Shown piece by piece: positions 1-64,000 of a stretch of DNA of 64,000 nt; the first letter of the stretch is position 1, and every line of letters starts with the position of its first letter. The notes below the pieces were generated by a model. It was given only the letters and a program-made list of their open reading frames with translations. It had not been told where the DNA came from and searched no databases. Position numbers and translations under genes: made by a program. The DNA is from Hyphomicrobiales bacterium. Its GTDB lineage: Bacteria; Pseudomonadota; Alphaproteobacteria; Rhizobiales; Rhizobiaceae. The stretch spans positions 147,405 to 211,404 of the forward strand of contig UICE01000005.1 of the NCBI GenBank assembly GCA_900471815.1, written 5' to 3'.

Positions 1-141
1 GCAACGAGCCACAAAGATGGTGCGAAAGACCCACCAGCTCTACCTTGAAACACCGGGCAGCGGCGGCGAAAGTCGAATACCCCTCAAAATACGCTCAGAT
101 TAAGAACTGGCTATTTGCAGCCCGGTCCGCCGTGAGTTGGG

Positions 142-487
142 TTATGCCACATTGTAGACGACGGCGTTATCCTGCAATTCGCGCAGACCCTTGTAGGAGG
201 CATGCCTGAGGTTGCCAGCATGGGTCCAGGCGCAAATTCAATTTCCGCAATCAGCGTTGGCGAGACGAATGGCACACCCTTTTCCTGGATCGGAACCGGT
301 GGCTTGGTGGTTTTTAGCTACTCCAGTTCCTTGGGCCGTTGCCGTGCGTTAGTTTAACCCGGTGCCCCTACTCCTCCCAACGTAAACGAGATCATGACCA
401 AGCCAGACAGGGCTCGACACGCTCCGGCATGGGATCAAGCGCCAGTTGCGGCTGTGCCGGATCACGAAGCTTGCGCGGCTTGCTCTG
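142..487 (-). pseudogene. ligD: Degraded fragment of DNA ligase D (ligD), C-terminal ligase part
   Basis: Read on the minus strand, pieces of a LigD-like ATP-dependent ligase can be followed but not as one frame. Positions 487-401 encode a segment containing LRDPAQPQLALDPMPERVEP, which resembles the entry to the LigD ligase domain. Positions 317-233 encode KPPVPIQEKGVPFVSPTLIA followed by EIEFA, and after a one-base frame change near 230 the reading continues with WTHAGNLRHASYKGLREL to a TAA at 142-144, which resembles the OB-fold end of the ligase domain. The catalytic lysine region that should lie between the two pieces is missing, an internal deletion. LigD normally repairs double-strand breaks with Ku; no ku gene is seen here. 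The family assignment comes from remembered motifs, not a search, so it is moderate. Confidence 0.55.
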
Positions 488-997
488 CAAAGGACTCTCT
501 GTTTCACGGAGTAGCAGTCGAGAGGATTGACGAGCAGTTGTTGCTATAGGGGCATTTGACGCAGAGACTGGTTAAAGAGTCGAGTCTGCGAGTATTTTGC
601 CCGGTGCCGTCTGCAGATGCGCTCCGGTCGAACGAAGTGCCGCCACCCGCATTGATCCGGCAGAGAACTCTTTTGCCCTCGCCGGTCAATGCGCAGATAT
701 CCGCCGTCCGACTTGATGGATTTGCGCTGAGTATCGGGGCAGTGGTTATCGTATTGGTGATCGAGCTCATGCACTCGCAATCCGTTGGGTGGAGCGAACA
801 CAAATGCCGACTCGCTATACACAATTCTGCGACGGTAAGGGCACGTCGTTAAATGCGGCACGCCATGTGGTTGCGGAAGCCATCTCACTTTCAACTTTTG
901 TCTGCTGACAAATTGCGCAATTATTCTGTAAAATCATAATTAATGACTTCGTCGTGAAGCTGGCTCCTTTTTTGAATTAATCTGGTGCTAACTTAAA

Positions 998-1011
998 TTC
1001 TCAGCTGAGAA
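998..1011. repeat. Palindrome TTCTCAGCTGAGAA, copy 1
   Basis: A 14-base perfect palindrome followed by CTTTT. The same core occurs as an 18-base palindrome at 1801-1818, as a shorter relative at 1214-1226 (GTTCTC-A-GAGAAC), and with one central change after tdh at 53498-53513. With the T run it could fold as a short terminator; as DNA it could be a dimeric regulator site. Function unknown. Confidence 0.5.
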
Positions 1012-1213
1012 CTTTTCCTGCTCCATATATCGCCCGCCCCGCATTCGTCGCCGAGCATCGGCGCTCGGGTTCTGTTCCGGCGGCATTTTACAACTACAGC
1101 GCCCCAGGTCTGGATCCGTGATTTCGAGATATCACAGGTTTGCAGTGTGCGAGCCTATGAAGACTGTCTGATGGCAAAGCGAGCTGTTCATCCAGCACAA
1201 TAATAAATGTAAC

Positions 1214-1226
1214 GTTCTCAGAGAAC
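1214..1226. repeat. Palindrome GTTCTC-A-GAGAAC
   Basis: A 13-base inverted repeat with a single central A, sharing the GTTCTC/GAGAAC half sites with the palindromes at 998-1011, 1801-1818 and 53498-53513. No gene starts nearby. Function unknown. Confidence 0.4.
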
Positions 1227-1623
1227 TGCAGCTTATAATGGTGTCGCTACGATGATCGCGATGATGCGGATTTTAAGCTCTATTGCTATCGGCTGGTTCA
1301 CCGCGCTCCGCCCGCGACTTCAATCAGGCAGGGGCACGCTCCTTCCAGTGCGGAACTGATCGCAACTTTCATCCAGTCGACATGCTCTCCCTGACTTTGT
1401 CTACTTCTGGCGGATGAAACAAGTCTCAACAGTCGAGCTCTTCGCACGTCAAATGCATCGCTGCAGACTGCCACCTACATCCGTGGAGACAGAAAAGACA
1501 GCTAACATGTCTGAAGTCACGATCGGGAAAGATATGCCCCTACATTTTTTAAAGCACAAACACGACACGGCAATCGACTGCCCTGAGGGTCATTTAGGGG
1601 CGGGCATGGAGCGACTCGGTTTC

Positions 1624-1657
1624 CAGCTAAGAGTTGGCTTCCGCCAACTCTTAGCTG
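1624..1657. repeat. Perfect 15-bp stem with TTCC loop
   Basis: CAGCTAAGAGTTGGC at 1624-1638 and its exact complement at 1643-1657 enclose a four-base loop. There is no T run after either side, so it is not a standard terminator, and no gene is close. It could be a structured RNA remnant, a repeat element end or an extruding palindrome. Confidence 0.6.
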
Positions 1658-1800
1658 ACCGGTACAGTCATGCCGACGAAGGCACCGAGACAGTCGACGC
1701 GGGAGGTTGCGTTGAAACCGAGCGCGTACGACCGCCAAGCTGCACCAGCGGTGACCGAAGTCTAAACCGAGTTTCTGGGGGGGGGGCAGGAGAGATCAAG

Positions 1801-1818
1801 AGTTCTCAGCTGAGAACT
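1801..1818. repeat. Palindrome AGTTCTCAGCTGAGAACT, copy 2
   Basis: A perfect 18-base palindrome followed by TTTT, so it could end a transcript reading rightward. It contains copy 1 (998-1011) entirely. No gene is supported immediately upstream, so the terminator reading lacks a client gene. Confidence 0.55.
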
Positions 1819-2214
1819 TTTTGAGCGATCTCACGGCTGCTCAGTGCTTACAGCATAAACAATTGATTTCGCAGCTTACGAGCCTTCCATAGGCTCAGGC
1901 AATCACATATCTTTGGTCAGGCCCGCTCGTTTCACACGCCGATCTAGCGGAAACCAACTTGCTTTTAGCTATTGTTATACGGCGTTGCTGATTGTTTATC
2001 AATAACTTGGCAATGGTGCCTAACAGACAATAGAGGCCGTGTGACACAGTCAATTGTCTAACGCAATATGCACGATCGCTGGCTATAATTCAAGCTGCGA
2101 CTTCAGTCGCCCTTAAAAGACAAGATTCCCACCCGGGAGATCATTATCTAATGTGGAAATGACCTGCGACTGGATGCCGTTATTTACTTTGTCGCTCTCC
2201 AGCAATCCCTAGAG

Positions 2215-2628
2215 CTAATCAACACGTTGCCAGACTGACGTTTTGCATACTAGCCCGCCAAGAATACATCCCGACAGTGCAACATCCCTGTCAGAGAATT
2301 TCGCTTTGCCTGAATAGGTCTTGCCGCTTTCTGTATCGTAAAGAGAGCCGGCATAGGTAGCTGGACCGGTGGATTTCAGACTAACCGCCTGAATGCCAAC
2401 GACAGACCGGCCACGTTTAGAAGAATCCGGATTGTTAACATCATTGACCGGGTTTTTCATCCAGACAACCGTTCCGCAAAGACCTGCCCCACAATCAGTC
2501 AACTGAACCTTGGTACCACCGGACTCATTGATGTAAGTGCCGGTTACTTCCTGATTCTGTGCCATCGCACCGGTTGCGATAGTTGCAGCCATAATAATAG
2601 CAGTGGCTATTTTCGTATAAACAGTCAA
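2215..2628 (-). CDS. DUF2147-family secreted protein
   Basis: A 137-residue protein with a clear Sec signal peptide: basic MTVYTK, then a hydrophobic stretch ending in ATGAMAQ, cleavage probably after residue 23. The mature part shows the DUF2147 pattern, a small beta-rich domain with TYINESGGTKVQLTDCG near the start, then CGTVVWMKNP and DSSKRGRSVVG. Two cysteines (CGAGLCG) and a further pair near the C terminus could form disulfides in the periplasm. The biochemical role of the family is not established. It stands alone, divergent from the ArsR unit, with the shared intergenic space 2629-2838. A second frame overlapping its start (2525-2725) is a shadow. Confidence 0.8.
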   Translation of the reverse strand: MTVYTKIATAIIMAATIATGAMAQNQEVTGTYINESGGTKVQLTDCGAGLCGTVVWMKNPVNDVNNPDSSKRGRSVVGIQAVSLKSTGPATYAGSLYDTESGKTYSGKAKFSDRDVALSGCILGGLVCKTSVWQRVD

Positions 2629-2812
2629 GTAAACTCTCCATATGCGTAATGCCCGTCATTTTTGAGCGGGCTAATGGTTTGCTGAATAAACACATAACCT
2701 GTGAATCAGACAACATTAGGGGCAAAGTATGCGTTAAAGTGGCTTGCCCATCTCGCCGATCCAGCTGATATGCTTGGCAAATCGCCTCGCCTGTATAGAG
2801 CGCTTGCGAATC

Positions 2813-2832
2813 ATATAAGTGTATGCTTATAT
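2813..2832 (+). promoter_or_regulatory. Probable ArsR operator over the start region
   Basis: ATATAAG at 2813-2819 and CTTATAT at 2826-2832 form a perfect inverted repeat with a six-base spacer, ending six bases before the ATG at 2839. AT-rich imperfect dyads of this kind are typical of ArsR-family sites. Because it covers the place where a ribosome site would be, binding would block both transcription and the leader; no purine-rich ribosome site is visible. Inferred autoregulation. Confidence 0.55.
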
Positions 2833-2838
2833 ATCCTC

Positions 2839-3153
2839 ATGAGCGATACAGAGCTTTTCAAGGCACTTGCCGACCCCACCCGACGTGCTGTTTTTGAGCG
2901 TCTTGCTGACGGCGAAATGAATGCCACCGCGTTGCGGCAGGGGTTTGCAATGTCTCAGCCGGCCATCTCGCAACATCTTGCTATCTTGCGTAGCGCCGGT
3001 TTGATTGCCGAACAAAAGCTCGGTCGCAACGTGATGTATCGAATAAACCCGGATGGGATCGCGCGAATGCACCAATGGCTAAGCCGATATCACGCATTCT
3101 GGCCGAAGCGGGTGGACGAGCTGAAACGGCTTCTCAAGGAGATGGATCAATGA
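2839..3153 (+). CDS. ArsR-family winged-helix repressor
   Basis: A 104-residue ArsR/SmtB-fold regulator. The N-terminal LFKALADPTRRAVFERL is the usual first helix pair and MSQPAISQHLAILRSAGLI (about residues 38-56) is the recognition helix. The metal-binding cysteine motif of ArsR/SmtB (ELCVC type) is absent, so it is probably not a metal sensor; it resembles the ArsR members paired with SRPBCC proteins. I chose the ATG at 2839 because the upstream extension in the same frame (to 2701) is not family-like and would cover the operator. Its stop overlaps the start of the next gene (ATGA), indicating translational coupling. Effector unknown. Confidence 0.85.
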   Translation: MSDTELFKALADPTRRAVFERLADGEMNATALRQGFAMSQPAISQHLAILRSAGLIAEQKLGRNVMYRINPDGIARMHQWLSRYHAFWPKRVDELKRLLKEMDQ

Positions 3154-3497
3154 CACCGAAAAGCGAAGCGCGGATCAGGCTCACTTACGAACTGGATGCT
3201 GAACCAACGAAGGTGTGGCGCGCATTAACCATCCCTGAATATGTCTCGCGGTGGCTGGGCATCCCCCCATGCTCCGATATGGACGATGAAGCCGCACTGG
3301 ACCGCATCGAACTACGCCTCATCTCTGCGGAACCGGGCACGCATGTGCGCTATAGCATCAAAGATAATGAAGCGGTCAGTACCGTGACGTTCCAGATCAA
3401 CGCGAATGACAAAGGTGGAACCACTTTTCATATCGTGCATGAGCAATCCATGATTGCTGACAACTGCAATTTTCCAAGGCAACGCTTGGCCGCCTGA
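3150..3497 (+). CDS. SRPBCC (AHSA1-type) protein, short
   Basis: A 115-residue protein starting in the ATGA overlap with the ArsR gene. The opening segment IRLTYELDAEPTKVWRALT is the usual START/AHSA1 (Hsp90 ATPase activator homologue) start, followed by EYVSRWLG. These proteins bind hydrophobic ligands in a helix-grip cavity, and ArsR-SRPBCC pairs are common in alphaproteobacteria, with unknown ligand. Typical members run about 140-160 residues. This one stops after NCNFPRQRLAA, so the last long helix that closes the pocket may be shortened or missing. Whether that is natural or a truncation cannot be told here. It is followed after 39 bases by the ClpP paralogue, probably one transcript. 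Confidence 0.75.
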   Translation: MTPKSEARIRLTYELDAEPTKVWRALTIPEYVSRWLGIPPCSDMDDEAALDRIELRLISAEPGTHVRYSIKDNEAVSTVTFQINANDKGGTTFHIVHEQSMIADNCNFPRQRLAA

Positions 3498-3536
3498 CCA
3501 CAACAAACTTTCAATTTGACGGAGAGGAGTTCGCCT

Positions 3537-4157
3537 ATGCGCGACATGATGCAACTTGTCCCTATGGTCGTGGAACAGTCCAGCCGGGGGGAACGGTCCT
3601 TTGATATATATTCACGACTGCTGCGCGAACGTATCGTTTTTCTCAACGGTCAGGTGGAGGATGGAATGGCTGCGTTGATTTGCGCACAATTGCTGTTTCT
3701 TGAATCCGAAAGCCCCACCAAGCCTGTCTCCATGTACATCAATTCGCCTGGCGGCGTGATAACCAGTGGTCTTGCAATATACGATACAATGCAATTCATC
3801 ACATGCCCCGTTGCAACATTGTGCATGGGTACCGCTCGATCAATGGGTTCATTTCTATTAATGGCTGGCGAACCCGGTCACCGAACTGCCTTGGTCAATT
3901 CCAGTATCCATGTGCATCAGCCACTTGGTGGATTCCAGGGTCAGGCCTCGGATATTTTTATCCAGGCTGAAGAGATGCGGCAAACGAAGCAGCGTGTGAC
4001 AAGGCTTTATGCACAACACTGTGGACGCTCGTTTGAAGAAGTGGAGCGGACATTGGATCGCGATCATTTCATGACCGCCGACGAGGCAAAAGCGTGGGGA
4101 TTGATTGATACGGTTCTGTCAAAGAGGGAAGGCCCGCAGCAATTGCTGCCTGCGTGA
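3537..4157 (+). CDS. clpP: ClpP-family serine protease paralogue
   Basis: A 206-residue ATP-dependent Clp protease proteolytic subunit. The catalytic triad is intact: Ser102 in ARSMGS, His127 in HQPLGG and Asp176 in DRDHFM; the spacings of 25 and 49 match E. coli ClpP. The oxyanion segment NSPGG is at 69-73. I took the ATG at 3537, preceded by GGAGAGGAG at 3521-3529, over the TTG at 3516. ClpP forms two stacked heptameric rings and needs ClpX or ClpA, neither of which is next to it. The housekeeping gene normally lies beside clpX and tig, so this is a second copy, as in other Rhizobiales. Its position behind ArsR and SRPBCC suggests stress-linked expression. Residues around the active site (GTARS for the usual GQAAS) differ from the common form. 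Confidence 0.9.
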
Positions 4158-4198
4158 GTTTGGCACCTGCAAACCCGCTGACTTCATATGCAAAAACA

Positions 4199-4216
4199 TG
4201 TAGATACTTGTCTACA
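4199..4216. promoter_or_regulatory. Inverted repeat TGTAGA-N6-TCTACA
   Basis: A perfect six-base dyad with a six-base spacer, 28 bases before the DUF454 start at 4244 and after the clpP stop. Its size fits a TetR- or LysR-type operator. No regulator of those families is adjacent, so the partner is unknown. Confidence 0.35.
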
Positions 4217-4243
4217 ATAAACAGCACGTGGAAAGCAGGCGGT

Positions 4244-4612
4244 ATGAACAAGGCGAAGCGAACAATTTATTTCGCGCTCGGCTGGCTAATGGTCGCGCTC
4301 GGTTTCATAGGTCTGCTTCTCCCAGTAATGCCCACAACAATCTTCCTGATTTTGGCCGCCTGGTGTTTTGGGCAATCATCGCCGCGTTTTGAGAAATGGC
4401 TGCTTGAGCATCCCGTCTTTGGGCCGACATTGGTCAAATGGCGAGAGCATGGGGCCATACCAATGCGTATTAAATGGATTGCCTGCGGCGGCATGGCCTT
4501 TGGCTATGCTTCATTTTATTATTTCGCCCGGCCGTCACCATTATTGGCAGGGTTCGTGGCTATATTTTTTATTGCCAGCGCTGCATATGTTCTCAGTCGA
4601 CCAAGCATTTAA
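4244..4612 (+). CDS. DUF454 (YbaN-like) inner-membrane protein
   Basis: A 122-residue membrane protein. The opening pattern, ALGWLMVALGFIGLLLPVMPTTIFLILAAWCFGQSSPRFEKWLLEHP, is distinctive for DUF454, here given as its first hydrophobic hairpin ending near residue 45. After a basic cytoplasmic loop two more hydrophobic segments follow (about 77-115). Role not established. The ATG at 4244 has a weak ribosome site; the longer frame from 4154 adds an unlikely leader and would cross the inverted repeat at 4199-4216. It converges with the sugar ABC ATPase, whose stop overlaps its own by four bases (4609-4612). Confidence 0.85.
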   Translation: MNKAKRTIYFALGWLMVALGFIGLLLPVMPTTIFLILAAWCFGQSSPRFEKWLLEHPVFGPTLVKWREHGAIPMRIKWIACGGMAFGYASFYYFARPSPLLAGFVAIFFIASAAYVLSRPSI

Positions 4613-5685
4613 ATTCGCTTTTCTGTCAATTTGTCGAACACATGCAGAGCGTCGGGATCAATGGCAAAGCGTTGCATGGCCCCCACTGTCACCTGCGATC
4701 GAGGGGGCAGACTGGCAGTAAGGCGTTGCGTGCCAATGGTGGCAGTGACAACAAGTTCCGGCCCTGTCAGTTCGACCACTTCAATCTTTGCATCTATGCC
4801 AAAATTCGTGACCCCTACCTGCGCAAGCGTCAGACCTTCGGGACGGACGCCAACTGTAATGTTCCGCGCTTCAGCGGCGGCCTTGTGAAGATGCGCGGGG
4901 AGGGGAATACTGCTCAGTGTCCCGTCAATATGAGCAAATCCATCGGAGAAAGTGGAATCCAGCATATTCATTGGTGGAGAGCCGACGAAACTTGCCACAT
5001 AACGCGTAGCGGGGCGATTATAAATTTCATCCGGCGCGGCCAGCTGTTCGATTTGACCATCGCGCATAACCGCGATGCGCGTTGCCAATGTCATGGCCTC
5101 AATCTGATCGTGCGTCACATAGACAATCGTGGTTCCAAGCATCTGATGCAAACGCTTCAGTTCGGTTCGCATCTCCATTCGCAATTTCGCATCAAGATTT
5201 GAAAGCGGCTCGTCAAACAGGAATATTTGCGGATCGCGCACAAGCGCACGCCCAATGGCAACACGCTGGCGCTGACCACCGGACAGTTCGGACGGTTTGC
5301 GCGCCAGCAAATTCTCAATCTGAAGTATCCTTGCCGTTTTTTGCACCGCGACATTGCGGTCGGCTTCGGAAACTTTGCGCATTTCCAGACCAAAGCCAAT
5401 ATTTCGGGCCACCGACATATTCGGGTAAAGCGCATAAGACTGGAACACCATCGCTATATCCCGGTTCTTCGGATGAATTCCGGTTACAGAGCGGTCACCA
5501 ATGCGCACATCACCGCCCGTAGCCTCGGCCAGTCCAGCGATAATATTGAGCAGCGTGGACTTGCCACAACCTGAAGAGCCCAGCAGCACGAGAAACTCGC
5601 CATCGGCAAGTGACAGATCAATCCCTTTTAAAGTTTCGATGTTCCCATAGCGTTTGCGAATATCAACTAGTTCAAGCGCGCTCAT
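4609..5685 (-). CDS. Sugar ABC transporter ATP-binding protein (UgpC/MsmK type)
   Basis: A 358-residue ATPase of the MalK/UgpC class, cytoplasmic and peripheral to the permease pair. Walker A GSSGCGKST is at 36-44, Q loop Q82, signature LSGGQ at 134-138, Walker B FLFDEP at 155-160 and the switch histidine in VTHDQ just after. The C-terminal third (about 240-358) is the TOBE/OB regulatory domain with VGVRPEGL. It is the last gene of the minus-strand sugar operon (binding protein, two permeases, SIS enzyme, PfkB kinase, ATPase); its ATG overlaps the kinase stop. All ATPase motifs are intact. ATPases of this group are often shared between several sugar transporters. Confidence 0.93.
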   Translation of the reverse strand: MSALELVDIRKRYGNIETLKGIDLSLADGEFLVLLGSSGCGKSTLLNIIAGLAEATGGDVRIGDRSVTGIHPKNRDIAMVFQSYALYPNMSVARNIGFGLEMRKVSEADRNVAVQKTARILQIENLLARKPSELSGGQRQRVAIGRALVRDPQIFLFDEPLSNLDAKLRMEMRTELKRLHQMLGTTIVYVTHDQIEAMTLATRIAVMRDGQIEQLAAPDEIYNRPATRYVASFVGSPPMNMLDSTFSDGFAHIDGTLSSIPLPAHLHKAAAEARNITVGVRPEGLTLAQVGVTNFGIDAKIEVVELTGPELVVTATIGTQRLTASLPPRSQVTVGAMQRFAIDPDALHVFDKLTEKRI

Positions 5686-6623
5686 GACTCTTTCCCCGAA
5701 ACGATTTGAAGATCTTCACCATCATAACGGCGAGGCACAGTGGATATGGCCATGGTTGCGATACGCACACCAGCGCGCAGGCTTTCCTCAATGCTCTGGC
5801 CGCTGGCTTGTGCGGCAACGAAGCCAGCATTGAAAACATCCCCGGCACCGATCGTGTCGACGACGGCGACAGAAGGGGCTTGCGCCGAGACAACAATATT
5901 GTCCGGTCCTATGGCAAGCGCCCCTTTCGGGCCACGTTTGACCACAACAATTGCATCGTCCGGCATCAATGCCTTCAGCTTGTGCGCAGCTTCAATTACA
6001 TCGGTCGCGTGGGTAAGGGAGATGGTTTCCACCTCATTAAACAAGGCGATATGACAGCGGCTTAGCCAATGTCGTGTGCGCGAACGATTTTCCTCTGTCC
6101 ATCCGTCTATAGGCCAGCCTGTATCAAGAGCGATCTTGATATTATGCGTTTCTGCCCAGTCAAACAGGGCATCATAATCATTTGCAAGTATGCCGGTCAG
6201 GAACGAGCCGCACAGGATTGCAGTGCCACCTTCCAGAAGCTTCGGATCAAGCATTTTGTGCACGTCTGTCCACGACAAGTGCGCAATGTGGCCTTTGGTT
6301 GTGAAGAATGTGCGTTCGCCATTGGGATGAGTGATCCCGACGGAAAGAGTTGTTCCGGTCCGGCACACGGGCCAATGCACGGCATGGTCGTTGAATGCCT
6401 GCCGCAACCATTCGCCGAACTGATCATCGCCAACATTGGCGGCGATCTGGCACTCAACGCCCAAACCCAGCAAAGCCAAAGCCGCATTGCCAGCCGATCC
6501 GCCGACCCGAAGCTCATCATGATCGACCATGATCTCCGTACCTGGCTGTGGCCAAGGTTCGGCAGGCCCCAGTATGAGGTCAACATTGACATTACCGATA
6601 ATGGCAAGAGGCCGCAGCGCCAT
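5682..6623 (-). CDS. PfkB-family carbohydrate kinase
   Basis: A 313-residue ribokinase-fold sugar kinase. The glycine-rich N-terminal signature is seen in VGGSAGNAALALLGLG (about 39-54) and the C-terminal signature with the catalytic base in DTIGAGDVFNAGF. It should phosphorylate a sugar or sugar derivative taken up by the neighbouring ABC transporter. I start at the ATG at 6623, preceded by CGGAG at a good distance, one base after the SIS stop; the longer frame from 6668 would overlap the SIS gene. PfkB plus an SIS-domain enzyme plus a sugar importer is the gene set of fructoselysine-type (Amadori) catabolism, where FrlD phosphorylates carbon 6; other ketose or amino-sugar substrates remain possible. 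Confidence 0.88.
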   Translation of the reverse strand: MALRPLAIIGNVNVDLILGPAEPWPQPGTEIMVDHDELRVGGSAGNAALALLGLGVECQIAANVGDDQFGEWLRQAFNDHAVHWPVCRTGTTLSVGITHPNGERTFFTTKGHIAHLSWTDVHKMLDPKLLEGGTAILCGSFLTGILANDYDALFDWAETHNIKIALDTGWPIDGWTEENRSRTRHWLSRCHIALFNEVETISLTHATDVIEAAHKLKALMPDDAIVVVKRGPKGALAIGPDNIVVSAQAPSVAVVDTIGAGDVFNAGFVAAQASGQSIEESLRAGVRIATMAISTVPRRYDGEDLQIVSGKES

Positions 6624-6624
6624 A

Positions 6625-7647
6625 TTATTCACTCCGCGTAATTTTGGTGGAACGTACAGGCGTTCCAAGGTCCTTTACGCGCGAACCGGCAAAGCCGAGC
6701 ATGAAATGTTGCGCAGCGGGCAGAAGTGCAAAAACAGCGGCAATACCTGATGCGGCACCGACATCAATCATTACCGCCTCTTTGATCGGCTCTTCATCCG
6801 ATGCATCAAACACAATAACCGGCGATCCGGCCTCGAGCGCCGAGAGCGCCATGCGGCTGACGAGTTCCGCCGTTCCGTCCTTGGCTCGAAACAGAACAAC
6901 GCCAACATCTGGTCCGAGCATCTCCATTGGCCCGTGTCGCAATTGACCGCCTTCCAGCGAGAAACAAGGAATACGCGACAACTCGGTAAGACCCAGCGCT
7001 ATGGCTTCGGCCACACCCTGCATTCGCCGCCCGGATGTGACGATCGCCCTCACATTGGAAAAAGCGGAAATCGCTTCTTTGACTTGGGTAACGTCAGACG
7101 ATCCCAGGATCCGCAAGGCTTCCGCCGTGTTTTCTCCCAACGCATTGATGATCGCGAGGTGCAACGCAAAGCTTATGGTCAGACTGCGCGTCGCAGCAAA
7201 TGCCTTTTCAGTTCCGCCAGCACCTATGAGGGAAGGAATTGTCCGCGCCAGCGTCGACCCTTCTTCCAGCGTCAGACCGAACGTATCAGCTCGAATGCCT
7301 GTCTCACCGAACCAACGCAAAACTTCGGCACTTTCACCTGACTGAGACGTGACAATAATTGTTTTGCCATCTGTCGACAGTGGCTGACCCAGTTGTTCGG
7401 ACAAAGGAACCGCAATCGCATCAATACCGAGGCTTCGGTAAAATGGCTCAACTGCACGACCGACCGCATGCGAACCGCCCATGCCGAACAGCAGTAACTG
7501 CCGGGTCTTGCGCAATGACTGTGCAATTACAGCTGCCAAAGTCGAGGCGTTTTCAAAGGAAGCCAAGGCGTCTGCATTCTGCCGTGCCATTTCTTTTTCA
7601 ATAGCGACAAGTCCGTCGGGCTTTGTAGTTTCAGAAAGCATATTCAT
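6625..7647 (-). CDS. SIS-domain sugar isomerase / deglycase (GlmS C-terminal type)
   Basis: A 340-residue protein with two SIS (sugar isomerase) domains, the layout of the isomerase half of GlmS, and of FrlB and AgaS. The first domain shows LLLFGMGGSHAVG and the phosphate loop TSQSGESAE; the linker region GTEKAFAATRSLT corresponds to the GlmS segment before domain two, and SLEGGQLRHGPMEML is the classical C-terminal signature with the catalytic glutamate and histidine area. No glutaminase domain is present, so it does not make glucosamine-6-phosphate from glutamine. Its start overlaps the permease stop (ATGA). With the PfkB kinase next door a two-step route is likely: phosphorylation, then isomerisation or deglycation. 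Confidence 0.88.
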   Translation of the reverse strand: MNMLSETTKPDGLVAIEKEMARQNADALASFENASTLAAVIAQSLRKTRQLLLFGMGGSHAVGRAVEPFYRSLGIDAIAVPLSEQLGQPLSTDGKTIIVTSQSGESAEVLRWFGETGIRADTFGLTLEEGSTLARTIPSLIGAGGTEKAFAATRSLTISFALHLAIINALGENTAEALRILGSSDVTQVKEAISAFSNVRAIVTSGRRMQGVAEAIALGLTELSRIPCFSLEGGQLRHGPMEMLGPDVGVVLFRAKDGTAELVSRMALSALEAGSPVIVFDASDEEPIKEAVMIDVGAASGIAAVFALLPAAQHFMLGFAGSRVKDLGTPVRSTKITRSE

Positions 7648-8492
7648 CCTTTAACGCCGCCACTTGTGAGGCCCGAAATTAGAGCACGCTGCATGAACAG
7701 ACCGATCAACAGCGGGGGGAGGGCAGCCAGTACGCCCGCAGTTGCAATCAAACCGTAATCCGACACGCGACCGCCAGCCAGATCGGCAATAGCCACGGTC
7801 AATGTCTTGGCGCGCTGATCAGAGGTGAAAAGCAACGCATAAAAGAACTCATCCCACGCAAGCAGAAACGCAAACAGAGCGGCAGTGGCCATAACCGGTG
7901 CCGCCAGGGGCAGAGTAATGAGGCGTAATATCTGATCCAGCCGCGCTCCATCCATAACCGCTGCGCTTTCGATTTCTCGCGGGATAGAGTCAAAACCTGA
8001 TTTTAACAGCCATGTGGTGAAAGGTGCCAGGATCGTCAGATAGACGAGGGCGAGTCCGAAGACATTGTTGAGTAAGCCCCACCAGGCAAGAGCCATGTAA
8101 AGCGGAACTGCAAGAGCAACCGGCGGAAGCATGTAGGTGGCAATGACCGCATAAAGGGACCAGCCAACCGCAGGTGTTCGCGAGACTGCCCATGCCGCCG
8201 GAACGGCAATGGCTAGCGCTGCTATAGTCGCCATGCCTGCAACCTTGAGGCTGTTGAAAAGAGAGGCGACAAATGCTTCACCCGCACTGTTTGCAACAGA
8301 AGAAAGCAGCACACCATATCGCGAAAGATCGACAGTATCAGGCCACCAATGCAATGGTTTTGCGAGCAGGTCAGGTGTTGAGGAAATGCTCATAACAAAC
8401 AACCAGGCAACTGGCGCAAGAATGACGATAGCCAAAACCAGTGCCGCGATATGAACGAAAATGGTCAGGGTGAGGCTTTGACGCTCCATCAT
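7644..8492 (-). CDS. Sugar ABC transporter permease (MalG-like)
   Basis: A 282-residue inner-membrane permease of the MalG/carbohydrate-uptake 1 class with six hydrophobic segments, the first at about 9-32. The EAA loop that docks on the ATPase is visible as EIESAAVMDGARLDQILRLI (about 178-197). The end LISGLTSGGVKG is the usual C terminus of this subfamily. It overlaps the upstream permease by four bases and the downstream SIS gene by four bases, so the operon is tightly coupled. Confidence 0.93.
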   Translation of the reverse strand: MMERQSLTLTIFVHIAALVLAIVILAPVAWLFVMSISSTPDLLAKPLHWWPDTVDLSRYGVLLSSVANSAGEAFVASLFNSLKVAGMATIAALAIAVPAAWAVSRTPAVGWSLYAVIATYMLPPVALAVPLYMALAWWGLLNNVFGLALVYLTILAPFTTWLLKSGFDSIPREIESAAVMDGARLDQILRLITLPLAAPVMATAALFAFLLAWDEFFYALLFTSDQRAKTLTVAIADLAGGRVSDYGLIATAGVLAALPPLLIGLFMQRALISGLTSGGVKG

Positions 8493-9370
8493 GACGCTCC
8501 TGCAGTTTTGCGTATAAGTGCGGCATATGCGACGGCAAGCACCGTTACCAGTAAGGTCACGATCAGCGCCAGCGACGCACCTGATCCGGCCCGCTGGAAA
8601 GAGAACGCCTCCTGATAGACAAGTATAGACAGGGTACGCGTGCTATTTGCAGGACCGCCACGGGTCATGACCCAGATAATATCAAAAACCTTGAAAGCTT
8701 CGATGGTCCGCAACACCAATGCAACCATAAGTGGGCCGGCCAGATAGGGCAGGGTGACAAATCTGAAACGTGACCAGACACCTGCACCGTCCACCATAGA
8801 AGCGGCGGTAATATCTCTAGGTACCGCTTGCAAAGCGGCAAGAGCAATAAGTGCGACCAGCGGGAAGTTTTTCCAGCAATCGGCAAGAATCAGCGATGCC
8901 AGTGCTGTCCCGGGTTCGCCGAGCCATGAGCGATAGGAATCAAGCATCCCTATTTGCACGAGGAGTGCATTCAGTGCTCCATATTCGGGGTTGTATATCA
9001 GGCGCCACAAGGTGGCGTTGACGACAGTTGGCAAGGCCCAGGGTAAAATCATCAGTGCACGCAAGACTGAGCGGCCGTAGAAACGTTGATTGAGAAGCAA
9101 TGCCGCCAAGACCCCGATCACCATCTCTGCGGAGACGGAAAGAACCGCAAACCAAAAAGTTGTCAGGAGTGAACGCTGGAAATTTGAACCAGAAAGGACC
9201 TTCACATAATTGTCCAGCCCAACAAAACTGCCCTGGGTTCCTACCAGCTTTGCATCGGTAAAGGAGAGCCGGATCGTATCGATCAGGGGCCAGCCAATAA
9301 CCGCTATCATGACGACAAGCAGCGGCAGCATAAGCAGCCATGCCCGGGTCGTAATCCAATTGTTCGTCAT
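8489..9370 (-). CDS. Sugar ABC transporter permease (MalF-like, UgpA type)
   Basis: A 293-residue permease with six predicted membrane helices, the first at about residues 10-30 (WLLMLPLLVVMIAVIGWPLI). The family segment IRLSFTDAKLVG follows and the EAA loop is DITAASMVDGAGVWSRFRFV. It pairs with the MalG-like permease that it overlaps. It is separated from the binding-protein gene by 80 bases that hold a small GC hairpin. Confidence 0.93.
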   Translation of the reverse strand: MTNNWITTRAWLLMLPLLVVMIAVIGWPLIDTIRLSFTDAKLVGTQGSFVGLDNYVKVLSGSNFQRSLLTTFWFAVLSVSAEMVIGVLAALLLNQRFYGRSVLRALMILPWALPTVVNATLWRLIYNPEYGALNALLVQIGMLDSYRSWLGEPGTALASLILADCWKNFPLVALIALAALQAVPRDITAASMVDGAGVWSRFRFVTLPYLAGPLMVALVLRTIEAFKVFDIIWVMTRGGPANSTRTLSILVYQEAFSFQRAGSGASLALIVTLLVTVLAVAYAALIRKTAGAS

Positions 9371-9416
9371 GAAATATTGCCCGTCACATCATCAATATTA
9401 TAATGAATGAGGGAAC

Positions 9417-9438
9417 GGCGGCAGACAACGCGGCCGCC
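9417..9438 (-). promoter_or_regulatory. Intercistronic hairpin after the sugar-binding protein gene
   Basis: GGCGGC at 9417-9422 pairs with GCCGCC at 9433-9438 across a ten-base loop, between the binding-protein stop (9451) and the permease start (9370). It is the weakest of five such hairpins in this window. Such structures often protect the upstream message and lower permease output. Confidence 0.35.
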
Positions 9439-9450
9439 TTTCCAATCAAA

Positions 9451-10689
9451 TCATAGTCCGCTGTTTTCAGCCGCCGTTTTCAGCGCTGCTTCCGGCGCTT
9501 CTTGGCCCAACAGTGATTCTTGAACTGCTTGCTGCAATGCCGTCGACAGTTCCTGATATTTTGGTGTGGTCGGGCGCGGATACATGGCAGCCAAACCGGC
9601 CTTGGCGGCCGCGATCAGTTCTTCCTGACCTTTCGAAACAGCCGGGTCGTCATAAGACGATGCCCAAATTGGCAAGCTGAGCTTGGCATATTGGTTTTGC
9701 GTCGCCTGGGAAGTCATGAACGTAATGTACTTCCACGCCTCATTAGGCTGTTTGCTGGTCGAGGTAATCCCGAGACCCATCGAGCCGTTAACTGCCGAGA
9801 CCGTGCTTTTTCCTTCTACGCCGGGAGCTGGAACGACTCCCACCTTGCCTGCAACTTTGCTGTCCTTTGGATTGTTGGCCATGTTGTACATATAAGTCCA
9901 GTTCAAGGCGAAGGCAGCTTCGCCATTCTGGAACACGCGCCGGACATCTTCTTCGAGAAATTCCTTCGAGTTGGGGTTTGTCAGGCCTGACTTGTAGCTT
10001 TCGACCATGTAGTTCAGCGCATCAAGGCCGCCACCTGTCTGGAATACCGGTTTGCCATCCTTGATAAAACTGCCGCCATAGGCGCTGACCAGCGTCGTGT
10101 AATCACAAATCGCCGCCTCGGCCTGAGACCAACTCCAGGCTATCGGCGTTGAGAGTAGACCCTTATCCTTGATGATCTTGGCCTGCTCGGAAAGCTCGGC
10201 CCAAGTCTTGGGCGGGTTCGCGATACCGGCTTTTTGTAGAATTTCCTTGTTGTAGAACAGATATTTGGTGTCGAGTATCCATGGCAGACCATAGCGCTTG
10301 CCTTCATATTCGACAGTCGTCCATGCACCGGGAAGAACGCCTGATTTCATCTCGGGAGTGATCTTGTCCGACACATCGAGCAATACTTTGTTCGTTGCAT
10401 ATTCCGCAGGCCAGATAACGTCGAACAATACAACGTCATAGCCGCCACCCGATCCCTGTGCGAGGACAGTCTTGTCATGCAAGCCCTCGTATGGAACGAA
10501 TTCAAGATTGACCGATATATCCGGATTCGCCTTTGTGAAAGACTCTGTCATGGCGCGCACATCAGCTTCGCTGTAAGCGGCCTGTGCCATGAACAAGGCA
10601 TTGATCTTGGTTTGAGCGTGAGCGGGTGCGGACAGCGCCGCCGCCAGCAGCGTTGCGCCTAAAAGCGCGGTCGTGACGGATTTCAACAT
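9451..10689 (-). CDS. Sugar ABC transporter periplasmic binding protein (family 1)
   Basis: A 412-residue solute-binding protein of the MalE/UgpB-like cluster. The signal peptide runs MLKSVTTALLGATLLAAALSAPAHA with cleavage after AHA (residue 25). The mature part begins TKINALFMAQAAYSEADVRA and contains the typical family stretches SYDVVLFDVIWPAEY and WKYITFMTS. I start at 10689 because AACAGGAGGTAAG precedes it exactly as a ribosome site; the longer frame to 10779 would add 30 residues ahead of the signal peptide. First gene of the six-gene sugar operon. Ligand not known; the operon enzymes suggest a sugar with a free or substituted ketose end. Confidence 0.93.
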   Translation of the reverse strand: MLKSVTTALLGATLLAAALSAPAHAQTKINALFMAQAAYSEADVRAMTESFTKANPDISVNLEFVPYEGLHDKTVLAQGSGGGYDVVLFDVIWPAEYATNKVLLDVSDKITPEMKSGVLPGAWTTVEYEGKRYGLPWILDTKYLFYNKEILQKAGIANPPKTWAELSEQAKIIKDKGLLSTPIAWSWSQAEAAICDYTTLVSAYGGSFIKDGKPVFQTGGGLDALNYMVESYKSGLTNPNSKEFLEEDVRRVFQNGEAAFALNWTYMYNMANNPKDSKVAGKVGVVPAPGVEGKSTVSAVNGSMGLGITSTSKQPNEAWKYITFMTSQATQNQYAKLSLPIWASSYDDPAVSKGQEELIAAAKAGLAAMYPRPTTPKYQELSTALQQAVQESLLGQEAPEAALKTAAENSGL

Positions 10690-10815
10690 TCTTACCTCCT
10701 GTTTAGCTCTGGCAGTTCTGAACGCTGACCGGTATGGACAGTGCTCGGTGATCGCTACAGATCGAGAGCTTTTGCTCACGTTCCCCTGGAGACGATTTTT
10801 CGGCGACTCTTTCGG

Positions 10816-10852
10816 TCGACTATTAAATCAATTCTCTTGACTTATTAGTCGA
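10816..10852. promoter_or_regulatory. Divergent promoter/operator between sugar operon and ROK gene
   Basis: TCGACTATTAA at 10816-10826 and TTATTAGTCGA at 10842-10852 are an inverted repeat with 10 of 11 bases matching and a 15-base spacer. A TTGACT hexamer at 10837-10842 lies inside. The position between two divergent starts (10689 and 10886) fits an operator for the ROK regulator controlling both sides. Which hexamer pairs as -10 is not clear. Confidence 0.5.
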
Positions 10853-10885
10853 TCAATATTCTGCTGCTGTCAAGAGGGCTTGGAC

Positions 10886-12100
10886 ATGGACGACAGACCA
10901 ACGATAAGAGCCAAAAGCGGCACCAATCTTGGTGGAGCAAGCGCGCATAATCGACGTATCATGATTGATGCGCTACGGATTAACGGAGCCTTGTCTCGTG
11001 CCGACTTGGCGAGGGCGACCGGGCTGACACCCCAGACAGTGTCCAACATTATCGAAGAGCTTGCCGGTGAGGGTCTGGTACGCTCGCAAGCCAGTATCCG
11101 AAAGGGCAGAGGGCAGCCGGCAACACCCTATCAACTGGTACCCGAAGGAGCCTTTGCAATCGGCCTCCAGATTGACCGACATGTAACGCGCACTGTTATC
11201 GTCAACCTGGTTGGTGATGTGCTGGTTCAAATCGAGGCAATGCTCCCGTCAGGGGGACCGGAGGTAGGCGTCGTCGTAGTGCTTGATCTTGTAGCACGGG
11301 CAAGAACAATGTTAGCCGAACAGGTTTCCGGCGGTGAAGATCGCCTTGTCGGGCTTGGGATTGCCATGCCCGGACCTTTTGGCATTAACACGCTCTATGA
11401 CGATCCATGGATGATGACCGCCTGGCAGAATTTTCCACTTGTAGAACGTATCGCCGAAGGTACGGGGCTTGAGGTTGCGTTACAAAATGACGCTTCGGCG
11501 GCGGCGACAGCGGAGCGGTTACTCGGCGCAGCACATGGACTTGACCATGCCATCTGCATTTATTTCGGTTATGGCTTGGGTACGGGTCTCATTCTCAACG
11601 GCGAGCTTTACGGAGGCGCCCATTCCAACGCCGGAGAGATCGGCATGATGCTGACCTTGGTGCCGGGAGATGGTGCCGATGTCGAGCCACTGGAGCACTA
11701 TGCTTCGATGGCGGCATTGTGCAAATTACTGGAACTTGATCCATCTGCGCCTGATCTGTTTGCAATGGTGACCGACGCAGTGCAGCAGGGCGGGTCAAAA
11801 CTTGAAAAATGGATGGATGACGTAGCGGAACGGTTGCGGCGCGCGGTCCAGATACTCGAACTGGTTTTCGATCCGCAAACAGTTATCCTGTGCGGTGGCG
11901 CTCCCCGAATTCTGATCGACCGGCTTGTTGAAAAAATCGAGCCCTTACTACCATCCATTGCTGATCGGACAAACCGCCATCCGCAGCCGCGACTGCAAGC
12001 TGGACTTGCCGATCCTTGGTCTGCTGCAATAGGTGCCGCAGCTGAACCCATTGCACGCGCTTTCGACCCGCGTTTTTCCGCCATTCTCAAGAATGCTTGA
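10886..12100 (+). CDS. ROK-family transcriptional regulator (NagC/XylR type)
   Basis: A 404-residue regulator: an N-terminal winged helix (about 20-75, NGALSRADLARATGLTPQTVSNIIEELAGEGLV) followed by an actin-fold ROK domain with GLGIAMPGPFG and a sugar/nucleotide region GYGLGTGLILNGELYGGAHSNAGEIG. The zinc motif that normally follows AGEIGH (CxCGxxGC) is missing: the segment reads MMLTLVPGDGADVEPLEHYA, without cysteines, and the zinc histidine is Met. So it keeps the sugar-sensing fold but has lost the structural zinc, which occurs in some ROK regulators. I start at ATG 10886 with AGAGGG seven bases ahead, not the TTG at 10880. It probably represses the divergent sugar operon until the sugar or its phosphate binds. 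Confidence 0.9.
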   Translation: MDDRPTIRAKSGTNLGGASAHNRRIMIDALRINGALSRADLARATGLTPQTVSNIIEELAGEGLVRSQASIRKGRGQPATPYQLVPEGAFAIGLQIDRHVTRTVIVNLVGDVLVQIEAMLPSGGPEVGVVVVLDLVARARTMLAEQVSGGEDRLVGLGIAMPGPFGINTLYDDPWMMTAWQNFPLVERIAEGTGLEVALQNDASAAATAERLLGAAHGLDHAICIYFGYGLGTGLILNGELYGGAHSNAGEIGMMLTLVPGDGADVEPLEHYASMAALCKLLELDPSAPDLFAMVTDAVQQGGSKLEKWMDDVAERLRRAVQILELVFDPQTVILCGGAPRILIDRLVEKIEPLLPSIADRTNRHPQPRLQAGLADPWSAAIGAAAEPIARAFDPRFSAILKNA

Positions 12101-12335
12101 GCTGGGAAACAGTATAAAAGTCTGATTGCCCCGAGCGAGCGGTAATTTCTTTGCTTTAAAAGAAGTGAGAAAATGGCGACGGTGCTTCAAGCCACTCCTT
12201 TTGATCATTTCCCGGAATTGCTTGTCTTGCCAAAATCCTGATGCTAACTTTTCTCAAAATCAGAAAACAAATGCACAGCCGGTTGGTATCTCCAGCGTTC
12301 GAAAAAGTTGTGCAATCCATAGCGGAGGAAGCAAT
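12101..12335. other. Intergenic region, nothing distinct
   Basis: 235 bases between the ROK stop and the NMT1-type binding protein. No gene, hairpin with T run or clear dyad was found. It presumably contains the promoter of the downstream transporter. Confidence 0.5.
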
Positions 12336-13355
12336 ATGGAACGCCGTCAATTTCTTGCTGGTGCAGCAGCATTGTCCTTGTTTGGTGCTTCAAACTCAAA
12401 GTCAGGGGCTCAAACGACAGGGGCACTAGAAAAAACCAGCATTACCCTAGGCGTTGGTGGCAAGCCTCTGCTCTATTATCTACCGTTGACGATTGCCGAA
12501 CGCCGGGGTTTTTTCAAGGAAGAAGGACTAGACGTTGCCGTCAATGATTTCGGTGGCGGCGCAAAATCTTTGCAGGCCCTGATCGGTGGATCAGTCGATG
12601 TCGTAACCGGCGCTTATGAGCATACGATCCGGATGCAGGCAAAGGGTCAGGACGTACGGGCTCTGTGCGAGCTTGGTCGATTCCCGGCCATTGTTATCGC
12701 TGTGCGCAAGGAACTTGCTGACAAAATCAAATCGCCAGCTGATTTTACCGGATTGAAGATCGGCGTGACAGCACCTGGCTCGTCAACGGCGCTGACAGCG
12801 CAATATGCGATGGTCAAAGCCGGACTCAAAGCCAATGCGGCGCCTTTGATTGGTATTGGCGGTGGTGCCAGCGCTGTGGCTGCCATCAAGCAGGGACAGG
12901 TTGATGTAATTTCACATCTTGACCCCGTAATTGCCAAGCTTGAAGCAGATGGCGACATCACCGTCATTATCGATACCCGCACAGAGGAGGGAACAAAGGC
13001 ACTGTTTGGCGGATCAAATCCGGCGGCAGTGCTCTATGTCAAGAAAGAGTTTGCCGACGCAAATCCCAACACTTCAAAAGCCTTGGTCAATGCCTTCGTC
13101 AAATCGTTGAAATGGTTGCATGGTGCTTCGCCAGAAGAAATAGCAGACAGCGTTCCAGCGGAATATCAATTGGGTGATAAATCGCTTTATTTGAAAGCAG
13201 TAGCCAATTCATTGCCCACCTATTCGCTTAACGGCGTCCTGACAATGGAGGGCATGCAGTCGGTTCTCAATACACTAAAAATCCTCGATCCCGAATTTGC
13301 AAAAGCCGATATCGATCTTGCTGCAACGTTTGATGACCGGTTCATCAAGGGATAG
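12336..13355 (+). CDS. NMT1/SsuA/TauA-type ABC substrate-binding protein
   Basis: A 339-residue periplasmic binding protein of the nitrate/sulfonate/taurine/thiamine-precursor group. It opens MERRQFLAGAAALSLFGAS, a signal with twin arginines followed by Q-F-L, so Tat export is possible. The mature part has ITLGVGGKPLLYYLPLTIAE and RRGFFKEEGLDVAVNDFGGG, the classical NMT1 opening, then SLQALIGGSVDVVTGAYEH. The ATG at 12336 has GGAGG at 12324-12328; the frame upstream to 12126 is not protein-like. It heads a three-gene transporter with an ATPase and permease. The substrate cannot be assigned: no desulfonase, thiamine or nitrate gene lies next to it. Confidence 0.88.
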   Translation: MERRQFLAGAAALSLFGASNSKSGAQTTGALEKTSITLGVGGKPLLYYLPLTIAERRGFFKEEGLDVAVNDFGGGAKSLQALIGGSVDVVTGAYEHTIRMQAKGQDVRALCELGRFPAIVIAVRKELADKIKSPADFTGLKIGVTAPGSSTALTAQYAMVKAGLKANAAPLIGIGGGASAVAAIKQGQVDVISHLDPVIAKLEADGDITVIIDTRTEEGTKALFGGSNPAAVLYVKKEFADANPNTSKALVNAFVKSLKWLHGASPEEIADSVPAEYQLGDKSLYLKAVANSLPTYSLNGVLTMEGMQSVLNTLKILDPEFAKADIDLAATFDDRFIKG

Positions 13356-13364
13356 GCAGCATCA

Positions 13365-14195
13365 ATGACAGTACCCCTATCCGAGGTGGGCACCCGTGCA
13401 GACGCCGTCGAGTTGCAAGGCATTACCATCGCTTTTCCGGTTGCCCATGAAAAGACATATGAGGCCGTTGGCGAAACAAATTTGAGTGTTCGTGATCGTG
13501 AGTTCGTTGCAATTGTTGGACCAACGGGCTGCGGAAAGTCCACCCTTTTAAATGCGACCGCTGGTTTGCTCAAACCAGCACGGGGCCAGATCAAAATCTT
13601 CGGCAAGACACATACCGGGATCAATGGCCATGCCGGATATCTCTTTCAGCAAGATTCGCTCATGCCGTGGAAGACATCGCTTGATAATGTTGCGATAGGG
13701 CTGGAAGTAGCCGGAACTCCGCGTCGTGAAGCGCTTGAGCGCGCTCGCACATGGCTGGGGAAAGTCGGACTTTCCGCCTTCTGCGACCGTTATCCGCACA
13801 TGCTTTCCGGCGGTCAGCGCAAACGTGTGGGATTGGCACAGGTCCTTATCCGCGACCCAAAGATCATATTAATGGACGAGCCTTTTGGGCCGTTGGATGC
13901 ACAGACCCGCCTTATTATGGGTGATCTGCTGCTTGATTTGTGGACAGCAGATCGCAAGGCAGTCATGTTTGTTACGCACGATCTTGATGAGGCAATCGGA
14001 CTTGCTGACCGGGTGGTCATTATGTCTGCTGGACCGTCGTCGCGCATTATTGGCGATTACACAATTCCACTAACCAGACCACGCAATATGGCTGACATCA
14101 AATCCGAGCCGCAATTCCATGAAGTGCACCGGGAAATCTGGAATGCGTTAAAGGAAGAAGTGCTCAAAGGTTATCGGCAGGCGGAAAAAGCATGA
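13365..14195 (+). CDS. ABC transporter ATPase (SsuB/TauB type)
   Basis: A 276-residue ATPase. Walker A GPTGCGKST lies near residue 50, the Q loop reads YLFQQDSLMPWKT (the W after the MP is typical of the SsuB/TauB group), signature LSGGQRKRVGLAQ and Walker B IILMDEPFGPLD follow, then the switch histidine in VTHDLDEA. An N-terminal extension of about 15 residues precedes the first strand. It starts nine bases after the binding-protein gene and its stop overlaps the permease start. Confidence 0.92.
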   Translation: MTVPLSEVGTRADAVELQGITIAFPVAHEKTYEAVGETNLSVRDREFVAIVGPTGCGKSTLLNATAGLLKPARGQIKIFGKTHTGINGHAGYLFQQDSLMPWKTSLDNVAIGLEVAGTPRREALERARTWLGKVGLSAFCDRYPHMLSGGQRKRVGLAQVLIRDPKIILMDEPFGPLDAQTRLIMGDLLLDLWTADRKAVMFVTHDLDEAIGLADRVVIMSAGPSSRIIGDYTIPLTRPRNMADIKSEPQFHEVHREIWNALKEEVLKGYRQAEKA

Positions 14196-14980
14196 TGAAT
14201 CGGGGACTTTTACTTCTCCTGCAAATTTTAGTGGCTGTCGTCGTTCTGGTAGCCTGGCACGTTGCCTCAACCACAACCCTTATCGGTGATCCTAAAACAA
14301 TCAGTTTTTTCTTCGCCGAGCCATTGGCCGTTGGCAACCGCATTATCGACTGGTTTGCCGATGGTTCGATTTGGTATCATCTCGGCATAACACTCACTGA
14401 GGCCGCACTTGCCTTCATCATCGGTTCGCTCGGGGGCGTGATTGTCGGGTTCTGGTTTGCGCGCAAACCACTCCTTGCTGCCGTTTTCGATCCTTATGTG
14501 AAAGCAGCCAATGCTTTGCCGCGCGTTGTTCTTGCACCAATATTTGCATTGTGGCTCGGGCTTGGCATCTGGTCGAAAGTGGCCTTGGGCGTTACTCTGG
14601 TTTTTTTCATTGTGTTCTTCAACGTCTATCAAGGTGTCAAGGAAGTAAGCCCTGCTGTGCTATCCAATGCGCGCATGCTTGGCATGAACGGAAGACAGTT
14701 GCTGCGCCATGTCTATATGCCGTCCGCGTTGTCCTGGATGTTCTCATCTTTGCATACGTCGGTAGGTTTTGCGGTAGTGGGAGCAGTGGTCGGTGAATAT
14801 CTGGGCTCAGCAGCGGGCCTGGGATATCTTATTCACGAGGCTGAAAGCGTCTTCGATGTCACCGGCGTTTTTGCAGGAATGTTTGTTTTGACTTTTTTCG
14901 TTATTCTTGTCGACTGGCTGGTGACACTTGTTGAAAACCGTCTGCTTGTCTGGAGGCCAAAGAGCGCTGCTTCCTTCTGA
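14192..14980 (+). CDS. ABC transporter permease (SsuC/TauC type)
   Basis: A 262-residue permease with about six hydrophobic segments. The BPD_transp_1 loop that meets the ATPase is ARMLGMNGRQLLRHVYMPSALSWMF, seen at about 165-190 (key residues G, R, Y, P). ANALPRVVLAPIFALWLGLG is the strong family stretch. It overlaps the ATPase by four bases and is directly abutted by the stop of the convergent PAS-LuxR gene at 14981, with no spacer, so no terminator fits between them. Confidence 0.92.
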   Translation: MMNRGLLLLLQILVAVVVLVAWHVASTTTLIGDPKTISFFFAEPLAVGNRIIDWFADGSIWYHLGITLTEAALAFIIGSLGGVIVGFWFARKPLLAAVFDPYVKAANALPRVVLAPIFALWLGLGIWSKVALGVTLVFFIVFFNVYQGVKEVSPAVLSNARMLGMNGRQLLRHVYMPSALSWMFSSLHTSVGFAVVGAVVGEYLGSAAGLGYLIHEAESVFDVTGVFAGMFVLTFFVILVDWLVTLVENRLLVWRPKSAASF

Positions 14981-15568
14981 TCAACGCAGACTTGAAAACC
15001 ACGCAATAAGTTCCGCGCTATTGTGCAAAGAATGGGCCCGCATAAGGCGTGCCCTGTGCGCTTCGACAGTGCGTTTCGACAAGCCTATTTCCGCCGCAAT
15101 CTGGGCATTGGTCTTGCCTTGGGACACCAGGGTCAGAACTTGTTTCTGTCGATCGGAGATGAGGCTCATATTTCCTGTCACGGCCCGGTTTGTCGGCTCG
15201 AAACAATAAAGTGCCTCTGCAAACGGATCGGCGTTATTGCGGCTGCGACCGCGCACCCGGCACCAGAAGCTGGTTCCGTCCCTGCGCCTCATCAAACGTT
15301 CATCGTAATAGACCTTACCGCCTCCAAGATTGCTTCTCCACATCTCGCCGGTGCGAACGAAATCTCTGATCTTGGGATAGAGCCGGCTGAAACTCTGATT
15401 GATCAACTCCAGCCGCTCATAGCCAAAGGTTTCAGCAAATTCGGAATTGCAATCCCTTATGATACGGTGCGTTGCATAGACCATCGGCACTGGCAGGTCC
15501 GTCAACTGAAAGCGTTTTTCGCTCGCAGAATTCACAATGTCTGAACTGGAAAGCTCCGGTACTGTCAT
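14981..15568 (-). CDS. PAS-LuxR transcriptional regulator
   Basis: A 195-residue regulator. The N-terminal two thirds (about 20-125) form a PAS domain: VYATHRIIRDCNSEFAETFGY and RRRDGTSFWCRVRGR. The C-terminal part (about 135-195) is a LuxR/GerE helix-turn-helix: ISDRQKQVLTLVSQGKTNAQ followed by IAAEIGLSKRTVEAHRARLM. No receiver domain is present, so it is not a classical response regulator; the PAS pocket probably senses a small molecule. It converges on the transporter and diverges from the CoA-transferase operon, so it may regulate either one; the divergent arrangement (15568 against 15649) favours the CoA-transferase. Confidence 0.87.
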   Translation of the reverse strand: MTVPELSSSDIVNSASEKRFQLTDLPVPMVYATHRIIRDCNSEFAETFGYERLELINQSFSRLYPKIRDFVRTGEMWRSNLGGGKVYYDERLMRRRDGTSFWCRVRGRSRNNADPFAEALYCFEPTNRAVTGNMSLISDRQKQVLTLVSQGKTNAQIAAEIGLSKRTVEAHRARLMRAHSLHNSAELIAWFSSLR

Positions 15569-15634
15569 GCAGTATTAATACGACTATCTGTGGCACCGGC
15601 ACAAGCTTTACCGTTGATAAGGAGGACGAAAGAA

Positions 15635-15652
15635 ATGGGAGACTATTCTTGA
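15635..15652 (+). promoter_or_regulatory. Five-codon upstream ORF coupled to the CoA-transferase start
   Basis: An ATG at 15635 with AAGGAGG at 15618-15624 at ideal distance opens a frame encoding MGDYS and stops at TGA 15650-15652. The stop overlaps the probable TTG start (15649-15651) of the CoA-transferase subunit A, which itself has no ribosome site at proper distance. The layout indicates termination-reinitiation. A sequencing indel or true frameshift joining ATG to the gene is the alternative. Confidence 0.5.
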
Positions 15653-16371
15653 AAAAAGTTCAATCAAGCGTGGCCGACGCACTGGAAGGTGTTCTGTTCG
15701 ACGGCATGACGATCATGGCCGGTGGATTTGGCCTTTGTGGTATTCCCGAAGCGCTGATTTATGCAATCCGCGATTCCGGTGTTAGGGATCTGACCGTAAT
15801 ATCCAACAATGCCGGTGTTGACGGCATTGGTCTTGGCGTATTGCTCGAAACCAAGCAAATCCGCAAAATGATCTCGTCTTATGTTGGCGAGAACAAACTT
15901 TTTGCGCAGCAATATCTATCGGGGGAACTGGAACTGGAGTTCAATCCGCAAGGCACGCTTGCCGAGCGCATTCGGGCAGGAGGAGCCGGAATTCCAGCCT
16001 TTTTCACCAAGACCGGTGTCGGCACCATCATAGCAGAAGGCAAGGATGTGCGGGAATTCGATGGCGAGTCTTATGTCATGGAACGCGGGCTTTTCGCCGA
16101 TCTGTCCATAGTCCATGCCTATAAGGGTGATACGGAGGGTAACCTCGTTTATCGTAAAACGGCCCGCAACTTCAATCCGATCATGGCGACTGCCTCAAAG
16201 TTCACTGTGGCGGAGGTGGAACACCTAGTCGATGCAGGCATGATTGATGGTGACCATGTTCATACACCCGGTATTTTTGTGAAGCGGATTGTACACGTTC
16301 CAAATCCGACAAAGCATATTGAACAACGGACAACGCGACCGAGACTTGTCGCTGAAAACGGAGCGCACTGA
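15649..16371 (+). CDS. 3-oxoacid-type CoA-transferase subunit A
   Basis: A 240-residue alpha subunit of a family I CoA-transferase. The N terminus [19 protein letters not shown] (first codon TTG) followed by [18 protein letters not shown] is the classical start of ScoA/AtoD/PcaI proteins and fixes the start at 15649. The glycine-rich CoA loop is GGFGLCG. With subunit B it moves CoA from succinyl-CoA (or acetyl-CoA) to a 3-oxoacid such as acetoacetate or 3-oxoadipate. The sequence alone does not separate succinyl-CoA:3-ketoacid from 3-oxoadipate transferase; no protocatechuate gene and no ketone-body gene is adjacent. Translation seems to depend on a tiny upstream ORF. Confidence 0.85.
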
Positions 16372-16372
16372 T

Positions 16373-17014
16373 ATGGCGTGGACACGTGATCAAATGGCCG
16401 AGCGGGCTGCAAAGGAACTTGAAGATGGTTTCTACGTCAATCTGGGAATTGGCATCCCCACTCTCGTTGCCAACTACATCCCAACCGGCATGAGTGTACA
16501 GCTCCAGAGTGAAAACGGAATGCTTGGTATGGGGCCATTTCCATATGAAGGCGAAGAGGATGCTGATCTCATCAATGCCGGCAAGCAGACAATCACGCAG
16601 TTGCCGACAACGAGCTATTTCAACGGTGCTGATAGCTTTGGAATGATCCGAGGCGGCCATATCGACCTTTCCATCCTGGGAGCCATGCAGGTTGCAAAAA
16701 ATGGTGATCTTGCCAACTGGATGGTGCCCGGCAAAATGGTCAAAGGCATGGGTGGCGCAATGGATCTGGTCGCAGGCGTCAAGAAGGTCGTTGTTGTGAT
16801 GGAGCATGAAGCAAAAGGGGAAGCCAAACTGCTCGAAGAATGCACGTTGCCACTAACGGGTCAGCGCGTGACAGACCTTGTTATCACCGATCTTGGCGTT
16901 TTCACTATCGAGAGACGTGGTGAGGCCAAAATGACCTTGATAGAAATCGCCCCCGGTGTGACCGTTGCAGAAATCAAAGCAAAAACCCAAGCCGCTTTTG
17001 ATGTGGCCGTTTGA
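16373..17014 (+). CDS. 3-oxoacid-type CoA-transferase subunit B
   Basis: A 213-residue beta subunit. The catalytic glutamate is Glu47 in [10 protein letters not shown], the conserved motif where the glutamyl-CoA thioester forms. [13 protein letters not shown] precedes it. [17 protein letters not shown]-like glycine-rich family segment (here [13 protein letters not shown]) is present. It starts one base after the stop of subunit A, ATG at 16373, giving the usual 1:1 pair. The longer frame from 16289 would overlap subunit A and is not used. It is followed by a strong hairpin at 17016-17045. Confidence 0.92.
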
Positions 17015-17015
17015 A

Positions 17016-17045
17016 TTAAATGGCCCGGGAAACCGGGCTATTTAA
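17016..17045. terminator. Terminator-like hairpin after the CoA-transferase genes
   Basis: TTAAATGGCCCGG at 17016-17028 and CCGGGCTATTTAA at 17033-17045 pair over 13 bases (one G-U) with a GAAA tetraloop. The AT-rich outer stem gives a U-rich 3' side in both directions. It overlaps the last codons of the convergent small gene. Confidence 0.7.
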
Positions 17046-17217
17046 TCTTCTCGACTGTGCAGAGTGTTTCACCATGTTGCGGGCGCTCCAGACATTGAGC
17101 CTCATAGCGGAACGTTCCGTAGTAGACCTGAGCACAGCCTGAAGGCAGGCAAACCAATGTTACAAACCCCAAAACGAGACTCGTGAAATAAATCCAGCCA
17201 GAAGCCTTCTTTTTCAT
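17038..17217 (-). CDS. Small membrane-anchored or secreted protein, unknown
   Basis: A 59-residue protein starting MKKKASGWIYFTSLVLGFVT: a basic start and one long hydrophobic segment (about 8-28), then a short cysteine-containing tail with CAQVYYGTFRYEAQCLERP and a final CTVEKIK. LPSGC is near the lipobox pattern but proline at -3 makes lipidation doubtful. Three cysteines in the tail suggest an oxidising compartment. I chose the ATG at 17217 over 17247 because the hydrophobic segment then starts at the usual place. It is not recognised as a named family. Its stop lies inside the terminator hairpin of the CoA-transferase genes. Confidence 0.55.
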   Translation of the reverse strand: MKKKASGWIYFTSLVLGFVTLVCLPSGCAQVYYGTFRYEAQCLERPQHGETLCTVEKIK

Positions 17218-17476
17218 GATGGCATACCTATATATGTCGAGCTGCAAGTGACACAGCGGCGTTACAATCCACTGATATTCTTCAGAAATTGGTCAAGTCA
17301 ACGATCGGCATATTTGTCATTTTACCGAGATTTGGTGCTACTTTAAGGCAAGCGCTCCACATAGTTTTCGATCACGTTTTATGTGAACAGGCATAAAAGG
17401 GTTGATCCAAACCGACGGACGTATAAGTTCTGCCTTCCGATTTGTTAACCAAACCATTCACGTTAGGAGCAAAGCG
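17218..17476. other. Divergent intergenic region
   Basis: 259 bases between the divergent small membrane protein gene and the XRE gene. It is AT-rich near 17270-17345 and should hold both promoters. No dyad longer than six bases was found. Confidence 0.4.
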
Positions 17477-17743
17477 ATGAACAAAACCATCGATAACTAT
17501 TCATTGCCAGAATCGATTACAACAGCTTTAGCCAATGGTATTAATATTGTCAGGGCATTTCGCGAACAATTCGGATATTCAATTGAAGATCTGGCCGTGT
17601 CATGCGGTCTGACATCTCTCGAAATCGAGACTATTGAAAGCGGTCAAAATTCGGACCCGAGCAAGCTAGAACGTATTGCTCATGCACTCGGTTTGCCGAG
17701 CAATGCAATGATCATTGAGGATTCAAAGCGCCTTAGCGCCTGA
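17477..17743 (+). CDS. Small XRE-type helix-turn-helix protein
   Basis: An 88-residue DNA-binding protein. The helix-turn-helix covers about residues 22-78: INIVRAFREQFGYSIEDLAV, SCGLTSLEIETIESGQNSDP and LERIAHALGLP, the Cro/C1 pattern with the conserved ALGLP end. No second domain. GGAGC stands at 17466-17470 before the ATG at 17477. It has no clear target; neighbours are the divergent small membrane protein and the convergent hydrolase. Small single-domain XRE proteins may be antitoxins, but no toxin candidate is adjacent. Confidence 0.82.
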   Translation: MNKTIDNYSLPESITTALANGINIVRAFREQFGYSIEDLAVSCGLTSLEIETIESGQNSDPSKLERIAHALGLPSNAMIIEDSKRLSA

Positions 17744-17766
17744 CACTTCGATAACAACAAATCGGT

Positions 17767-17809
17767 AAAAAGGCTGCCAGGGTGATATCCCAATCCTGGC
17801 AGCCTTTTT
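17767..17809. terminator. Bidirectional terminator
   Basis: AAAAAGGCTGCCAGG at 17767-17781 pairs perfectly with 17795-17809 over 15 bases, with a 13-base loop. A and T runs at the two ends give a U tract in both directions. It serves the XRE gene and the convergent hydrolase, whose stop begins at 17811. Confidence 0.9.
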
Positions 17810-17810
17810 G

Positions 17811-18638
17811 CTACAGTCCCAGCAATGTACGCGTCAGCGGATGATCCGCCTTCGTCAGGCCTTCGATAATATTGGCGTGGTGCTTCGTCGGCTCTTCAAC
17901 AGCCGTAATACTGCAATCAAAGCCAGCCCATATATTGGCAAGCAATGCATTCTGCCGGATAAACTCCGGACGCTCATCGGCACCAACCCATGCAGTAAGG
18001 TCGATCCCTTCTTGCGGTTCGAGTAAAGCCGGGCTCTCCAACCGCGCTTCTATGGCATCGAGATGAAGCGTCTCGTTCATTTTTGTTTTCATTAAAGGTC
18101 GAAGGTCCGTGATAGCAGATATCGGAACGGTCTTGCGAATGCGCTGACGGATCGTTTGCGACAATGGCGATGTGACTGTAACCATGCGTGCCACGAGATG
18201 GCCACCTGCTGAATGCCCGGTCAAATGAATCGGACCTGCAACTTCTCCTGCGGCTTTGGTGATAGCAAGACCAATTTGAACCGTAATATCGCTGATGCGA
18301 ATTTGCGGGCAGAGCACATATGATGGAACGGCAACAGCAAATCCATGAGCATGCGCGCCCCTGGCCAAATGTGACCACACGCTTTTGTCGAAATCTTCTT
18401 TCCAATAGCCCCCATGGACAAATATCATAAGGCCCTTTAGATCGCCCCAAGGCATGAAAAGGTCGAGCCGGTTTCGCGTATCTGGGCCATAGGCGATATC
18501 TGCCTTCAGCAGACCTCTATCATCCATTTCCGACCGGAACTGGGCTGCCTCTGTACGCCATTTTTGCGGATAACTGGCTCCGTCCGGAATATAGGCGAAG
18601 TTGGAATAGGCATCATCCCAATCGATAGCATTCGTCAT
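17811..18638 (-). CDS. Alpha/beta hydrolase, probable arylformamidase (kynurenine formamidase)
   Basis: A 275-residue alpha/beta hydrolase. The oxyanion motif HGGYW (75-79) and nucleophile Ser143 in GHSAGG are both present, with probable acid Asp221 (VGADERP) and base His253/254 (TKHHANI). HGGYW is characteristic of the eukaryote-type arylformamidases (AFMID/BNA7), not of bacterial KynB, which is a metal enzyme of a different fold. Kynureninase and tryptophan dioxygenase lie a few kilobases away, so hydrolysis of N-formylkynurenine to kynurenine is the likely job; this is inference from motif plus neighbourhood. It is the last gene of the minus-strand set with the ABC importer; 19 bases separate it from the permease stop. 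Confidence 0.8.
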   Translation of the reverse strand: MTNAIDWDDAYSNFAYIPDGASYPQKWRTEAAQFRSEMDDRGLLKADIAYGPDTRNRLDLFMPWGDLKGLMIFVHGGYWKEDFDKSVWSHLARGAHAHGFAVAVPSYVLCPQIRISDITVQIGLAITKAAGEVAGPIHLTGHSAGGHLVARMVTVTSPLSQTIRQRIRKTVPISAITDLRPLMKTKMNETLHLDAIEARLESPALLEPQEGIDLTAWVGADERPEFIRQNALLANIWAGFDCSITAVEEPTKHHANIIEGLTKADHPLTRTLLGL

Positions 18639-18657
18639 GATTATCTCCCGATTGTGA

Positions 18658-19572
18658 TTATTCCCTTATTTTCTCACGAATCTGGTTTCCTCCGCCGGAC
18701 TTGCGCAGATTCGGCAGAGCCAGCATCAGGAGCACAAAGGCACCAGTGGCAAATTTAAGGTCTGCTGGAGCAAGTCCCAGCGTCAAGCAGAATGAGATCA
18801 ACTGGTAATAAACCAACGACCCGACAATGGGGGCAAGGATTTGCCGCAAGATCGTCTGACGACCGGTAATCGCTTCACCGATAATAAGAGCAGCAAGTCC
18901 ATTGATAAGAATGCCAAAACCCATATTGACGTCGGCAAACCCTTGAGTTTGAACCATGATGCTTCCACCTGTGGCAGAAAGCGCACTGGCGACACCAACC
19001 CCAATGATCGTCGCAGTGCTGACATTGATGCCTTGCGCTTCAGCCATATCTGGGCTCGCCCCGACCGCACGCATTGATGTGCCTTTCTCCGACATGAAGA
19101 AGTACAACATCGCGGCAATAACAAGCGCGACCAGTACCCCTACGATCGCAATTTTTACCCATGCGAAATTGGCAGCCGGTCCGGCCAATAAAGTAAAGGT
19201 CGTGTCATAGGTAAAAAGCGGAATATTTGTCCGGCCCATAATACGCAAATTGATGCTGTAGAGCATCGTCATCACCAATATACCGGCTAGGAGCGTGTTG
19301 ATCTTGAACCGGAGGTGGATAAACGCCGTTGTGCAACCCGCCGCAAATCCGCAAAGCAGAGCAATAAAAACGGCGAGAAAAGGATTTACCCCGGCCGCTA
19401 TCAGGGTTCCGCAAACACACCCGCCGAGCGGAAACGCACCTTCAGATGTCAGATCCGGGAAATTCAGGATGCGGAATGGCAACATAACGCCAAGAACAAC
19501 AAAGGAAACAATGAGGCTTTGCGCAATTGTGACCGGGATGAGCCCGTAGAAACTGTTAAAAACATCCAGCAT
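18658..19572 (-). CDS. ABC permease of a TrpX-type amino-acid importer
   Basis: A 304-residue membrane protein of the BPD_transp_2 (branched-chain/ribose permease) fold with about eight hydrophobic segments. Family stretches: VLGVMLPFRILNFPDLTSEG, near the start, and GFADVNMGFGILINGLAALI with IGEAITG. I use ATG 19572 (MLDVFNSFYGLIPVTIAQS); the extension to 19623 overlaps the ATPase gene. It belongs to the importer family with DUF534-type binding proteins (TrpXYZ-like), predicted for tryptophan or related compounds in other genomes. The location inside a kynurenine-pathway locus supports tryptophan or kynurenine uptake. Confidence 0.85.
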   Translation of the reverse strand: MLDVFNSFYGLIPVTIAQSLIVSFVVLGVMLPFRILNFPDLTSEGAFPLGGCVCGTLIAAGVNPFLAVFIALLCGFAAGCTTAFIHLRFKINTLLAGILVMTMLYSINLRIMGRTNIPLFTYDTTFTLLAGPAANFAWVKIAIVGVLVALVIAAMLYFFMSEKGTSMRAVGASPDMAEAQGINVSTATIIGVGVASALSATGGSIMVQTQGFADVNMGFGILINGLAALIIGEAITGRQTILRQILAPIVGSLVYYQLISFCLTLGLAPADLKFATGAFVLLMLALPNLRKSGGGNQIREKIRE

Positions 19573-19573
19573 C

Positions 19574-20365
19574 TTAGGCCCCCTGCAACGCGATTGCGTC
19601 AGACTTTGTATGGAACCGGTCAATAAGGTCCATCACTGTGATGCCGCGCTTCTCTTCGGGCCCAATATCTACAAGAACCTTGCCAGCATCCATCATGATA
19701 ATCCGGTTACCGTAATTGATGGCATGTTCCATATTATGCGTGACCATCATTGTCGTGAGCTTGAGCTCATCGACGGCGCGCACTGTCGTGTCCATGACAA
19801 GTTTGGCAGTGCGGGGATCAAGGGCAGCAGTGTGTTCATCCAGGAGCAGCAGTTTTGGATGGGTTGAAACGGCCATGACCAGCGAAAGTGACTGACGCTG
19901 CCCACCGGATAGCAGCCCGACTTGCATATCGAGGCGGTTTTCCAATCCAAGATTGAGTTCAGCCAATTGCTTGCTATATCGAGCGCGGCGGGATGTTGTC
20001 AGCCCATAGGCAAAGCTGCGCTGTTTTCCCCGCAGTTCGGCAAGGAGCATGTTTTCGCCGATTGTCATGGTCGGAGCAGTGCCTATCATCGGATCTTGAA
20101 AGACTCTGGCAATGAACTGGGCACGGCGATGGGCGCTTAGCTTTGTGACGTCTTGACCGTCAATGAATATTTTGCCGGAATCCAGCGGCAGTTTACCGGA
20201 AACAGCGTTGAGAAAGCTCGACTTTCCAGCACCATTACTACCGATCACGATGCAAAAATCACCGGATTTAAGTGTTACATCCAATCCATCGAGAGCACGT
20301 CGTTCATCCTGCGTGCCGCGATAGAAGATTTTGGTGCCGCCCTTGACGGAGAGCATGTCGGTCAT
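19574..20365 (-). CDS. ABC ATPase of a TrpX-type amino-acid importer
   Basis: A 263-residue ATPase with Walker A GSNGAGKSS, signature LLSGGQRQSLSLVMA and Walker B LLLLDEHTAALDP. The usual proline after DE is replaced by His (DEHTAALDP), as often in this importer group. Switch histidine in VTHNMEHAI. It begins 86 bases after the binding-protein gene, across a hairpin, and its end is one base before the permease ATG. It supplies energy for the adjacent permease. Confidence 0.9.
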   Translation of the reverse strand: MTDMLSVKGGTKIFYRGTQDERRALDGLDVTLKSGDFCIVIGSNGAGKSSFLNAVSGKLPLDSGKIFIDGQDVTKLSAHRRAQFIARVFQDPMIGTAPTMTIGENMLLAELRGKQRSFAYGLTTSRRARYSKQLAELNLGLENRLDMQVGLLSGGQRQSLSLVMAVSTHPKLLLLDEHTAALDPRTAKLVMDTTVRAVDELKLTTMMVTHNMEHAINYGNRIIMMDAGKVLVDIGPEEKRGITVMDLIDRFHTKSDAIALQGA

Positions 20366-20397
20366 GTGAGCCCCTTAAGCTGAGCCGCTATAATATG

Positions 20398-20426
20398 ATA
20401 GTTCCCGCGCTACAGGCGGGAACTAT
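20398..20426 (-). promoter_or_regulatory. Intercistronic hairpin after the TrpX-type binding protein gene
   Basis: ATAGTTCCCGC at 20398-20408 pairs perfectly with 20416-20426 over 11 bases around a seven-base loop. It lies between the binding-protein stop (20452) and the ATPase start (20365) and has no proper T run on the minus strand, so partial attenuation or mRNA protection is more likely than full termination. Confidence 0.6.
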
Positions 20427-20451
20427 ATGCTTATGGCTTGTAAGAGAAGGC

Positions 20452-21426
20452 TTATTTGACGAAACAACCGCAATCTTTGAGGCTATCCGGCACTTTTTGT
20501 CCGGTTTTTGCCAGAACGGCTTCATTTATTGCTGCAGCATGGTCTTCATAAGCCGGCTTGATGGGCGCCAGGCTTTCCGTCGATTTTCCGGCCAGAATTT
20601 CAGAGGCAAGTTTTGCCGCGTTTTGACCGACTTTGGTGTAGGAAACTTCGAAAGCCGCCGCAACAAGCCCATCGCGCACCGCTTGCGCAGAGGCATTGAC
20701 AACGGGAATGTTGATGCTCAAGGCGGCCGCCGCAACAGCCGGAACGGCTGGTTGTACAAGATTGGAGCCCGGCACATAAATCACGTCAGCTTTCCCTGCC
20801 AGTGAACCGACACGAATTGGAATGTCGTTCGTGTTGTCGAGGCCGACTTCAACGAGTTCCAGACCCTGCGCCTTGGTGACTTCCTGCATTAATTTGAGTA
20901 CAGCAACGTCATTGTCTTCGCCGGGATTGTAAAGATATGCGATGCGCTTTGCATCTGGCAGCAGCTTCTTGATGAAGGTAATTACGGAGGCAACATCCTG
21001 CAGATCGGAGGCTCCGGTCATCGCCTTATCGCCAGCCTCCCAGGATGGTGTCAGCTTGGCTGCAACCGGGTCCGTAACGGCAGCAAAAACAACTGGCGTA
21101 TTGGTATTTCCGACGATCTGCCGCGCGCCTTGTGCAACGGGTGTCGTGACAGCCAAAATAAGCTTCGGACTGTTGGAGGCCAGCTTGGTTACCATTTGCG
21201 GGATCAGCGTGGCATCAAAGTTAACCTGGAGCTCATCATAGACGGCATCAGTAACACCGAGCTTGGTCATCTCTGCCTTGAAAGCAGTAACCGTCTCATC
21301 CAACTGGGGATGTTTGCCAAACTGCGCAATGCCAATGCGGGTTTCTGCGGCCGCGGCACTCAAACCCAAAGCAAGTCCGAGCGCCGTACCTATTGTTAGA
21401 CGGGCCAATTTATTTGCCAAAACCAT
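20452..21426 (-). CDS. ABC substrate-binding protein, DUF534/TrpX type
   Basis: A 324-residue periplasmic protein of the ABC_sub_bind (DUF534) family. Signal peptide MVLANKLARLTIGTALGLAL through SAAAAE, cleavage after residue 27. The mature part shows TRIGIAQFGKHPQLDETVTA and the family stretches AVTTPVAQGARQIVG and VYVPGSNLVQ-like VIYVPGSNLVQPA. I start at 21426, where AAGGGAG precedes; the extension to 21615 would overlap the divergent regulator gene. Relatives are called TrpX where they sit with tryptophan genes. It diverges from the FCD-GntR regulator. Confidence 0.88.
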   Translation of the reverse strand: MVLANKLARLTIGTALGLALGLSAAAAETRIGIAQFGKHPQLDETVTAFKAEMTKLGVTDAVYDELQVNFDATLIPQMVTKLASNSPKLILAVTTPVAQGARQIVGNTNTPVVFAAVTDPVAAKLTPSWEAGDKAMTGASDLQDVASVITFIKKLLPDAKRIAYLYNPGEDNDVAVLKLMQEVTKAQGLELVEVGLDNTNDIPIRVGSLAGKADVIYVPGSNLVQPAVPAVAAAALSINIPVVNASAQAVRDGLVAAAFEVSYTKVGQNAAKLASEILAGKSTESLAPIKPAYEDHAAAINEAVLAKTGQKVPDSLKDCGCFVK

Positions 21427-21464
21427 CCGATTCTCCCTTTTTATATGTTCCGCTCTGTAAAGCT

Positions 21465-21534
21465 TGAAAATAGTATAACAAACGTGAAATGATATACAAT
21501 ATGGAATTAAGCACCAACGTGACAAAGGGACCAA
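21465..21534. promoter_or_regulatory. Divergent promoter region of the kynurenine locus
   Basis: An AT-rich stretch between the divergent importer and regulator genes. It holds GTATA and TATAC half sites about 24 bases apart (near 21473 and 21494), which could be a GntR-type operator, but the dyad is imperfect. Promoter hexamers are not clear. Confidence 0.35.
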
Positions 21535-22272
21535 ATGGCCGATAGCGTCAAATCTGATGGCCTCTATACCGTGCTTCGATCCCGCATCCTCAATGGAGAG
21601 TTGCGGCCTGGACAATCATTGCGGTTGCGAACGATGGCGCACGAGCTTGGCACCAGCGCTACTCCCATGCGTGAAGCACTCAATCGCCTTCATGCTGAAA
21701 ACTTCGTCACGACCGAAGCCAACAAAGGTTTTCGTGTGGCCACCATGACGCTCGAAGAACTTGAAGATCTTGAGACCGCCCGGTCCGTGATTGAAACTGA
21801 ATTGCTTGCGCGTTCCATCGACGAAGGTGACCGCAACTGGGAGGCTAATTTGGTCAGCGCGCATTACCGCCTTGCCACTTGCATCACACCCAATTCTTTT
21901 TCACAATCAGAGGCAATAGATGCATGGGATATCGCTCATGCCGAATTCCATCTGGCGCTGATAGCGGGAACATCCTCAAAATGGCTGATGAGCTTTGCCC
22001 AGCAGACCACGGCGCAGCTTCAGCGATATAGGCGACATATAATCCTGCGCATAGATCACCTGAACCGTGCTGCGGAAGGAGCAACCGGGAATGCTGTCTT
22101 ATCCCGTGAAGCGCTTGGCATCGAAGCGCATACAGCCCTGCTCGAAGCAGCACTCGCACGAGACAAATTGAAGGCCGAAGCCTTGCTGATTGATCACGTC
22201 CGCCTCGCCAAAGAGGCATTTTTGAAACTGGCCCGCGCTGGTGGCATACCTTCTGTCGACACAGCGGCCTGA
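21535..22272 (+). CDS. GntR-family regulator with FCD domain
   Basis: A 245-residue FadR-subfamily regulator. The N-terminal winged helix (about 6-70) includes LYTVLRSRILNGELRPGQSL, then MAHELGTSATPMREALNRLH. The C-terminal all-helical FCD ligand domain (about 85-225) carries DIAHAEFHLALIAGTSSKWL, with the metal-type D..H pattern. It lies between the divergent importer and kynureninase; the next gene begins eight bases after its stop. It is the obvious local regulator of tryptophan/kynurenine use; the effector could be kynurenine, tryptophan or anthranilate. Confidence 0.9.
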   Translation: MADSVKSDGLYTVLRSRILNGELRPGQSLRLRTMAHELGTSATPMREALNRLHAENFVTTEANKGFRVATMTLEELEDLETARSVIETELLARSIDEGDRNWEANLVSAHYRLATCITPNSFSQSEAIDAWDIAHAEFHLALIAGTSSKWLMSFAQQTTAQLQRYRRHIILRIDHLNRAAEGATGNAVLSREALGIEAHTALLEAALARDKLKAEALLIDHVRLAKEAFLKLARAGGIPSVDTAA

Positions 22273-22279
22273 TGGAACA

Positions 22280-23524
22280 ATGAAACCCATGACGAGCACC
22301 AAAGCCATTTTAGCCGACCAATCTGATCCGCTAAGGTCCTTTCGCGACAGATTCGAGCTGCCCGATAATGTAATTTACCTTGATGGTAATTCATTGGGCG
22401 CGCTGCCGAAAACCGTTAGGCAGCGGGTTGCAAAAACCATAAGTGAAGAGTGGGGCGAACAACTCATTCGAAGCTGGAACACTGCCGACTGGGTCCATCT
22501 GCCTCAACGCGTGGGAAATAAAATTGCCGGCTTGATCGGCGCGCCTGCAGGAACCGTCGTTGCCGCCGACAGCACATCGATCAACCTTTTCAAGGTGCTG
22601 TCAGCCGCTCTCGGGCTCAATGCCGGACGCAGCAAGATTGTTTCGGAAAGAGAAAACTTTCCAACAGATCTTTACATAGCAGAAGGCGTGGCAAAGCAGA
22701 TAGGAAAAGGCCACAGGCTTGTGCTGGTTGACAAACCGGCCGACATTGCTGACGCGCTTGACGATGATGTAGCCGTTCTCATGCTTACCCATGTCAATTA
22801 TCGTACCGGCTACCGTCACGATATGGCGGCAATAACGCAGGCCGCCCACGACAAAGGTGTCCTTGTTGTGTGGGATCTGGCTCACTCAGCGGGCGCAATG
22901 CCCGTGGATCTGACCAGCGCAAATGCCGATTTCGCTATAGGTTGCGGCTATAAATATTTGAATGGGGGCCCCGGCGCTCCGGCTTTTCTATATGTCAATC
23001 CGGCTCATCAGGGAGAATTCAATCAGCCACTATCGGGTTGGTTTGGCCATCGTGCGCCTTTTAACTTCGAAACTGCTTATGCTCCGTCCAGAAACATCGA
23101 ACAATATCTCTGCGGTACCCCGCAAGTTCTGGGCATGATCGCTCTGGATGAAGCACTGTCAGTTTGGAATGATGTCGACATGGAAGCTTTGCGGATGAAG
23201 TCGACGGCGCTGTGCGACAGCTTCATCGAAGGCGTTGAAGACTTTGCAGCGGAATATCACCTAAAGCTGGTCACGCCGAGAGACGCCGATAAGCGGGGGA
23301 GCCAGGTTTCTTATTCATGCGAAAATGGCTACGCCATCATGCAGGCGCTGATCGCCCGGGGTGTGATTGGCGATTTCCGGGCACCCGACATTATCCGCTT
23401 TGGATTTACGCCTCTTTATCTGAGTTTTGCTGATGTCGAAAACGCCGTTTCTATACTCAAGGAAGTCCTGGTAACACGCAGCTGGGATGCACACGAATAT
23501 CGTGTACTCGGGGCGGTCACATGA
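22280..23524 (+). CDS. kynU: Kynureninase
   Basis: A 414-residue PLP-dependent hydrolase of the aminotransferase-V fold that splits L-kynurenine into anthranilate and alanine. Lys225 in [12 protein letters not shown] is the PLP lysine and Asp199 in [11 protein letters not shown] binds the pyridine nitrogen. The start [20 protein letters not shown] and NSLGALP are typical of the family, as is WFGH followed by FNFETAY. Length matches the usual 410-420. I chose ATG 22280, eight bases after the regulator stop; ATG 22289 is also possible. The stop overlaps kynA (ATGA). Confidence 0.96.
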
Positions 23525-24360
23525 CGCGCACACCTTACGATCCCTCCGGCGAGGGCGCACAGATGTCCTTCGACGGACGGATGTCTTACGGCGATTATCT
23601 GCGGCTGGATACAATTTTGACTGCGCAAGCCCCGCTTTCCGATGCGCATGACGAAATGCTTTTCATCGTGCAACATCAAGCTTCCGAAATCTGGATGCGG
23701 CTGGTCATTCACGAATTGACATCCGTGTGCGATCACATTGCCAAAGATGATCTTGCACCCTCGTTCAAAATGCTTGCTCGGGTTTCGCGCATTCTTGACC
23801 AGTTGAATTCCGCATGGGACGTGCTGAGAACCATGACGCCCAGCGAGTATACGACATTTCGCAAGGCGCTCGGCATGTCTTCCGGCTTTCAGTCATTTCA
23901 GTATCGTGCAATTGAATTTTTGGCGGGCAATAAGAACGCGGCGATGATGCGCCCGCATGCGCATAAAGCCGATATTCACGCATGGCTTGAACGGATTTTG
24001 CAGGCACCAAGCATTTATGACCAGTCGATCCGTCTTTTAGCCCGGCAAGGGTTTCCCATTGATCAGTCTATTTTGACACGCGATTGCTCGCAGGCCTATG
24101 AGGCCAATGAAAGCGTCCGTGCCGCCTGGCTGGTTGTCTATAGCAATCCGGAAGCACATTGGTCGCTTTATGAGCTTGCCGAAAAACTGGTGGATTTTGA
24201 GGATTATTTCAGGCGCTGGCGGTTTAACCACGTCACGACTGTCGAGCGCATTATCGGCTTTAAAACCGGGACAGGCGGGACTTCAGGTGTCAACTACTTG
24301 AGAAAAATGCTCGACGTCGTTTTGTTCCCGGAGCTTTGGGCTGTTCGAACCGATCTATGA
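23521..24360 (+). CDS. kynA: Tryptophan 2,3-dioxygenase
   Basis: A 279-residue heme dioxygenase that opens the indole ring of L-tryptophan to N-formylkynurenine. The N terminus [20 protein letters not shown] and the segment [20 protein letters not shown] carry the substrate-pocket residues and the distal histidine in [19 protein letters not shown] is the strongest family motif. The end [16 protein letters not shown] (here [16 protein letters not shown]) with the proximal heme histidine in [12 protein letters not shown] is intact. Translationally coupled to kynU. It converges directly with the unknown gene at 24361. Together with the formamidase and kynureninase it completes tryptophan to anthranilate; no anthranilate dioxygenase is in the window. 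Confidence 0.97.
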
Positions 24361-24735
24361 TCACGCGGCATATTTATCTATGGCAACACAGTCCATCGCA
24401 GATTTGGCGTGAATATGATTGCTATGGGTAAAGCCATGTTTTGCAATCGCTGCAAGATCGTCATCCGGTTTAATCGGGCGGGACCACCAATTGTCGTTAA
24501 GCGTCCAACCATGGGCTGTTGCGCTTTCGACTTCGGAGCTATCGGGACGAAGTGTGCAGGATTCGTGGATGATTCTAGCCTGGGGTGAACGTTTACTCAT
24601 AAGCTGCCGTCCTTGCGCCAGCGCACTTGCTTCATCGTCTGCAATCACCAGCTGGTGAAACAGATGGCGCGACTGCTTATACTTCGTCAGATAGGCAAAC
24701 TTTATTTGATAGGCTGGCACGGAGCACTCCTGCAT
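24361..24735 (-). CDS. Conserved-looking small protein, unknown
   Basis: A 124-residue protein, not recognised. It has no signal peptide or membrane segment. It is rich in histidine (SRHLFHQL, HSNHIHAK) and mixed alpha/beta in look: a strand-like IKFAYLTKYK, a helix DDEASALAQGRQLMSK, and RARIIHESC-like ARIIHESCTLRP. I take the ATG at 24735; the extension to 24813 has a poor start. The stop abuts the kynA stop without spacer. A promoter is expected in 24736-24912, shared region with the next gene on the same strand. It may be spurious, but frame length and codon pattern favour a gene. Confidence 0.5.
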   Translation of the reverse strand: MQECSVPAYQIKFAYLTKYKQSRHLFHQLVIADDEASALAQGRQLMSKRSPQARIIHESCTLRPDSSEVESATAHGWTLNDNWWSRPIKPDDDLAAIAKHGFTHSNHIHAKSAMDCVAIDKYAA

Positions 24736-24912
24736 CAAAGACTCAGTCGTTAACCAATTATTAATATTGGTACTTGACAGGCTTTTTGCAAGGCTAGAAC
24801 CAGCTTTATACACACGGAACGCAAGTTAGGCAGAAGCGTGAGCCTCTGTCTAACTTGCTGTTAAATATTCACAATTTTCGTTCGTTACGACAACGAAATA
24901 TAGTTTGATCAA

Positions 24913-26229
24913 TCAACCGTAGACCAACTTGTCTTGCCGTGCGCGAAGCTCGACAATTTTGGATCCCGGAGCTGTGGTGGCGTTGGCATGGGTGATGAGC
25001 TCGCCTTTTTTTATCGGGGCCGTAACCAAGCCGCCTTGCAAAAGTCCGCAGGGAATTGCACCAGCTGACCGCGCTTCAGGCGCAGTCATGATCCAAGCCC
25101 GATAGCAATATTCCCCGATAGCATCGAGCTTGTCGCCGGGTTTCATATCTTTTTTGGCAACAGCGCACACTTCTGCAACCGGCGTGGCCAAAGGAACCAT
25201 ATCCGCCTTACCGTATAGAACGACGCGCGCGCATGTTAGCGGCACTTCAAGAGAGGTGAGATGATAGGGACGATGAAATGTGAAATAGGGACCTTTGCCC
25301 ATTTTCAGATCTTCCATCCGCTCTGATATGCGAGGATGCGACATATCGGCAATAACGAACACGCCGGGAGCCACTCCCTTGCCAATGGAATAGTCAACGA
25401 CGCCAACCTTCGACAATACACCACCATCTTTTTCCGGTACCAGTACCTTGGAAAGCTGATCAAGAGTTGCGGCAGGACCGTGCATGCCTGGCTTGTCCGG
25501 GACAAGCCCTGTTGCATTTGCAATTGCCGCCATTTCCACCATGGTCTTGGAACCGTCCACAAACTCGACGAGCATGCGGACATTCATGTGCCGGCGCGCT
25601 GCTTCTTCCTCGTAATCGTCGGGAATGGCATCAATATTGAGAGGATTGTTCTTGCCCTTGCCCGCAGCAACGATCGGGTGGCCCATGGCAGAAACAAACT
25701 CGATCAACTCCATGCAAGAGGAAGGTTCATCACCCGCACCAAGGGAATAGGTGACGCCGAGCCGATCAGCCTCGCTTTTGAGATAGGCGCCAATAGTGAC
25801 GTCAGCTTCAACATTCATCATGACCAGATGTTTGCCGTGCTCCATGGCCCGCAGACCGATCTCGGCTCCAACCGCCGGCACGCCTGTCGCATCGATGACG
25901 ACATCTATCAGTCCGTTTTCCAGAATGAGATTCGCATCATTGGTGACAGCAATCTTACCCGCTTCCATCGCTTGTGTAAGAGCGGAAGCATTCGATACTT
26001 CACGCGAATGCCCCTCCTCGCGATAGGCGATATCCACCGCCTTAAGCGCATTGGCCGTATTGAGCTCTGAAATAGCGCCGATTTCGATACCCGGCATGTG
26101 CGCTACGCGTGTAACGATGTCGGTTCCCATCTCCCCGGAGCCGATCAGGCCAATGCGGATTGGGCGTCCCGTATCAGCGCGCGCCTGCATATCCCGCGCC
26201 AAGCCTGTCAATGCAACATTTGTATTCAT
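24913..26229 (-). CDS. NAD(P)-dependent oxidoreductase with C-terminal SAF domain
   Basis: A 438-residue homoserine-dehydrogenase-like enzyme. The N-terminal Rossmann fold (about 20-160) has IRIGLIGSGEMGTDIVTRVA with the GxGxxG-type loop and later IDVVIDATGVPAVGAEIGLR. The middle domain carries LGAGDEPSSCMELIEFVSAM and GKGKNNPLNID. The C-terminal part (about 345-438) resembles SAF domains (antifreeze/FlgA/NeuB type), with IPCGLLQGGLVTAPIKKGEL. Such fusions are annotated as NAD(P)H oxidoreductases of unknown substrate in Rhizobiales. Here the gene follows a YtfQRT-YjfF-type importer on the same strand, 146 bases after yjfF, so it may oxidise the imported sugar or its derivative. All this is inference. 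Confidence 0.8.
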   Translation of the reverse strand: MNTNVALTGLARDMQARADTGRPIRIGLIGSGEMGTDIVTRVAHMPGIEIGAISELNTANALKAVDIAYREEGHSREVSNASALTQAMEAGKIAVTNDANLILENGLIDVVIDATGVPAVGAEIGLRAMEHGKHLVMMNVEADVTIGAYLKSEADRLGVTYSLGAGDEPSSCMELIEFVSAMGHPIVAAGKGKNNPLNIDAIPDDYEEEAARRHMNVRMLVEFVDGSKTMVEMAAIANATGLVPDKPGMHGPAATLDQLSKVLVPEKDGGVLSKVGVVDYSIGKGVAPGVFVIADMSHPRISERMEDLKMGKGPYFTFHRPYHLTSLEVPLTCARVVLYGKADMVPLATPVAEVCAVAKKDMKPGDKLDAIGEYCYRAWIMTAPEARSAGAIPCGLLQGGLVTAPIKKGELITHANATTAPGSKIVELRARQDKLVYG

Positions 26230-26375
26230 AATTCCTCCAATGTTCTATAACTGGAATAGGACGAGAACGCGTGATTGGCAACTGACTATGCCGCTTTGTA
26301 GCGAAAATCCAGGATTTGTTATGACCTTGGCCTGCGAAACGCTGGCGCTAGAGGGCCGAAAAACCTATTCGACAG

Positions 26376-27353
26376 TTATGGTTTGGTAAGGGTCGCCGTT
26401 CTTTTCGATGACAGCAACACCAACAGACGTTGCAAAGCAATGAATGAGAAGAGAAGTATTCCCACAACGATCTTTGTCCACCAGCTCGACAAAGTTCCAT
26501 CGAAAACAATGTATGTCTGGATAATGCCCTGAATAATTACACCGATGAAAGTGCCCGCGACATAGCCAACGCCACCGGTCAGCAGGGTTCCGCCAATAAC
26601 AACGGCCGCAATTGTATCAAGTTCGACACCAACTGCTGCAAGAGAATATCCGGCCGAAGTATAAAGAGAGAAGACGATACCCGCGAGCCCTGACAGAAAG
26701 CCCGACATCGCATAGATGCCGATGGTTGTTTTGGCAACGGGCACTCCCATAAGCTCGGCAGAAGTACGATTTCCTCCGACGGCATAAATATATGAGCCAA
26801 ATTTGCTGAAATGGGCCATTACAATGCCAAATGCAAAGATCAGCAGCATCAGGCAGCCAATGAAAGTCAGTCTTCCGCCACCCGGCAGCAGATAATATAA
26901 TCCCTGCAGATATGTATAGAATTGATGATTGACCGGTATTGAATCCGTCGTCATGACAAAGCACATGCCTCGCGCCAGAAACATTCCTGCCAGCGTAACA
27001 ATGAAGGCGGGGACTTCCAGATAATGGATAACGGCACCCATGCTTGCCCCGAAAGCAGTGGTAATGACGAGCGCAATGGCGAAAGCGATGAGGGGATGAA
27101 TTCCGTAATGCGTGATCAGCACCGCAAGCAATACGCCGGTGAAGGCAATCACCGATCCGACCGATAGGTCGATGCCACCTGAGAGAATGACAAAGGTCAT
27201 ACCCACGGCAGCAATTCCAAGAAACGCGTTGTCAGTCAGCAAATTTCCGGCGACCCGTGTTGAAAACATCATGGGGAACTGAAAGACGCAGACAGCATAA
27301 GCAATGATACAGATCAACAATGTTGCATAAAGAGGTAAAAGACGTGTGTTCAC
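26376..27353 (-). CDS. yjfF: Sugar ABC permease, YjfF-like
   Basis: A 325-residue inner-membrane permease of the RbsC/BPD_transp_2 family with about nine hydrophobic segments. Family stretches: GMTFVILSGGIDLSVGSVIA near residue 50 and GVELDTIAAVVIGGTLLTGG near 235. It ends with a basic tail SSKRTATLTKP. In E. coli YjfF pairs with YtfT in the galactofuranose importer, and the same two-permease order is seen here. It overlaps ytfT by four bases. Confidence 0.88.
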   Translation of the reverse strand: MNTRLLPLYATLLICIIAYAVCVFQFPMMFSTRVAGNLLTDNAFLGIAAVGMTFVILSGGIDLSVGSVIAFTGVLLAVLITHYGIHPLIAFAIALVITTAFGASMGAVIHYLEVPAFIVTLAGMFLARGMCFVMTTDSIPVNHQFYTYLQGLYYLLPGGGRLTFIGCLMLLIFAFGIVMAHFSKFGSYIYAVGGNRTSAELMGVPVAKTTIGIYAMSGFLSGLAGIVFSLYTSAGYSLAAVGVELDTIAAVVIGGTLLTGGVGYVAGTFIGVIIQGIIQTYIVFDGTLSSWWTKIVVGILLFSFIALQRLLVLLSSKRTATLTKP

Positions 27354-28366
27354 TGGCTCTTCCGCCCTTTGGTACCGAATTCTGCCTTAACGAATGCCCA
27401 GCCGCCAGCCGATGAGAATGACTGCGCAAGCAAGATCACGATTATGACCAGCGCTTTCAAAATGAGATTATATTCTGGCGGGAAACCGGACAGCAGTATT
27501 CCTGTGTTCATTGCCTGAATGATGACCGCTCCCAGCGCCGACATGAGAATGGAGAACCGACCGCCGAAGAGCGACGTGCCACCGACAACGACGGCAAGGA
27601 TAGCGTCCAGTTCCAGCCAAAGACCAGCATTATTGGCGTCCGCTCCACGTATATCGGCTGCAATAATGATCCCCGCCAATGCCGCACAGAACCCGCAGAA
27701 AGCGTAGATTACAAGCAGCAGCAGCTTGCTGTTCAGGCCTGCATAATTGCTGGCGCTGCGATTGATACCAATGGATTCGATCAGCAGCCCAAGTGCTGTG
27801 CGCCGGACAACCGCAATCGCCACGATGAGAAGCAGCAACGCAATCAGGATAGGCATCGGAACCCCGGCAAATGATCCGGTTCCGAAAAATATCAGGCCAG
27901 GTTCATTGAAGGTGACGATGGAACCTTCCGTAATCAGCTGCGCGATACCCCGCCCGGCAACCATCAAAATCAACGTTGCCACGATGGGTTGCAGGTCGAA
28001 ATAGGCGACAAGAATACCGTTCCACAATCCGCACAACAAACCTACCCCAAGCGTGGCAAGAATGACGATCGGCAGGGGATATCCGGCAACGGTCATCGTT
28101 GCCGCTATCGCACCGGACACCGCCATCACTGCACCAACGGAAAGGTCAACACCGCGGCTCGCGATGACAGCAGTCATGCCAACTGCAAGGATAATCACCG
28201 GCGCACCCCGGTTGAGCACGTCGATCAGGCTACCGAACAACCGCCCGTCTTGAAGGCGTATGTCGAAAAATCCGGGGAAGGCGAGATAGTTGAGAAATAA
28301 TATCAGCACGAGCGTAAGCAGCTGCGGCATGGCCTTCGTCAGTGCTGTGACACGCGGACCGCTCAT
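27350..28366 (-). CDS. ytfT: Sugar ABC permease, YtfT-like
   Basis: A 338-residue permease of the same family with GMTAVIASRGVDLSVGAVMA and a second family stretch LELDAILAVVVGGTSLFGGR. Partner of the YjfF-like permease in a heterodimer. The stop of ytfR and the start of this gene overlap by four bases. Its N terminus starts with a short basic cytosolic segment MSGPRVTALTKAMPQ. Confidence 0.88.
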   Translation of the reverse strand: MSGPRVTALTKAMPQLLTLVLILFLNYLAFPGFFDIRLQDGRLFGSLIDVLNRGAPVIILAVGMTAVIASRGVDLSVGAVMAVSGAIAATMTVAGYPLPIVILATLGVGLLCGLWNGILVAYFDLQPIVATLILMVAGRGIAQLITEGSIVTFNEPGLIFFGTGSFAGVPMPILIALLLLIVAIAVVRRTALGLLIESIGINRSASNYAGLNSKLLLLVIYAFCGFCAALAGIIIAADIRGADANNAGLWLELDAILAVVVGGTSLFGGRFSILMSALGAVIIQAMNTGILLSGFPPEYNLILKALVIIVILLAQSFSSAGGWAFVKAEFGTKGRKSQ

Positions 28367-29880
28367 GCCGAAGCCCTTTCGGGTTCAGCAGCAATCATCC
28401 GCATGATATTAGCTGGAACAATATCATCACCGGAAATTTCACCGCGATGGGCACGGTCACGCAAAACGACAACGCGGCTGCTATAGGCAACGATCTCATC
28501 GATTTCCGATGAGATAACAAGCAGGGCCATGCCGTCGTCACACAATTGATGAATCAAGGCAATAATCTCCGCATGAGCACCCACATCAATGCCGCGGGTT
28601 GGTTCGTCCAAAATGAGAAGCCGTGGATTGGTGGCAAGCCAGCGTGCAAGAATGACTTTCTGCTGATTACCGCCAGAGAGAAATTTCACCGGCTTTTCGA
28701 TGTCGGTCGTTCGAATATCGAAAGCCTTGACGAATTTATCAGCCAGTACAGTCTGCTCATGAGTTGAGAGCCGATTGAACCAGCCCCTATGCGCTTGCAG
28801 CGCAAGACAGATATTTTCCCGCACTGAAAGGTCACCGATTATACCGTCGGACTTGCGATCTTCCGGACATAAGCCAAAGCCACAGGCCACTGCGTCCTGT
28901 GGAGTCCGGATAAGCACCGGATCGCCATCAATGTGAATCTGCCCTGTGTCTGCGGCATCAATACCAAACAGAACTTTAGCGGTTTCCGTGCGTCCAGAAC
29001 CCAAAAGTCCCGCCATGCCAACAACTTCGCCCTCGCCAATATCCAGATCAAATGGTGCGATGCTACGACTGCGTCCGAGCCCTTTGAAAGAAAACTGTCT
29101 GATTTCGGGAGCGGGCCGGTCACGGCGCGTATTATGTGTGGCAACAGCCAATGTTCGCCCGAGCATAAGCGAAACAAGCTCAATTTTTGGAAGCTCTGTT
29201 GTTAACGCGCTTCCGGCCAGTTTGCCATTGCGCAGGACCGTCACCCGGTCGCAGATTTCATAAACCTGATCGAGAAAATGGGTAATGAAGACAATCCCCA
29301 GGCCACGGCTTCGCAACTTGCGAAGAATTGCGAACAGGATTTCGGTCTCATGGCGGTCGAGACTGGCTGTCGGCTCATCAAGAATGAGAACACGTCCTGA
29401 CATATCGACAGCGCGGGCAATTGCCACAAGCTGCTGGACAGCGACGGAATAGCGGGACAAATCCGATGAGACGTCCAGATGGAGATCGTACTGGGTCAGC
29501 AGCTCCCTGGCACTTTTTTCCATCAGCTTGCGATTGACGAAGCCAAAACGCATTGGCTGGCGACCAATGAAAAGATTATCGGCAACAGACATATCCGGCA
29601 GCAAGTTCACTTCCTGATAGACGGTGCCGATGCCCAGATTTTGCGCATGCTGCGTGTCGCGCACGCTCACAGGCTGCCCGTCGATCTTTATCACGCCGGA
29701 ATCGGGCTGATGCACGCCTGTCAGTACTTTGATAAGCGTCGACTTTCCTGCACCATTCTCGCCGAGAAGTGCATGGATTTCTCCGGGGCGGACGGCAAAA
29801 TCGACGCTGTCCAGAGCTTTAAATCCGATGAATGATTTGCAGATGCCTTCTACGGCCAGAAGACTGGGATGTTCCGTCAT
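28363..29880 (-). CDS. ytfR: Sugar ABC ATPase with two nucleotide-binding domains, YtfR-like
   Basis: A 505-residue fused ATPase of the RbsA/MglA/YtfR type. The first half (about 1-245) has Walker A GENGAGKST, a degenerate signature SRYSVAVQQLVAIARA and Walker B VLILDEPTASLD; the second half has GLLGSGRTE in place of a full Walker A, signature FLSGGNQQKVILARWL and LLILDEPTRGIDVG. This asymmetry, one intact and one altered site, is the family norm. It energises YtfT and YjfF. A hairpin lies between the upstream binding-protein gene and its start. Confidence 0.92.
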   Translation of the reverse strand: MTEHPSLLAVEGICKSFIGFKALDSVDFAVRPGEIHALLGENGAGKSTLIKVLTGVHQPDSGVIKIDGQPVSVRDTQHAQNLGIGTVYQEVNLLPDMSVADNLFIGRQPMRFGFVNRKLMEKSARELLTQYDLHLDVSSDLSRYSVAVQQLVAIARAVDMSGRVLILDEPTASLDRHETEILFAILRKLRSRGLGIVFITHFLDQVYEICDRVTVLRNGKLAGSALTTELPKIELVSLMLGRTLAVATHNTRRDRPAPEIRQFSFKGLGRSRSIAPFDLDIGEGEVVGMAGLLGSGRTETAKVLFGIDAADTGQIHIDGDPVLIRTPQDAVACGFGLCPEDRKSDGIIGDLSVRENICLALQAHRGWFNRLSTHEQTVLADKFVKAFDIRTTDIEKPVKFLSGGNQQKVILARWLATNPRLLILDEPTRGIDVGAHAEIIALIHQLCDDGMALLVISSEIDEIVAYSSRVVVLRDRAHRGEISGDDIVPANIMRMIAAEPERASA

Positions 29881-29912
29881 TGCGCCTCTCGCGAGCGTAT
29901 TGTCAATCAGTA

Positions 29913-29939
29913 GCCAGCCGCCCCGATAGGGCAGCTGGC
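29913..29939 (-). promoter_or_regulatory. Intercistronic hairpin after the YtfQ-like gene
   Basis: GCCAGCCGCCC at 29913-29923 faces GGGCAGCTGGC at 29929-29939, 11 bases with one wobble and a five-base loop, between the ytfQ stop (29953) and ytfR start (29880). No T run follows on the minus strand. Likely an mRNA-protecting or attenuating hairpin. Confidence 0.6.
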
Positions 29940-29952
29940 AATGACGGTTTGA

Positions 29953-30918
29953 TCAGTATCCCAGACCCTTTTTCTCCTCGTAGACCTTCTTTGGATCATC
30001 CGCCTGCGTATAAAGCTTCGATTCCGTCTGGATCCACTTTGGCGGGGCCTTTCCGTCATCCTTGAACGCCTTGAGCGCATCAAAAGCCGGGCCGGCCATA
30101 TTTGGGGTCAGTTCAACGGTTGCGTTGGCTTCGCCCTCAGACATGGCCTTGAAAATATCCGGAACCGCGTCAATCGACACGACGAGAATATCCTTGCCTG
30201 GCTTCAAGCCTGCTTCTTTGATTGCCTGAATTGCACCGACAGCCATGTCATCATTGTGGGCGTACAGTGCGCAAATGTCTTTGCCGCCATTTTCGGCTTT
30301 CAGAAAGCCTTCCATGACTTCCTTGCCCTTGGACCGGGTAAAGTCGCCTGTCTGGCTCCGGGTAATCTTGATGTTGGATGCAGATGCGATACCTTCTTCA
30401 AAGCCCTTCTTGCGGTTGATTGCCGGGCTCGAGCCAACAGTTCCCTGCAATTCGACGACTTTACAATCCTTGCCAGCTACTGTTTTCACCAGCCATTCGC
30501 CCGCAACCTTGCCTTCGTGCACTGTATCTGACGTCACAGCTGTCAAATACAGATCATCACTGGCTGTTTCGATTGTGCGGTCCAAAAGTATAACCGGAAT
30601 TTTGGCTTCCTTGGCTTCTGTGAGAACAGTATCCCAGCCCGTCGCAACGACCGGCGCAATGAAGATTGCATCGACGCCTTGAGCGACGAATCCACGGATC
30701 GCCTTGATTTGATTTTCCTGCTTCTGCTGAGCGTCGGCAATCTTCAGATTAATACCGCGCTTTTCCGCTTCGATTTTAGACACGGACGTTTCAGCGGCTC
30801 GCCAGCCGGATTCAGAGCCGATCTGCGAAAAGCCAACTGTCAAATCTGCCGCGTTGGCATACCCAGCAAAGGCAATTGCCACCGTAGTGGCAAGCAGAAT
30901 TCTCTTCGTAAAAGCCAT
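29953..30918 (-). CDS. ytfQ: Periplasmic sugar-binding protein, YtfQ-like
   Basis: A 321-residue binding protein of the ribose/galactose type. Signal peptide MAFTKRILLATTVAIAFAGY ending in ANA (residue 23). The mature start DLTVGFSQIGSESGWRAAET and the stretches ADAQQKQENQIKAIRGFVAQ, VELQGTVGSSPAINRKKGFE, and SIDAVPDIFKAMSEGEANAT closely match what is known for E. coli YtfQ, which binds galactofuranose with high affinity. So galactofuranose or a similar furanose is a good guess. First gene of the importer; a palindrome 55-71 bases upstream is a possible operator. Confidence 0.92.
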   Translation of the reverse strand: MAFTKRILLATTVAIAFAGYANAADLTVGFSQIGSESGWRAAETSVSKIEAEKRGINLKIADAQQKQENQIKAIRGFVAQGVDAIFIAPVVATGWDTVLTEAKEAKIPVILLDRTIETASDDLYLTAVTSDTVHEGKVAGEWLVKTVAGKDCKVVELQGTVGSSPAINRKKGFEEGIASASNIKITRSQTGDFTRSKGKEVMEGFLKAENGGKDICALYAHNDDMAVGAIQAIKEAGLKPGKDILVVSIDAVPDIFKAMSEGEANATVELTPNMAGPAFDALKAFKDDGKAPPKWIQTESKLYTQADDPKKVYEEKKGLGY

Positions 30919-30972
30919 GACTTCTCCTCCCTAATTGGTCAAACTGTTAAGATCCTCCCAGACCTCAATGTG

Positions 30973-30989
30973 TTACTATAATATAGTAA
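30973..30989. promoter_or_regulatory. Palindromic operator TTACTATA-A-TATAGTAA
   Basis: A perfect eight-base dyad around a single A, 55-71 bases upstream of the ytfQ start on the minus strand. Its AT-rich core (TATAAT at 30977-30982 on the plus strand, TATTAT on the other) could overlap a -10 box. The cluster contains no regulator of its own, so the binding protein must be coded elsewhere. Confidence 0.6.
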
Positions 30990-31057
30990 TATAAATAGCA
31001 AGAAGACGAACGGATGGTAAGTTGCAGAAACCGTTTTTCAACGATTGGATATCCGGA

Positions 31058-32452
31058 TTATCGGGTGTTCCTTGACGATAGAAACCCGGCGTCGACCGTA
31101 CTGTCTCGCCAATGTCTGGCGTAGAAATCAAAATCGGCATCAAGCGGCAAGATTGTTTTATCACCAGATTCGACGGGCAGGTGTGCACCCGCCAACAGGG
31201 CAGCGCCAAGACTCGTGCCCGTTGAACCCGGAGCGGCAATGACTTCGCGGGATGTGAGGGATCGCAAGGCGGAAAGATATATTTGGTTGCGGGAGAATGG
31301 CCCCTCAACAATTGTCGGGCCTATCGCGCCGATCAATTGAAGGCTCGTCTGCGTCATCAGCGCTGCATAGAGAGAAGCTGCTGCATTTCTGTCTGAGGCA
31401 CCGTCCGGCTCACCATTCACCCAAACAGCCTTATGGTTGGGGAAGGGTCCCGATCCTTGTATAATACTTGGAAGGATCATTGTCCGGTCGGCGATAATCC
31501 GGGCAAGCGTTTCAGCGTCAGGTTCGGCGATTTGACCTTGCGTCAGTTGATCGAATTCTCTTCCGCCCATAAAGCGGGCGGAAGGTACAGCTTTGCCGTA
31601 AACATCAACATTGGCCAACGTGTCACGATCCGGGTCAAGTTGTTCAAGCGTTCCTCCCACCGCAAACAACACCACCCAGGTACCTGTAGAAATGACGGAA
31701 AAACCAGACTTGCGCCTCATCAGATGGGGCAGCAATGAAGCGTTGGAATCGTGAATGCCGCAATAAACCGGAATTGATTGTTTGCTACCGATCTCGGCAG
31801 CCACTGCAGGCAGAATACCGCCGATCCTCTCAAACGCCGAGGCTATAGGAGGAAGCAACGGCCGTAGCTCAAGCTTATCGACAAGACTGGAATAGCTGCA
31901 TGTTTGCGGATTCCATAAATCGGTGTGACAGCCCAGAGATGTCACTTCGTTTCTGGCAATTCCGGTCAGACGCCACACCCAGTACTGAGCGTAGGTGACA
32001 ATCGTCCTGACCTTGGCAAACTCGGCCGGAAATTGGGTTTTCTGATAATGGATTTGCGCTCCAACATTCAGGCCACCAGACTGCAAGGGGGAACCGGTTT
32101 CTGAAAAATCCGGGCGCAAAGCCGCATAGGCTGCGCAGACCTCATCGGGATAGCTATATTCATAATCAATAGCCGGCATGGCCAGACCTTGCCCATCAAG
32201 CAAGACGGCGGCTGCGCCGTGCGCCGTTACGGAGATTGCGTCAAACCCGGGAGCGGAAGCAAATTCCGACAACGCACCGAGACAAAACTCCCAAAGAGTC
32301 TCGACATCATAGTGTGGGTACAGGCCGGTCTTCAGAACACGATTGGGCGTACTTCTCGCGACGATTTCCAAGCCGGTACCGGTGTCAACCACGACAACCT
32401 TGGCATTCGTCTTGCCGATATCCAGAACTGCAATATGACGAATTGCGCTCAT
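31058..32452 (-). CDS. rhaK: FGGY carbohydrate kinase, L-rhamnulose kinase RhaK type
   Basis: A 464-residue FGGY kinase. The first phosphate motif is [17 protein letters not shown] (about 7-23), which has the GKT form of the RhaK/rhamnulokinase-like subgroup, and the adenosine side contains [15 protein letters not shown] near the C terminus. It is the last gene of the rha ABC operon, its ATG overlapping the rhaU stop. In Rhizobium leguminosarum this RhaK is the sugar kinase and is also needed for rhamnose transport activity, an established finding there. Here the same gene order rhaSTPQUK supports that assignment. Confidence 0.9.
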
Positions 32453-32772
32453 GGGAGATGAAACATGTTCGTGAGCGGAGTTTGGACAGGCGAATTATCC
32501 TCATTGGTTGCCATGATGTCAGCCATGTAAGCCCACCATTTTTTCATAACGGGATGCTCTGCCAGTTTTTGCATCCCATGATTTGCTGGTCGGGTTAAAA
32601 CCCCAAAAAGCGTATGGGTAGCCGGATCAAGGTGGATCGAATAATCCCTGACACCCGCATCGTGCAACAGAGCCACCAGTTCAGGCCATATTTCCGTATG
32701 GCGGCGCTTATATTCTGCTTCCATGCCCGGATTCAGCGTCATGGTGAATGCATATTTCTCAGTGAGATTCAT
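32449..32772 (-). CDS. rhaU: L-rhamnose mutarotase
   Basis: A 107-residue protein of the RhaM/RhaU family that interconverts alpha and beta anomers of L-rhamnose. The start [20 protein letters not shown] and [20 protein letters not shown] carry the catalytic histidine and the family core; [20 protein letters not shown] is the strongly conserved segment. Dimeric ferredoxin-like barrel, cytoplasmic. It lies between a permease gene and the kinase with four-base overlaps on both sides, as in R. leguminosarum. Confidence 0.96.
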
Positions 32773-33770
32773 GCTGTTCTGCCATATCTAAATCGACGGA
32801 TGATGATCGGCAACGTGATTGTTGCGATTAACAAAAGTCCGATGAAAATCGACATAACAATACCCGGCACATTCAGCAGACCGAGACCAAATGTTACCAA
32901 TCCCATCACAAACGCAGCGATAACGACACCGCCAATGCGGCCCGAACCACCGAGGATCGAAATTCCGCCAAGAACAACCATGGTCACGACCTCCAGCTCC
33001 CACCCTTGTGCAATCGAAGGACGGGTGGAACCTAGGCGGGACGTCAGGCAGACAGCTGCGATACCGGACATCAGGCCAGTGAGCAGAAACAACAGAAACT
33101 TGACGCGTTCGACACGAATGCCGGAAAAACGTGCGGCAAATTCATTGTTACCAATGGCATAGATGCGGCGGCCAAAATTTGTGGCATGCAGCAAAATCGC
33201 GAAAAGGCAGGCAAAAACTGCAAACAAGGCGAATTCGAATGAGACGACCCAAAAGACATAGCCCTGGCCGAAGTACGCAAATGATGCGGGATAACCACCA
33301 TAAGCCTTGTCGCCCAGCACAATATAGGCGATGCCTCGAAACAGGCTCATGGTGCCAATAGTGACGACGATTGAAGGCAGGCGCAGACCGGCAACGAGTA
33401 CGCCATTGATTACGCCGCATCCGAGGCCAACACCAATGCCGATCAAAACAATACCCGGTGTACCCACCCCCATTTGAGCCGCTGTTCCCATGGCAGTTGA
33501 AGCAAGCGCAATAATCGCGGCCACGGATAGGTCTATTTCGCCCGCTATAATCAAAAGCGCCATAGCAAAGGCTATCAATGCCTTTTCAGTGAAATTGAAT
33601 GTGGCGTCCGACAAGTTCCAAGCATTGAGGAAGTAAGGTGAGGCAAGGCTATTGGCAATGAAGATCAGCACTGCCACACATAAAAGCAGCGCTTCCCAGC
33701 TTGCAAAAAGACGCGAGGCAGATGTACCCAACCGATCAGGAATATGCCGTTTTTCCGTGACTGCGCTCAT
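32769..33770 (-). CDS. rhaQ: Rhamnose ABC permease RhaQ
   Basis: A 333-residue permease of the RbsC family, starting [20 protein letters not shown] at 33770, where its ATG overlaps the rhaP stop. Signature stretches: [20 protein letters not shown] and [20 protein letters not shown]. About nine hydrophobic segments. A much longer frame runs on to 34268 but only inside rhaP and is not real. Pairs with RhaP. Confidence 0.92.
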
Positions 33771-34768
33771 GCTGCTACCTCGATTTGTTCCGATGCACCG
33801 CGATCTCGAAGGATAATCCGCCCGCGTCGACGCTCTTGTCGCGCATTGAAGATAACTGCAGCAATGATTACCCCGCCTGAAATTGCCATTTGCGAGAAAG
33901 GCGAAATGTTGATGACTGGCAGCGCATTCTTGATAACACCAAGAAACAGCGCACCAAGAACAGCGCCTGCGACGGAACCTATGCCGCCGAGGGTTGAAAT
34001 TCCGCCAATGACGCAGGCCGCAACACTGTCGAGCTCGAAGCCTGCAGCGATGTCGACATACGCGACCGCGTAGCGCGAAACCCAAAGATAGCCGCATAGA
34101 CCCGCGAGCGTGCCGGAAATTACGAAAGCAAAGAAGCGGGTGCGCCCAACGTCGATGCCTGCGTAAACTGCGGCAGTCGGATTCCCGCCCGACGCGTAGA
34201 TTGCGCGGCCAAGGAATGTGCGTGACATGACGAGATACATTACAGCCACAATGATAATGGCTATCCAACCAAGAACTGGCAGGCCAAGAAACAATTGGCG
34301 CGGCGTCTGAAGGAATGGTTCGCTCATCTGATGGGCGTTAACCCACGCGCCGCCGGAAAGCACAAAAGCCATCCCCCGATAGATGGTCAAAGTGCCGAGA
34401 GTAACAACAATCGAAGGGATCTTAAGCTTCCACACAAAAAGCCCGTTGAGGGCACCGAGTATCGCGCCAATTGCCAGTGCTACAAGCACAATCAGAGCCA
34501 ATGGCAGATCCGGATAAGATGCATTTAACATGCCCACAGCCATGCCGGTAAAGGCAACATTGGCGGCCACGGACAGGTCAATCGACTTGGTAAGGATTAC
34601 TGTCATCTGCCCCAAGGCCAGGATGATAAGAATCGACGTGTCGTTGAATATGTTGGATAAGTTACCGGGCCTGGCAAAACCCGGCGCGCGCGTTGAAAAG
34701 ACCGCAAGCAGAATGGCGATAATAATTACCAGCAATATTTCGCGGTATCTGAAGATTTGTTTGATCAT
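33767..34768 (-). CDS. rhaP: Rhamnose ABC permease RhaP
   Basis: A 333-residue permease. It shows LGQMTVILTKSIDLSVAANV near residue 55 and FELDSVAACVIGGISTLGGI near 240, the paired family motifs. The first helix is YREILLVIIIAILLAVFSTR. Ends with a basic tail RRRGRIILRDRG. Its ATG shares one base with the rhaT stop codon. Heterodimer partner of RhaQ. Confidence 0.92.
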   Translation of the reverse strand: MIKQIFRYREILLVIIIAILLAVFSTRAPGFARPGNLSNIFNDTSILIILALGQMTVILTKSIDLSVAANVAFTGMAVGMLNASYPDLPLALIVLVALAIGAILGALNGLFVWKLKIPSIVVTLGTLTIYRGMAFVLSGGAWVNAHQMSEPFLQTPRQLFLGLPVLGWIAIIIVAVMYLVMSRTFLGRAIYASGGNPTAAVYAGIDVGRTRFFAFVISGTLAGLCGYLWVSRYAVAYVDIAAGFELDSVAACVIGGISTLGGIGSVAGAVLGALFLGVIKNALPVINISPFSQMAISGGVIIAAVIFNARQERRRGRIILRDRGASEQIEVAA

Positions 34769-36294
34769 TACACACTCGCATTGCCGGTTGCCGCACGAAC
34801 CAGTGTTTCGGCGCTCAAACTGTCACGCTCAAAGATACCTGCTGAAAGACCTTCACGCATAACAAGCACCCTGTCTGACATGCCCATTATTTCCGGCAGT
34901 TCCGAGGAAACCATGATGATGCTGAGGCCTTCGCCAGCAAGCTCACTGATAAAGGCGTGAACTGCAGCTTTTGATCCGATATCAATGCCTTTCGTCGGCT
35001 CATCAAGAATCAGGATTTTGGGTTGCGTCGCCAGCCATTTGCCAATGACGACCTTCTGCTGGTTGCCCCCTGACAATGTTCCCACCGGCACGGAAAGCGC
35101 TGCAGCGCGCAGATCGAAACGCTCTGCATATTTGCGCGCAAGAGCAAATTCTTCTGCCGCATTCAGGAAGCCGGAACGCGATGTGCGTGCCAGCGAGGGT
35201 AGGGAGACATTTTGATAGATTGGCAATTGCAGCACCGCCCCATGCCGCCCCCGCTCTTCTGGGACATATACAATTCCGGCATTGATCGCTTCGCCGGGGC
35301 TACGAACGGTAATTTCCTTCCCGTCCAATTTCAGTTTCCCGCTGGAGGGCTGGGTGATACCGAAAAATGACTGGCAGATTTCCGAACGCCCTGCACCGAC
35401 AAGACCATAGATGCCAAATATCTCACCTTTTCTCAGCTCGAACGATATGTCGCGAAATTCTGTGGGATGCGTATAGTTCTCAACGGCGAATACGGTTGTT
35501 CCCAAGGCAATATCTACCTTGGGAAACGCATGTTCGACGGATCGTCCCACCATCAGCTTTACGATTTCATTTTGCTCGACACCGGCAAGCTCTCCGCTGC
35601 CCACGGCCTTGCCATCACGAAACACCGCATAGTGATCAGCGATCTCATAGACTTCATCAAACTTGTGGCTGATGAAAAGAATGGCTTTGCCTTGCGCCTT
35701 CAGCCTTTTGACAATCTGGAAAAGATCATCCACCTCCTTGCGCGACAATGCGGCTGTGGGCTCATCCATGATGACAATACGCGCATCGACCGACAGGGCT
35801 CGGGCAATGGCAACGAGATGACGCTGTGCAATGGACAAATCCTTGAGTCGTATGCGCGGATCAATATTGCTTTCCAGTGAATGCAGCAGGGCGAGTGCCC
35901 GCGCATTAACCGCCTTCCAGTTTACCAGCCCGAGCCGGGACTTCGGTGCATGGCCAATAAAGATATTCTCTGCAACGGACAGCTCATCGAAAAGGACCGT
36001 TTCTTGATGAATAGCTGTTACGCCGACGTCTATCGCATCTTGCGCATTGGCGAATGCAACCGGCGCACCGTCGACATGGATTTCTCCCTCGTCGCAGGAA
36101 TAGATACCGGTGAGGATTTTTACGAGGGTGGACTTTCCGGCGCCATTTTCCCCAATCAATGCCGTCACCTTGCCGGCATAGAGGGCGATATTCACGTCGT
36201 TCAAAGCCTTTACGCCAGGAAACGATTTGGAAATGCCGCGCATTTCCAGAAGCGGCATATCAGGAATTGGCATTGGCGCTGCAGTCTGGTTCAT
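34768..36294 (-). CDS. rhaT: Rhamnose ABC ATPase RhaT (two domains)
   Basis: A 508-residue fused ATPase. N-terminal domain: Walker A GENGAGKST, signature-like DLSIAQRHLVAIARAL, Walker B IVIMDEPTAALS. C-terminal domain: GLVGAGRSE in place of Walker A, LSGGNQQKVVIGKWL, and LILDEPTKGIDIG. Same one-good-site asymmetry as YtfR. This RhaT is the rhizobial ABC ATPase and is unrelated to the E. coli proton-rhamnose symporter of the same name. Separated from rhaS by a hairpin-containing gap of 63 bases. Confidence 0.93.
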   Translation of the reverse strand: MNQTAAPMPIPDMPLLEMRGISKSFPGVKALNDVNIALYAGKVTALIGENGAGKSTLVKILTGIYSCDEGEIHVDGAPVAFANAQDAIDVGVTAIHQETVLFDELSVAENIFIGHAPKSRLGLVNWKAVNARALALLHSLESNIDPRIRLKDLSIAQRHLVAIARALSVDARIVIMDEPTAALSRKEVDDLFQIVKRLKAQGKAILFISHKFDEVYEIADHYAVFRDGKAVGSGELAGVEQNEIVKLMVGRSVEHAFPKVDIALGTTVFAVENYTHPTEFRDISFELRKGEIFGIYGLVGAGRSEICQSFFGITQPSSGKLKLDGKEITVRSPGEAINAGIVYVPEERGRHGAVLQLPIYQNVSLPSLARTSRSGFLNAAEEFALARKYAERFDLRAAALSVPVGTLSGGNQQKVVIGKWLATQPKILILDEPTKGIDIGSKAAVHAFISELAGEGLSIIMVSSELPEIMGMSDRVLVMREGLSAGIFERDSLSAETLVRAATGNASV

Positions 36295-36315
36295 TGATTT
36301 TACCGAACAGGAAAC

Positions 36316-36338
36316 GCCCGGCAGATTGCCTGCCGGGC
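36316..36338 (-). promoter_or_regulatory. Intercistronic hairpin after rhaS
   Basis: GCCCGGCAG at 36316-36324 pairs perfectly with CTGCCGGGC at 36330-36338 around a five-base loop, between the rhaS stop (36358) and rhaT start (36294). No T run on the minus strand beyond two bases. Confidence 0.65.
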
Positions 36339-36357
36339 TTGAGAATATTGATCGAGA

Positions 36358-37356
36358 TCAGAATATTTTGGAAAACTGGTCTATATTCTTGGCGTCATAG
36401 ACGAACGGGTCAGCCATGGCGGCTTCACCATTGTCACCGATCTTGATCTTGCCCATGCGGCCAGCTTCGATTTCACTGCCCGGTGCACCGTCGGTTTCCT
36501 CTTTCACAAGGCGATAGGCGATTTGAGTAGCGGAATAGCCGAGGTCGATCGGGTTCCAGATTGCAAACTCCTTGGTCGCGCCAGACTTGATCGCGCCGGC
36601 CATTTCGGACGGAAGACCAAGGCCCGTGACATAGACTTCACCGATCTTCTTGGCATCTGCAACGGCTTGAGACGCCGCAAGAACACCGACGGTCGTTGGC
36701 GCAACGATAACCTTTACATTGGGCTGCGAGGTCAAAAGGCCCTGTGCTTCGCGGTAGCTTTTGTCGGCAAGATCATCACCATAGACCGTTGTTGCCAAAT
36801 TGAGGCCGGGGAAATTCGGAAGTTGCTTCTTCATTTCCTCAATCCAAGTGTTCTGATTGGTCGAGGTTGTCGTGGCGGACAAAATTGCGAAATCGCCTTT
36901 GCCATCCTTGAGGTGATCGGCAGCAAGCTGCAGGCACATCTTGCCGATCAACTCGTTCGACGATGGGTTGAGGTGAACGATACGTCCATCCTTGCCCACT
37001 GCCGAATCCCACGAGATGACCTTGATGCCACGCGCCATTGCTTTTTTGAGGGCTGGAACAACCGCATCAGGATCATTGGCCGAGATGGCGATCGCGTTGA
37101 CGTTCTGGGCGATCAACGAATTGATGACCTCTATCTGCCCTTCCGCCGTCGTCGATGTTGGCCCCGTATAGATGACTTCGACACCGCCCAGTTCCTTGGC
37201 CGCTTCCTGCGCACCCTTGTTGGCAGCTTCAAAGAAGCCGTTGCCGAGAGATTTCGCTACAAGACCGATCTTAATCGTATCGGCCGCCTGAGCATGGGAT
37301 GCGAACATTGCAACGGCCAAAGCCGAGCCCAACGCGATTTTCTTTAGTAATTTCAT
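36358..37356 (-). CDS. rhaS: Rhamnose periplasmic binding protein RhaS
   Basis: A 332-residue binding protein of the ribose type. Signal peptide MKLLKKIALGSALAVAMFAS ending HAQA (24). Mature part begins DTIKIGLVAKSLGNGFFEAA with further family stretches VINSLIAQNVNAIAISANDP and TGLGLPSEMAGAIKSGATKE. In R. leguminosarum this RhaS binds rhamnose (unlike E. coli RhaS, a regulator). I start at 37356 where GGGAGGACAG precedes; the frame to 37515 would run into rhaR. Follows rhaR on the same strand after a 52-base gap. Confidence 0.93.
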   Translation of the reverse strand: MKLLKKIALGSALAVAMFASHAQAADTIKIGLVAKSLGNGFFEAANKGAQEAAKELGGVEVIYTGPTSTTAEGQIEVINSLIAQNVNAIAISANDPDAVVPALKKAMARGIKVISWDSAVGKDGRIVHLNPSSNELIGKMCLQLAADHLKDGKGDFAILSATTTSTNQNTWIEEMKKQLPNFPGLNLATTVYGDDLADKSYREAQGLLTSQPNVKVIVAPTTVGVLAASQAVADAKKIGEVYVTGLGLPSEMAGAIKSGATKEFAIWNPIDLGYSATQIAYRLVKEETDGAPGSEIEAGRMGKIKIGDNGEAAMADPFVYDAKNIDQFSKIF

Positions 37357-37408
37357 TTTCTGTCCTCCCAGAGATTGATTACTGTATTCCTTAAGACCGC
37401 TGCAGCGC

Positions 37409-38215
37409 TTACGCGACCGAAGCGGAATCCCGTCGCTTGTCCTGAACCTTTGCAACAATGAGCTGCACGCCAGCCTCCTCAACCATTCTCCGATCCGCAT
37501 CGGAAAGACCATCATCAGTGATAATCGTCGTTACCCTACCCAGCGGACACAGAATGAGGCTCGATCTGCGCGAAAACTTTGTCGAATCGACCAGCAGAAC
37601 AAGTTCGTCGGCCTGATTGATGAGCTTCTGTTCGCCTTGAATGATCAGTGCGTCGGATTCCATGACGCCAAATGGCCCCACACCCTGGGAGCCCATGAAC
37701 ATGCGCTTGCCGTAAAAATTGCGGGTCACATCATTATCGAATGGCGAAAGAATAATGCTCTGCTCTCGATAAATCGCACCACCGGGAACTGTAACCGAAC
37801 TCTTTGAATTTTTGACAAGATGCTCGGCGATGGCAAAAGAATTGGTCATCACCTGCAAGCGGCGCGACGCAAGGAAATGCACCATCTGAAATGTCGTGGT
37901 ACCACCATTTATAATGATGGCATCACCCTCTTCGCACAGGGCAACAGCCTCACGGGCAATGGCACGTTTTTTGTCGGCATTTTCGGATTCAGAAACGTGA
38001 AAATGCCGCCCGGCAAGCGGGGCCAACTGTGCCGGGTGAACGGCTTCAGCACCACCGCGGACCCTGCGCAGCTTACCTTGCACATGCAGCGCGGCAATGT
38101 CACGGCGGATCGTTGCCTCTGACGCTTCCGTCAGCTCAGCAATGTCCTGAATGGTGATGACCGGTTTTTCCTGAACAGCGCTCAGAATGATGCGGTGACG
38201 CTCACGCTCGTGCAT
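37409..38215 (-). CDS. rhaR: DeoR-family repressor RhaR
   Basis: A 268-residue DeoR regulator. Winged helix at about 5-60: RHRIILSAVQEKPVITIQDI with AELTEASEATIRRDIAALHV; then the DeoR sugar-phosphate sensor fold with INGGTTTFQMVHFLASRRLQ and the late lysine/aspartate region LVDSTKFSRRSS. It is the first gene of the rha transport operon and diverges from rhaDI; operator-like repeats fill the space between. Effector expected: rhamnulose or a rhamnose phosphate. The name follows the rhizobial locus, not E. coli RhaR (AraC family). Confidence 0.92.
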   Translation of the reverse strand: MHERERHRIILSAVQEKPVITIQDIAELTEASEATIRRDIAALHVQGKLRRVRGGAEAVHPAQLAPLAGRHFHVSESENADKKRAIAREAVALCEEGDAIIINGGTTTFQMVHFLASRRLQVMTNSFAIAEHLVKNSKSSVTVPGGAIYREQSIILSPFDNDVTRNFYGKRMFMGSQGVGPFGVMESDALIIQGEQKLINQADELVLLVDSTKFSRRSSLILCPLGRVTTIITDDGLSDADRRMVEEAGVQLIVAKVQDKRRDSASVA

Positions 38216-38251
38216 ATGGATGGCTCCTCCTGCTTTAATCTATTGCGCAAA

Positions 38252-38343
38252 TTCAATCTCAGTGTCAATCAACTTCAATCAAATAGTTTCATATTGCACT
38301 GCACAATGTAAGTTTATGACTGAAATTGATGGTTTGTGATTGA
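38252..38343. promoter_or_regulatory. Operator cluster between rhaR and rhaD
   Basis: TCAATC hexamers at 38253-38258, 38265-38270 and 38275-38280 on the rhaR side are answered by the complement GATTGA at 38338-38343 on the rhaD side; AAATTGAT at 38323-38330 is a weaker match. DeoR proteins commonly bind such spaced repeats and loop. Promoter boxes are not resolved. Confidence 0.5.
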
Positions 38344-38423
38344 CATCAAAGTGCCGTCTGCCGCATAGCTTAGCGAAATTCTGAGGGGGTTTATTGGCCC
38401 CGCATAACTTTTGGGAGGCAATC

Positions 38424-40520
38424 ATGGCAGGCAGCATCCAACTTTTGGATAATCGTTGGGATGATCAAAAAGCAGCTGGTCTCGATGAGCCGGGCAAGTT
38501 GCTCTATCGTTCCAACCTGCTTGGTGCCGATAAGCGCATAACCAATTATGGTGGCGGCAATACTTCCGCAAAGGTAACGCAGACGGACCCGCTTACCGGC
38601 CAGCCTGTGGAAGTATTGTGGGTCAAGGGTTCCGGTGGCGATGTCGGAACCATAAAGCTTGATGGCTTTGCCACTCTTTACATGGAAAAGCTCAACTCCT
38701 TGAAGTCGATATATAAAGGGATTGAGGATGAAGATCGCATGGTGGGATTCCTGCCCCATTGCACCTTCAATCTGAACAGCCGTGCCGCCTCGATCGACAC
38801 CCCCCTCCATGGCTTTGTACCTTTCAGGCACGTCGATCACATGCACCCCGATGCAATTATCGCCATCGCTGCGTCGAAAAACTCCCGTGAACTGACAAGT
38901 CAAATTTTCGGTGACGATATCGGGTGGTTGCCTTGGCGCCGCCCCGGGTTTCAACTTGGCCTTGACCTTGGTGCCTATGTTGCAGCCCATCCAAACTCCA
39001 AGGGTGTCGTGCTGGAAAGTCACGGGCTTTTCACCTGGGCAGATGATGCCAAGGATTGCTATGAATTGACGCTGGAAATCATCAACAAGGCAATCAGTTG
39101 GTTCGACCAACAGACATCTGGCAAGGATGTCTTCGGAGGTGCGGCAACGAAAAACCTGAGCGCATCAGAACGCCGTGCCATCGCAGCAAAGCTGATGCCT
39201 GAAATTCGCGGGAAAATCGGTATTGCCGAACGCAAGCTTGGTCATTTTGATGATCAGCCTGCCGTGTTGGAATTTGTCAATTCGCACGATCTGCAACCAC
39301 TGGCCGCGCTAGGCACAAGTTGCCCCGATCATTTCCTGCGCACAAAGATCCGGCCGCTTGTGCTCGATTTTGACCCGGCACAACCCGATGCGGATGCCAT
39401 AGTCGCCACCCTGGATAGTGCGCTGGAAGCATATCGAGCCGACTATGCCCGATACTATAATGACTGCAAGCATGGCAACTCACCTGCGATGCGTGATCCA
39501 AATCCGGTCATTTTCCTCATTCCCGGTGTTGGCATGCTTTCATTTGCCAAAGACAAGGCCACCGCGCGTATCGCCGGAGAGTTTTATGTTAACGCGATCA
39601 ATGTGATGCGCGGCGCATCATCTGTGTCGGAATATCAGGGGCTGCCTGAACAGGAAGCCTTTGACATTGAATATTGGCTGCTTGAGGAAGCCAAACTTCA
39701 ACGTATGCCGAAGCCGAAATCATTGGCTGGCCGTGTCGCTTTTGTCACCGGCGGGGCCGGTGGTATCGGGCGAGCAACCGCTGAGCGGTTGCTCGGGGAG
39801 GGCGCTTGCGTTGTGCTGGCTGATATAGATGCTGAAGCCTTAAAAGCGACCAGTGAGGACCTCGCCAACCGTTACACAGCTGATGCTGTGCGCAGTGTGC
39901 AGCTGAACGTTACCGATGAAGCTGGCGTCATTGCCGGTTTTGCCGAAGCGTCAGTTGAATTTGGCGGAATAGACATTCTCGTCTCCAATGCTGGCATCGC
40001 GTCATCTGCGCCCATTGAAACCACTGAACTCTCCATGTGGACCCGCAATATCGACATTTTGGCAACGGGCTATTTTCTCGTGTCACGCGAAGCTTTCCGT
40101 CTGTTCCGCCGGCAAAAGATCGGCGGCAATGTTGTGTTTGTCGCTTCCAAGAATGGTCTTGCCGCATCGCCGAATGCCAGCGCCTATTGTGCAGCCAAAG
40201 CTGCCGAGATTCATCTTGCACGTTGCCTGGCGCTGGAGGGAGCGGATGCCGGAATTCGTGTCAATACCGTTAATCCTGACGCAGTTCTGCGAGGTTCAAA
40301 AATCTGGAACGGGGAATGGCGCGAGCAACGCGCAGCTTCGTCGAATTTGCAGGTTGATGAACTGGAGGAGCATTATCGCAAACGCTCAATGTTGAAGCTG
40401 AACGTGTTCCCGGAGGATATTGCCGAAGCTATCTACTTCCTGGCTTCCGACGCGTCGGCCAAATCGACAGGCAACATCATCAATGTCGACGCGGGTAACG
40501 CGCAAAGCTTTACACGTTAG
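38424..40520 (+). CDS. rhaD: Bifunctional rhamnulose-1-phosphate aldolase / L-lactaldehyde dehydrogenase
   Basis: A 698-residue fusion. The first part (about 1-430) is a class II aldolase/adducin domain that splits L-rhamnulose-1-phosphate into dihydroxyacetone phosphate and L-lactaldehyde; HVDHMHPDAI holds the zinc histidines and LESHGLFTWADD the later one. The second part (about 445-698) is a short-chain dehydrogenase with VTGGAGGIGRATAERL for NAD binding, NAGIASS, and YCAAKAA holding the catalytic Tyr and Lys; it should oxidise lactaldehyde to lactate. I start at ATG 38424 with TGGGAGG just before it. Together with rhaI it forms the divergent catabolic operon. Confidence 0.95.
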   Translation: MAGSIQLLDNRWDDQKAAGLDEPGKLLYRSNLLGADKRITNYGGGNTSAKVTQTDPLTGQPVEVLWVKGSGGDVGTIKLDGFATLYMEKLNSLKSIYKGIEDEDRMVGFLPHCTFNLNSRAASIDTPLHGFVPFRHVDHMHPDAIIAIAASKNSRELTSQIFGDDIGWLPWRRPGFQLGLDLGAYVAAHPNSKGVVLESHGLFTWADDAKDCYELTLEIINKAISWFDQQTSGKDVFGGAATKNLSASERRAIAAKLMPEIRGKIGIAERKLGHFDDQPAVLEFVNSHDLQPLAALGTSCPDHFLRTKIRPLVLDFDPAQPDADAIVATLDSALEAYRADYARYYNDCKHGNSPAMRDPNPVIFLIPGVGMLSFAKDKATARIAGEFYVNAINVMRGASSVSEYQGLPEQEAFDIEYWLLEEAKLQRMPKPKSLAGRVAFVTGGAGGIGRATAERLLGEGACVVLADIDAEALKATSEDLANRYTADAVRSVQLNVTDEAGVIAGFAEASVEFGGIDILVSNAGIASSAPIETTELSMWTRNIDILATGYFLVSREAFRLFRRQKIGGNVVFVASKNGLAASPNASAYCAAKAAEIHLARCLALEGADAGIRVNTVNPDAVLRGSKIWNGEWREQRAASSNLQVDELEEHYRKRSMLKLNVFPEDIAEAIYFLASDASAKSTGNIINVDAGNAQSFTR

Positions 40521-40538
40521 CTGTCCGGGGAGAATATT

Positions 40539-41831
40539 ATGGCTGAACTGCAGATTTCAGGCGATCTGATCGCGAGTGAAAACGACAAAGTACGAACTGC
40601 CCAAAAGAGCGACTATGATGCGCTGGGCGCACGTCTTGACCGGCACGGCGTCGACATCGAAACGATTACGAACAAAGTGGCGGCGTTTTTCGTTGCCGTA
40701 CCTTCCTGGGGAGTCGGCACCGGCGGCACGCGCTTTGCGCGCTTTCCAGGACATGGCGAACCACAGGGTATTTTCGATAAGCTTGATGATTGCGCGGTGA
40801 TACAGCAGTTGACCCGGGCTACGCCAAATGTGTCGCTGCATATCCCGTGGGACAAAGCCGATCCAAAGCAATTGAAAGCCCACGCGGACGCGCTCGGTCT
40901 GGGTTTCGACGCAATGAACTCCAACACGTTCTCGGATGCCGCCGATCAGAAGCATTCCTATAAGTATGGTTCACTTAGCCACGTAGATCAGGCTACGCGC
41001 AGTCAAGCCATTGATCACAATATCGAATGTATCGACATTGGCGTTGCGATTGGCTCGAAAGCGCTTACGGTGTGGGTTGGCGACGGTTCCAATTTTCCAG
41101 GTCAAAGCAATTTTGCCAAATCATTTGAGCGGTATCTCGGTTCAATGGCGGAGATATACAAAGCTCTGCCCGATGACTGGCGCATCTTCTCCGAACACAA
41201 AATGTATGAGCCTGCCTTCTATTCAACGGTCGTGCAGGATTGGGGTACGAATTACCTCATTGCTCAAACTTTGGGGCCGAAAGCATTTTGTCTCGTCGAT
41301 CTCGGCCACCATGCCGCCAACACCAATATTGAGATGATTGTTTCCCGGCTTATCCAGTTCAAAAAGCTCGGTGGTTTCCATTTCAACGATTCCAAATATG
41401 GGGATGACGACCTCGATGCGGGATCAATCGATCCCTACCGGTTGTTCCTTGTCTTCAATGAACTTGTTGATGCCGAGGATCGTGGTGTGCCGGATTTCCG
41501 CCCCGCGCACATGATCGACCAATCGCACAATGTCACCGATCCTATCGAAAGCCTGATCTCAAGCGCCAATGAAATTCGCCGCGCTTATGCGCAGGCTTTG
41601 CTGGTGGATCGCAAAGCGCTCGGCGCCTTCCAGGACGAGAACGACGCGCTGATGGCTTCGGACTCTCTGAAGCGGGCTTACCGGACTGACGTTGAGCCCA
41701 TTCTTGCTGAAGCAAGACTGCGGGCGGGTGGTGCGATTGATCCTATCGCTACCTATCGCAAAAGCCAGTACCGGCTGAAAATCGGCAAGGAACGCCCTGC
41801 CAGCCTGGCCGGCGGTGGCGGCATCATCTAA
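40539..41831 (+). CDS. rhaI: L-rhamnose isomerase
   Basis: A 430-residue TIM-barrel sugar isomerase of the rhizobial/Pseudomonas RhaI type. Probable metal ligands are in ISFEHK-like FSEHKMYEP, in VDLGHHAANTN and in FHFNDSKYGDDDL, the last giving the D-x-D pair. It converts L-rhamnose to L-rhamnulose for RhaK. The conserved opening VPSWGVGTGGTRFARFPGHG lies at residues 52-71. It begins 18 bases after rhaD with GGGGAG as a ribosome site, and ends before a strong terminator. Confidence 0.95.
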   Translation: MAELQISGDLIASENDKVRTAQKSDYDALGARLDRHGVDIETITNKVAAFFVAVPSWGVGTGGTRFARFPGHGEPQGIFDKLDDCAVIQQLTRATPNVSLHIPWDKADPKQLKAHADALGLGFDAMNSNTFSDAADQKHSYKYGSLSHVDQATRSQAIDHNIECIDIGVAIGSKALTVWVGDGSNFPGQSNFAKSFERYLGSMAEIYKALPDDWRIFSEHKMYEPAFYSTVVQDWGTNYLIAQTLGPKAFCLVDLGHHAANTNIEMIVSRLIQFKKLGGFHFNDSKYGDDDLDAGSIDPYRLFLVFNELVDAEDRGVPDFRPAHMIDQSHNVTDPIESLISSANEIRRAYAQALLVDRKALGAFQDENDALMASDSLKRAYRTDVEPILAEARLRAGGAIDPIATYRKSQYRLKIGKERPASLAGGGGII

Positions 41832-41848
41832 TCCGTATCATCTATTAG

Positions 41849-41890
41849 AAAAAATAAGGGCAGCGCCTTAAAGCGCTGCCCTTATTTTTT
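41849..41890 (+). terminator. Intrinsic terminator after rhaI
   Basis: An 18-base perfect stem, AAAAAATAAGGGCAGCGC at 41849-41866 and its complement at 41873-41890, with a six-base loop CTTAAA. It ends in six T, so it terminates the rhaDI transcript and insulates the next operon. Confidence 0.95.
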
Positions 41891-41918
41891 GAATTGACAG
41901 CATCCCCAACATTTGTTC

Positions 41919-41960
41919 TTATTCTATTATAAAGAATTCTAATCCATAATAATAGAATAA
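41919..41960. promoter_or_regulatory. Operator of the peptide-type transporter operon
   Basis: TTATTCTATTAT at 41919-41930 and its exact complement ATAATAGAATAA at 41949-41960 form a 12-base perfect dyad with an 18-base spacer, just before the binding-protein start. A 14-base version of the left arm (CTTATTCTATTATA, 41918-41931) recurs with two changes at 48001-48014 in the IclR/PLP-enzyme gap. Inferred IclR binding site. Confidence 0.65.
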
Positions 41961-41973
41961 TAGGGGAATGACC

Positions 41974-43503
41974 ATGAAACCATTAAAGCTAGCATTGCTT
42001 CTCGGTTCCGCATTGATTGCACTGAGCCCATCTGCTTTTGCCCAGACCAAAGGCGGCGTGATCAACGTCGCCACGATCGGCGAACCGCCAACGCTGGATG
42101 CAATGGCATCAACGGCGGATCTGGTCGGCATTGTTTCGCAGCACATCTTCGAAACGCTCTATACGTTTGACAAAAACTGGAACGCCACGCCATTGCTGGC
42201 GGCAAGCCTGCCCGAAGTATCGCCAGACGGCAAAGTCTACACAATTAAGCTGCGCACCGGAGTTAAGTTCCACGACGGAACAGACATGGATGCCACCGAT
42301 GTCGTAGCCTCGTTAAAGCGGTGGACCCAAATCGCGTCCCGCGGAAAACAGGTCGCCTCCTTGATCACGTCAATTGACGTTGTTGATCCGGCCACTGTCA
42401 GAATAACACTCAATGCGCCTCATGCGCCGCTTCTCTCGCTGCTGGCATTCAACAATGCAGCCGCGATCATCCTCCCGAGCGAAAAACAGCAAAGCCCGAT
42501 GACCGAACCTGTTGGTACCGGACCCTACAAGCTTAAAGAGCGCAAAGCTGATCAATATATCCAGCTGTCACGCTTTGATGATTACAAGTCGCCTGAAGGC
42601 GAAGAAACCGGCTATGGCGGCGCGCGTCATCAATATCTCGACGAAATTCGTTTCGTACCCGTTCCAGATGCCAATACGCGCGTCGAAGGTGCCGTCGCTG
42701 GCCAGTTCGATTATGTCGACAGTCTTCCGGTTGAAGCCTATGCCCGATTGAAAGATCAAAAAACGACTGAAGCCGTGCTGCTGAAACCTTTTGGCTGGCC
42801 AGTTTTTGTCATGAATACAAGCGCAGGCATCACCAGAAATCAGGATATCCGCCTGGCTATCCGTGACTCCCTGAGCATGGAAGACATGCTGGCCGCGGCC
42901 TTTGGAAGTACCGATTTCTATTCTCTGGATGCTTCACTTTACCCTGATGGCTACAGCTGGAAAACAGATGCAGGAACGGAAGGCGCCTATAATGTTGCTG
43001 ATCCGGAAAAAGCTGCAGAACTGATGAAAAAGGCCGGATATAACGGTGAACCGATCCGCATTCTTACCAGTCGTCAGTATGAGTTCCATTATAAAATGGC
43101 GCAAGTTGCCGCCGAATATCTGAAAGCTGCGGGCTTTACAGTGGATATGCAGGTTGTCGATTGGGCGACACTGACACAGCGGCGAGCTGACCCGAAGCTC
43201 TGGGATATTTACATCAGCCATAGTCCGTTCTTGCCAGAACCCGCGCTCATTGGTGCTATGTCAACAAGCGCACCAGGCAATTGGGATACGCCTGCGCGTA
43301 AAGTCGCAGTGGATGCATTCAATTCCGAAGTGGACCCGGCAAAACGTGTGGCTCTTTGGGCAGAGGTGCAGAAGGTGATCTATGCCGAAGTACCGATCAT
43401 CAAGATCGGTGATTTCAACGCGCTCTCAGCAAAATCACCGAAGCTGGAAGGCTTCACACCAGCGCCGTGGCCCTATTTCTGGAACGTCTCGCTCAAACAG
43501 TAG
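41974..43503 (+). CDS. Dipeptide-type (SBP_bac_5) ABC substrate-binding protein
   Basis: A 509-residue periplasmic protein of the DppA/OppA family. Signal peptide MKPLKLALLLGSALIALSPS with AFA just before the cleavage (about residue 24). The mature part reads QTKGGVINVATIGEPPTLDA and has FHDGTDMDATDVVASLKRW and EPVGTGPYKLKERK, the family hallmarks. I prefer ATG 41974 because AGGGGA lies seven bases before it; ATG 41968 is too close. First gene of a five-gene operon. Ligands of this family include peptides, opines, nickel and sugars, so the ligand must be judged from the enzymes. Confidence 0.93.
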   Translation: MKPLKLALLLGSALIALSPSAFAQTKGGVINVATIGEPPTLDAMASTADLVGIVSQHIFETLYTFDKNWNATPLLAASLPEVSPDGKVYTIKLRTGVKFHDGTDMDATDVVASLKRWTQIASRGKQVASLITSIDVVDPATVRITLNAPHAPLLSLLAFNNAAAIILPSEKQQSPMTEPVGTGPYKLKERKADQYIQLSRFDDYKSPEGEETGYGGARHQYLDEIRFVPVPDANTRVEGAVAGQFDYVDSLPVEAYARLKDQKTTEAVLLKPFGWPVFVMNTSAGITRNQDIRLAIRDSLSMEDMLAAAFGSTDFYSLDASLYPDGYSWKTDAGTEGAYNVADPEKAAELMKKAGYNGEPIRILTSRQYEFHYKMAQVAAEYLKAAGFTVDMQVVDWATLTQRRADPKLWDIYISHSPFLPEPALIGAMSTSAPGNWDTPARKVAVDAFNSEVDPAKRVALWAEVQKVIYAEVPIIKIGDFNALSAKSPKLEGFTPAPWPYFWNVSLKQ

Positions 43504-43521
43504 GACCTGTAAGACTTCAAT

Positions 43522-43550
43522 GGCAGCGGAACGAACGTCCTTCCGCTGCC
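43522..43550 (+). promoter_or_regulatory. Intercistronic hairpin after the dipeptide-type binding protein
   Basis: GGCAGCGGAA at 43522-43531 pairs perfectly with TTCCGCTGCC at 43541-43550, a 10-base stem with a nine-base loop between the binding-protein gene and the permease gene. No T run follows. Confidence 0.65.
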
Positions 43551-43584
43551 AAACCGGATTTTGTTCCTTCTGACAGGACGCCTG

Positions 43585-44526
43585 ATGCTTCGCTACATCA
43601 TCCAACGCTTTATCGGTATGATCATCGTCATGTTTCTGGTGGTGACGATTGTATTTGTCATCGTGCGTGTCACACCCGGCGATCCGGCGGCTGTCATGCT
43701 CGGGCCGGAGGCCACGGCCGCTGATATCGCTGCCTTGCGGCAACAGCTTGGGCTCGATCAATCGATCTTGTTGCAGTACTTCTACTTCATCGGCAATTTG
43801 CTGAAGGGAGATCTCGGTCAGTCGATTTTCCTTAATCAGCCAGTACTTGAAGCGCTTGTACAACGTGCAGAACCCACCTTCTTCCTGACCATATTCTCGC
43901 TACTGATCGCAAGTATCATTGCGATACCGATTGGAATTTACGCTGCCTATCGCCGTGGCTCGGTGTTTGATCAGGCTGCAACAGCCCTTGCCATGCTTGC
44001 GGCAAGCATCCCAAGCTTTTGGCTTGGCCTCATATTAATGCAGGTTTTTGCTGTGCGCTTCGGCCTGTTTCCTGTTTCCGGCTATGGGGGGCCCGGCACA
44101 TCGCTGCTCGAACGGCTTGAATATCTTGTGCTGCCGGCCTTTGCATTGGGCATCGTCTCGTCCGCACTGATCATGCGTTTTACACGAGCCTCCATGCTAG
44201 ACGTACTTGGCGATGATTATATCCGCACAGCGCGCGCCAAGGGCGTCGATGAGCGCCGGGTGGTTCTGAAGCATGCCTTCAAAAATGCATTGATCCCCAT
44301 CCTCACTGTCATTGGCTTGACCGCTGCCGTGCTGATTTCCGGCGCGGTTGTTACAGAGACGGTTTTTGGTCTTCCCGGCGTCGGCAGTCTGGTTGTATCG
44401 GCGGTTTTGCGCCGCGACTATCCCGTCATCCAGGGTGCGTTGCTTATTATCGCAGCACTCTACGTGCTCATTAATTTCGCTATCGACATGCTCTACCTCG
44501 TCGTTGATCCAAGGGTGCGTTACTGA
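43585..44526 (+). CDS. Dipeptide-type ABC permease DppB-like
   Basis: A 313-residue permease: MLRYIIQRFIGMIIVMFLVV is the standard DppB first helix, followed by the periplasmic segment RVTPGDPAAVMLGPEATAAD. The ATPase-docking loop is DDYIRTARAKGVDERRVVLK, and ETVFGLPGVGSL is the later family motif. I use ATG 43585 with AGGA before it. Its stop overlaps the next permease start. Confidence 0.93.
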   Translation: MLRYIIQRFIGMIIVMFLVVTIVFVIVRVTPGDPAAVMLGPEATAADIAALRQQLGLDQSILLQYFYFIGNLLKGDLGQSIFLNQPVLEALVQRAEPTFFLTIFSLLIASIIAIPIGIYAAYRRGSVFDQAATALAMLAASIPSFWLGLILMQVFAVRFGLFPVSGYGGPGTSLLERLEYLVLPAFALGIVSSALIMRFTRASMLDVLGDDYIRTARAKGVDERRVVLKHAFKNALIPILTVIGLTAAVLISGAVVTETVFGLPGVGSLVVSAVLRRDYPVIQGALLIIAALYVLINFAIDMLYLVVDPRVRY

Positions 44527-45395
44527 TGACCGATATCGTCTCAACAGCGCAGCAAAGCGAGCGCTCCAAATTCTTCCATGTGCTGATCAAGCGAAAGACC
44601 GTACTTTTTGGCCTGATTGTCCTTGCAGTTTTCGTAACGCTGGCAATCTTTGCGCCTTTGATAACGCCCTATGCGCCTAACAAGCTCTCAATCGTTAACC
44701 GGCTAAAACCACCCGACGCCAGATGGTTCTTTGGCACCGACGAGTTTGGGCGTGATGTCTTCTCCCGCACAATTTTTTCCGCACGGCTATCACTGCTCGT
44801 AGGCTTCGCAGTAGTTGTCCTTGCCTCAGTGATAGGCGTGACGTTGGGTATTCTGGCTGGCTTCTTCCAAAGGCTCGATGCGCCGATCACCCGGCTTATC
44901 GACGCCATGATGGCGTTTCCCGATATTCTGCTCGCCATTGCGCTTGTTGCCGCGCTCGGGCCATCACTGACAACCGTGATTGTGGCGCTGAGTATTGTTT
45001 ATGCACCACGATTGGCACGTGTTGTGCGGGCGTCGACACTTGTCATCCGTGAATTGCCCTATGTGGAAGCTGCAACATCGCTCGGTATCTCCAAATGGCA
45101 CATCATGACGCGGCATATATTGCGAAATCTTCTGTCTCCAATCCTCGTTCAGGGAACCTTCCTTTTTGCCAATGCGATGCTGGCGGAAGCGGGCTTGTCA
45201 TTCCTCGGTCTTGGCGTCAGCCCCGAAGTACCCACCTGGGGAACGATGATCGCGTCAGGACGCCAATATATCGGCACCGCAGACTGGATGACTTTGTTTC
45301 CCGGTATTGCGATCGTGCTTGCCGTTCTCTCCCTGCAAATGGTCGGCGATGGCTTTCGCGACCTGTTAGACCCCCGTCTCAGAAAGGATCTGTGA
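44526..45395 (+). CDS. Dipeptide-type ABC permease DppC-like
   Basis: A 289-residue permease with a short cytosolic start, a first helix at about 22-45 and the DppC marker FGTDEFGRDVFSRTIFSARL. The docking loop is LPYVEAATSLGISKWHIMTR, and AEAGLSFLGLGVSPEVPTWG is the strong late motif. Partner of the DppB-like permease; the amidohydrolase starts two bases after its stop. Confidence 0.95.
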   Translation: MTDIVSTAQQSERSKFFHVLIKRKTVLFGLIVLAVFVTLAIFAPLITPYAPNKLSIVNRLKPPDARWFFGTDEFGRDVFSRTIFSARLSLLVGFAVVVLASVIGVTLGILAGFFQRLDAPITRLIDAMMAFPDILLAIALVAALGPSLTTVIVALSIVYAPRLARVVRASTLVIRELPYVEAATSLGISKWHIMTRHILRNLLSPILVQGTFLFANAMLAEAGLSFLGLGVSPEVPTWGTMIASGRQYIGTADWMTLFPGIAIVLAVLSLQMVGDGFRDLLDPRLRKDL

Positions 45396-45397
45396 TC

Positions 45398-46627
45398 ATG
45401 CCTGCCACTTCCGCAACCGCTGCTTCATCTCCCAGGGAAGGGCGCTTGCTTCTGACCAACGTAAATCCGGTAGCATTCGGCCCGAATACCCCCGCAACGA
45501 AAATCGATATCTTGATCGACGCTGATGGAAATATTGCGCAGTTTGGTTCTTCGCTGAACGTTACCGGCGACGTGCAACGGGTCGACGCCAAAGGATCGTG
45601 GATTTCTCCAGGCTGGGTCGATCTGCATGCGCATATATGGCATGGCGGCACCGATATCTCCGTTCGGCCGCAAGTATGCGGCGTTGAACGTGGCGTTACG
45701 ACGATTGTGGATGCAGGCTCAGCAGGCGAAGCCAACTTTCATGGCTTCCGCGAATATATCATCGATCCGGCAAAGGAACGGATCAAGGCATTTCTCAATC
45801 TGGGCTCAATAGGCCTCGTAGCCTGTAATCGCGTCAGCGAGCTTAGCGATATACGCTCCATTGATATTGATCGGACCGTGGCGTGCGTCAATGAAAACCG
45901 CGATCACATCGTGGGTCTGAAAGTGCGCGCAAGCCATGTCATCACCGGGTCATGGGGCGTTACTCCGGTAAAACTTGGCAAGAAAATCGCCAAGATCCTT
46001 AAAATTCCCATGATGGTTCATGTCGGCGAGCCTCCAGCTCTATATGAGGAGGTTCTGGAGATCTTGGGGCCAGGCGATATCATCACCCATTGCTTCAACG
46101 GCAAGGTTGGCAGCAGCATTATTGAAGACGATGATTTGTTTGAGTTGGCTGAACGTTGCGCAGGCGAGGGCATTCGTCTCGATATCGGCCATGGCGGTGC
46201 CTCATTCTCGTTCCGCGTCGCGGAAGTTGCCATTCAGCGCGGACTTTTGCCTTTTTCCATATCAACCGACATTCACTTGCGCAGCCTGAACTTTTCGGTA
46301 TGGGACCTTGGCACAACCATGTCCAAATTGCTGAGTGTGGGCATGCCTTTTGATAAGGTGGTCGAGGCGGTCACGCTCTCGCCGGCCTCTGCCATAGGTC
46401 TGCCGACGGACAATCTCTTGTCTGTTGGCAAACGCGCAGATTTTACGATCTTTGATCTTGCCGATTCAGACCTCAAGGTCATCGACTCCATGGGCTATGA
46501 GGCCAACCTCAGCAAATTATTCGAACCACGTATGGTTGTTCTGGGCACCGAGACGATTGCGGCCAGCCGTTATCAGCCAGTCGTGCCGGAGACCTCCGGC
46601 GCCATTGCGCCCTATTCGTACCGTTAG
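45398..46627 (+). CDS. Amidohydrolase-superfamily enzyme, COG3964 (Atu3266/EF0837) type
   Basis: A 409-residue metal-dependent hydrolase. The full metal set is visible: His77 and His79 in DLHAH, bridging Lys175 in GLKVRAS, His208 in VHVGEPP, His231 in THCFNG and Asp291 in STDIHL, a two-metal subtype. This spacing and the words GWVDLHAHIW and HCFNG fit the COG3964 group whose Agrobacterium member Atu3266 hydrolyses acetylated hydroxy acids in vitro; the natural substrate of the group is not settled. Start at ATG 45398; the long frame from 45095 lies in the permease gene. Genes of this group often lie beside SelA/DgaE-like PLP enzymes, as here. Confidence 0.88.
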   Translation: MPATSATAASSPREGRLLLTNVNPVAFGPNTPATKIDILIDADGNIAQFGSSLNVTGDVQRVDAKGSWISPGWVDLHAHIWHGGTDISVRPQVCGVERGVTTIVDAGSAGEANFHGFREYIIDPAKERIKAFLNLGSIGLVACNRVSELSDIRSIDIDRTVACVNENRDHIVGLKVRASHVITGSWGVTPVKLGKKIAKILKIPMMVHVGEPPALYEEVLEILGPGDIITHCFNGKVGSSIIEDDDLFELAERCAGEGIRLDIGHGGASFSFRVAEVAIQRGLLPFSISTDIHLRSLNFSVWDLGTTMSKLLSVGMPFDKVVEAVTLSPASAIGLPTDNLLSVGKRADFTIFDLADSDLKVIDSMGYEANLSKLFEPRMVVLGTETIAASRYQPVVPETSGAIAPYSYR

Positions 46628-46636
46628 GATTTCGTC

Positions 46637-47134
46637 TTGAGTCACAGTACCCCTACAACACTACAGAGCGAAACCTTGCCCTATGAGCGGTTAAGGGCGC
46701 TTGGAATTACGTTGCCCCCGGCGCCAAACCCGATAGCAAATTTTGTCACCCACATTCAGGAAGGCAATCTGCTCTATCTGTCAGGGCAAGGACCGCGTGA
46801 GGCCGACGGTTTCATGCATACGGGAAAAGTCGGCGGCGATGTCGGCGTTGAAGATGCATACCAACATGCACGACTGACGGCCATCAATCTCCTGGCCGTC
46901 ATGCAATCAGCACTCGGGGATCTGAACAGGGTCAAGCGCGTCGTGAAACTGCTTGGAATGGTCAATGCCGTTTCGGACTTTGCCGACCATCCCCTTGTTA
47001 TCAATGGCTGCTCGGACTTGCTGATCAGCGTTTTTGGCGAAGCAGGCAATCACGCCCGCTCTGCGGTCGGCTTCGGGTCACTTCCAGGCAATATCACAGT
47101 CGAGATCGAGGCGATCATCGCCTTGAAGGATTAG
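46637..47134 (+). CDS. RidA/YjgF-family protein
   Basis: A 165-residue protein of the RidA superfamily, which hydrolyses reactive enamine/imine products of PLP enzymes to keto acid and ammonia. Recognisable segments: YLSGQGPREADGFMHTGKVG, DAYQHARLTAINLLAVMQSA and GDLNRVKRVVKLLGMVNAVS. Members usually have about 125-155 residues, and this one carries an N-terminal extension (about 20 residues) as in the RidA subgroup annotated YoaB/YjgH-like. No catalytic-type Arg105 region (CIEAIAC) is seen; the C terminus reads TVEIEAIIALKD, so imine hydrolase activity is uncertain. TTG start at 46637 with AGGA seven bases before; no ATG fits. Confidence 0.82.
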   Translation: MSHSTPTTLQSETLPYERLRALGITLPPAPNPIANFVTHIQEGNLLYLSGQGPREADGFMHTGKVGGDVGVEDAYQHARLTAINLLAVMQSALGDLNRVKRVVKLLGMVNAVSDFADHPLVINGCSDLLISVFGEAGNHARSAVGFGSLPGNITVEIEAIIALKD

Positions 47135-47137
47135 GAA

Positions 47138-47962
47138 TCAGGAATGACTGCGCCAACCCATAATGGTTTCGATACGGTCCGCAGAGGCTTTGACCTCACT
47201 GGCGTAGCGGTCCGGGTTGTCCGCAATTTTCTGTTCTGCAAGGACTATGGAAATAGTCGCGATGCATACACCTTTATCATCGCAGATCGGCGAAGCAACG
47301 CAGGCCACTGCATAGTCGGATTCACCCGCCTGAATGGAAATGCGAGCCTTCAAAGCTTCTCCGGCTGCCGCCGACAGGGCCGAGGGATCAATGACTGCAC
47401 GTCCGGTGGGAGAAGATTTTGCACAGTGCTCGAAAAGATCCAGCCGTTCTTTTTCCGGAAGGTGCCCAACAAGCAGACGGCCCGAAGCGGTCCAATTCAG
47501 CGGAACACGCGTGCCGACGCGGGAAGTCACCTGGAAATGACCAGGACCATCTGCCATGGCCAGCACCATCATATGGTCGCCATCGCGTCCGCATACCTGA
47601 ACAGTCTCGCCGGATATGCGGCTCAGATTATGCATTTCATGATTTGCCACATTCAGGAAATCCAAAGACCGCGCATAGGCAAGGCCATAATGATAAAGGC
47701 GAGCCCCCAGCCAGACAGTGCTGTCGCTGTTGCGCGAAAGCATATTCTTTTCAACCAAATCGTCGATTATCACATAGACGGTCGAAAGCGGAGCGCCGAT
47801 AGCTTTGGCGATAGCATAAATGCCTGCTGGAGAACCCGTCTCGTAAAGATAGTCAAGCACCTGCAACGCGCGGTCCATACCGCTGACGCGCGAGCGTTTT
47901 CCGGTCGACTCTGCCTTCTCGTAACCGCCGGATGTGTCCATGTCTGATATTTTGGCGGTCAC
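47138..47962 (-). CDS. IclR-family transcriptional regulator
   Basis: A 274-residue regulator with the IclR winged helix (about 28-90: [40 protein letters not shown]) and the C-terminal effector domain (about 105-270: [40 protein letters not shown]). GTG start at 47962 with AGGAG at the proper distance; the ATG at 47941 is the alternative. It converges on the RidA gene with a three-base gap and diverges from the PLP enzyme gene. An AT motif shared by the two transporter-side promoters points to it as the local regulator. Confidence 0.93.
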
Positions 47963-48000
47963 GTTCGCAGCTCCTGCTGGTTGGTTTGGGTTACACCACT

Positions 48001-48014
48001 CTTATTACATTATA
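48001..48014. promoter_or_regulatory. Second copy of the IclR-type motif
   Basis: CTTATTACATTATA matches 12 of 14 bases with CTTATTCTATTATA at 41918-41931. It lies between the divergent IclR gene (start 47962) and the PLP enzyme (start 48056), where it could act on both. Confidence 0.55.
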
Positions 48015-48055
48015 GCGGCATATATGCCAAGAAAATGGAATGCAAGGAGAATACT

Positions 48056-49249
48056 ATGACTGACATTCGCGCATCGCGAGGGTTGCGACCGGTAATCAAT
48101 GTTTCGGGAACAATGACGGCATTGGGCGCATCGATTGTTGTGCCTGAAGCGGTCGCAGCGATGACCGCCATACTTCCACAGTTTGTGGAAATCAACGATC
48201 TGCACAAGCTTGCCAGCCCCGTTATTGCCCGTCTGACCGGCGGAGAAGCGGGCTTTGTAACGGCCTCATGCTCTGCAGGAATTACGCTTGCGGTAGCGGC
48301 AGCCATGACGGGCAATGATCTGGCCGCCATTGAACGGTTGCCGGATGCCACTGGCCTCAAGGACGAAGTGATTATTCAAACCGGTCACGTTGTCAGCTAT
48401 GGTGCGCCTGTCGATCAGGGCATTCGTCTGGCAGGTGCCAAGGCCGTCCTGATTGGTCAGGCAACCTCCTGCTACCCCTATCATCTGGATGGTGCGATCA
48501 ACGAGCGCACCGCTGCTGCCGTTTTTGTCGTGTCCCACCATACGGTCCAGTATGGTCTGATTGCCCTGAAGCAATTTGCCGAAGTTTGTCATGCTCGCGG
48601 CGTTCCAGTTATCGTTGATGCGGCCTCGGAATATGATTTCAAGATATTCCTTGAACAGGGCGCAGACATTGCACTCTATTCGTCGCACAAGTTCCTTGGC
48701 GGTCCAACAGGCGGTATTGTTGCCGGAAAGAAGCAGCTTGTACGCGATGCCTTCCTGCAAAATCGCGGCATTGGACGCGGCATGAAGATCGGCAAGGAGA
48801 GTATTCTTGGTACGATTGCAGCACTGGAAGCATGGGAGAAGCGTGACCATATCGGTATTCGTGAGCGGGAAACGGGCTATCTCCACCTATGGAAGCAGAT
48901 ACTGACCGGCAAACCGGGCGTCACTGCCGAGATCGAAGCGGATCCGACACACAATCCTCTTGATCGGCTGCGGGTAACCATCAATCCACAGGAAGCCCAT
49001 ATAACTGCCTGGGATTTTGCTGATGCACTGGCAGCAGGATCACGCCCGGTCATCGTGCGTGATCATGAGGCTGAGCATGGCTATTTTTATCTGGACCCAT
49101 GCAATCTGCATCCTGGTGAAGAGACAATCGTCGCAAGCCGTCTTGAGGAGGAGTTGGCCAAGGCCCGCGCTTCCAACCAGATTATCTCCTCGCCTTATGA
49201 GGAGCGATATCAGGCGCGCATTGATGCCTTGATGCGCTGGCCCGATTGA
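48056..49249 (+). CDS. SelA/DgaE-like PLP-dependent enzyme
   Basis: A 397-residue fold-type I PLP enzyme. Lys212 in [13 protein letters not shown] is the Schiff-base lysine and Asp188 in [10 protein letters not shown] should bind the pyridine nitrogen. [20 protein letters not shown] is the typical opening of the group that includes D-glucosaminate-6-phosphate ammonia-lyase (DgaE) and SelA-like proteins; it is not selenocysteine synthase, which needs a longer N-terminal domain and tRNA. A lyase that eliminates ammonia or water is likely. AAGGAG at 48044-48049 fixes ATG 48056. It is 24 bases ahead of the transporter ATPase gene. Confidence 0.85.
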
Positions 49250-49273
49250 TCGCACATCTGAAAGGACCAATCC

Positions 49274-51091
49274 ATGGATAAATCCGTTTCCCCTGTCTTG
49301 TCAGTTTCGAACCTGACAACGTCATTTCTGGCTGACGGCAAATGGCGGCCCGTGGTGCGCAATGTTTCATTCGATGTCGCCCCCGGCGAAACAGTTGCCA
49401 TTGTTGGTGAATCCGGTTCCGGTAAAAGCGTCACCTCCTTGTCGATTATGCGGCTTCTGCAGAAAGACAAAAGTCGCATCGAAGGCAGCATATTGCTTGA
49501 TGGTAAGGACATACTTAGCTTGCCTGAAAGCCAGATGCGCTCGGTCCGGGGCAACGATGTCGCAATGATCTTCCAGGAGCCGATGACCAGTCTCAACCCG
49601 CTGTTCACCATCGGCCAGCAGATCAGCGAGGCCCTGCTTTGCCATCACGATATGTCTCGGGCCGATGCACGGGCCGAGACGATCCGACTGTTGGAAAAAG
49701 TCCGTATCCCGGCAGCAAAATCGCGGTTCAACGAGTATCCGCATCGTTTTTCAGGTGGCATGCGTCAACGCGTGATGATTGCCATGGCGCTTGCCAGCAA
49801 ACCGAAACTGCTCATTGCCGACGAACCGACCACGGCGCTCGACGTTACGATTCAAGGCCAGATTCTGGACCTGATAAAGCTTCTGCAGGATGAGGAGGGC
49901 GCTTCGGTCCTCTTCATCACCCATGATATGGGTGTTGTTGCCGAAATTGCGGACCGCACGGTGGTTATGTACAATGGCGAAGCGGTTGAAACGGGTCCCA
50001 CTGAAGACATTTTTGCCCGGCCCCGGCACCCCTATACCCGCTCATTGCTATCGGCGGTGCCCATCCTTGGCTCTATGCAGGGCCGCGAGCGCCCGCTGCG
50101 GTTTCCAGTTGTAGACCGAAATACCGGCACGTCAGATACGCCTGTCGAGGCCGCGGACACGGTCCAGACGGAAAAGCCACCATTACTTGAAGTCCGCAAT
50201 CTCACGACGCGCTTCAACATTCATTCCGGCATGTTCGGCCAGTTGGAGGGCAGGGTTCATGCAGTGGAAAACCTGTCCTTCAGCCTGCAACCTGGTGAAA
50301 CACTGTCCTTGGTCGGCGAATCTGGCTGCGGAAAGTCAACAACGGGTCGTTCCATCATGCGGCTTGTACAGCCGCAATCGGGCGAGGTTCTTCTTAACGG
50401 CAAAGATGTCTTGATGATGGAACCAAAACAGCTTCGCGATATGCGACGCACCATGCAGATGATCTTTCAGGACCCGTTCGCTAGTCTCAATCCGCGTATG
50501 ACCGTCGGCGCAGCGATCGCTGAACCCTATCTCGAGCATAAACTTGGAACGCGCGCACAGGCCCGCGACAGGGTTGCGGATCTTTTGGAGCGGGTTGGCC
50601 TGAATGCCGATATGGCGGCACGCTACCCGCATGAATTCTCCGGCGGTCAGCGCCAGCGCGTGTGCATTGCGCGCGCCCTGGCTCTCGATCCCCGGATTAT
50701 TGTGGCAGATGAATCCGTTTCTGCACTGGATGTTTCCATCAAAGCGCAGGTGATTAATCTCCTGCTCGACCTGCAATCCAGTCTCAATCTTGCTTATCTT
50801 TTCATCTCACACGATATAGCTGTCGTCGAGCGCGTCAGCCATCGCATTGCTGTTATGTACCTTGGTGAGATCGTTGAAATCGGACCACGTTCGGCGATCT
50901 TCGAAAATCCCCAGCACCCCTACACGAAGAAGCTGATATCGGCTGTACCCGTGCCAGATCCTTCCCGGCGCGGTATAAAGCGGCCGGTTTCCAATGACGA
51001 AATTAAAAGCCCTGTACGCACACCCGATTTCGTCACGCCGGTGAGACAATATAAGGAAGTTTCCACCGGGCACATTGTTCAAGTTGCCTAG
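49274..51091 (+). CDS. Dipeptide-type ABC ATPase, DppD-DppF fusion
   Basis: A 605-residue protein made of two ABC ATPases in tandem (GsiA/YejF-like). First domain, about 5-265: GESGSGKS, FSGGMRQRVMIAMAL, LLIADEPTTALD. Second, about 300-560: GESGCGKS, FSGGQRQRVCIARAL, IIVADESVSALD. Each ends with the oligopeptide-type HPYTRSLLSAVP or HPYTKKLISAVP element. Both sites look intact. It powers the DppB/DppC-like permeases 4.7 kb upstream on the same strand; the transport genes are therefore split into two operons around the IclR gene. Confidence 0.95.
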   Translation: MDKSVSPVLSVSNLTTSFLADGKWRPVVRNVSFDVAPGETVAIVGESGSGKSVTSLSIMRLLQKDKSRIEGSILLDGKDILSLPESQMRSVRGNDVAMIFQEPMTSLNPLFTIGQQISEALLCHHDMSRADARAETIRLLEKVRIPAAKSRFNEYPHRFSGGMRQRVMIAMALASKPKLLIADEPTTALDVTIQGQILDLIKLLQDEEGASVLFITHDMGVVAEIADRTVVMYNGEAVETGPTEDIFARPRHPYTRSLLSAVPILGSMQGRERPLRFPVVDRNTGTSDTPVEAADTVQTEKPPLLEVRNLTTRFNIHSGMFGQLEGRVHAVENLSFSLQPGETLSLVGESGCGKSTTGRSIMRLVQPQSGEVLLNGKDVLMMEPKQLRDMRRTMQMIFQDPFASLNPRMTVGAAIAEPYLEHKLGTRAQARDRVADLLERVGLNADMAARYPHEFSGGQRQRVCIARALALDPRIIVADESVSALDVSIKAQVINLLLDLQSSLNLAYLFISHDIAVVERVSHRIAVMYLGEIVEIGPRSAIFENPQHPYTKKLISAVPVPDPSRRGIKRPVSNDEIKSPVRTPDFVTPVRQYKEVSTGHIVQVA

Positions 51092-51260
51092 AACAATTCA
51101 GCAAATTGCCGGAGCCGAGAGCGTTTCATAAGAAATATTGCCAGAAAGACCGAGTAACCGTTCCTTATCGTGCGGTTTTCCGCAGGTTTCATGCGAGGGC
51201 TTGAGACATTTGTCTGATCGTGAGATGAACTGACAACACCAGCCCAGAGCAGGATCCGTC

Positions 51261-52457
51261 ATGACCAATCCATTTATCGATCACCTTATCAACGAAATCG
51301 AGGGACTGAAGACGTCAGGGCTCTACAAATCCGAGCGCGTCATCACCTCCAAACAAGCAGGGCAGATAGAGATCGCGTCCGGCGCCAAGGTTCTCAATTT
51401 CTGCGCGAATAATTACCTCGGTCTTGCCGATAATGACGAGCTTGCCGAAGCGGGCAAAGCCGCTCTTGATCGCTACGGTTACGGCATGGCTTCGGTCAGG
51501 TTTATCTGCGGCACGCAAGAAGAACACAAACAGCTTGAGGCCCGCATCTCAAGATTTCTTGGTCTTGAGGACACCATTCTTTATTCCAGCTGTTTCGACG
51601 CAAATGGTGGCCTGTTTGAAACCCTGCTCGGTGAAGAAGATGCAATTATTTCCGATGCGCTGAACCATGCCTCGATTATTGACGGGGTGCGTTTGTCAAA
51701 GGCCAAGCGCTTCCGTTATGCCAATAATGATATGGTCGCGCTGGAAGAAGAACTGAAAAAGGCTGAGGGAAGCCGCTTCAAGATGATTGCGACCGATGGC
51801 GTGTTCTCCATGGACGGGATCATTGCCAATCTGCAGGGCGTTTGCGATCTTGCCGAAAAGTACGGTGCAATGGTCATGGTCGACGACAGCCATGCGGTCG
51901 GTTTTGTCGGCAAGAATGGCCGTGGCTCTGCAGAATATTGTGGTGTCGAGGGCCGGGTCGATATTATCACCGGCACACTCGGCAAGGCTCTTGGCGGCGC
52001 TTCGGGCGGTTACACATCCGGCAAAGCCGAAGTGATCGACTGGTTACGCCAGCGCTCCCGCCCCTATCTTTTTTCCAATACGCTTGCGCCGGTTATCGCC
52101 GCTGCATCGCTCAAGGTATTCGATCTTATCGAACAGGGCTCTGAACTCCGTAACCGGCTCACTGAGAATGCCGCACATTTCCGTCGCGACATGACCAAGC
52201 TTGGCTTTACGCTCGCAGGCGCGGACCACGCCATCATACCGGTAATGCTGGGTGAAGCGACACTGGCACAAGAAATGGCAGCCCGAATGCTGGAGAAGGG
52301 CGTATATGTCGTCGGCTTTGCATTTCCTGTTGTGCCAAAGGGTCAAGCGCGTATCCGCACCCAGATGTCGGCGGCCCATACGAGTGAAGATGTAGCACGC
52401 GTTATTGAAGTCTTTGCAGAAGTTGGGCGCGAGCTCGGCGTCATTGGAGCAAAATGA
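51261..52457 (+). CDS. kbl: 2-amino-3-ketobutyrate CoA ligase
   Basis: A 398-residue PLP enzyme of the alpha-oxoamine synthase family that splits 2-amino-3-oxobutanoate with CoA into glycine and acetyl-CoA. Lys242 in [14 protein letters not shown] binds [22 protein letters not shown] and [13 protein letters not shown] are family hallmarks. Length matches E. coli Kbl. ATG at 51261. The stop overlaps tdh (ATGA), so the pair is coupled. Confidence 0.97.
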
Positions 52458-53494
52458 ACATGTCAAACATGATGAAAGCACTGGTGAAGGCCAAGGCGGA
52501 GCCGGGGATATGGATGGAGCGTGTGCCCGTTCCCGAACCGGGACCGAATGACGTTCTTATCAAGGTCAAGAAATCCGCCATTTGCGGCACAGACGTTCAC
52601 ATTTACAATTGGGATCAATGGGCGCAAGCGACAATTCCCGTACCTATGGTTGTCGGTCACGAGTTTTGCGGCGAAATCGCTGATGTCGGTTCTGCCGTAA
52701 CCAAGTACAAAGTGGGGCAACGGGTATCGGGCGAAGGCCACATCGTCTGTGGTGTCTGCCGCAACTGCCGTGCTGGTCGTGGTCACCTGTGTCGCAATAC
52801 GCTAGGCGTTGGCGTTCACCGCCCCGGCTCGTTTGGTGAGTATGTCTGTATTCCCGAGTACAATGTTGTTCCAATACCTGACGATGTGCCGGACGAAATC
52901 GCTGCCATTTTTGATCCTTTCGGCAATGCGGTTCACACTGCTTTGAGTTTCGACCTTGTTGGCGAAGACGTGCTTGTCACCGGCGCTGGCCCCATCGGCA
53001 TTATGGGAGCGCTCGTCGCAAAACGGTCTGGCGCTCGCAAAGTCGTCATTACAGATATCAATCCTTCGCGGCTGGCGCTCGCCACCAAGTTGGGAATTGA
53101 CTATGTTGTCGATGCTTCCACACAAAATCTCGCCGATGTGATGCAAGAAATCGGAATGACTGAAGGCTTTGATGTTGGCCTTGAAATGTCTGGTGCAGCG
53201 GTGGCATTCCGGGACATGATTGACAAGATGAACAATGGCGGGAAGATCGCCATTCTTGGCATTGCTCCCACCGGATTTGAGATCGACTGGAACAAAGTGA
53301 TTTTCAAGATGCTCAATCTTAAAGGCATCTATGGACGTGAGATGTTCGAAACCTGGTATAAGATGATTGCCTTTGTACAGGGTGGACTGGATCTTACTCC
53401 GATCATCACACACCGGCTCCCGATTGATGATTTTCAAACGGGATTTGATGCCATGCGCTCGGGCAGTTCCGGCAAGGTTGTTCTTAGCTGGTAG
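52454..53494 (+). CDS. tdh: L-threonine 3-dehydrogenase
   Basis: A 346-residue zinc alcohol dehydrogenase-family enzyme oxidising L-threonine to 2-amino-3-oxobutanoate with NAD. Catalytic zinc residues Cys44, His69 and Glu70 ([17 protein letters not shown]), structural zinc cysteines 99, 102, 105, 113 ([15 protein letters not shown]). NAD site in [17 protein letters not shown]. The exact start is ambiguous among four close methionines; the overlapping ATG at 52454 fits translational coupling with kbl. Confidence 0.97.
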
Positions 53495-53517
53495 ACTGTT
53501 CTCAGTTGAGAACAGTC
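53494..53517 (+). terminator. Palindrome after tdh (GTTCTCAG-TTGAGAAC type)
   Basis: GACTGTTCTCA at 53494-53504 and TGAGAACAGTC at 53507-53517 pair over 11 bases, beginning in the tdh stop codon. The core is the same half-site pair as the palindromes at 998-1011 and 1801-1818. A second, GC-rich hairpin with a short T run, AAAGGGCG/CGCCCTTT, follows at 53528-53548 and is probably the true terminator. Confidence 0.6.
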
Positions 53518-53570
53518 TTGTGCCAAAAAAGGGCGTAACGCGCCCTTTCCAATATCTGGCCACGGCGACA

Positions 53571-53606
53571 AGAGCCGATAATTTGCCGCGGTAAATTATC
53601 GGCTCT
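53571..53606 (-). terminator. Hairpin after the cyd operon
   Basis: AGAGCCGATAATTT at 53571-53584 pairs perfectly with 53593-53606 (14 bases, eight-base loop). It lies 17 bases past the cydX stop on the minus strand. No long T run, so termination may be Rho-assisted. Confidence 0.6.
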
Positions 53607-53622
53607 CATCGTGGAAACAGGA

Positions 53623-53751
53623 TCACTTTATCTCTGAATTCTCGTTATTTATCCGGGATTTGTCGTCATCGACAAGCTCGTACCACATTGCATTTAATAC
53701 GGCGAAAGCTGCCGCAAAAGGTAATCCCAAAAGCCACGCAAAATACCACAT
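53623..53751 (-). CDS. cydX: Cytochrome bd oxidase small subunit CydX
   Basis: A 42-residue membrane peptide: MWYFAWLLGLPFAAAFAVLN then AMWYELVDDD and a charged tail ending EIK. The opening MWYFAW is the hallmark of CydX/YbgT, with one transmembrane helix (about 3-25). It is required for a stable, active cytochrome bd complex in E. coli. The gene starts 14 bases after the cydB stop on the same strand, with AGGAG before ATG. Too short for ordinary gene callers. Confidence 0.96.
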   Translation of the reverse strand: MWYFAWLLGLPFAAAFAVLNAMWYELVDDDKSRINNENSEIK

Positions 53752-53765
53752 GTCAGTTCTCCTGA

Positions 53766-54920
53766 TTAATAAGCGTGACCGCTTTTGTCGCCAATAGCTG
53801 CCTCATCCACCTTGCCCCATAGAACTTTGTAGACCCAGCTCGTATAGGCAACGATCAGCGGAATGAAGATTGCCGATACAACCAGCATAATGAACAATGT
53901 CAGGTGGCTTGATGAAGCATCCCAGACTGTGAGGCTAGATACGGGATCGAGCGATGATGGCAGGATGATCGGAAACATTGAAATGCCGACCGTTGCTATG
54001 ATCGATGCCACAGACAGGCCGCTCAACAGTATCGTGGTGCCTTCACGCCTCGCCTTCAGGCCAAAAAATGCGGCGATTGCCCCAAGAACAGCCAGAACAG
54101 GGACCGCCAAAAGTAAAGGCTGGGCGCTATAATTGGCGAACCAGGCGCCTTGCTCGATCACAACCGTCTTCATCAGCGGGTTGGAAGGAGCAGCCTTGTC
54201 GAGAAGGCTTGTTACCCTGTAACCGTCAATGCCCAACCAGAGAAATAATCCTGCAAGGGCAAAAATCACCACCGTTAAGGGTGCCGCAACCATTCCGCAG
54301 CCCCGCGCCCTGTCTGCGACAGGACCGGATGTTTTGATCATCAGCCAAGCACTGCCATGCATGATGAGCATCACTACGGAAAGGACGCCGCATAGAAGTG
54401 CAAAGGGATTGAGCAGATCGAAGAACGATCCCTCATAGAATATCCGCAGCTCACTGTTGAACCGAAACGGCACACCCTGAATAACATTTCCCACCGCAAC
54501 GCCGAAGATCAGCGCCGGCACAAAACCACCCACAAAAAGAGCCCAGTCCCATGCGGAGCGCCAGAGCGGGCTTTCCCTCTTGGAGCGATATTTGAACGCT
54601 ACGGGCCTTACGATGAGTGCTGCAAGTATAACGAACATGGCGAGGTAGAAGCCGGAAAAAGAGACGGCGTAGAGCGGGGGCCATGCGGCGAATATGACGC
54701 CGCCGCCCACGATCAGCCATACCTGATTGCCTTCCCAGATGGGGCCAATCGTATTGATGACGACCCGCCGCTCCATATCATTTTTTGCAATGAAGGGGAG
54801 GAGCGTTCCAATTCCCAGATCAAAACCATCGGTGACGGCAAACCCGATCAGAAGAGTTCCGAGCAGTACCCACCAGATGAGACGCAGCGTTTCATAGTCA
54901 AGAAGTTGATGCAGGATCAT
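53766..54920 (-). CDS. cydB: Cytochrome bd ubiquinol oxidase subunit II
   Basis: A 384-residue inner-membrane subunit with about nine helices. It starts MILHQLLDYETLRLIWWVLL followed by GTLLIGFAVTDGFDLGIGTL, the standard opening, and shows TIGPIWEGNQVWLIVGGGVI. It supports subunit I and contributes to quinol oxidation and oxygen reduction without proton pumping. It follows cydA after six bases and precedes cydX. Confidence 0.97.
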   Translation of the reverse strand: MILHQLLDYETLRLIWWVLLGTLLIGFAVTDGFDLGIGTLLPFIAKNDMERRVVINTIGPIWEGNQVWLIVGGGVIFAAWPPLYAVSFSGFYLAMFVILAALIVRPVAFKYRSKRESPLWRSAWDWALFVGGFVPALIFGVAVGNVIQGVPFRFNSELRIFYEGSFFDLLNPFALLCGVLSVVMLIMHGSAWLMIKTSGPVADRARGCGMVAAPLTVVIFALAGLFLWLGIDGYRVTSLLDKAAPSNPLMKTVVIEQGAWFANYSAQPLLLAVPVLAVLGAIAAFFGLKARREGTTILLSGLSVASIIATVGISMFPIILPSSLDPVSSLTVWDASSSHLTLFIMLVVSAIFIPLIVAYTSWVYKVLWGKVDEAAIGDKSGHAY

Positions 54921-54926
54921 GATCGT

Positions 54927-56504
54927 CTACTCCGCTGGTACAATATGTGTGGAAATGAGGGCGGCTTCCGGCTCGTGATCCGGCTCAGGTCCACCCTTGA
55001 TAGCTTTCAACATCAAGCCCATCTCGATGATGAAAAGCGTCGTGTAGATGACGACAAAGCCTGCAATCGTGATAAGCAAAGACTTGGCGCCGAGGTTGGA
55101 AACCGCAGCAGCGGTGGGTAGTACGCCCTCAATAATCCATGGCTGCCGTCCAAACTCAGCAACGATCCATCCGAGTTCCGCTGCGACCCAGGGCAGCGGA
55201 ATCGAAAAAACCGCAATACGCAAAAGGAAGGGATAGGCATCAATCTTTCTGCGAACAGAAAGTATGAAAAAGGTCAAAGTCAGCAGAATGAAGAACATGC
55301 CAAGCCCGACCATTATACGGAATGACCAGAACAGCGTGGGTACATGTGGAACAGTATCCCAGGCGGCTTTCGCGATCTGCTCGTCAGAAGCCTCCCTCGG
55401 ATCGTCGACATAACGCTTTAGCAGCAGCGCATAACCAAGATCGGCGCCGTTTGTTTCGAAAGCCTCGCGGACATCCGCGCCAACTGTCGTGGTACTGCCT
55501 ACCTCACGAATCTTCTGAAGTGCATCATAGGCGATCATGCCTTTCCGGATTCTGACCTCCGCGTGTTGCACAAGCTCTTCTATGCCGGGAATGACCGTCG
55601 TCAGCGATCGCGTACCAATCAGGCCCATTACCCATGGAATGTGGACTGCATAATGTGTCTCACGCGCTTCCTGGTCCGGAAAACCGAATGCCGTAAAGGC
55701 GGCCGGGGCGGGCTCTGTTTTCCACATGGCCTCGATTGAAGCCAGCTTCATCTTTTGGTGCTCTGTTGAAAGATATCCGCTTTCGTCCCCGAGAACGACA
55801 ACTGAGAGGGCAGAAGCCAATCCAAATGACGCGGCGATTGTCATTGAGCGCTTGGCAAGCTCGACATGCCGCCCCTTCAGGATATACCACGCGGATACGC
55901 CCAGCACGAAGATAGAGGCTGTGACGTAGCCTGCGGAAACCGTATGCACAAACTTGGCCTGAGCAACGGGGTTGAATAAAACTTCAAAGAAATCAGAGAC
56001 TTCCATGCGCATTGTCTGCGGATTGAATGCCGAGCCCACCGGATTTTGCATCCAGCCATTGGCGATCAATATCCATAGTGCGGAGAAGTTGGATCCTGCG
56101 GCAACGGCCCAGGTGGCGGCCAGATGGCCCACCTTGGACAGCTTGTCCCAACCGAAGAAGAAGAGACCAACGAAGGTCGCCTCCAGAAAGAACGCCATTA
56201 GACCTTCAATCGCCAGTGGCGCACCAAAAATGTCGCCTACATAATGGCTGTAGTAGCTCCAATTCATCCCGAACTGGAATTCCATAACGATGCCCGTCGC
56301 CACGCCGATGGCGAAGTTAATTCCAAACAAGGTTCCCCAGAATTTGGTCATCTGTCGCCAAATCACACGGCCGGTCATCACATAAACCGTCTCCATGATT
56401 GCCAGCAGCACAGAAAGCCCCAGCGTTAGCGGTACGAACAGAAAGTGATAAAGAGCTGTGATCGCGAATTGCAGGCGCGAGAGCGCTACTATGTCGAGTT
56501 CCAT
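54927..56504 (-). CDS. cydA: Cytochrome bd ubiquinol oxidase subunit I
   Basis: A 525-residue heme subunit. His20 in ALYHFLFVPLT ligates heme b595, the histidine in FVHTVSAGYVT and the methionine in FRIMVGLGM ligate heme b558, and GWIVAEFGRQPW is the conserved late motif. The large loop after helix six carries the quinol-site part IEAMWKTEPAPA and is long, as in E. coli, placing it in the long-Q-loop class. High-affinity oxygen reduction at low oxygen. A hairpin separates it from cydC. Confidence 0.97.
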   Translation of the reverse strand: MELDIVALSRLQFAITALYHFLFVPLTLGLSVLLAIMETVYVMTGRVIWRQMTKFWGTLFGINFAIGVATGIVMEFQFGMNWSYYSHYVGDIFGAPLAIEGLMAFFLEATFVGLFFFGWDKLSKVGHLAATWAVAAGSNFSALWILIANGWMQNPVGSAFNPQTMRMEVSDFFEVLFNPVAQAKFVHTVSAGYVTASIFVLGVSAWYILKGRHVELAKRSMTIAASFGLASALSVVVLGDESGYLSTEHQKMKLASIEAMWKTEPAPAAFTAFGFPDQEARETHYAVHIPWVMGLIGTRSLTTVIPGIEELVQHAEVRIRKGMIAYDALQKIREVGSTTTVGADVREAFETNGADLGYALLLKRYVDDPREASDEQIAKAAWDTVPHVPTLFWSFRIMVGLGMFFILLTLTFFILSVRRKIDAYPFLLRIAVFSIPLPWVAAELGWIVAEFGRQPWIIEGVLPTAAAVSNLGAKSLLITIAGFVVIYTTLFIIEMGLMLKAIKGGPEPDHEPEAALISTHIVPAE

Positions 56505-56536
56505 TGCTTTGCGTCGGGTTATCCGACCCCCTGTTG

Positions 56537-56561
56537 ATTGGCTCGTCTCATACGAGCCAAT
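56537..56561 (-). promoter_or_regulatory. Intercistronic hairpin between cydC and cydA
   Basis: ATTGGCTCGT at 56537-56546 pairs perfectly with ACGAGCCAAT at 56552-56561 (five-base loop). It may stabilise or partly attenuate the message ahead of cydAB. No T run. Confidence 0.55.
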
Positions 56562-56573
56562 AGAAATAAGCGT

Positions 56574-58262
56574 CTAATCAGGCCTCAGATTGTTGAGGAT
56601 TGACTGGTATTCAGGTTCGCCCTTGCAACACACCGCTTTGATGCGCCCATGCTCAAGAACCAGCAGTTGATCAGCCAGCATGGCCTCCCGCCTGATATGT
56701 GTTGCGATGACAACTGTCTTTTTCTTCATTTGACCGGCCAGCCGTTGCAGAACATCGCGGGCAGTTTCGCCGTCGATCCCTTCCGAAGGCTCGTCCAGCA
56801 GCCAGACAGGCGCGCTACTCAACAAAAGCCGGGCCAATGCAAAGCGTCGGCCTTGTCCTCCAGAAAGGCCAATTCCACCTTCGCCGAGCTTCGTGTCCAG
56901 TCCCTCGGGCAGCGTCGCAATCAACTCGGCTAATCCGGCAACTGATAAAACGTCCAGCAGATGCTGGTCGGTTGCGCCGGGAGCCGCCAAAAGCAGATTA
57001 TCGCGCAGGCTATCTTGAAAAAGCTCCGTCCTTTGGATGAGCGATACTGAGGCAATGCTCCTTGCAATCCCGGTCGCAGCTTTGATTTCGCCCGCCAGCA
57101 ATGCGAGCAATGTCGTTTTACCCGAACCGCTTGCACCAATGATGGCCACACGGTCACCGCGCTCAAGTGTCAGCGACACATTCTGCAAAGAGGGCAGGGC
57201 AGACCCGGGGTAGGTTACACAGGCCTCACGCAGTTCGACCGCCAAATTTTCCGCAGGAACCTGCAAGGGGAGAGGGTTAGCTGGGGTAACCAAATCCGGT
57301 CCAAGCCTTCGTGCGGCAAGGACCGTTCTGCCGAGCTCGATGGCACCACGTCTTAAAGCGGCAAAAGGCTCCAGCGCTGCAAGAGCAACCAGAATCCCCA
57401 TCACCGCCACAGGGCCACTGATAGTTCCCAGGCTCGCCAGATAAGCAACGCCGTACAAGACAGCACCGAGCAAAACGGCTGAGGCAATGCCGAAACCTGC
57501 GGCTACCTTGGTTTCGATAAGGTTCAGAGTGCCATCAGACAGAGCTAGCTGGGTGTCTGCAGTAAGAGCCGAGTTTTTAAAAGCTGATAATTGCCCTGCC
57601 ATAACCAGTTCGGTTTGGCCCGCCACCACGTCAATCGTGCGCGACCGAAGCGCTTCAAGCCTGTAAGCGCGGCGACGCGCTGGCACGATACTCCCGCGTG
57701 CTGCAAGAACAGGAATTCCCAATCCTGTTGCAAGGAGCCAAGCCGCCACCGCCAGACCAAGCAATGGATGCATCACGCCGAATACGACGGCAACAGCCAA
57801 AGCCGTGCAGAGCGCTACTGCCATCGGAACCAATATCCGCAGATACAGGGAATCCAGCGCATCAATATCGGCTGTCAGCCGAAACAATAGTCGGGAAGGT
57901 TGAAGTGCCAATCTGTTTGCTGCGCTAGGTTGGGCGGTATTCCTGAAGAGCCGTTCACGCAACGCTGCAAGCACACCCAACGTTGCCTCGTGCGTTGTTA
58001 ACCGCTCGCCGTAGCGGGCAGCAGTTCTGGCAAGCGACAGAAACCTTATGGCCGCCGCAGGAGCGAACACGTCAAAAACGAGGGCCGTTGCTACCGAGGT
58101 ACCAGCAATTGCCGTCGCTGTAATGAACCAGCCAGACACGCCCAGCAAAACAATGCCTGCAAAGACAGTACCCGCCGCAAGCAGAGCGCCAGCCAGGAGC
58201 ATTACGCGTCGTTCGGCAAAAAAGAGACCGATAACAGGTTTAAACACACGCCAGAGGGTCAT
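56574..58262 (-). CDS. cydC: ABC exporter subunit CydC
   Basis: A 562-residue half-transporter: six membrane helices in the first 310 residues, then an ATPase domain with GASGSGKTT, GLSGGQGRRFALARLLL and VWLLDEPSEGID. With CydD it exports cysteine and glutathione (heme handling has also been shown) and is needed to assemble cytochrome bd. The usual Gln of the signature is present. Overlaps cydD by four bases. Confidence 0.94.
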   Translation of the reverse strand: MTLWRVFKPVIGLFFAERRVMLLAGALLAAGTVFAGIVLLGVSGWFITATAIAGTSVATALVFDVFAPAAAIRFLSLARTAARYGERLTTHEATLGVLAALRERLFRNTAQPSAANRLALQPSRLLFRLTADIDALDSLYLRILVPMAVALCTALAVAVVFGVMHPLLGLAVAAWLLATGLGIPVLAARGSIVPARRRAYRLEALRSRTIDVVAGQTELVMAGQLSAFKNSALTADTQLALSDGTLNLIETKVAAGFGIASAVLLGAVLYGVAYLASLGTISGPVAVMGILVALAALEPFAALRRGAIELGRTVLAARRLGPDLVTPANPLPLQVPAENLAVELREACVTYPGSALPSLQNVSLTLERGDRVAIIGASGSGKTTLLALLAGEIKAATGIARSIASVSLIQRTELFQDSLRDNLLLAAPGATDQHLLDVLSVAGLAELIATLPEGLDTKLGEGGIGLSGGQGRRFALARLLLSSAPVWLLDEPSEGIDGETARDVLQRLAGQMKKKTVVIATHIRREAMLADQLLVLEHGRIKAVCCKGEPEYQSILNNLRPD

Positions 58263-60019
58263 GGATGTTCCTCCCGGCAGGTCTTATTTCCAATGATGAT
58301 TGTCCTGCCCATGCGCGCGGCCAGCACCGGGTCATGTGTCGCGACGATCAAGGTTTTTCCGGCAGCAACCGCTAGTAAACGATCTGCGATTTCATCTGCT
58401 GTTGCTTTGTCGAGATGTGCTGTCGGCTCATCCGCAAGGATTAGGCCAGCGTCGCGGTCAATGGCCATTCGGGCCAGCGCAAGCCGCCGGATCTCGCCCC
58501 CGGACAAGCCTGAGCCACCCTCGCCAAGATAATTGTGGCGTTGCGCATTGGCGACTTTGTGCAAGGAAGAGACACGCAATGCATCGTCAATATCATCTTT
58601 GGTCAAGCCGCGCCGGTGCAAGCATAGATTGTCGGAGATTGTACCTGCGAAAATATGCGGCGTTTGCCCCATCCAGCCTATGCGCGTGCGCAAGATCCCA
58701 CTGGTGTTTGCATCAAGCACCGTATCACCGATCCTGATTGTTCCTGCCGTGACAGGTGCTAATCCTGCAATCAATGCCAGCAGGGTAGATTTGCCCGCGC
58801 CACTTGGACCCAGTAGTGCGATATGCTCGCCAGGGCGCACTTCAAGATTGAGGCCATCAAATAACGGAGAATGCGATCCTGCATGGCTAAATGACAGGTT
58901 TTCTACCGTTAGCGCCACAGGCGCTCCCGACCATCTCACCGCCTGCAACTGCGTAGAATTATCCGTAATGGGCAAACCCGTCACTGAGAGGCTGTCCAGT
59001 GCATCGATTGCGGCCTCTCCAGCGGCTCGGTCGTGCCAGACTGCTGACAACTCACGCAGCGGTTCAAAAAAGGCTGGTGCCAGCAAGAGTATAAACAGGC
59101 CTTCGCCAAGACCAAGGCGGTGGCCCCAGGCGCCGAATTCAAGCTGTCCAAGAAAATGAAACCCAACATAGACGGCGACCATGGCAACACCCAATGCCGC
59201 AAAAAGCTCAAGAACGGCCGAGGACAGGAATGCGATGCGCAGAACTGCCATCGTCCGCGTTCTAAGCTCATCCGCATTGGCACGCAGTCTTTGGGCTGTG
59301 AAATCAACTGCACCGAGCGAGCGTATCGTCGCAAGACCACGCAATCGGTCTAACAGGAATGCGTTCAGATCGCCCATTTCGGCCAGATGCCGCTCGCTTG
59401 CCGCCTTTGCACGCCATCCGATCAGAGCCATGAAAATCGGGATTAATGGCGCCGCCATCAACAAAACCAGCCCTGCAACCCAGGACAGTGGAAAGATGCA
59501 GATCAGGATAACCAAGGGTATGATTGTGGCCTTCATCCTTGCAGGGCGGAAACGGGCAAGATAGGGCAAAATGGCGTCCGCCTGTTCGGCGATGACGCTT
59601 GCTGCGAGGCCAGATGCTGGCTTCTCGATGTCGAGGGGAGAGCGCTGGGACAATGCCAGGATTGCTTGCCTTCTTTTTTCCGACAATGTTTCCCGTGCCT
59701 TGCGGAAGGTCAGTCTTGCGCCGAAAGCATCCAGCAGTGCTCGTAATACGCCTACAATGATTATAGCTGTGACGATCCAGTGAATTTCCGCCATGCTGCC
59801 GGCGATGATGATCGTTGCACCTTTAGCCAGCAGGGCGGCCTGCGGTAGCCAAAGCAGCGATGCCAGTACCTGCATAATGGCAGCACCGCGTTCATTCTCG
59901 GAATTCTTCTTTACACAGATCCGAGCCTCGCCATCAACGGGATTGGGGCGCACTGACGCATCAGTGTCTGCCAACCCTTCTCTGGTAAGCGCTATGGTGG
60001 ATGGGTGCAAAGAGCTCAT
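58259..60019 (-). CDS. cydD: ABC exporter subunit CydD
   Basis: A 586-residue half-transporter with the membrane part (about 50-330) and an ATPase domain showing GPSGAGKST, GLSGGEIRRLALARM and LILADEPTAHLD. The signature SGGE replaces SGGQ as in many CydD proteins. GERHLAEMGDLNAFLLDRLRGL-like ASERHLAEMGDLNAFLLDRL lies in the coupling region. Start at 60019, two bases after the regulator stop; the first 45 residues are probably a cytosolic extension. Confidence 0.93.
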   Translation of the reverse strand: MSSLHPSTIALTREGLADTDASVRPNPVDGEARICVKKNSENERGAAIMQVLASLLWLPQAALLAKGATIIIAGSMAEIHWIVTAIIIVGVLRALLDAFGARLTFRKARETLSEKRRQAILALSQRSPLDIEKPASGLAASVIAEQADAILPYLARFRPARMKATIIPLVILICIFPLSWVAGLVLLMAAPLIPIFMALIGWRAKAASERHLAEMGDLNAFLLDRLRGLATIRSLGAVDFTAQRLRANADELRTRTMAVLRIAFLSSAVLELFAALGVAMVAVYVGFHFLGQLEFGAWGHRLGLGEGLFILLLAPAFFEPLRELSAVWHDRAAGEAAIDALDSLSVTGLPITDNSTQLQAVRWSGAPVALTVENLSFSHAGSHSPLFDGLNLEVRPGEHIALLGPSGAGKSTLLALIAGLAPVTAGTIRIGDTVLDANTSGILRTRIGWMGQTPHIFAGTISDNLCLHRRGLTKDDIDDALRVSSLHKVANAQRHNYLGEGGSGLSGGEIRRLALARMAIDRDAGLILADEPTAHLDKATADEIADRLLAVAAGKTLIVATHDPVLAARMGRTIIIGNKTCREEHP

Positions 60020-60021
60020 AC

Positions 60022-60597
60022 TCAGCCCTTGTCGTTGGTACGTTTTGACCGGCCAAGAGAAACGATCTTGTCCTTGGCTTCCAGAAGCTTTGTGACCTTT
60101 GCGCCAAGCGTGAGCAGTGTTGCGAGGCGATCCGTTTCAAGTTGCTTGACGTCTTCATACCAGGTTGTCAGCTGCTCGATCAGGCTATGCATTTCTCCCA
60201 TGCGCACTTGTGCGTGGCGCTCAGCATCGCTTGCGGGTTTCTGCATGAGGATTTCACGCAAAACCGACAATGTCGGGTCAACTTCACGCTTCTTTCGCTC
60301 TTCGGCAAGCGTCCTCAAAATCTGCCAGACATCATCGGGCGTCGTGAAAAAATCGCGCCTGTCATCTGGAAGATGCTTGAGCAACACCAAATTCCAGGCT
60401 TGCAGTTCACGCAGGCTCATAGAAACATTGGAGCGGGAAATACCAAGGGATTCAACGATTTGCTCGGCATTCAGCGGCTCGGGCGAGACGTAAAGCAGGG
60501 CGTAGATTTGACCCACGGTCCGGTTGATACCCCACCGACTGCCCATTTCCCCAAAATGAAGCACAAAAGATTGGACAAGGGGCGGCAGGTTCATCAT
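60022..60597 (-). CDS. GbsR/MarR-type regulator
   Basis: A 191-residue winged-helix regulator of the GbsR family (COG1510). The helix-turn-helix covers about 28-90: RTVGQIYALLYVSPEPLNAE and SLGISRSNVSMSLRELQAWN are the recognition segments. The C-terminal half is helical, possibly coiled (residues 95-185), for dimerisation. It is the first gene of the cydDCABX unit and probably controls it. A long perfect palindrome stands just upstream. Known GbsR proteins sense osmolytes; the signal here is unknown. Confidence 0.88.
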   Translation of the reverse strand: MMNLPPLVQSFVLHFGEMGSRWGINRTVGQIYALLYVSPEPLNAEQIVESLGISRSNVSMSLRELQAWNLVLLKHLPDDRRDFFTTPDDVWQILRTLAEERKKREVDPTLSVLREILMQKPASDAERHAQVRMGEMHSLIEQLTTWYEDVKQLETDRLATLLTLGAKVTKLLEAKDKIVSLGRSKRTNDKG

Positions 60598-60612
60598 GTT
60601 TTCGTCTCATCA

Positions 60613-60638
60613 GTTATTTCAGTAATTACTGAAATAAC
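60613..60638. promoter_or_regulatory. 26-base perfect palindrome upstream of the cyd regulator
   Basis: Positions 60613-60638 are a perfect palindrome with half site GTTATTTCAGTAA, without spacer, 16 bases before the ATG at 60597. The length fits a dimeric winged-helix regulator and supports autoregulation of the GbsR-like gene and the cyd genes. It does not match the FNR consensus. Confidence 0.75.
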
Positions 60639-60717
60639 GATACTACATGAAAACTCCTTCTTCAACGCCACTCGCCAAGGTGCGACGATTGTGCTCCTCT
60701 GCCCGTTAAAACAAAAA

Positions 60718-60751
60718 AAGCCCGGCCAGATCACTTGATCTGGCCGGGCTT
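60718..60751 (-). terminator. Intrinsic terminator of the efe operon
   Basis: AAGCCCGGCCAGATCA at 60718-60733 pairs perfectly with 60736-60751, 16 bases. On the minus strand it is followed by a run of T (the A run at 60713-60719), 20 bases past the stop of the imelysin gene. Strong terminator. Confidence 0.92.
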
Positions 60752-60771
60752 CAAATTGACGATGTGATGAC

Positions 60772-61599
60772 TTAGTTTAGACCAAGCTTGCCACGCAATG
60801 TGGAAAGGTCTTCTGCAAGCGTGTTAACTGCCGCTGCCAGCACGGCACGGTCATCGTCAGTCAGCTTGTCATAAAGCTCATAACCATCACCTTTTTTGTA
60901 CTTTGCAAGCGTGACATCAACCTTGTCGAAATTGCCTGAAACCTTGGTGATGAACTCACCATCGCTTTTCTCGATCAAAGGCCGCACGAGATCGAAGATC
61001 TTGCGCGAACCATCGAAATTCGCCTTGAAATCCCAAAGGTCAGTGTGGCTGTAACGATCTTCTTCACCGGAAATCTTGGTGGCGGCAACTTCTTCCATAA
61101 GGGCTGCAGCGCCGCCCACGACCTTTTCGGGTGGCAGCGTCAGCTCAGTAATGCGCTTGTTGAGCTCTGTCACATCTGCCATCAGCTTATCGGCAAAAGG
61201 AGCCAGATCCTTTGTGCTGTTTTCGGAAAACAGACCATATTCGATACGGTGGAAGCCCGTGAATTCGGGATCCTTTTCCGCTTTCTCATGGTCGTCTGCG
61301 CGAGAATCGATTGATCCGTCAAGATCGCTGAAAAGTTCTGCGATCGGTTCGATTGCTTCATAGCTCATACGCGTCGGAGCAAAGAGCGACTTGGCCTTGT
61401 CAACATCTCCAGCCTTTACCGCATCGGTAAATGCCTTGGTATCCGCGACCAGCTTTTCCAAATTTTCTGATACATAGATCTTGTAGTCGGCAATTGGGCC
61501 AACCAGATCAAGTGGAGCAACTTCGGCTGACGCTACGCGCGGCAGGAATGCAGCTGTGATCGCAAAGAGGCTTGCAGAGAGAGTTATCTTCAACTTCAT
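60772..61599 (-). CDS. Imelysin-domain periplasmic protein (EfeM-like)
   Basis: A 275-residue secreted protein. Signal peptide [20 protein letters not shown] ending VASA (25). The rest is one imelysin/peptidase-M75 domain with the metal motif H117-x-x-E120 in [10 protein letters not shown] and [10 protein letters not shown] (about residue 180). It lacks the cupredoxin domain of full EfeO, so it is the EfeM-like form. Binds ferric or ferrous iron in related systems. Ten bases after efeB; last gene of the operon. Confidence 0.9.
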
Positions 61600-61609
61600 C
61601 GTGAGTTCC

Positions 61610-62905
61610 TTAGGATTTGATGCGGGTCATCTGATGGCCCGATGCTTCAAGAAGTGTCCGGCCTACGAAGTCGTCCTCGTTCGCTGGGCCGGGCAGTGTA
61701 AAAAAGAAACCGCCACCAATCGGTTTGATATATTCTTCGAGTGGCTCACCATCGAGCTGTCGCTGAACGGTGATGAAGCCCTTCTCAAGGTCGGCCTGGT
61801 AGCAGATGAAAAGCAGGCCCTGTTCAAGCTGGCCTGATTTACTCACGCCGTTTGAATAGTTGAACGGGCGGCGCAAAATGCGATTCTCGTCAGATGTTTT
61901 TGTGCGTTTATTGGCCAATCTGATATGGGCATCCAGCGCGGTGACTTTGCCTTCCGGATCATTTGAGTAGTCCGGAACGTCAAATTCCGCGGTGCCACCG
62001 AAGGGCGCTCCACTGGCTTTTTTTCGTCCGATAATTGCTTCCTGCTCGGCCAGCGGCGTCCTATCCCAGCGCTCAACGAAATTGCGTATGATCCGCACCA
62101 CCTGATAAGTACCCGCCTGGGCCCATGAAGGCTCGTCGCTTTGGCGCACCCAGACGAGTTGGTCCATGAGCGCAGCATCATTGCCATCGGGATTTGCGGT
62201 TCCATCGCGGAATCCCAGAAAATTTCGCGCCGTTTCGTGAGTGCCATCGGCTTTTGGCGGAAGAACCGGAACGGAACCCTCCTGCTTCCACCGCAGGACC
62301 ATCAGATCCGGCAAATTCTTCAAAATATCCCGCAGGGCGTGAATGTTTGTGTCCGGTGTATTTGCACATATCTGCAAGCTCAGATCGCCGTGACATAAAT
62401 CGGCGTCGAGTGCATCGTTGCGCGACGCTTTCATGCGCGAGAGCTGCTTCGGCTTATGGTTTATGAGCCAATCACGCTGATCAAAGAACGAAGAGCCCAA
62501 GGACACGGTGATCGTCAAATTATCCGGCGGGATAACCGGGCCCAGAATACCTGAATCCGACGGCGGCAGTTTGTCGTCAAACTCTGGCGGCGTGCCACCT
62601 TTCATCAGAAAGTCGATGCGCTGTGATAGTGTTCTGAACAGCCGTTCAACTTCTTCAGGCGTTTTGGCGAGAACGTGAAAAGATGCAATCATCCCTGCTG
62701 CGGGCCGCGGGGTGACAATACCGGCTTGATGGACGCCGTAAAACGATTGACGTTCCTGCGTCTTGTCGCTGACAGGAGCGTCGGTAACCTGTTCACCCTG
62801 CTTTTGTGCGGCGCTGGCAGCTGTTAATCCTGCAACCACGGCGGTACCCGCGCCAAATAGCACGCTGCGGCGCGTTGTCGTAAATTTATCAATATCCTTG
62901 CCCAT
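61610..62905 (-). CDS. efeB: DyP-type heme peroxidase EfeB
   Basis: A 431-residue dye-decolourising peroxidase exported by Tat: [17 protein letters not shown] has the twin arginine and hydrophobic core. The catalytic Asp234 is in GFRDGT (231-236), the DyP signature; [17 protein letters not shown] and [16 protein letters not shown] are family segments, and the distal/proximal region is intact through [20 protein letters not shown]. It handles heme or ferrous iron in the periplasm with EfeO and EfeU. Six bases after the efeO stop. Confidence 0.94.
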
Positions 62906-62911
62906 CTCAAA

Positions 62912-64000
62912 TTACTCCAAACCAACTGCAATATTCAGTTTGCCGATAGCATCGGCCAGAGCCCTGATCTTCTGCGCCAGCAAGTCCCGACTTTCTTTTG
63001 TAACTTTGTCATAGGACGGGTAGCCATCAGCGCCGCGCAAGGCGGCCAATGTCGTGTTGGCCTCGGCGAGCCGGGTTTCAATATCAGTCACGACTGCCGG
63101 CGCTGCCTGAATTGCAACCGGCTTCAAAAGCGCCATCATGCGCGAAGTTCCCGCCAGATTGCCTTCAAAATCTACCAGATCGGTTTGGGAATAATGGTCC
63201 TCGCCATTGGCTATTTTCGTATCGGCGATTGAGCCCATAAGACGGGCGGCACCCTTGGCTATTTGCTCCGGTGGTATGCGCAAACCACGCACCCGGTCTT
63301 TTAGCGCCGTTACATCAGCCAGTAATTTGGCTGAAACCGGTGCCAGCCCATCAAGGCTATTGGAAGCGTAAAGAGCATATTCGATCCGGTGAAAGCCGGT
63401 AAATGCCGGATCCTGTTCGCGCTTTTCCAGATAATCGGCAATGGGGTCAATGGCGTTATGCAAATCGGCAAACAGATCGGCCATTGGCTCAATCTGCTTG
63501 TAAGGAATCCGCGCTTTTTGATAAAGCACGCGCGCCTGATCGAGATCACCCGATTGAATTGCTGCGTCCAATGCGGTTGTCGCCTTTACCAGATTGTTTG
63601 TCTGGGACATCAAAAACACCTGAAACTCGGCAAGTGCACCAACAAAAGAGACGAGGGGAGGGCGCGCTGCTTCTGCCTCGGATTCTGCTGATGGCGTGAC
63701 GTGCAATGTCCCGCGCGGACTGCTGAGAAGCCCGCAGGTGATTTCATAATCCCCGGCCTTCAGCTTTGCCTGCATCGTTTGCGTAAAGCCTGGAAGGATA
63801 TTCTCGCGCTCTTCCAGAACCATAACGCCATCAAGGATTTCCCACTCAAGCGCACGGTCGGAATTATTGATTATCTTGAACGTGGAGCGGCCAGCAGGAA
63901 CGGTGATGGCGTTAGGGTCGCAAGCACCATCTTTAATCGTGACGACGACTGCATTGTCAGACGCCCCTGACTTCATGTTCTTTGACGCAAAATAGAAAGC
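62912..64000 (-). CDS. efeO: EfeO-type iron uptake protein, partial (cut by window edge)
   Basis: At least 362 residues are visible and the frame stays open to the right edge; upstream codons AFYFASKN precede the first in-window Met, and the N-terminal signal or anchor lies beyond 64000. The first domain is cupredoxin-like: KDGACDPNAITVPAGRSTFK, EWEILDGVMVLEERENILPG, and YEITCGLLSSPRGTLHV, with the Cys and Glu that bind copper/iron. After a linker, the imelysin domain follows with GFHRIEYALY holding HxxE. EfeO works with EfeB and the ferrous permease EfeU, which is not in the window but should be next to it. Confidence 0.92.
   Translation of the reverse strand, partial: AFYFASKNMKSGASDNAVVVTIKDGACDPNAITVPAGRSTFKIINNSDRALEWEILDGVMVLEERENILPGFTQTMQAKLKAGDYEITCGLLSSPRGTLHVTPSAESEAEAARPPLVSFVGALAEFQVFLMSQTNNLVKATTALDAAIQSGDLDQARVLYQKARIPYKQIEPMADLFADLHNAIDPIADYLEKREQDPAFTGFHRIEYALYASNSLDGLAPVSAKLLADVTALKDRVRGLRIPPEQIAKGAARLMGSIADTKIANGEDHYSQTDLVDFEGNLAGTSRMMALLKPVAIQAAPAVVTDIETRLAEANTTLAALRGADGYPSYDKVTKESRDLLAQKIRALADAIGKLNIAVGLE

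What the first reader, a model, noticed from the sequence alone, without database searches (positions are those of the whole stretch)
41919..51091. Possible undescribed catabolic regulon: peptide-type importer, COG3964 amidohydrolase, SelA/DgaE-like PLP enzyme, RidA and IclR
Seen directly: a binding protein, two permeases, a two-metal amidohydrolase (H77, H79, K175, H208, H231, D291 present) and a RidA-family gene in one operon; an IclR gene; a PLP enzyme with Lys212 and a fused ATPase in a second operon. Known: RidA proteins clear reactive imines from PLP lyases, and DgaE-type enzymes eliminate ammonia from sugar-derived amino acids. Inference: import of an acylated amino acid or amino-sugar acid, deacylation by the amidohydrolase, elimination by the PLP enzyme and imine clean-up by the RidA protein. 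No aldolase or kinase is in the set, so the product is presumably a common keto acid. The substrate is not known.
Basis: partly seen in the sequence, partly recalled or inferred. Interest (0 to 1): 0.72.

Follow-up and report, generated by a model that had tools for sequence, protein, structure and literature searches.

The report
Oxidised amino-sugar uptake and breakdown cassette
Soil and root-associated bacteria carry a conserved set of genes that very probably imports an oxidised, acetylated amino sugar, strips off the acetate and then the ammonia, and feeds the rest into central metabolism, much as a marine chitin pathway does but with a differently built set of proteins.

Summary
In detail: 41968-51091 holds a peptide-type ABC importer, a COG3964 amidohydrolase, a Rid protein, an IclR regulator and a DgaE-like PLP lyase. 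It is a conserved cassette: in the 80 nearest PLP loci kept, Rid is found in 76, importer parts in 73-76, the amidohydrolase in 69; flanking rhamnose rhaI in 6. A 22-bp palindrome learned from importer promoters lies before the PLP gene in 37 of 46 loci where IclR diverges from it and in 0 of 29 others. Where the amidohydrolase-IclR pair lies 30-37 kb away, both genes carry the site. So it is one regulon. The PLP enzyme keeps DgaE's catalytic residues but has Cys for one phosphate Arg, so its substrate is probably unphosphorylated. Partner genes point to N-acetyl-hexosaminate: a beta-N-acetylhexosaminidase operon with the operator, N-acetylhexosamine-oxidase homologues with lactonases, GntP gluconate permeases. 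It works like the marine Ong pathway but is not a member. The substrate is inferred, not shown.

The parts
41858..41881 (+). terminator-like hairpin followed by a T run; separates the rhamnose genes from the cassette
   Evidence: perfect inverted repeat listed
41939..41960 (.). predicted IclR operator at the importer/amidohydrolase promoter
   Evidence: 23.3 bits, best site in the 64-kb window; this promoter was itself in the training set; 1 mismatch in the genome pattern search
41968..43503 (+). periplasmic substrate-binding protein, family SBP_bac_5
   Evidence: PF00496 242 bits; found in 73 of 80 related loci
43588..44526 (+). DppB-type permease
   Evidence: 73 of 80
44526..45395 (+). DppC-type permease
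   Evidence: 76 of 80
45398..46627 (+). COG3964 amidohydrolase, predicted N-acetyl-hexosaminate deacetylase
   Evidence: NF006689 433 bits; 73% identical to PDB 2ogj; metal-ligand motifs; 69 of 80 loci
46637..47134 (+). Rid-family protein, predicted imine/enamine hydrolase partner of the PLP lyase
   Evidence: PF14588 76 bits; PDB 3d01 E 8e-39; Arg141 in HARSAVG; 76 of 80 loci
47138..47962 (-). IclR-family regulator
   Evidence: PF01614, PF09339; 64 of 80 loci
48002..48023 (.). predicted IclR operator between iclR and the PLP gene
   Evidence: 16.3 bits, second-best place in the window; PLP upstream sequences were not used in training
48056..49249 (+). DgaE-like PLP enzyme, predicted 2-amino-2-deoxy-hexonate ammonia-lyase
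   Evidence: DgaE 7lc0 is the best solved relative, E 8e-73; H161, H162, K212, R304, R335 kept, Arg346 of DgaE replaced by C349
49274..51091 (+). fused DppD-DppF-type importer ATPase
   Evidence: two ABC_tran stretches, oligo_HPY; an ATPase of this type in 74 of 80 loci

Best explanation
It is an IclR-controlled catabolic cassette for an N-acetylated 2-amino-2-deoxy-hexonic acid (N-acetyl-D-glucosaminate and/or N-acetyl-D-galactosaminate, i.e. C1-oxidised GlcNAc/GalNAc). The SBP5/DppBC/DppDF importer brings it in; the COG3964 amidohydrolase removes acetate; the DgaE-like PLP enzyme removes ammonia from the free, unphosphorylated aminohexonate to give a 2-keto-3-deoxy-hexonate; the Rid protein hydrolyses an enamine/imine released by the PLP enzyme; a KdgK and Eda encoded elsewhere finish the route to pyruvate and glyceraldehyde-3-phosphate. 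IclR binds a palindrome at both promoters. Shown here by computation: gene content, conservation, shared operator, residue signature, partner genes. Inferred: every chemical step, the regulator-site contact and the substrate.
For: Cassette: (80 loci); order sample: all 9 other genomes with a close amidohydrolase also have a close PLP gene, within 8 kb in 8. Regulon. Unphosphorylated substrate: Cys349 in 119 locus rows (102 distinct sequences) with that column read, among them all 16 full-length rows found without a sequence pattern; Arg there in Salmonella 7lc0, in six correctly framed rows of an unnamed family (f92), in C. difficile and in Niallia, the last two beside a kinase and a KDGP aldolase. 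Amino-sugar acid: Thalassospira GNAT-GH3-importer-Rid-PLP-IclR run with the operator at its head; the GH3 scores 195.5 bits as beta-N-acetylhexosaminidase, cut-off 207; the same GNAT-GH3-importer operon in R. leguminosarum, R. etli and Ensifer also has the site; Chelatococcus cassette with a lactonase before it and after it an oxidase whose best PDB match is N-acetyl-D-hexosamine oxidase 7zzk, E 9e-81; Granulicella with a 7zzk homologue (E 4e-162), lactonase, COG3964 and RidA; Paraburkholderia and an unnamed relative with PLP-porin-GntP gluconate symporter and an operator; a Rhodospirillales MAG with aldose 1-epimerase and a lactonase. Chemistry precedent: Ong pathway with an essential RidA. 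Downstream.
Against: No activity was measured. Recalled, from no call: Atu3266 (PDB 2ogj; 97% identical to the amidohydrolase of an Agrobacterium cassette) preferred acetyl-(R)-mandelate esters and hydrolysed N-acetyl-D-serine poorly; I do not know whether an N-acetyl-hexosaminate was tried. R. aethiopicum HBR26 was negative on D-glucosaminic acid and D-serine, though another R. aethiopicum strain (L091) has importer, Rid and PLP; Hoeflea phototrophica was negative on both, cassette content unknown. S. meliloti is listed with D-glucosaminic acid among its substrates, while 9 of the 11 S. meliloti plasmid rows listed are only SelA-like (22-24%). Polar-amino-acid importers (SBP_bac_3) replace the peptide-type one in L039, L112 and L135, and the GntP models include the D-serine carrier DsdX, so a plain D-hydroxyamino acid is not excluded. 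Granulicella's two DgaE-like proteins lack the catalytic His pair. The oxidase was found in only 2 of 119 loci searched. L125, L126 and L157 have no operator site, nor have L039, L040, L043, L045 and L047 above 6 bits. Two of three phosphate-binding Arg remain.
Confidence: 0.6

Rival explanations
1. The cassette degrades N-acyl-D-amino acids with a 3-hydroxyl (N-acyl-D-serine, D-threonine or similar): deacylation, then dehydration/deamination to pyruvate or 2-ketobutyrate.
For: Polar-amino-acid importers in L039, L112, L135; the GntP permeases also match the D-serine carrier model, below its cut-off; the analogous OngC also accepts D-serine and D-threonine; no kinase or aldolase in the set.
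Against: Beta-N-acetylhexosaminidase, N-acetylhexosamine-oxidase homologues, lactonases and an aldose epimerase as partners are not expected for amino acids; two sugar-phosphate Arg of DgaE are kept; N-acetyl-D-serine was a very poor substrate of Atu3266 (recalled).
Confidence: 0.17
2. The amidohydrolase is an esterase for O-acetylated (R)-2-hydroxy acids, as its Agrobacterium orthologue was reported to be, and the PLP gene serves a separate substrate.
For: 2ogj is 97% identical to the cassette enzyme of Agrobacterium L090; the acetyl-(R)-mandelate activity is recalled, only the title of that paper was seen.
Against: Tight conservation with the PLP and Rid genes and a shared operator even when unlinked argue for one pathway; a deacetylated hydroxy acid has no amino group for a PLP lyase.
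Confidence: 0.08
3. Same pathway logic but another sugar-derived 2-amino acid: an N-acyl aminohexarate, an aminopentonate, or an N-acyl amino-sugar acid from peptidoglycan, lipid A or an opine.
For: Arg304 and Arg335 are kept and could hold a distal carboxylate; the binding protein's solved relatives include AgaA, an agropinic-acid protein as I recall; a beta-N-acetylhexosaminidase-type GH3 is a partner.
Against: The characterised relative of the partner oxidases strongly prefers GlcNAc and GalNAc, which points to plain N-acetyl-hexosaminates.
Confidence: 0.13

Closest known systems
Ong pathway for GlcNAc1A in marine Pseudoalteromonas (PMC9537276)
   Same: Import of an oxidised acetyl-amino sugar, deacetylation, PLP-dependent deamination, a RidA protein (essential there, role unknown), dedicated repressor; both deacetylases are metal-dependent barrel amidohydrolases.
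   Different: There: SSS symporter, D-aminoacylase-type OngB, fold-type III OngC, MurR/RpiR regulator, TonB receptors, KdgK in the cluster. Here: peptide-type ABC importer, COG3964 enzyme, DgaE/SelA-like PLP enzyme, IclR with a palindrome; kinase not in the cassette.
[quoted passage not shown]
   Same: Same PLP family; His pair, Lys and two of three phosphate Arg kept.
   Different: No PTS and no DgaF beside it; third Arg replaced by Cys; below the family cut-offs.
COG3964/DgaE/KDGP-aldolase clusters of Firmicutes (C. difficile plasmid L059, Niallia L156)
   Same: COG3964 relative next to a DgaE-family enzyme.
   Different: PTS (annotated in C. difficile), MupG-family protein, sugar kinase and aldolase there; the phosphate Arg present; no Rid or IclR among the genes annotated around the C. 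difficile cluster.
PDB 2ogj, cog3964 enzyme of Agrobacterium (Atu3266 by recall)
   Same: 97% identical to the amidohydrolase of an Agrobacterium cassette, 73% to the window's.
   Different: Its published activity (recalled) was an ester hydrolase; I recall no pathway assigned.
Predicted GlcNAc route of Natrarchaeobius (PMC12343721)
   Same: A DgaE homologue with IclR and a RutC-family protein in chitinase clusters, predicted only.
   Different: Deacetylation before oxidation, CE14 deacetylase, an unknown kinase assumed.

Membership tests
COG3964 amidohydrolase/deacetylase (NF006689) | score over curated cut-off | tested here: met
   433 bits, cut-off 371
COG3964 amidohydrolase/deacetylase (NF006689) | metal ligands H-x-H, Lys, two His, Asp | tested here: met
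   H77, H79, K175, H208, H231, D291 present; metal content not testable
EF_0837 family (TIGR03583) | score over curated cut-off | tested here: not met
   295 bits, cut-off 432
[quoted passage not shown]
   TIGR01437 312 of 385; NF047797 291 of 600
[quoted passage not shown]
   K212, H161, H162
[quoted passage not shown]
   R304 and R335 kept; the Arg346 column is C349; cluster from PMC9529869
[quoted passage not shown]
   needs an enzyme assay
Ong pathway (as a set of gene families) | D-aminoacylase-type OngB, fold III OngC, SSS OngIT, MurR/RpiR OngR | tested here: not met
   family scans of the cassette give other families; Ong families; no direct comparison with Ong sequences was made
Ong pathway (as chemistry) | GlcNAc1A to KDG via deacetylation and deamination | not testable with these tools
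   inferred from partner genes
Rid family | domain and conserved Arg | tested here: met
   PF14588 76 bits, Arg141; TIGR00004 40 of 106, so not over the cut-off of that subfamily
IclR regulators | HTH_IclR and IclR_C domains | tested here: met
IclR regulators | binds the palindrome found | not testable with these tools
   co-conservation only

The most novel reading that the evidence does not exclude
A widespread terrestrial, root-associated pathway for C1-oxidised N-acetyl-hexosamines, assembled separately from the marine Ong pathway out of a COG3964 deacetylase and a non-phosphorylating branch of the DgaE family with a Rid partner. It would give a physiological role to Atu3266 and to the orphan N-acetyl-hexosamine oxidases; in some lineages a beta-N-acetylhexosaminidase belongs to the same regulon and an oxidase and lactonase sit beside it, so that bacteria may oxidise GlcNAc/GalNAc themselves before using it.
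Probability: 0.5. Interest if true: 0.75.

Novelty: new variant of a known kind. Interest (0 to 1): 0.62.

Why it matters
Oxidised chitin and amino sugars are made by LPMOs and oxidases, but the only worked-out catabolic route for GlcNAc1A that my paper searches turned up is marine. A conserved cassette in Rhizobium, Agrobacterium, Phyllobacterium, Ensifer, Mesorhizobium and Devosia, with variants in Thalassospira and Paraburkholderia, could be the land counterpart. It gives two orphan enzymes a testable home: the cog3964 enzyme 2ogj/Atu3266, and the N-acetyl-hexosamine oxidase whose biological function its discoverers call unclear. It also separates a probably phosphate-free branch of the DgaE family by one residue, so annotations such as 'aminotransferase class V-fold PLP-dependent enzyme' could be made more precise.

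Tried and rejected
Considered and rejected: (a) the rhamnose genes and kbl-tdh as part of the system: RhaI recurs in 6, RhaD in 4, Kbl and Tdh in 3 of 80 loci. (b) Dihydroorotase for the amidohydrolase: TIGR00857 37 bits against a cut-off of 279; the 2ogj protein lacks the DHOase Arg. (c) SelA function for the PLP enzyme: the SelA domain model is over its cut-off (PF03841 38 bits, cut-off 23), but selA itself scores 49 of 268 and the DgaE models far more. (d) Rfam element at gathering threshold or tRNA in the window: none. (e) A kinase or aldolase in the cassette: none; a C. difficile kinase query found only a 23-bit match in the genome, the PfkB/NCBIfam route then gave a KdgK candidate. (f) Further regulon members in the own genome: the pattern, written after both sites were known, found the two cassette sites plus one 3-mismatch site; control 2. 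The only match to the Thalassospira GH3 in the genome is 40% identical, probably housekeeping NagZ.

Led nowhere: sampling for the oxidases in 398 Pseudomonadota and 199 order genomes gave 0 hits at strict thresholds; the tool warns that an empty answer without a positive control shows nothing. Plasmid searches with the two oxidases gave distant actinobacterial relatives, one Acaryochloris and Granulicella itself. The Azospirillum GH3 locus L195 has no operator, but also no GNAT or matching importer. In L049 the best motif place is not at the importer promoter. Loci without an operator are listed under evidence against. My first gene caller picked antisense frames in GC-rich loci and was replaced by a codon-scored one, which still errs in places. 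In one search four f92 rows gave no ORF (L171, L174, L179, L182) and three were misframed (L176, L177, L183): all seven are left out of the residue statement; 8t7j, a solved family member of unknown role, also has Arg there but Arg for the first His. In one search the fragment L024 could not be read at that column. In one search, 75 of 82 loci were usable; the cut-off of 5 bits was set after seeing the scores.

Papers: PMC9537276 passages and sections 13 and 16; PMC12017989 outline and abstract; PMC9529869 first of three parts; PMC12343721, PMC5278577, PMC4207669, PMC5237526, PMC3764936, PMC12524618, PMC9850908 passages; PMC9299179 passages and section 10. The Ornelas 2013 paper on the cog3964 enzyme is not held; its results are recalled. 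Paper searches; no listed title or abstract described this cassette, but most subscription journals are not in that library.
Full report
WHAT IS THERE. The region holds, in order, an SBP_bac_5 binding protein, DppB, DppC, a COG3964 amidohydrolase and a Rid protein on the plus strand; an IclR gene on the minus strand; then a DgaE-like PLP enzyme and a fused DppD-DppF-type ATPase on the plus strand.

IT IS A CONSERVED CASSETTE. Mapping the window's proteins on those 80 loci, at identity floors of 40-60%, found Rid in 76, DppC in 76, the ATPase in 74, the binding protein and DppB in 73 each, the amidohydrolase in 69 and IclR in 64; RhaI in 6, RhaD in 4, Kbl and Tdh in 3. These 80 are the nearest relatives, and some contigs are short. 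In a sample of 199 genomes of the order, the window's own included, 17 have a near full-length PLP homologue of 48% identity or more (one more, G097, has it only in pieces) and 10 an amidohydrolase of 49% or more; all 10 have both, within 8 kb in 9 and 30 kb apart in one. The other 7 have the PLP gene without a close amidohydrolase. Gene order varies among loci (fused or split ATPase, IclR divergent or downstream) while the set stays together.

IT IS ONE REGULON. A 22-bp motif was learned by expectation-maximisation from 25 of 49 thinned sequences upstream of the binding-protein gene only, the window's own among them. It reads aTATaACATAATtaTGGAACAa, roughly a palindrome. Its two best places in the 64-kb window are 41939-41960 and 48002-48023, the two promoters of the cassette. 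The PLP upstream sequences were not used in training: of 75 usable loci, a site of 5 bits or more lies upstream of the PLP gene in 37 of 46 where IclR diverges from it, in 0 of 15 where IclR is on the same strand and in 0 of 14 with no IclR nearby; 0 of 410 coding tiles reach 5 bits. In Rhizobium indicum (L054; PLP gene 37 kb away) and genome G023 (L033; 30 kb away) the amidohydrolase-iclR pair is separate from the importer-Rid-PLP operon, and in both stretches the best sites are before the amidohydrolase (22.8 and 20.7 bits) and before iclR (13.0 in both); these two stretches were not in the training set. In the window's whole genome a pattern built from both sites finds them and one other, against 2 for the control. 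That IclR itself binds the palindrome is inferred.

THE PLP ENZYME. [quoted passage not shown] The lysine, the two histidines (His163 of DgaE is the proton donor) and two of three Arg near which the phosphate was docked (PMC9529869) are kept. The third, Arg346, is Cys349 here. It is Cys in 119 locus rows, 102 distinct sequences, with the column readable. One search pattern contains LDPCNL and so favours Cys, but all 16 full-length loci taken, found without a pattern, have it too. It is Arg in 7lc0, in 8t7j, in six correctly framed rows of an unnamed family f92, in C. difficile and in Niallia, the last two beside a kinase and a KDGP aldolase. Hence an unphosphorylated substrate, by inference. 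Three rows (two of them the same gene) have Gln or Thr in place of the second His.

THE AMIDOHYDROLASE. PDB 2ogj (the Agrobacterium cog3964 enzyme; the name Atu3266 is recalled) is 97% identical to the enzyme of the Agrobacterium genomosp. 13 cassette and 73% to the window's, so an enzyme once studied as an orphan belongs to this cassette. From memory, it hydrolysed acetyl-(R)-mandelate well and N-acetyl-D-serine poorly; the (R)/D preference fits an N-acetyl-D-hexosaminate, the weak N-deacetylase activity is a point against.

WHAT THE PARTNERS SAY ABOUT THE SUBSTRATE. (1) Thalassospira marina has GNAT, GH3, another peptide-type importer, Rid, PLP and IclR in one run with the operator at its head. 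The GH3 scores 195.5 bits as beta-N-acetylhexosaminidase, just under the cut-off of 207. The same GNAT-GH3-importer operon is complete in R. leguminosarum L192, Ensifer L193 and R. etli L194, and runs off the end of R. aethiopicum L091. An operator-like site lies 5 to 15 bases before GNAT in these five loci; of 300 shuffles of each upstream stretch none reached the observed score in four loci and one did in L091. IclR-type operators may look alike, so another IclR could act in the rhizobial cases. (2) Chelatococcus asaccharovorans (L125) has a lactonase (PF10282) just before the binding protein and, 415 bases after the PLP gene, an FAD oxidase whose best PDB match is N-acetyl-D-hexosamine oxidase (275 bits). 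Granulicella tundricola has such an oxidase (543 bits), a lactonase, a COG3964 enzyme, RidA and two DgaE-like proteins together, though those two lack the catalytic His pair. Of 119 loci searched only these two have the oxidase. The characterised oxidase prefers GlcNAc and GalNAc and makes the C1 lactone; its role is stated to be unclear. (3) Paraburkholderia caribensis (L160) and an unnamed relative (L187) have PLP-porin-GntP with gluconate-symporter scores of 479 and 489 bits (cut-off 293) and an operator between iclR and PLP. (4) A Rhodospirillales MAG (L126) has aldose 1-epimerase after the amidohydrolase and a lactonase about 4 kb from the PLP gene on the other strand. (5) Polar-amino-acid importers replace the peptide-type one in L039, L112 and L135, and an M81 hydrolase with a sugar-type importer accompanies Rid-PLP in L045. 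An acetylated or free amino-sugar acid is the one class I can think of that fits all of these.

DOWNSTREAM. The genome has Eda (253 bits, cut-off 156) and a PfkB kinase whose only NCBIfam match at E 1e-30 is 2-dehydro-3-deoxygluconokinase (290 bits, cut-off 400).

COMPARISON WITH THE KNOWN. The proposed chemistry is that of the marine Ong pathway, where RidA is essential and its role unknown; the DgaE work suggests that proton transfer on the enzyme may be needed to avoid releasing a potentially cytotoxic intermediate, which is where a Rid protein would help. The parts differ: OngB is D-aminoacylase-type (though also a barrel amidohydrolase), OngC is fold-type III, the importer an SSS symporter and the regulator MurR/RpiR. 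It works like the Ong pathway but is not a member of it. A predicted archaeal route with a DgaE homologue, IclR and a RutC-family protein in chitinase clusters is a further hint that this trio belongs to amino-sugar use.

LIMITS. No activity, binding or growth was measured. Phenotype reports, seen as passages only, are mixed: R. aethiopicum HBR26 and Hoeflea phototrophica are negative on D-glucosaminic acid, Ensifer aridi strains use it and S. meliloti is listed with it; the passages say nothing of the N-acetyl form or of these genes.

Noticed in passing
L045 7805-9313; L049 about 12815-14293: An M81 (MlrC-type) metallohydrolase precedes Rid-PLP in L045, where no COG3964 gene was found; a 70% identical copy lies about 1 kb beyond the importer in L049. 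It may be an alternative deacylase.
   Followed up: partly
L039, L112, L135: SBP_bac_3 polar-amino-acid importer with Rid and PLP but no amidohydrolase found in the stretch; L112 has an operator-like palindrome at 5404 before that importer.
   Followed up: partly
L157 5998-7263 and 7827-9425: Granulicella carries two DgaE-like proteins lacking the catalytic His pair, in one run with RidA, COG3964, lactonase and an N-acetyl-hexosamine-oxidase homologue: perhaps a heteromer.
   Followed up: no
L059 2504-10912; L156 4823-10855: Firmicute clusters with MupG-family protein, COG3964, DgaE, KDGP aldolase and kinase (PTS annotated in L059) look like a phosphorylated version of the same route, perhaps for an oxidised disaccharide.
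   Followed up: no
L043 1-3943: A GMC oxidoreductase and what reads like a LacI-type regulator (not scanned) lie beside a COG3964 gene and a DgaE-like gene with another peptide-type importer.
   Followed up: no
window 38424-41831: rhaD-rhaI directly upstream; in Rhizobium indicum the unlinked amidohydrolase-iclR pair also sits beside rhaI (L054), a shared synteny without a shared function that I could see.
   Followed up: partly
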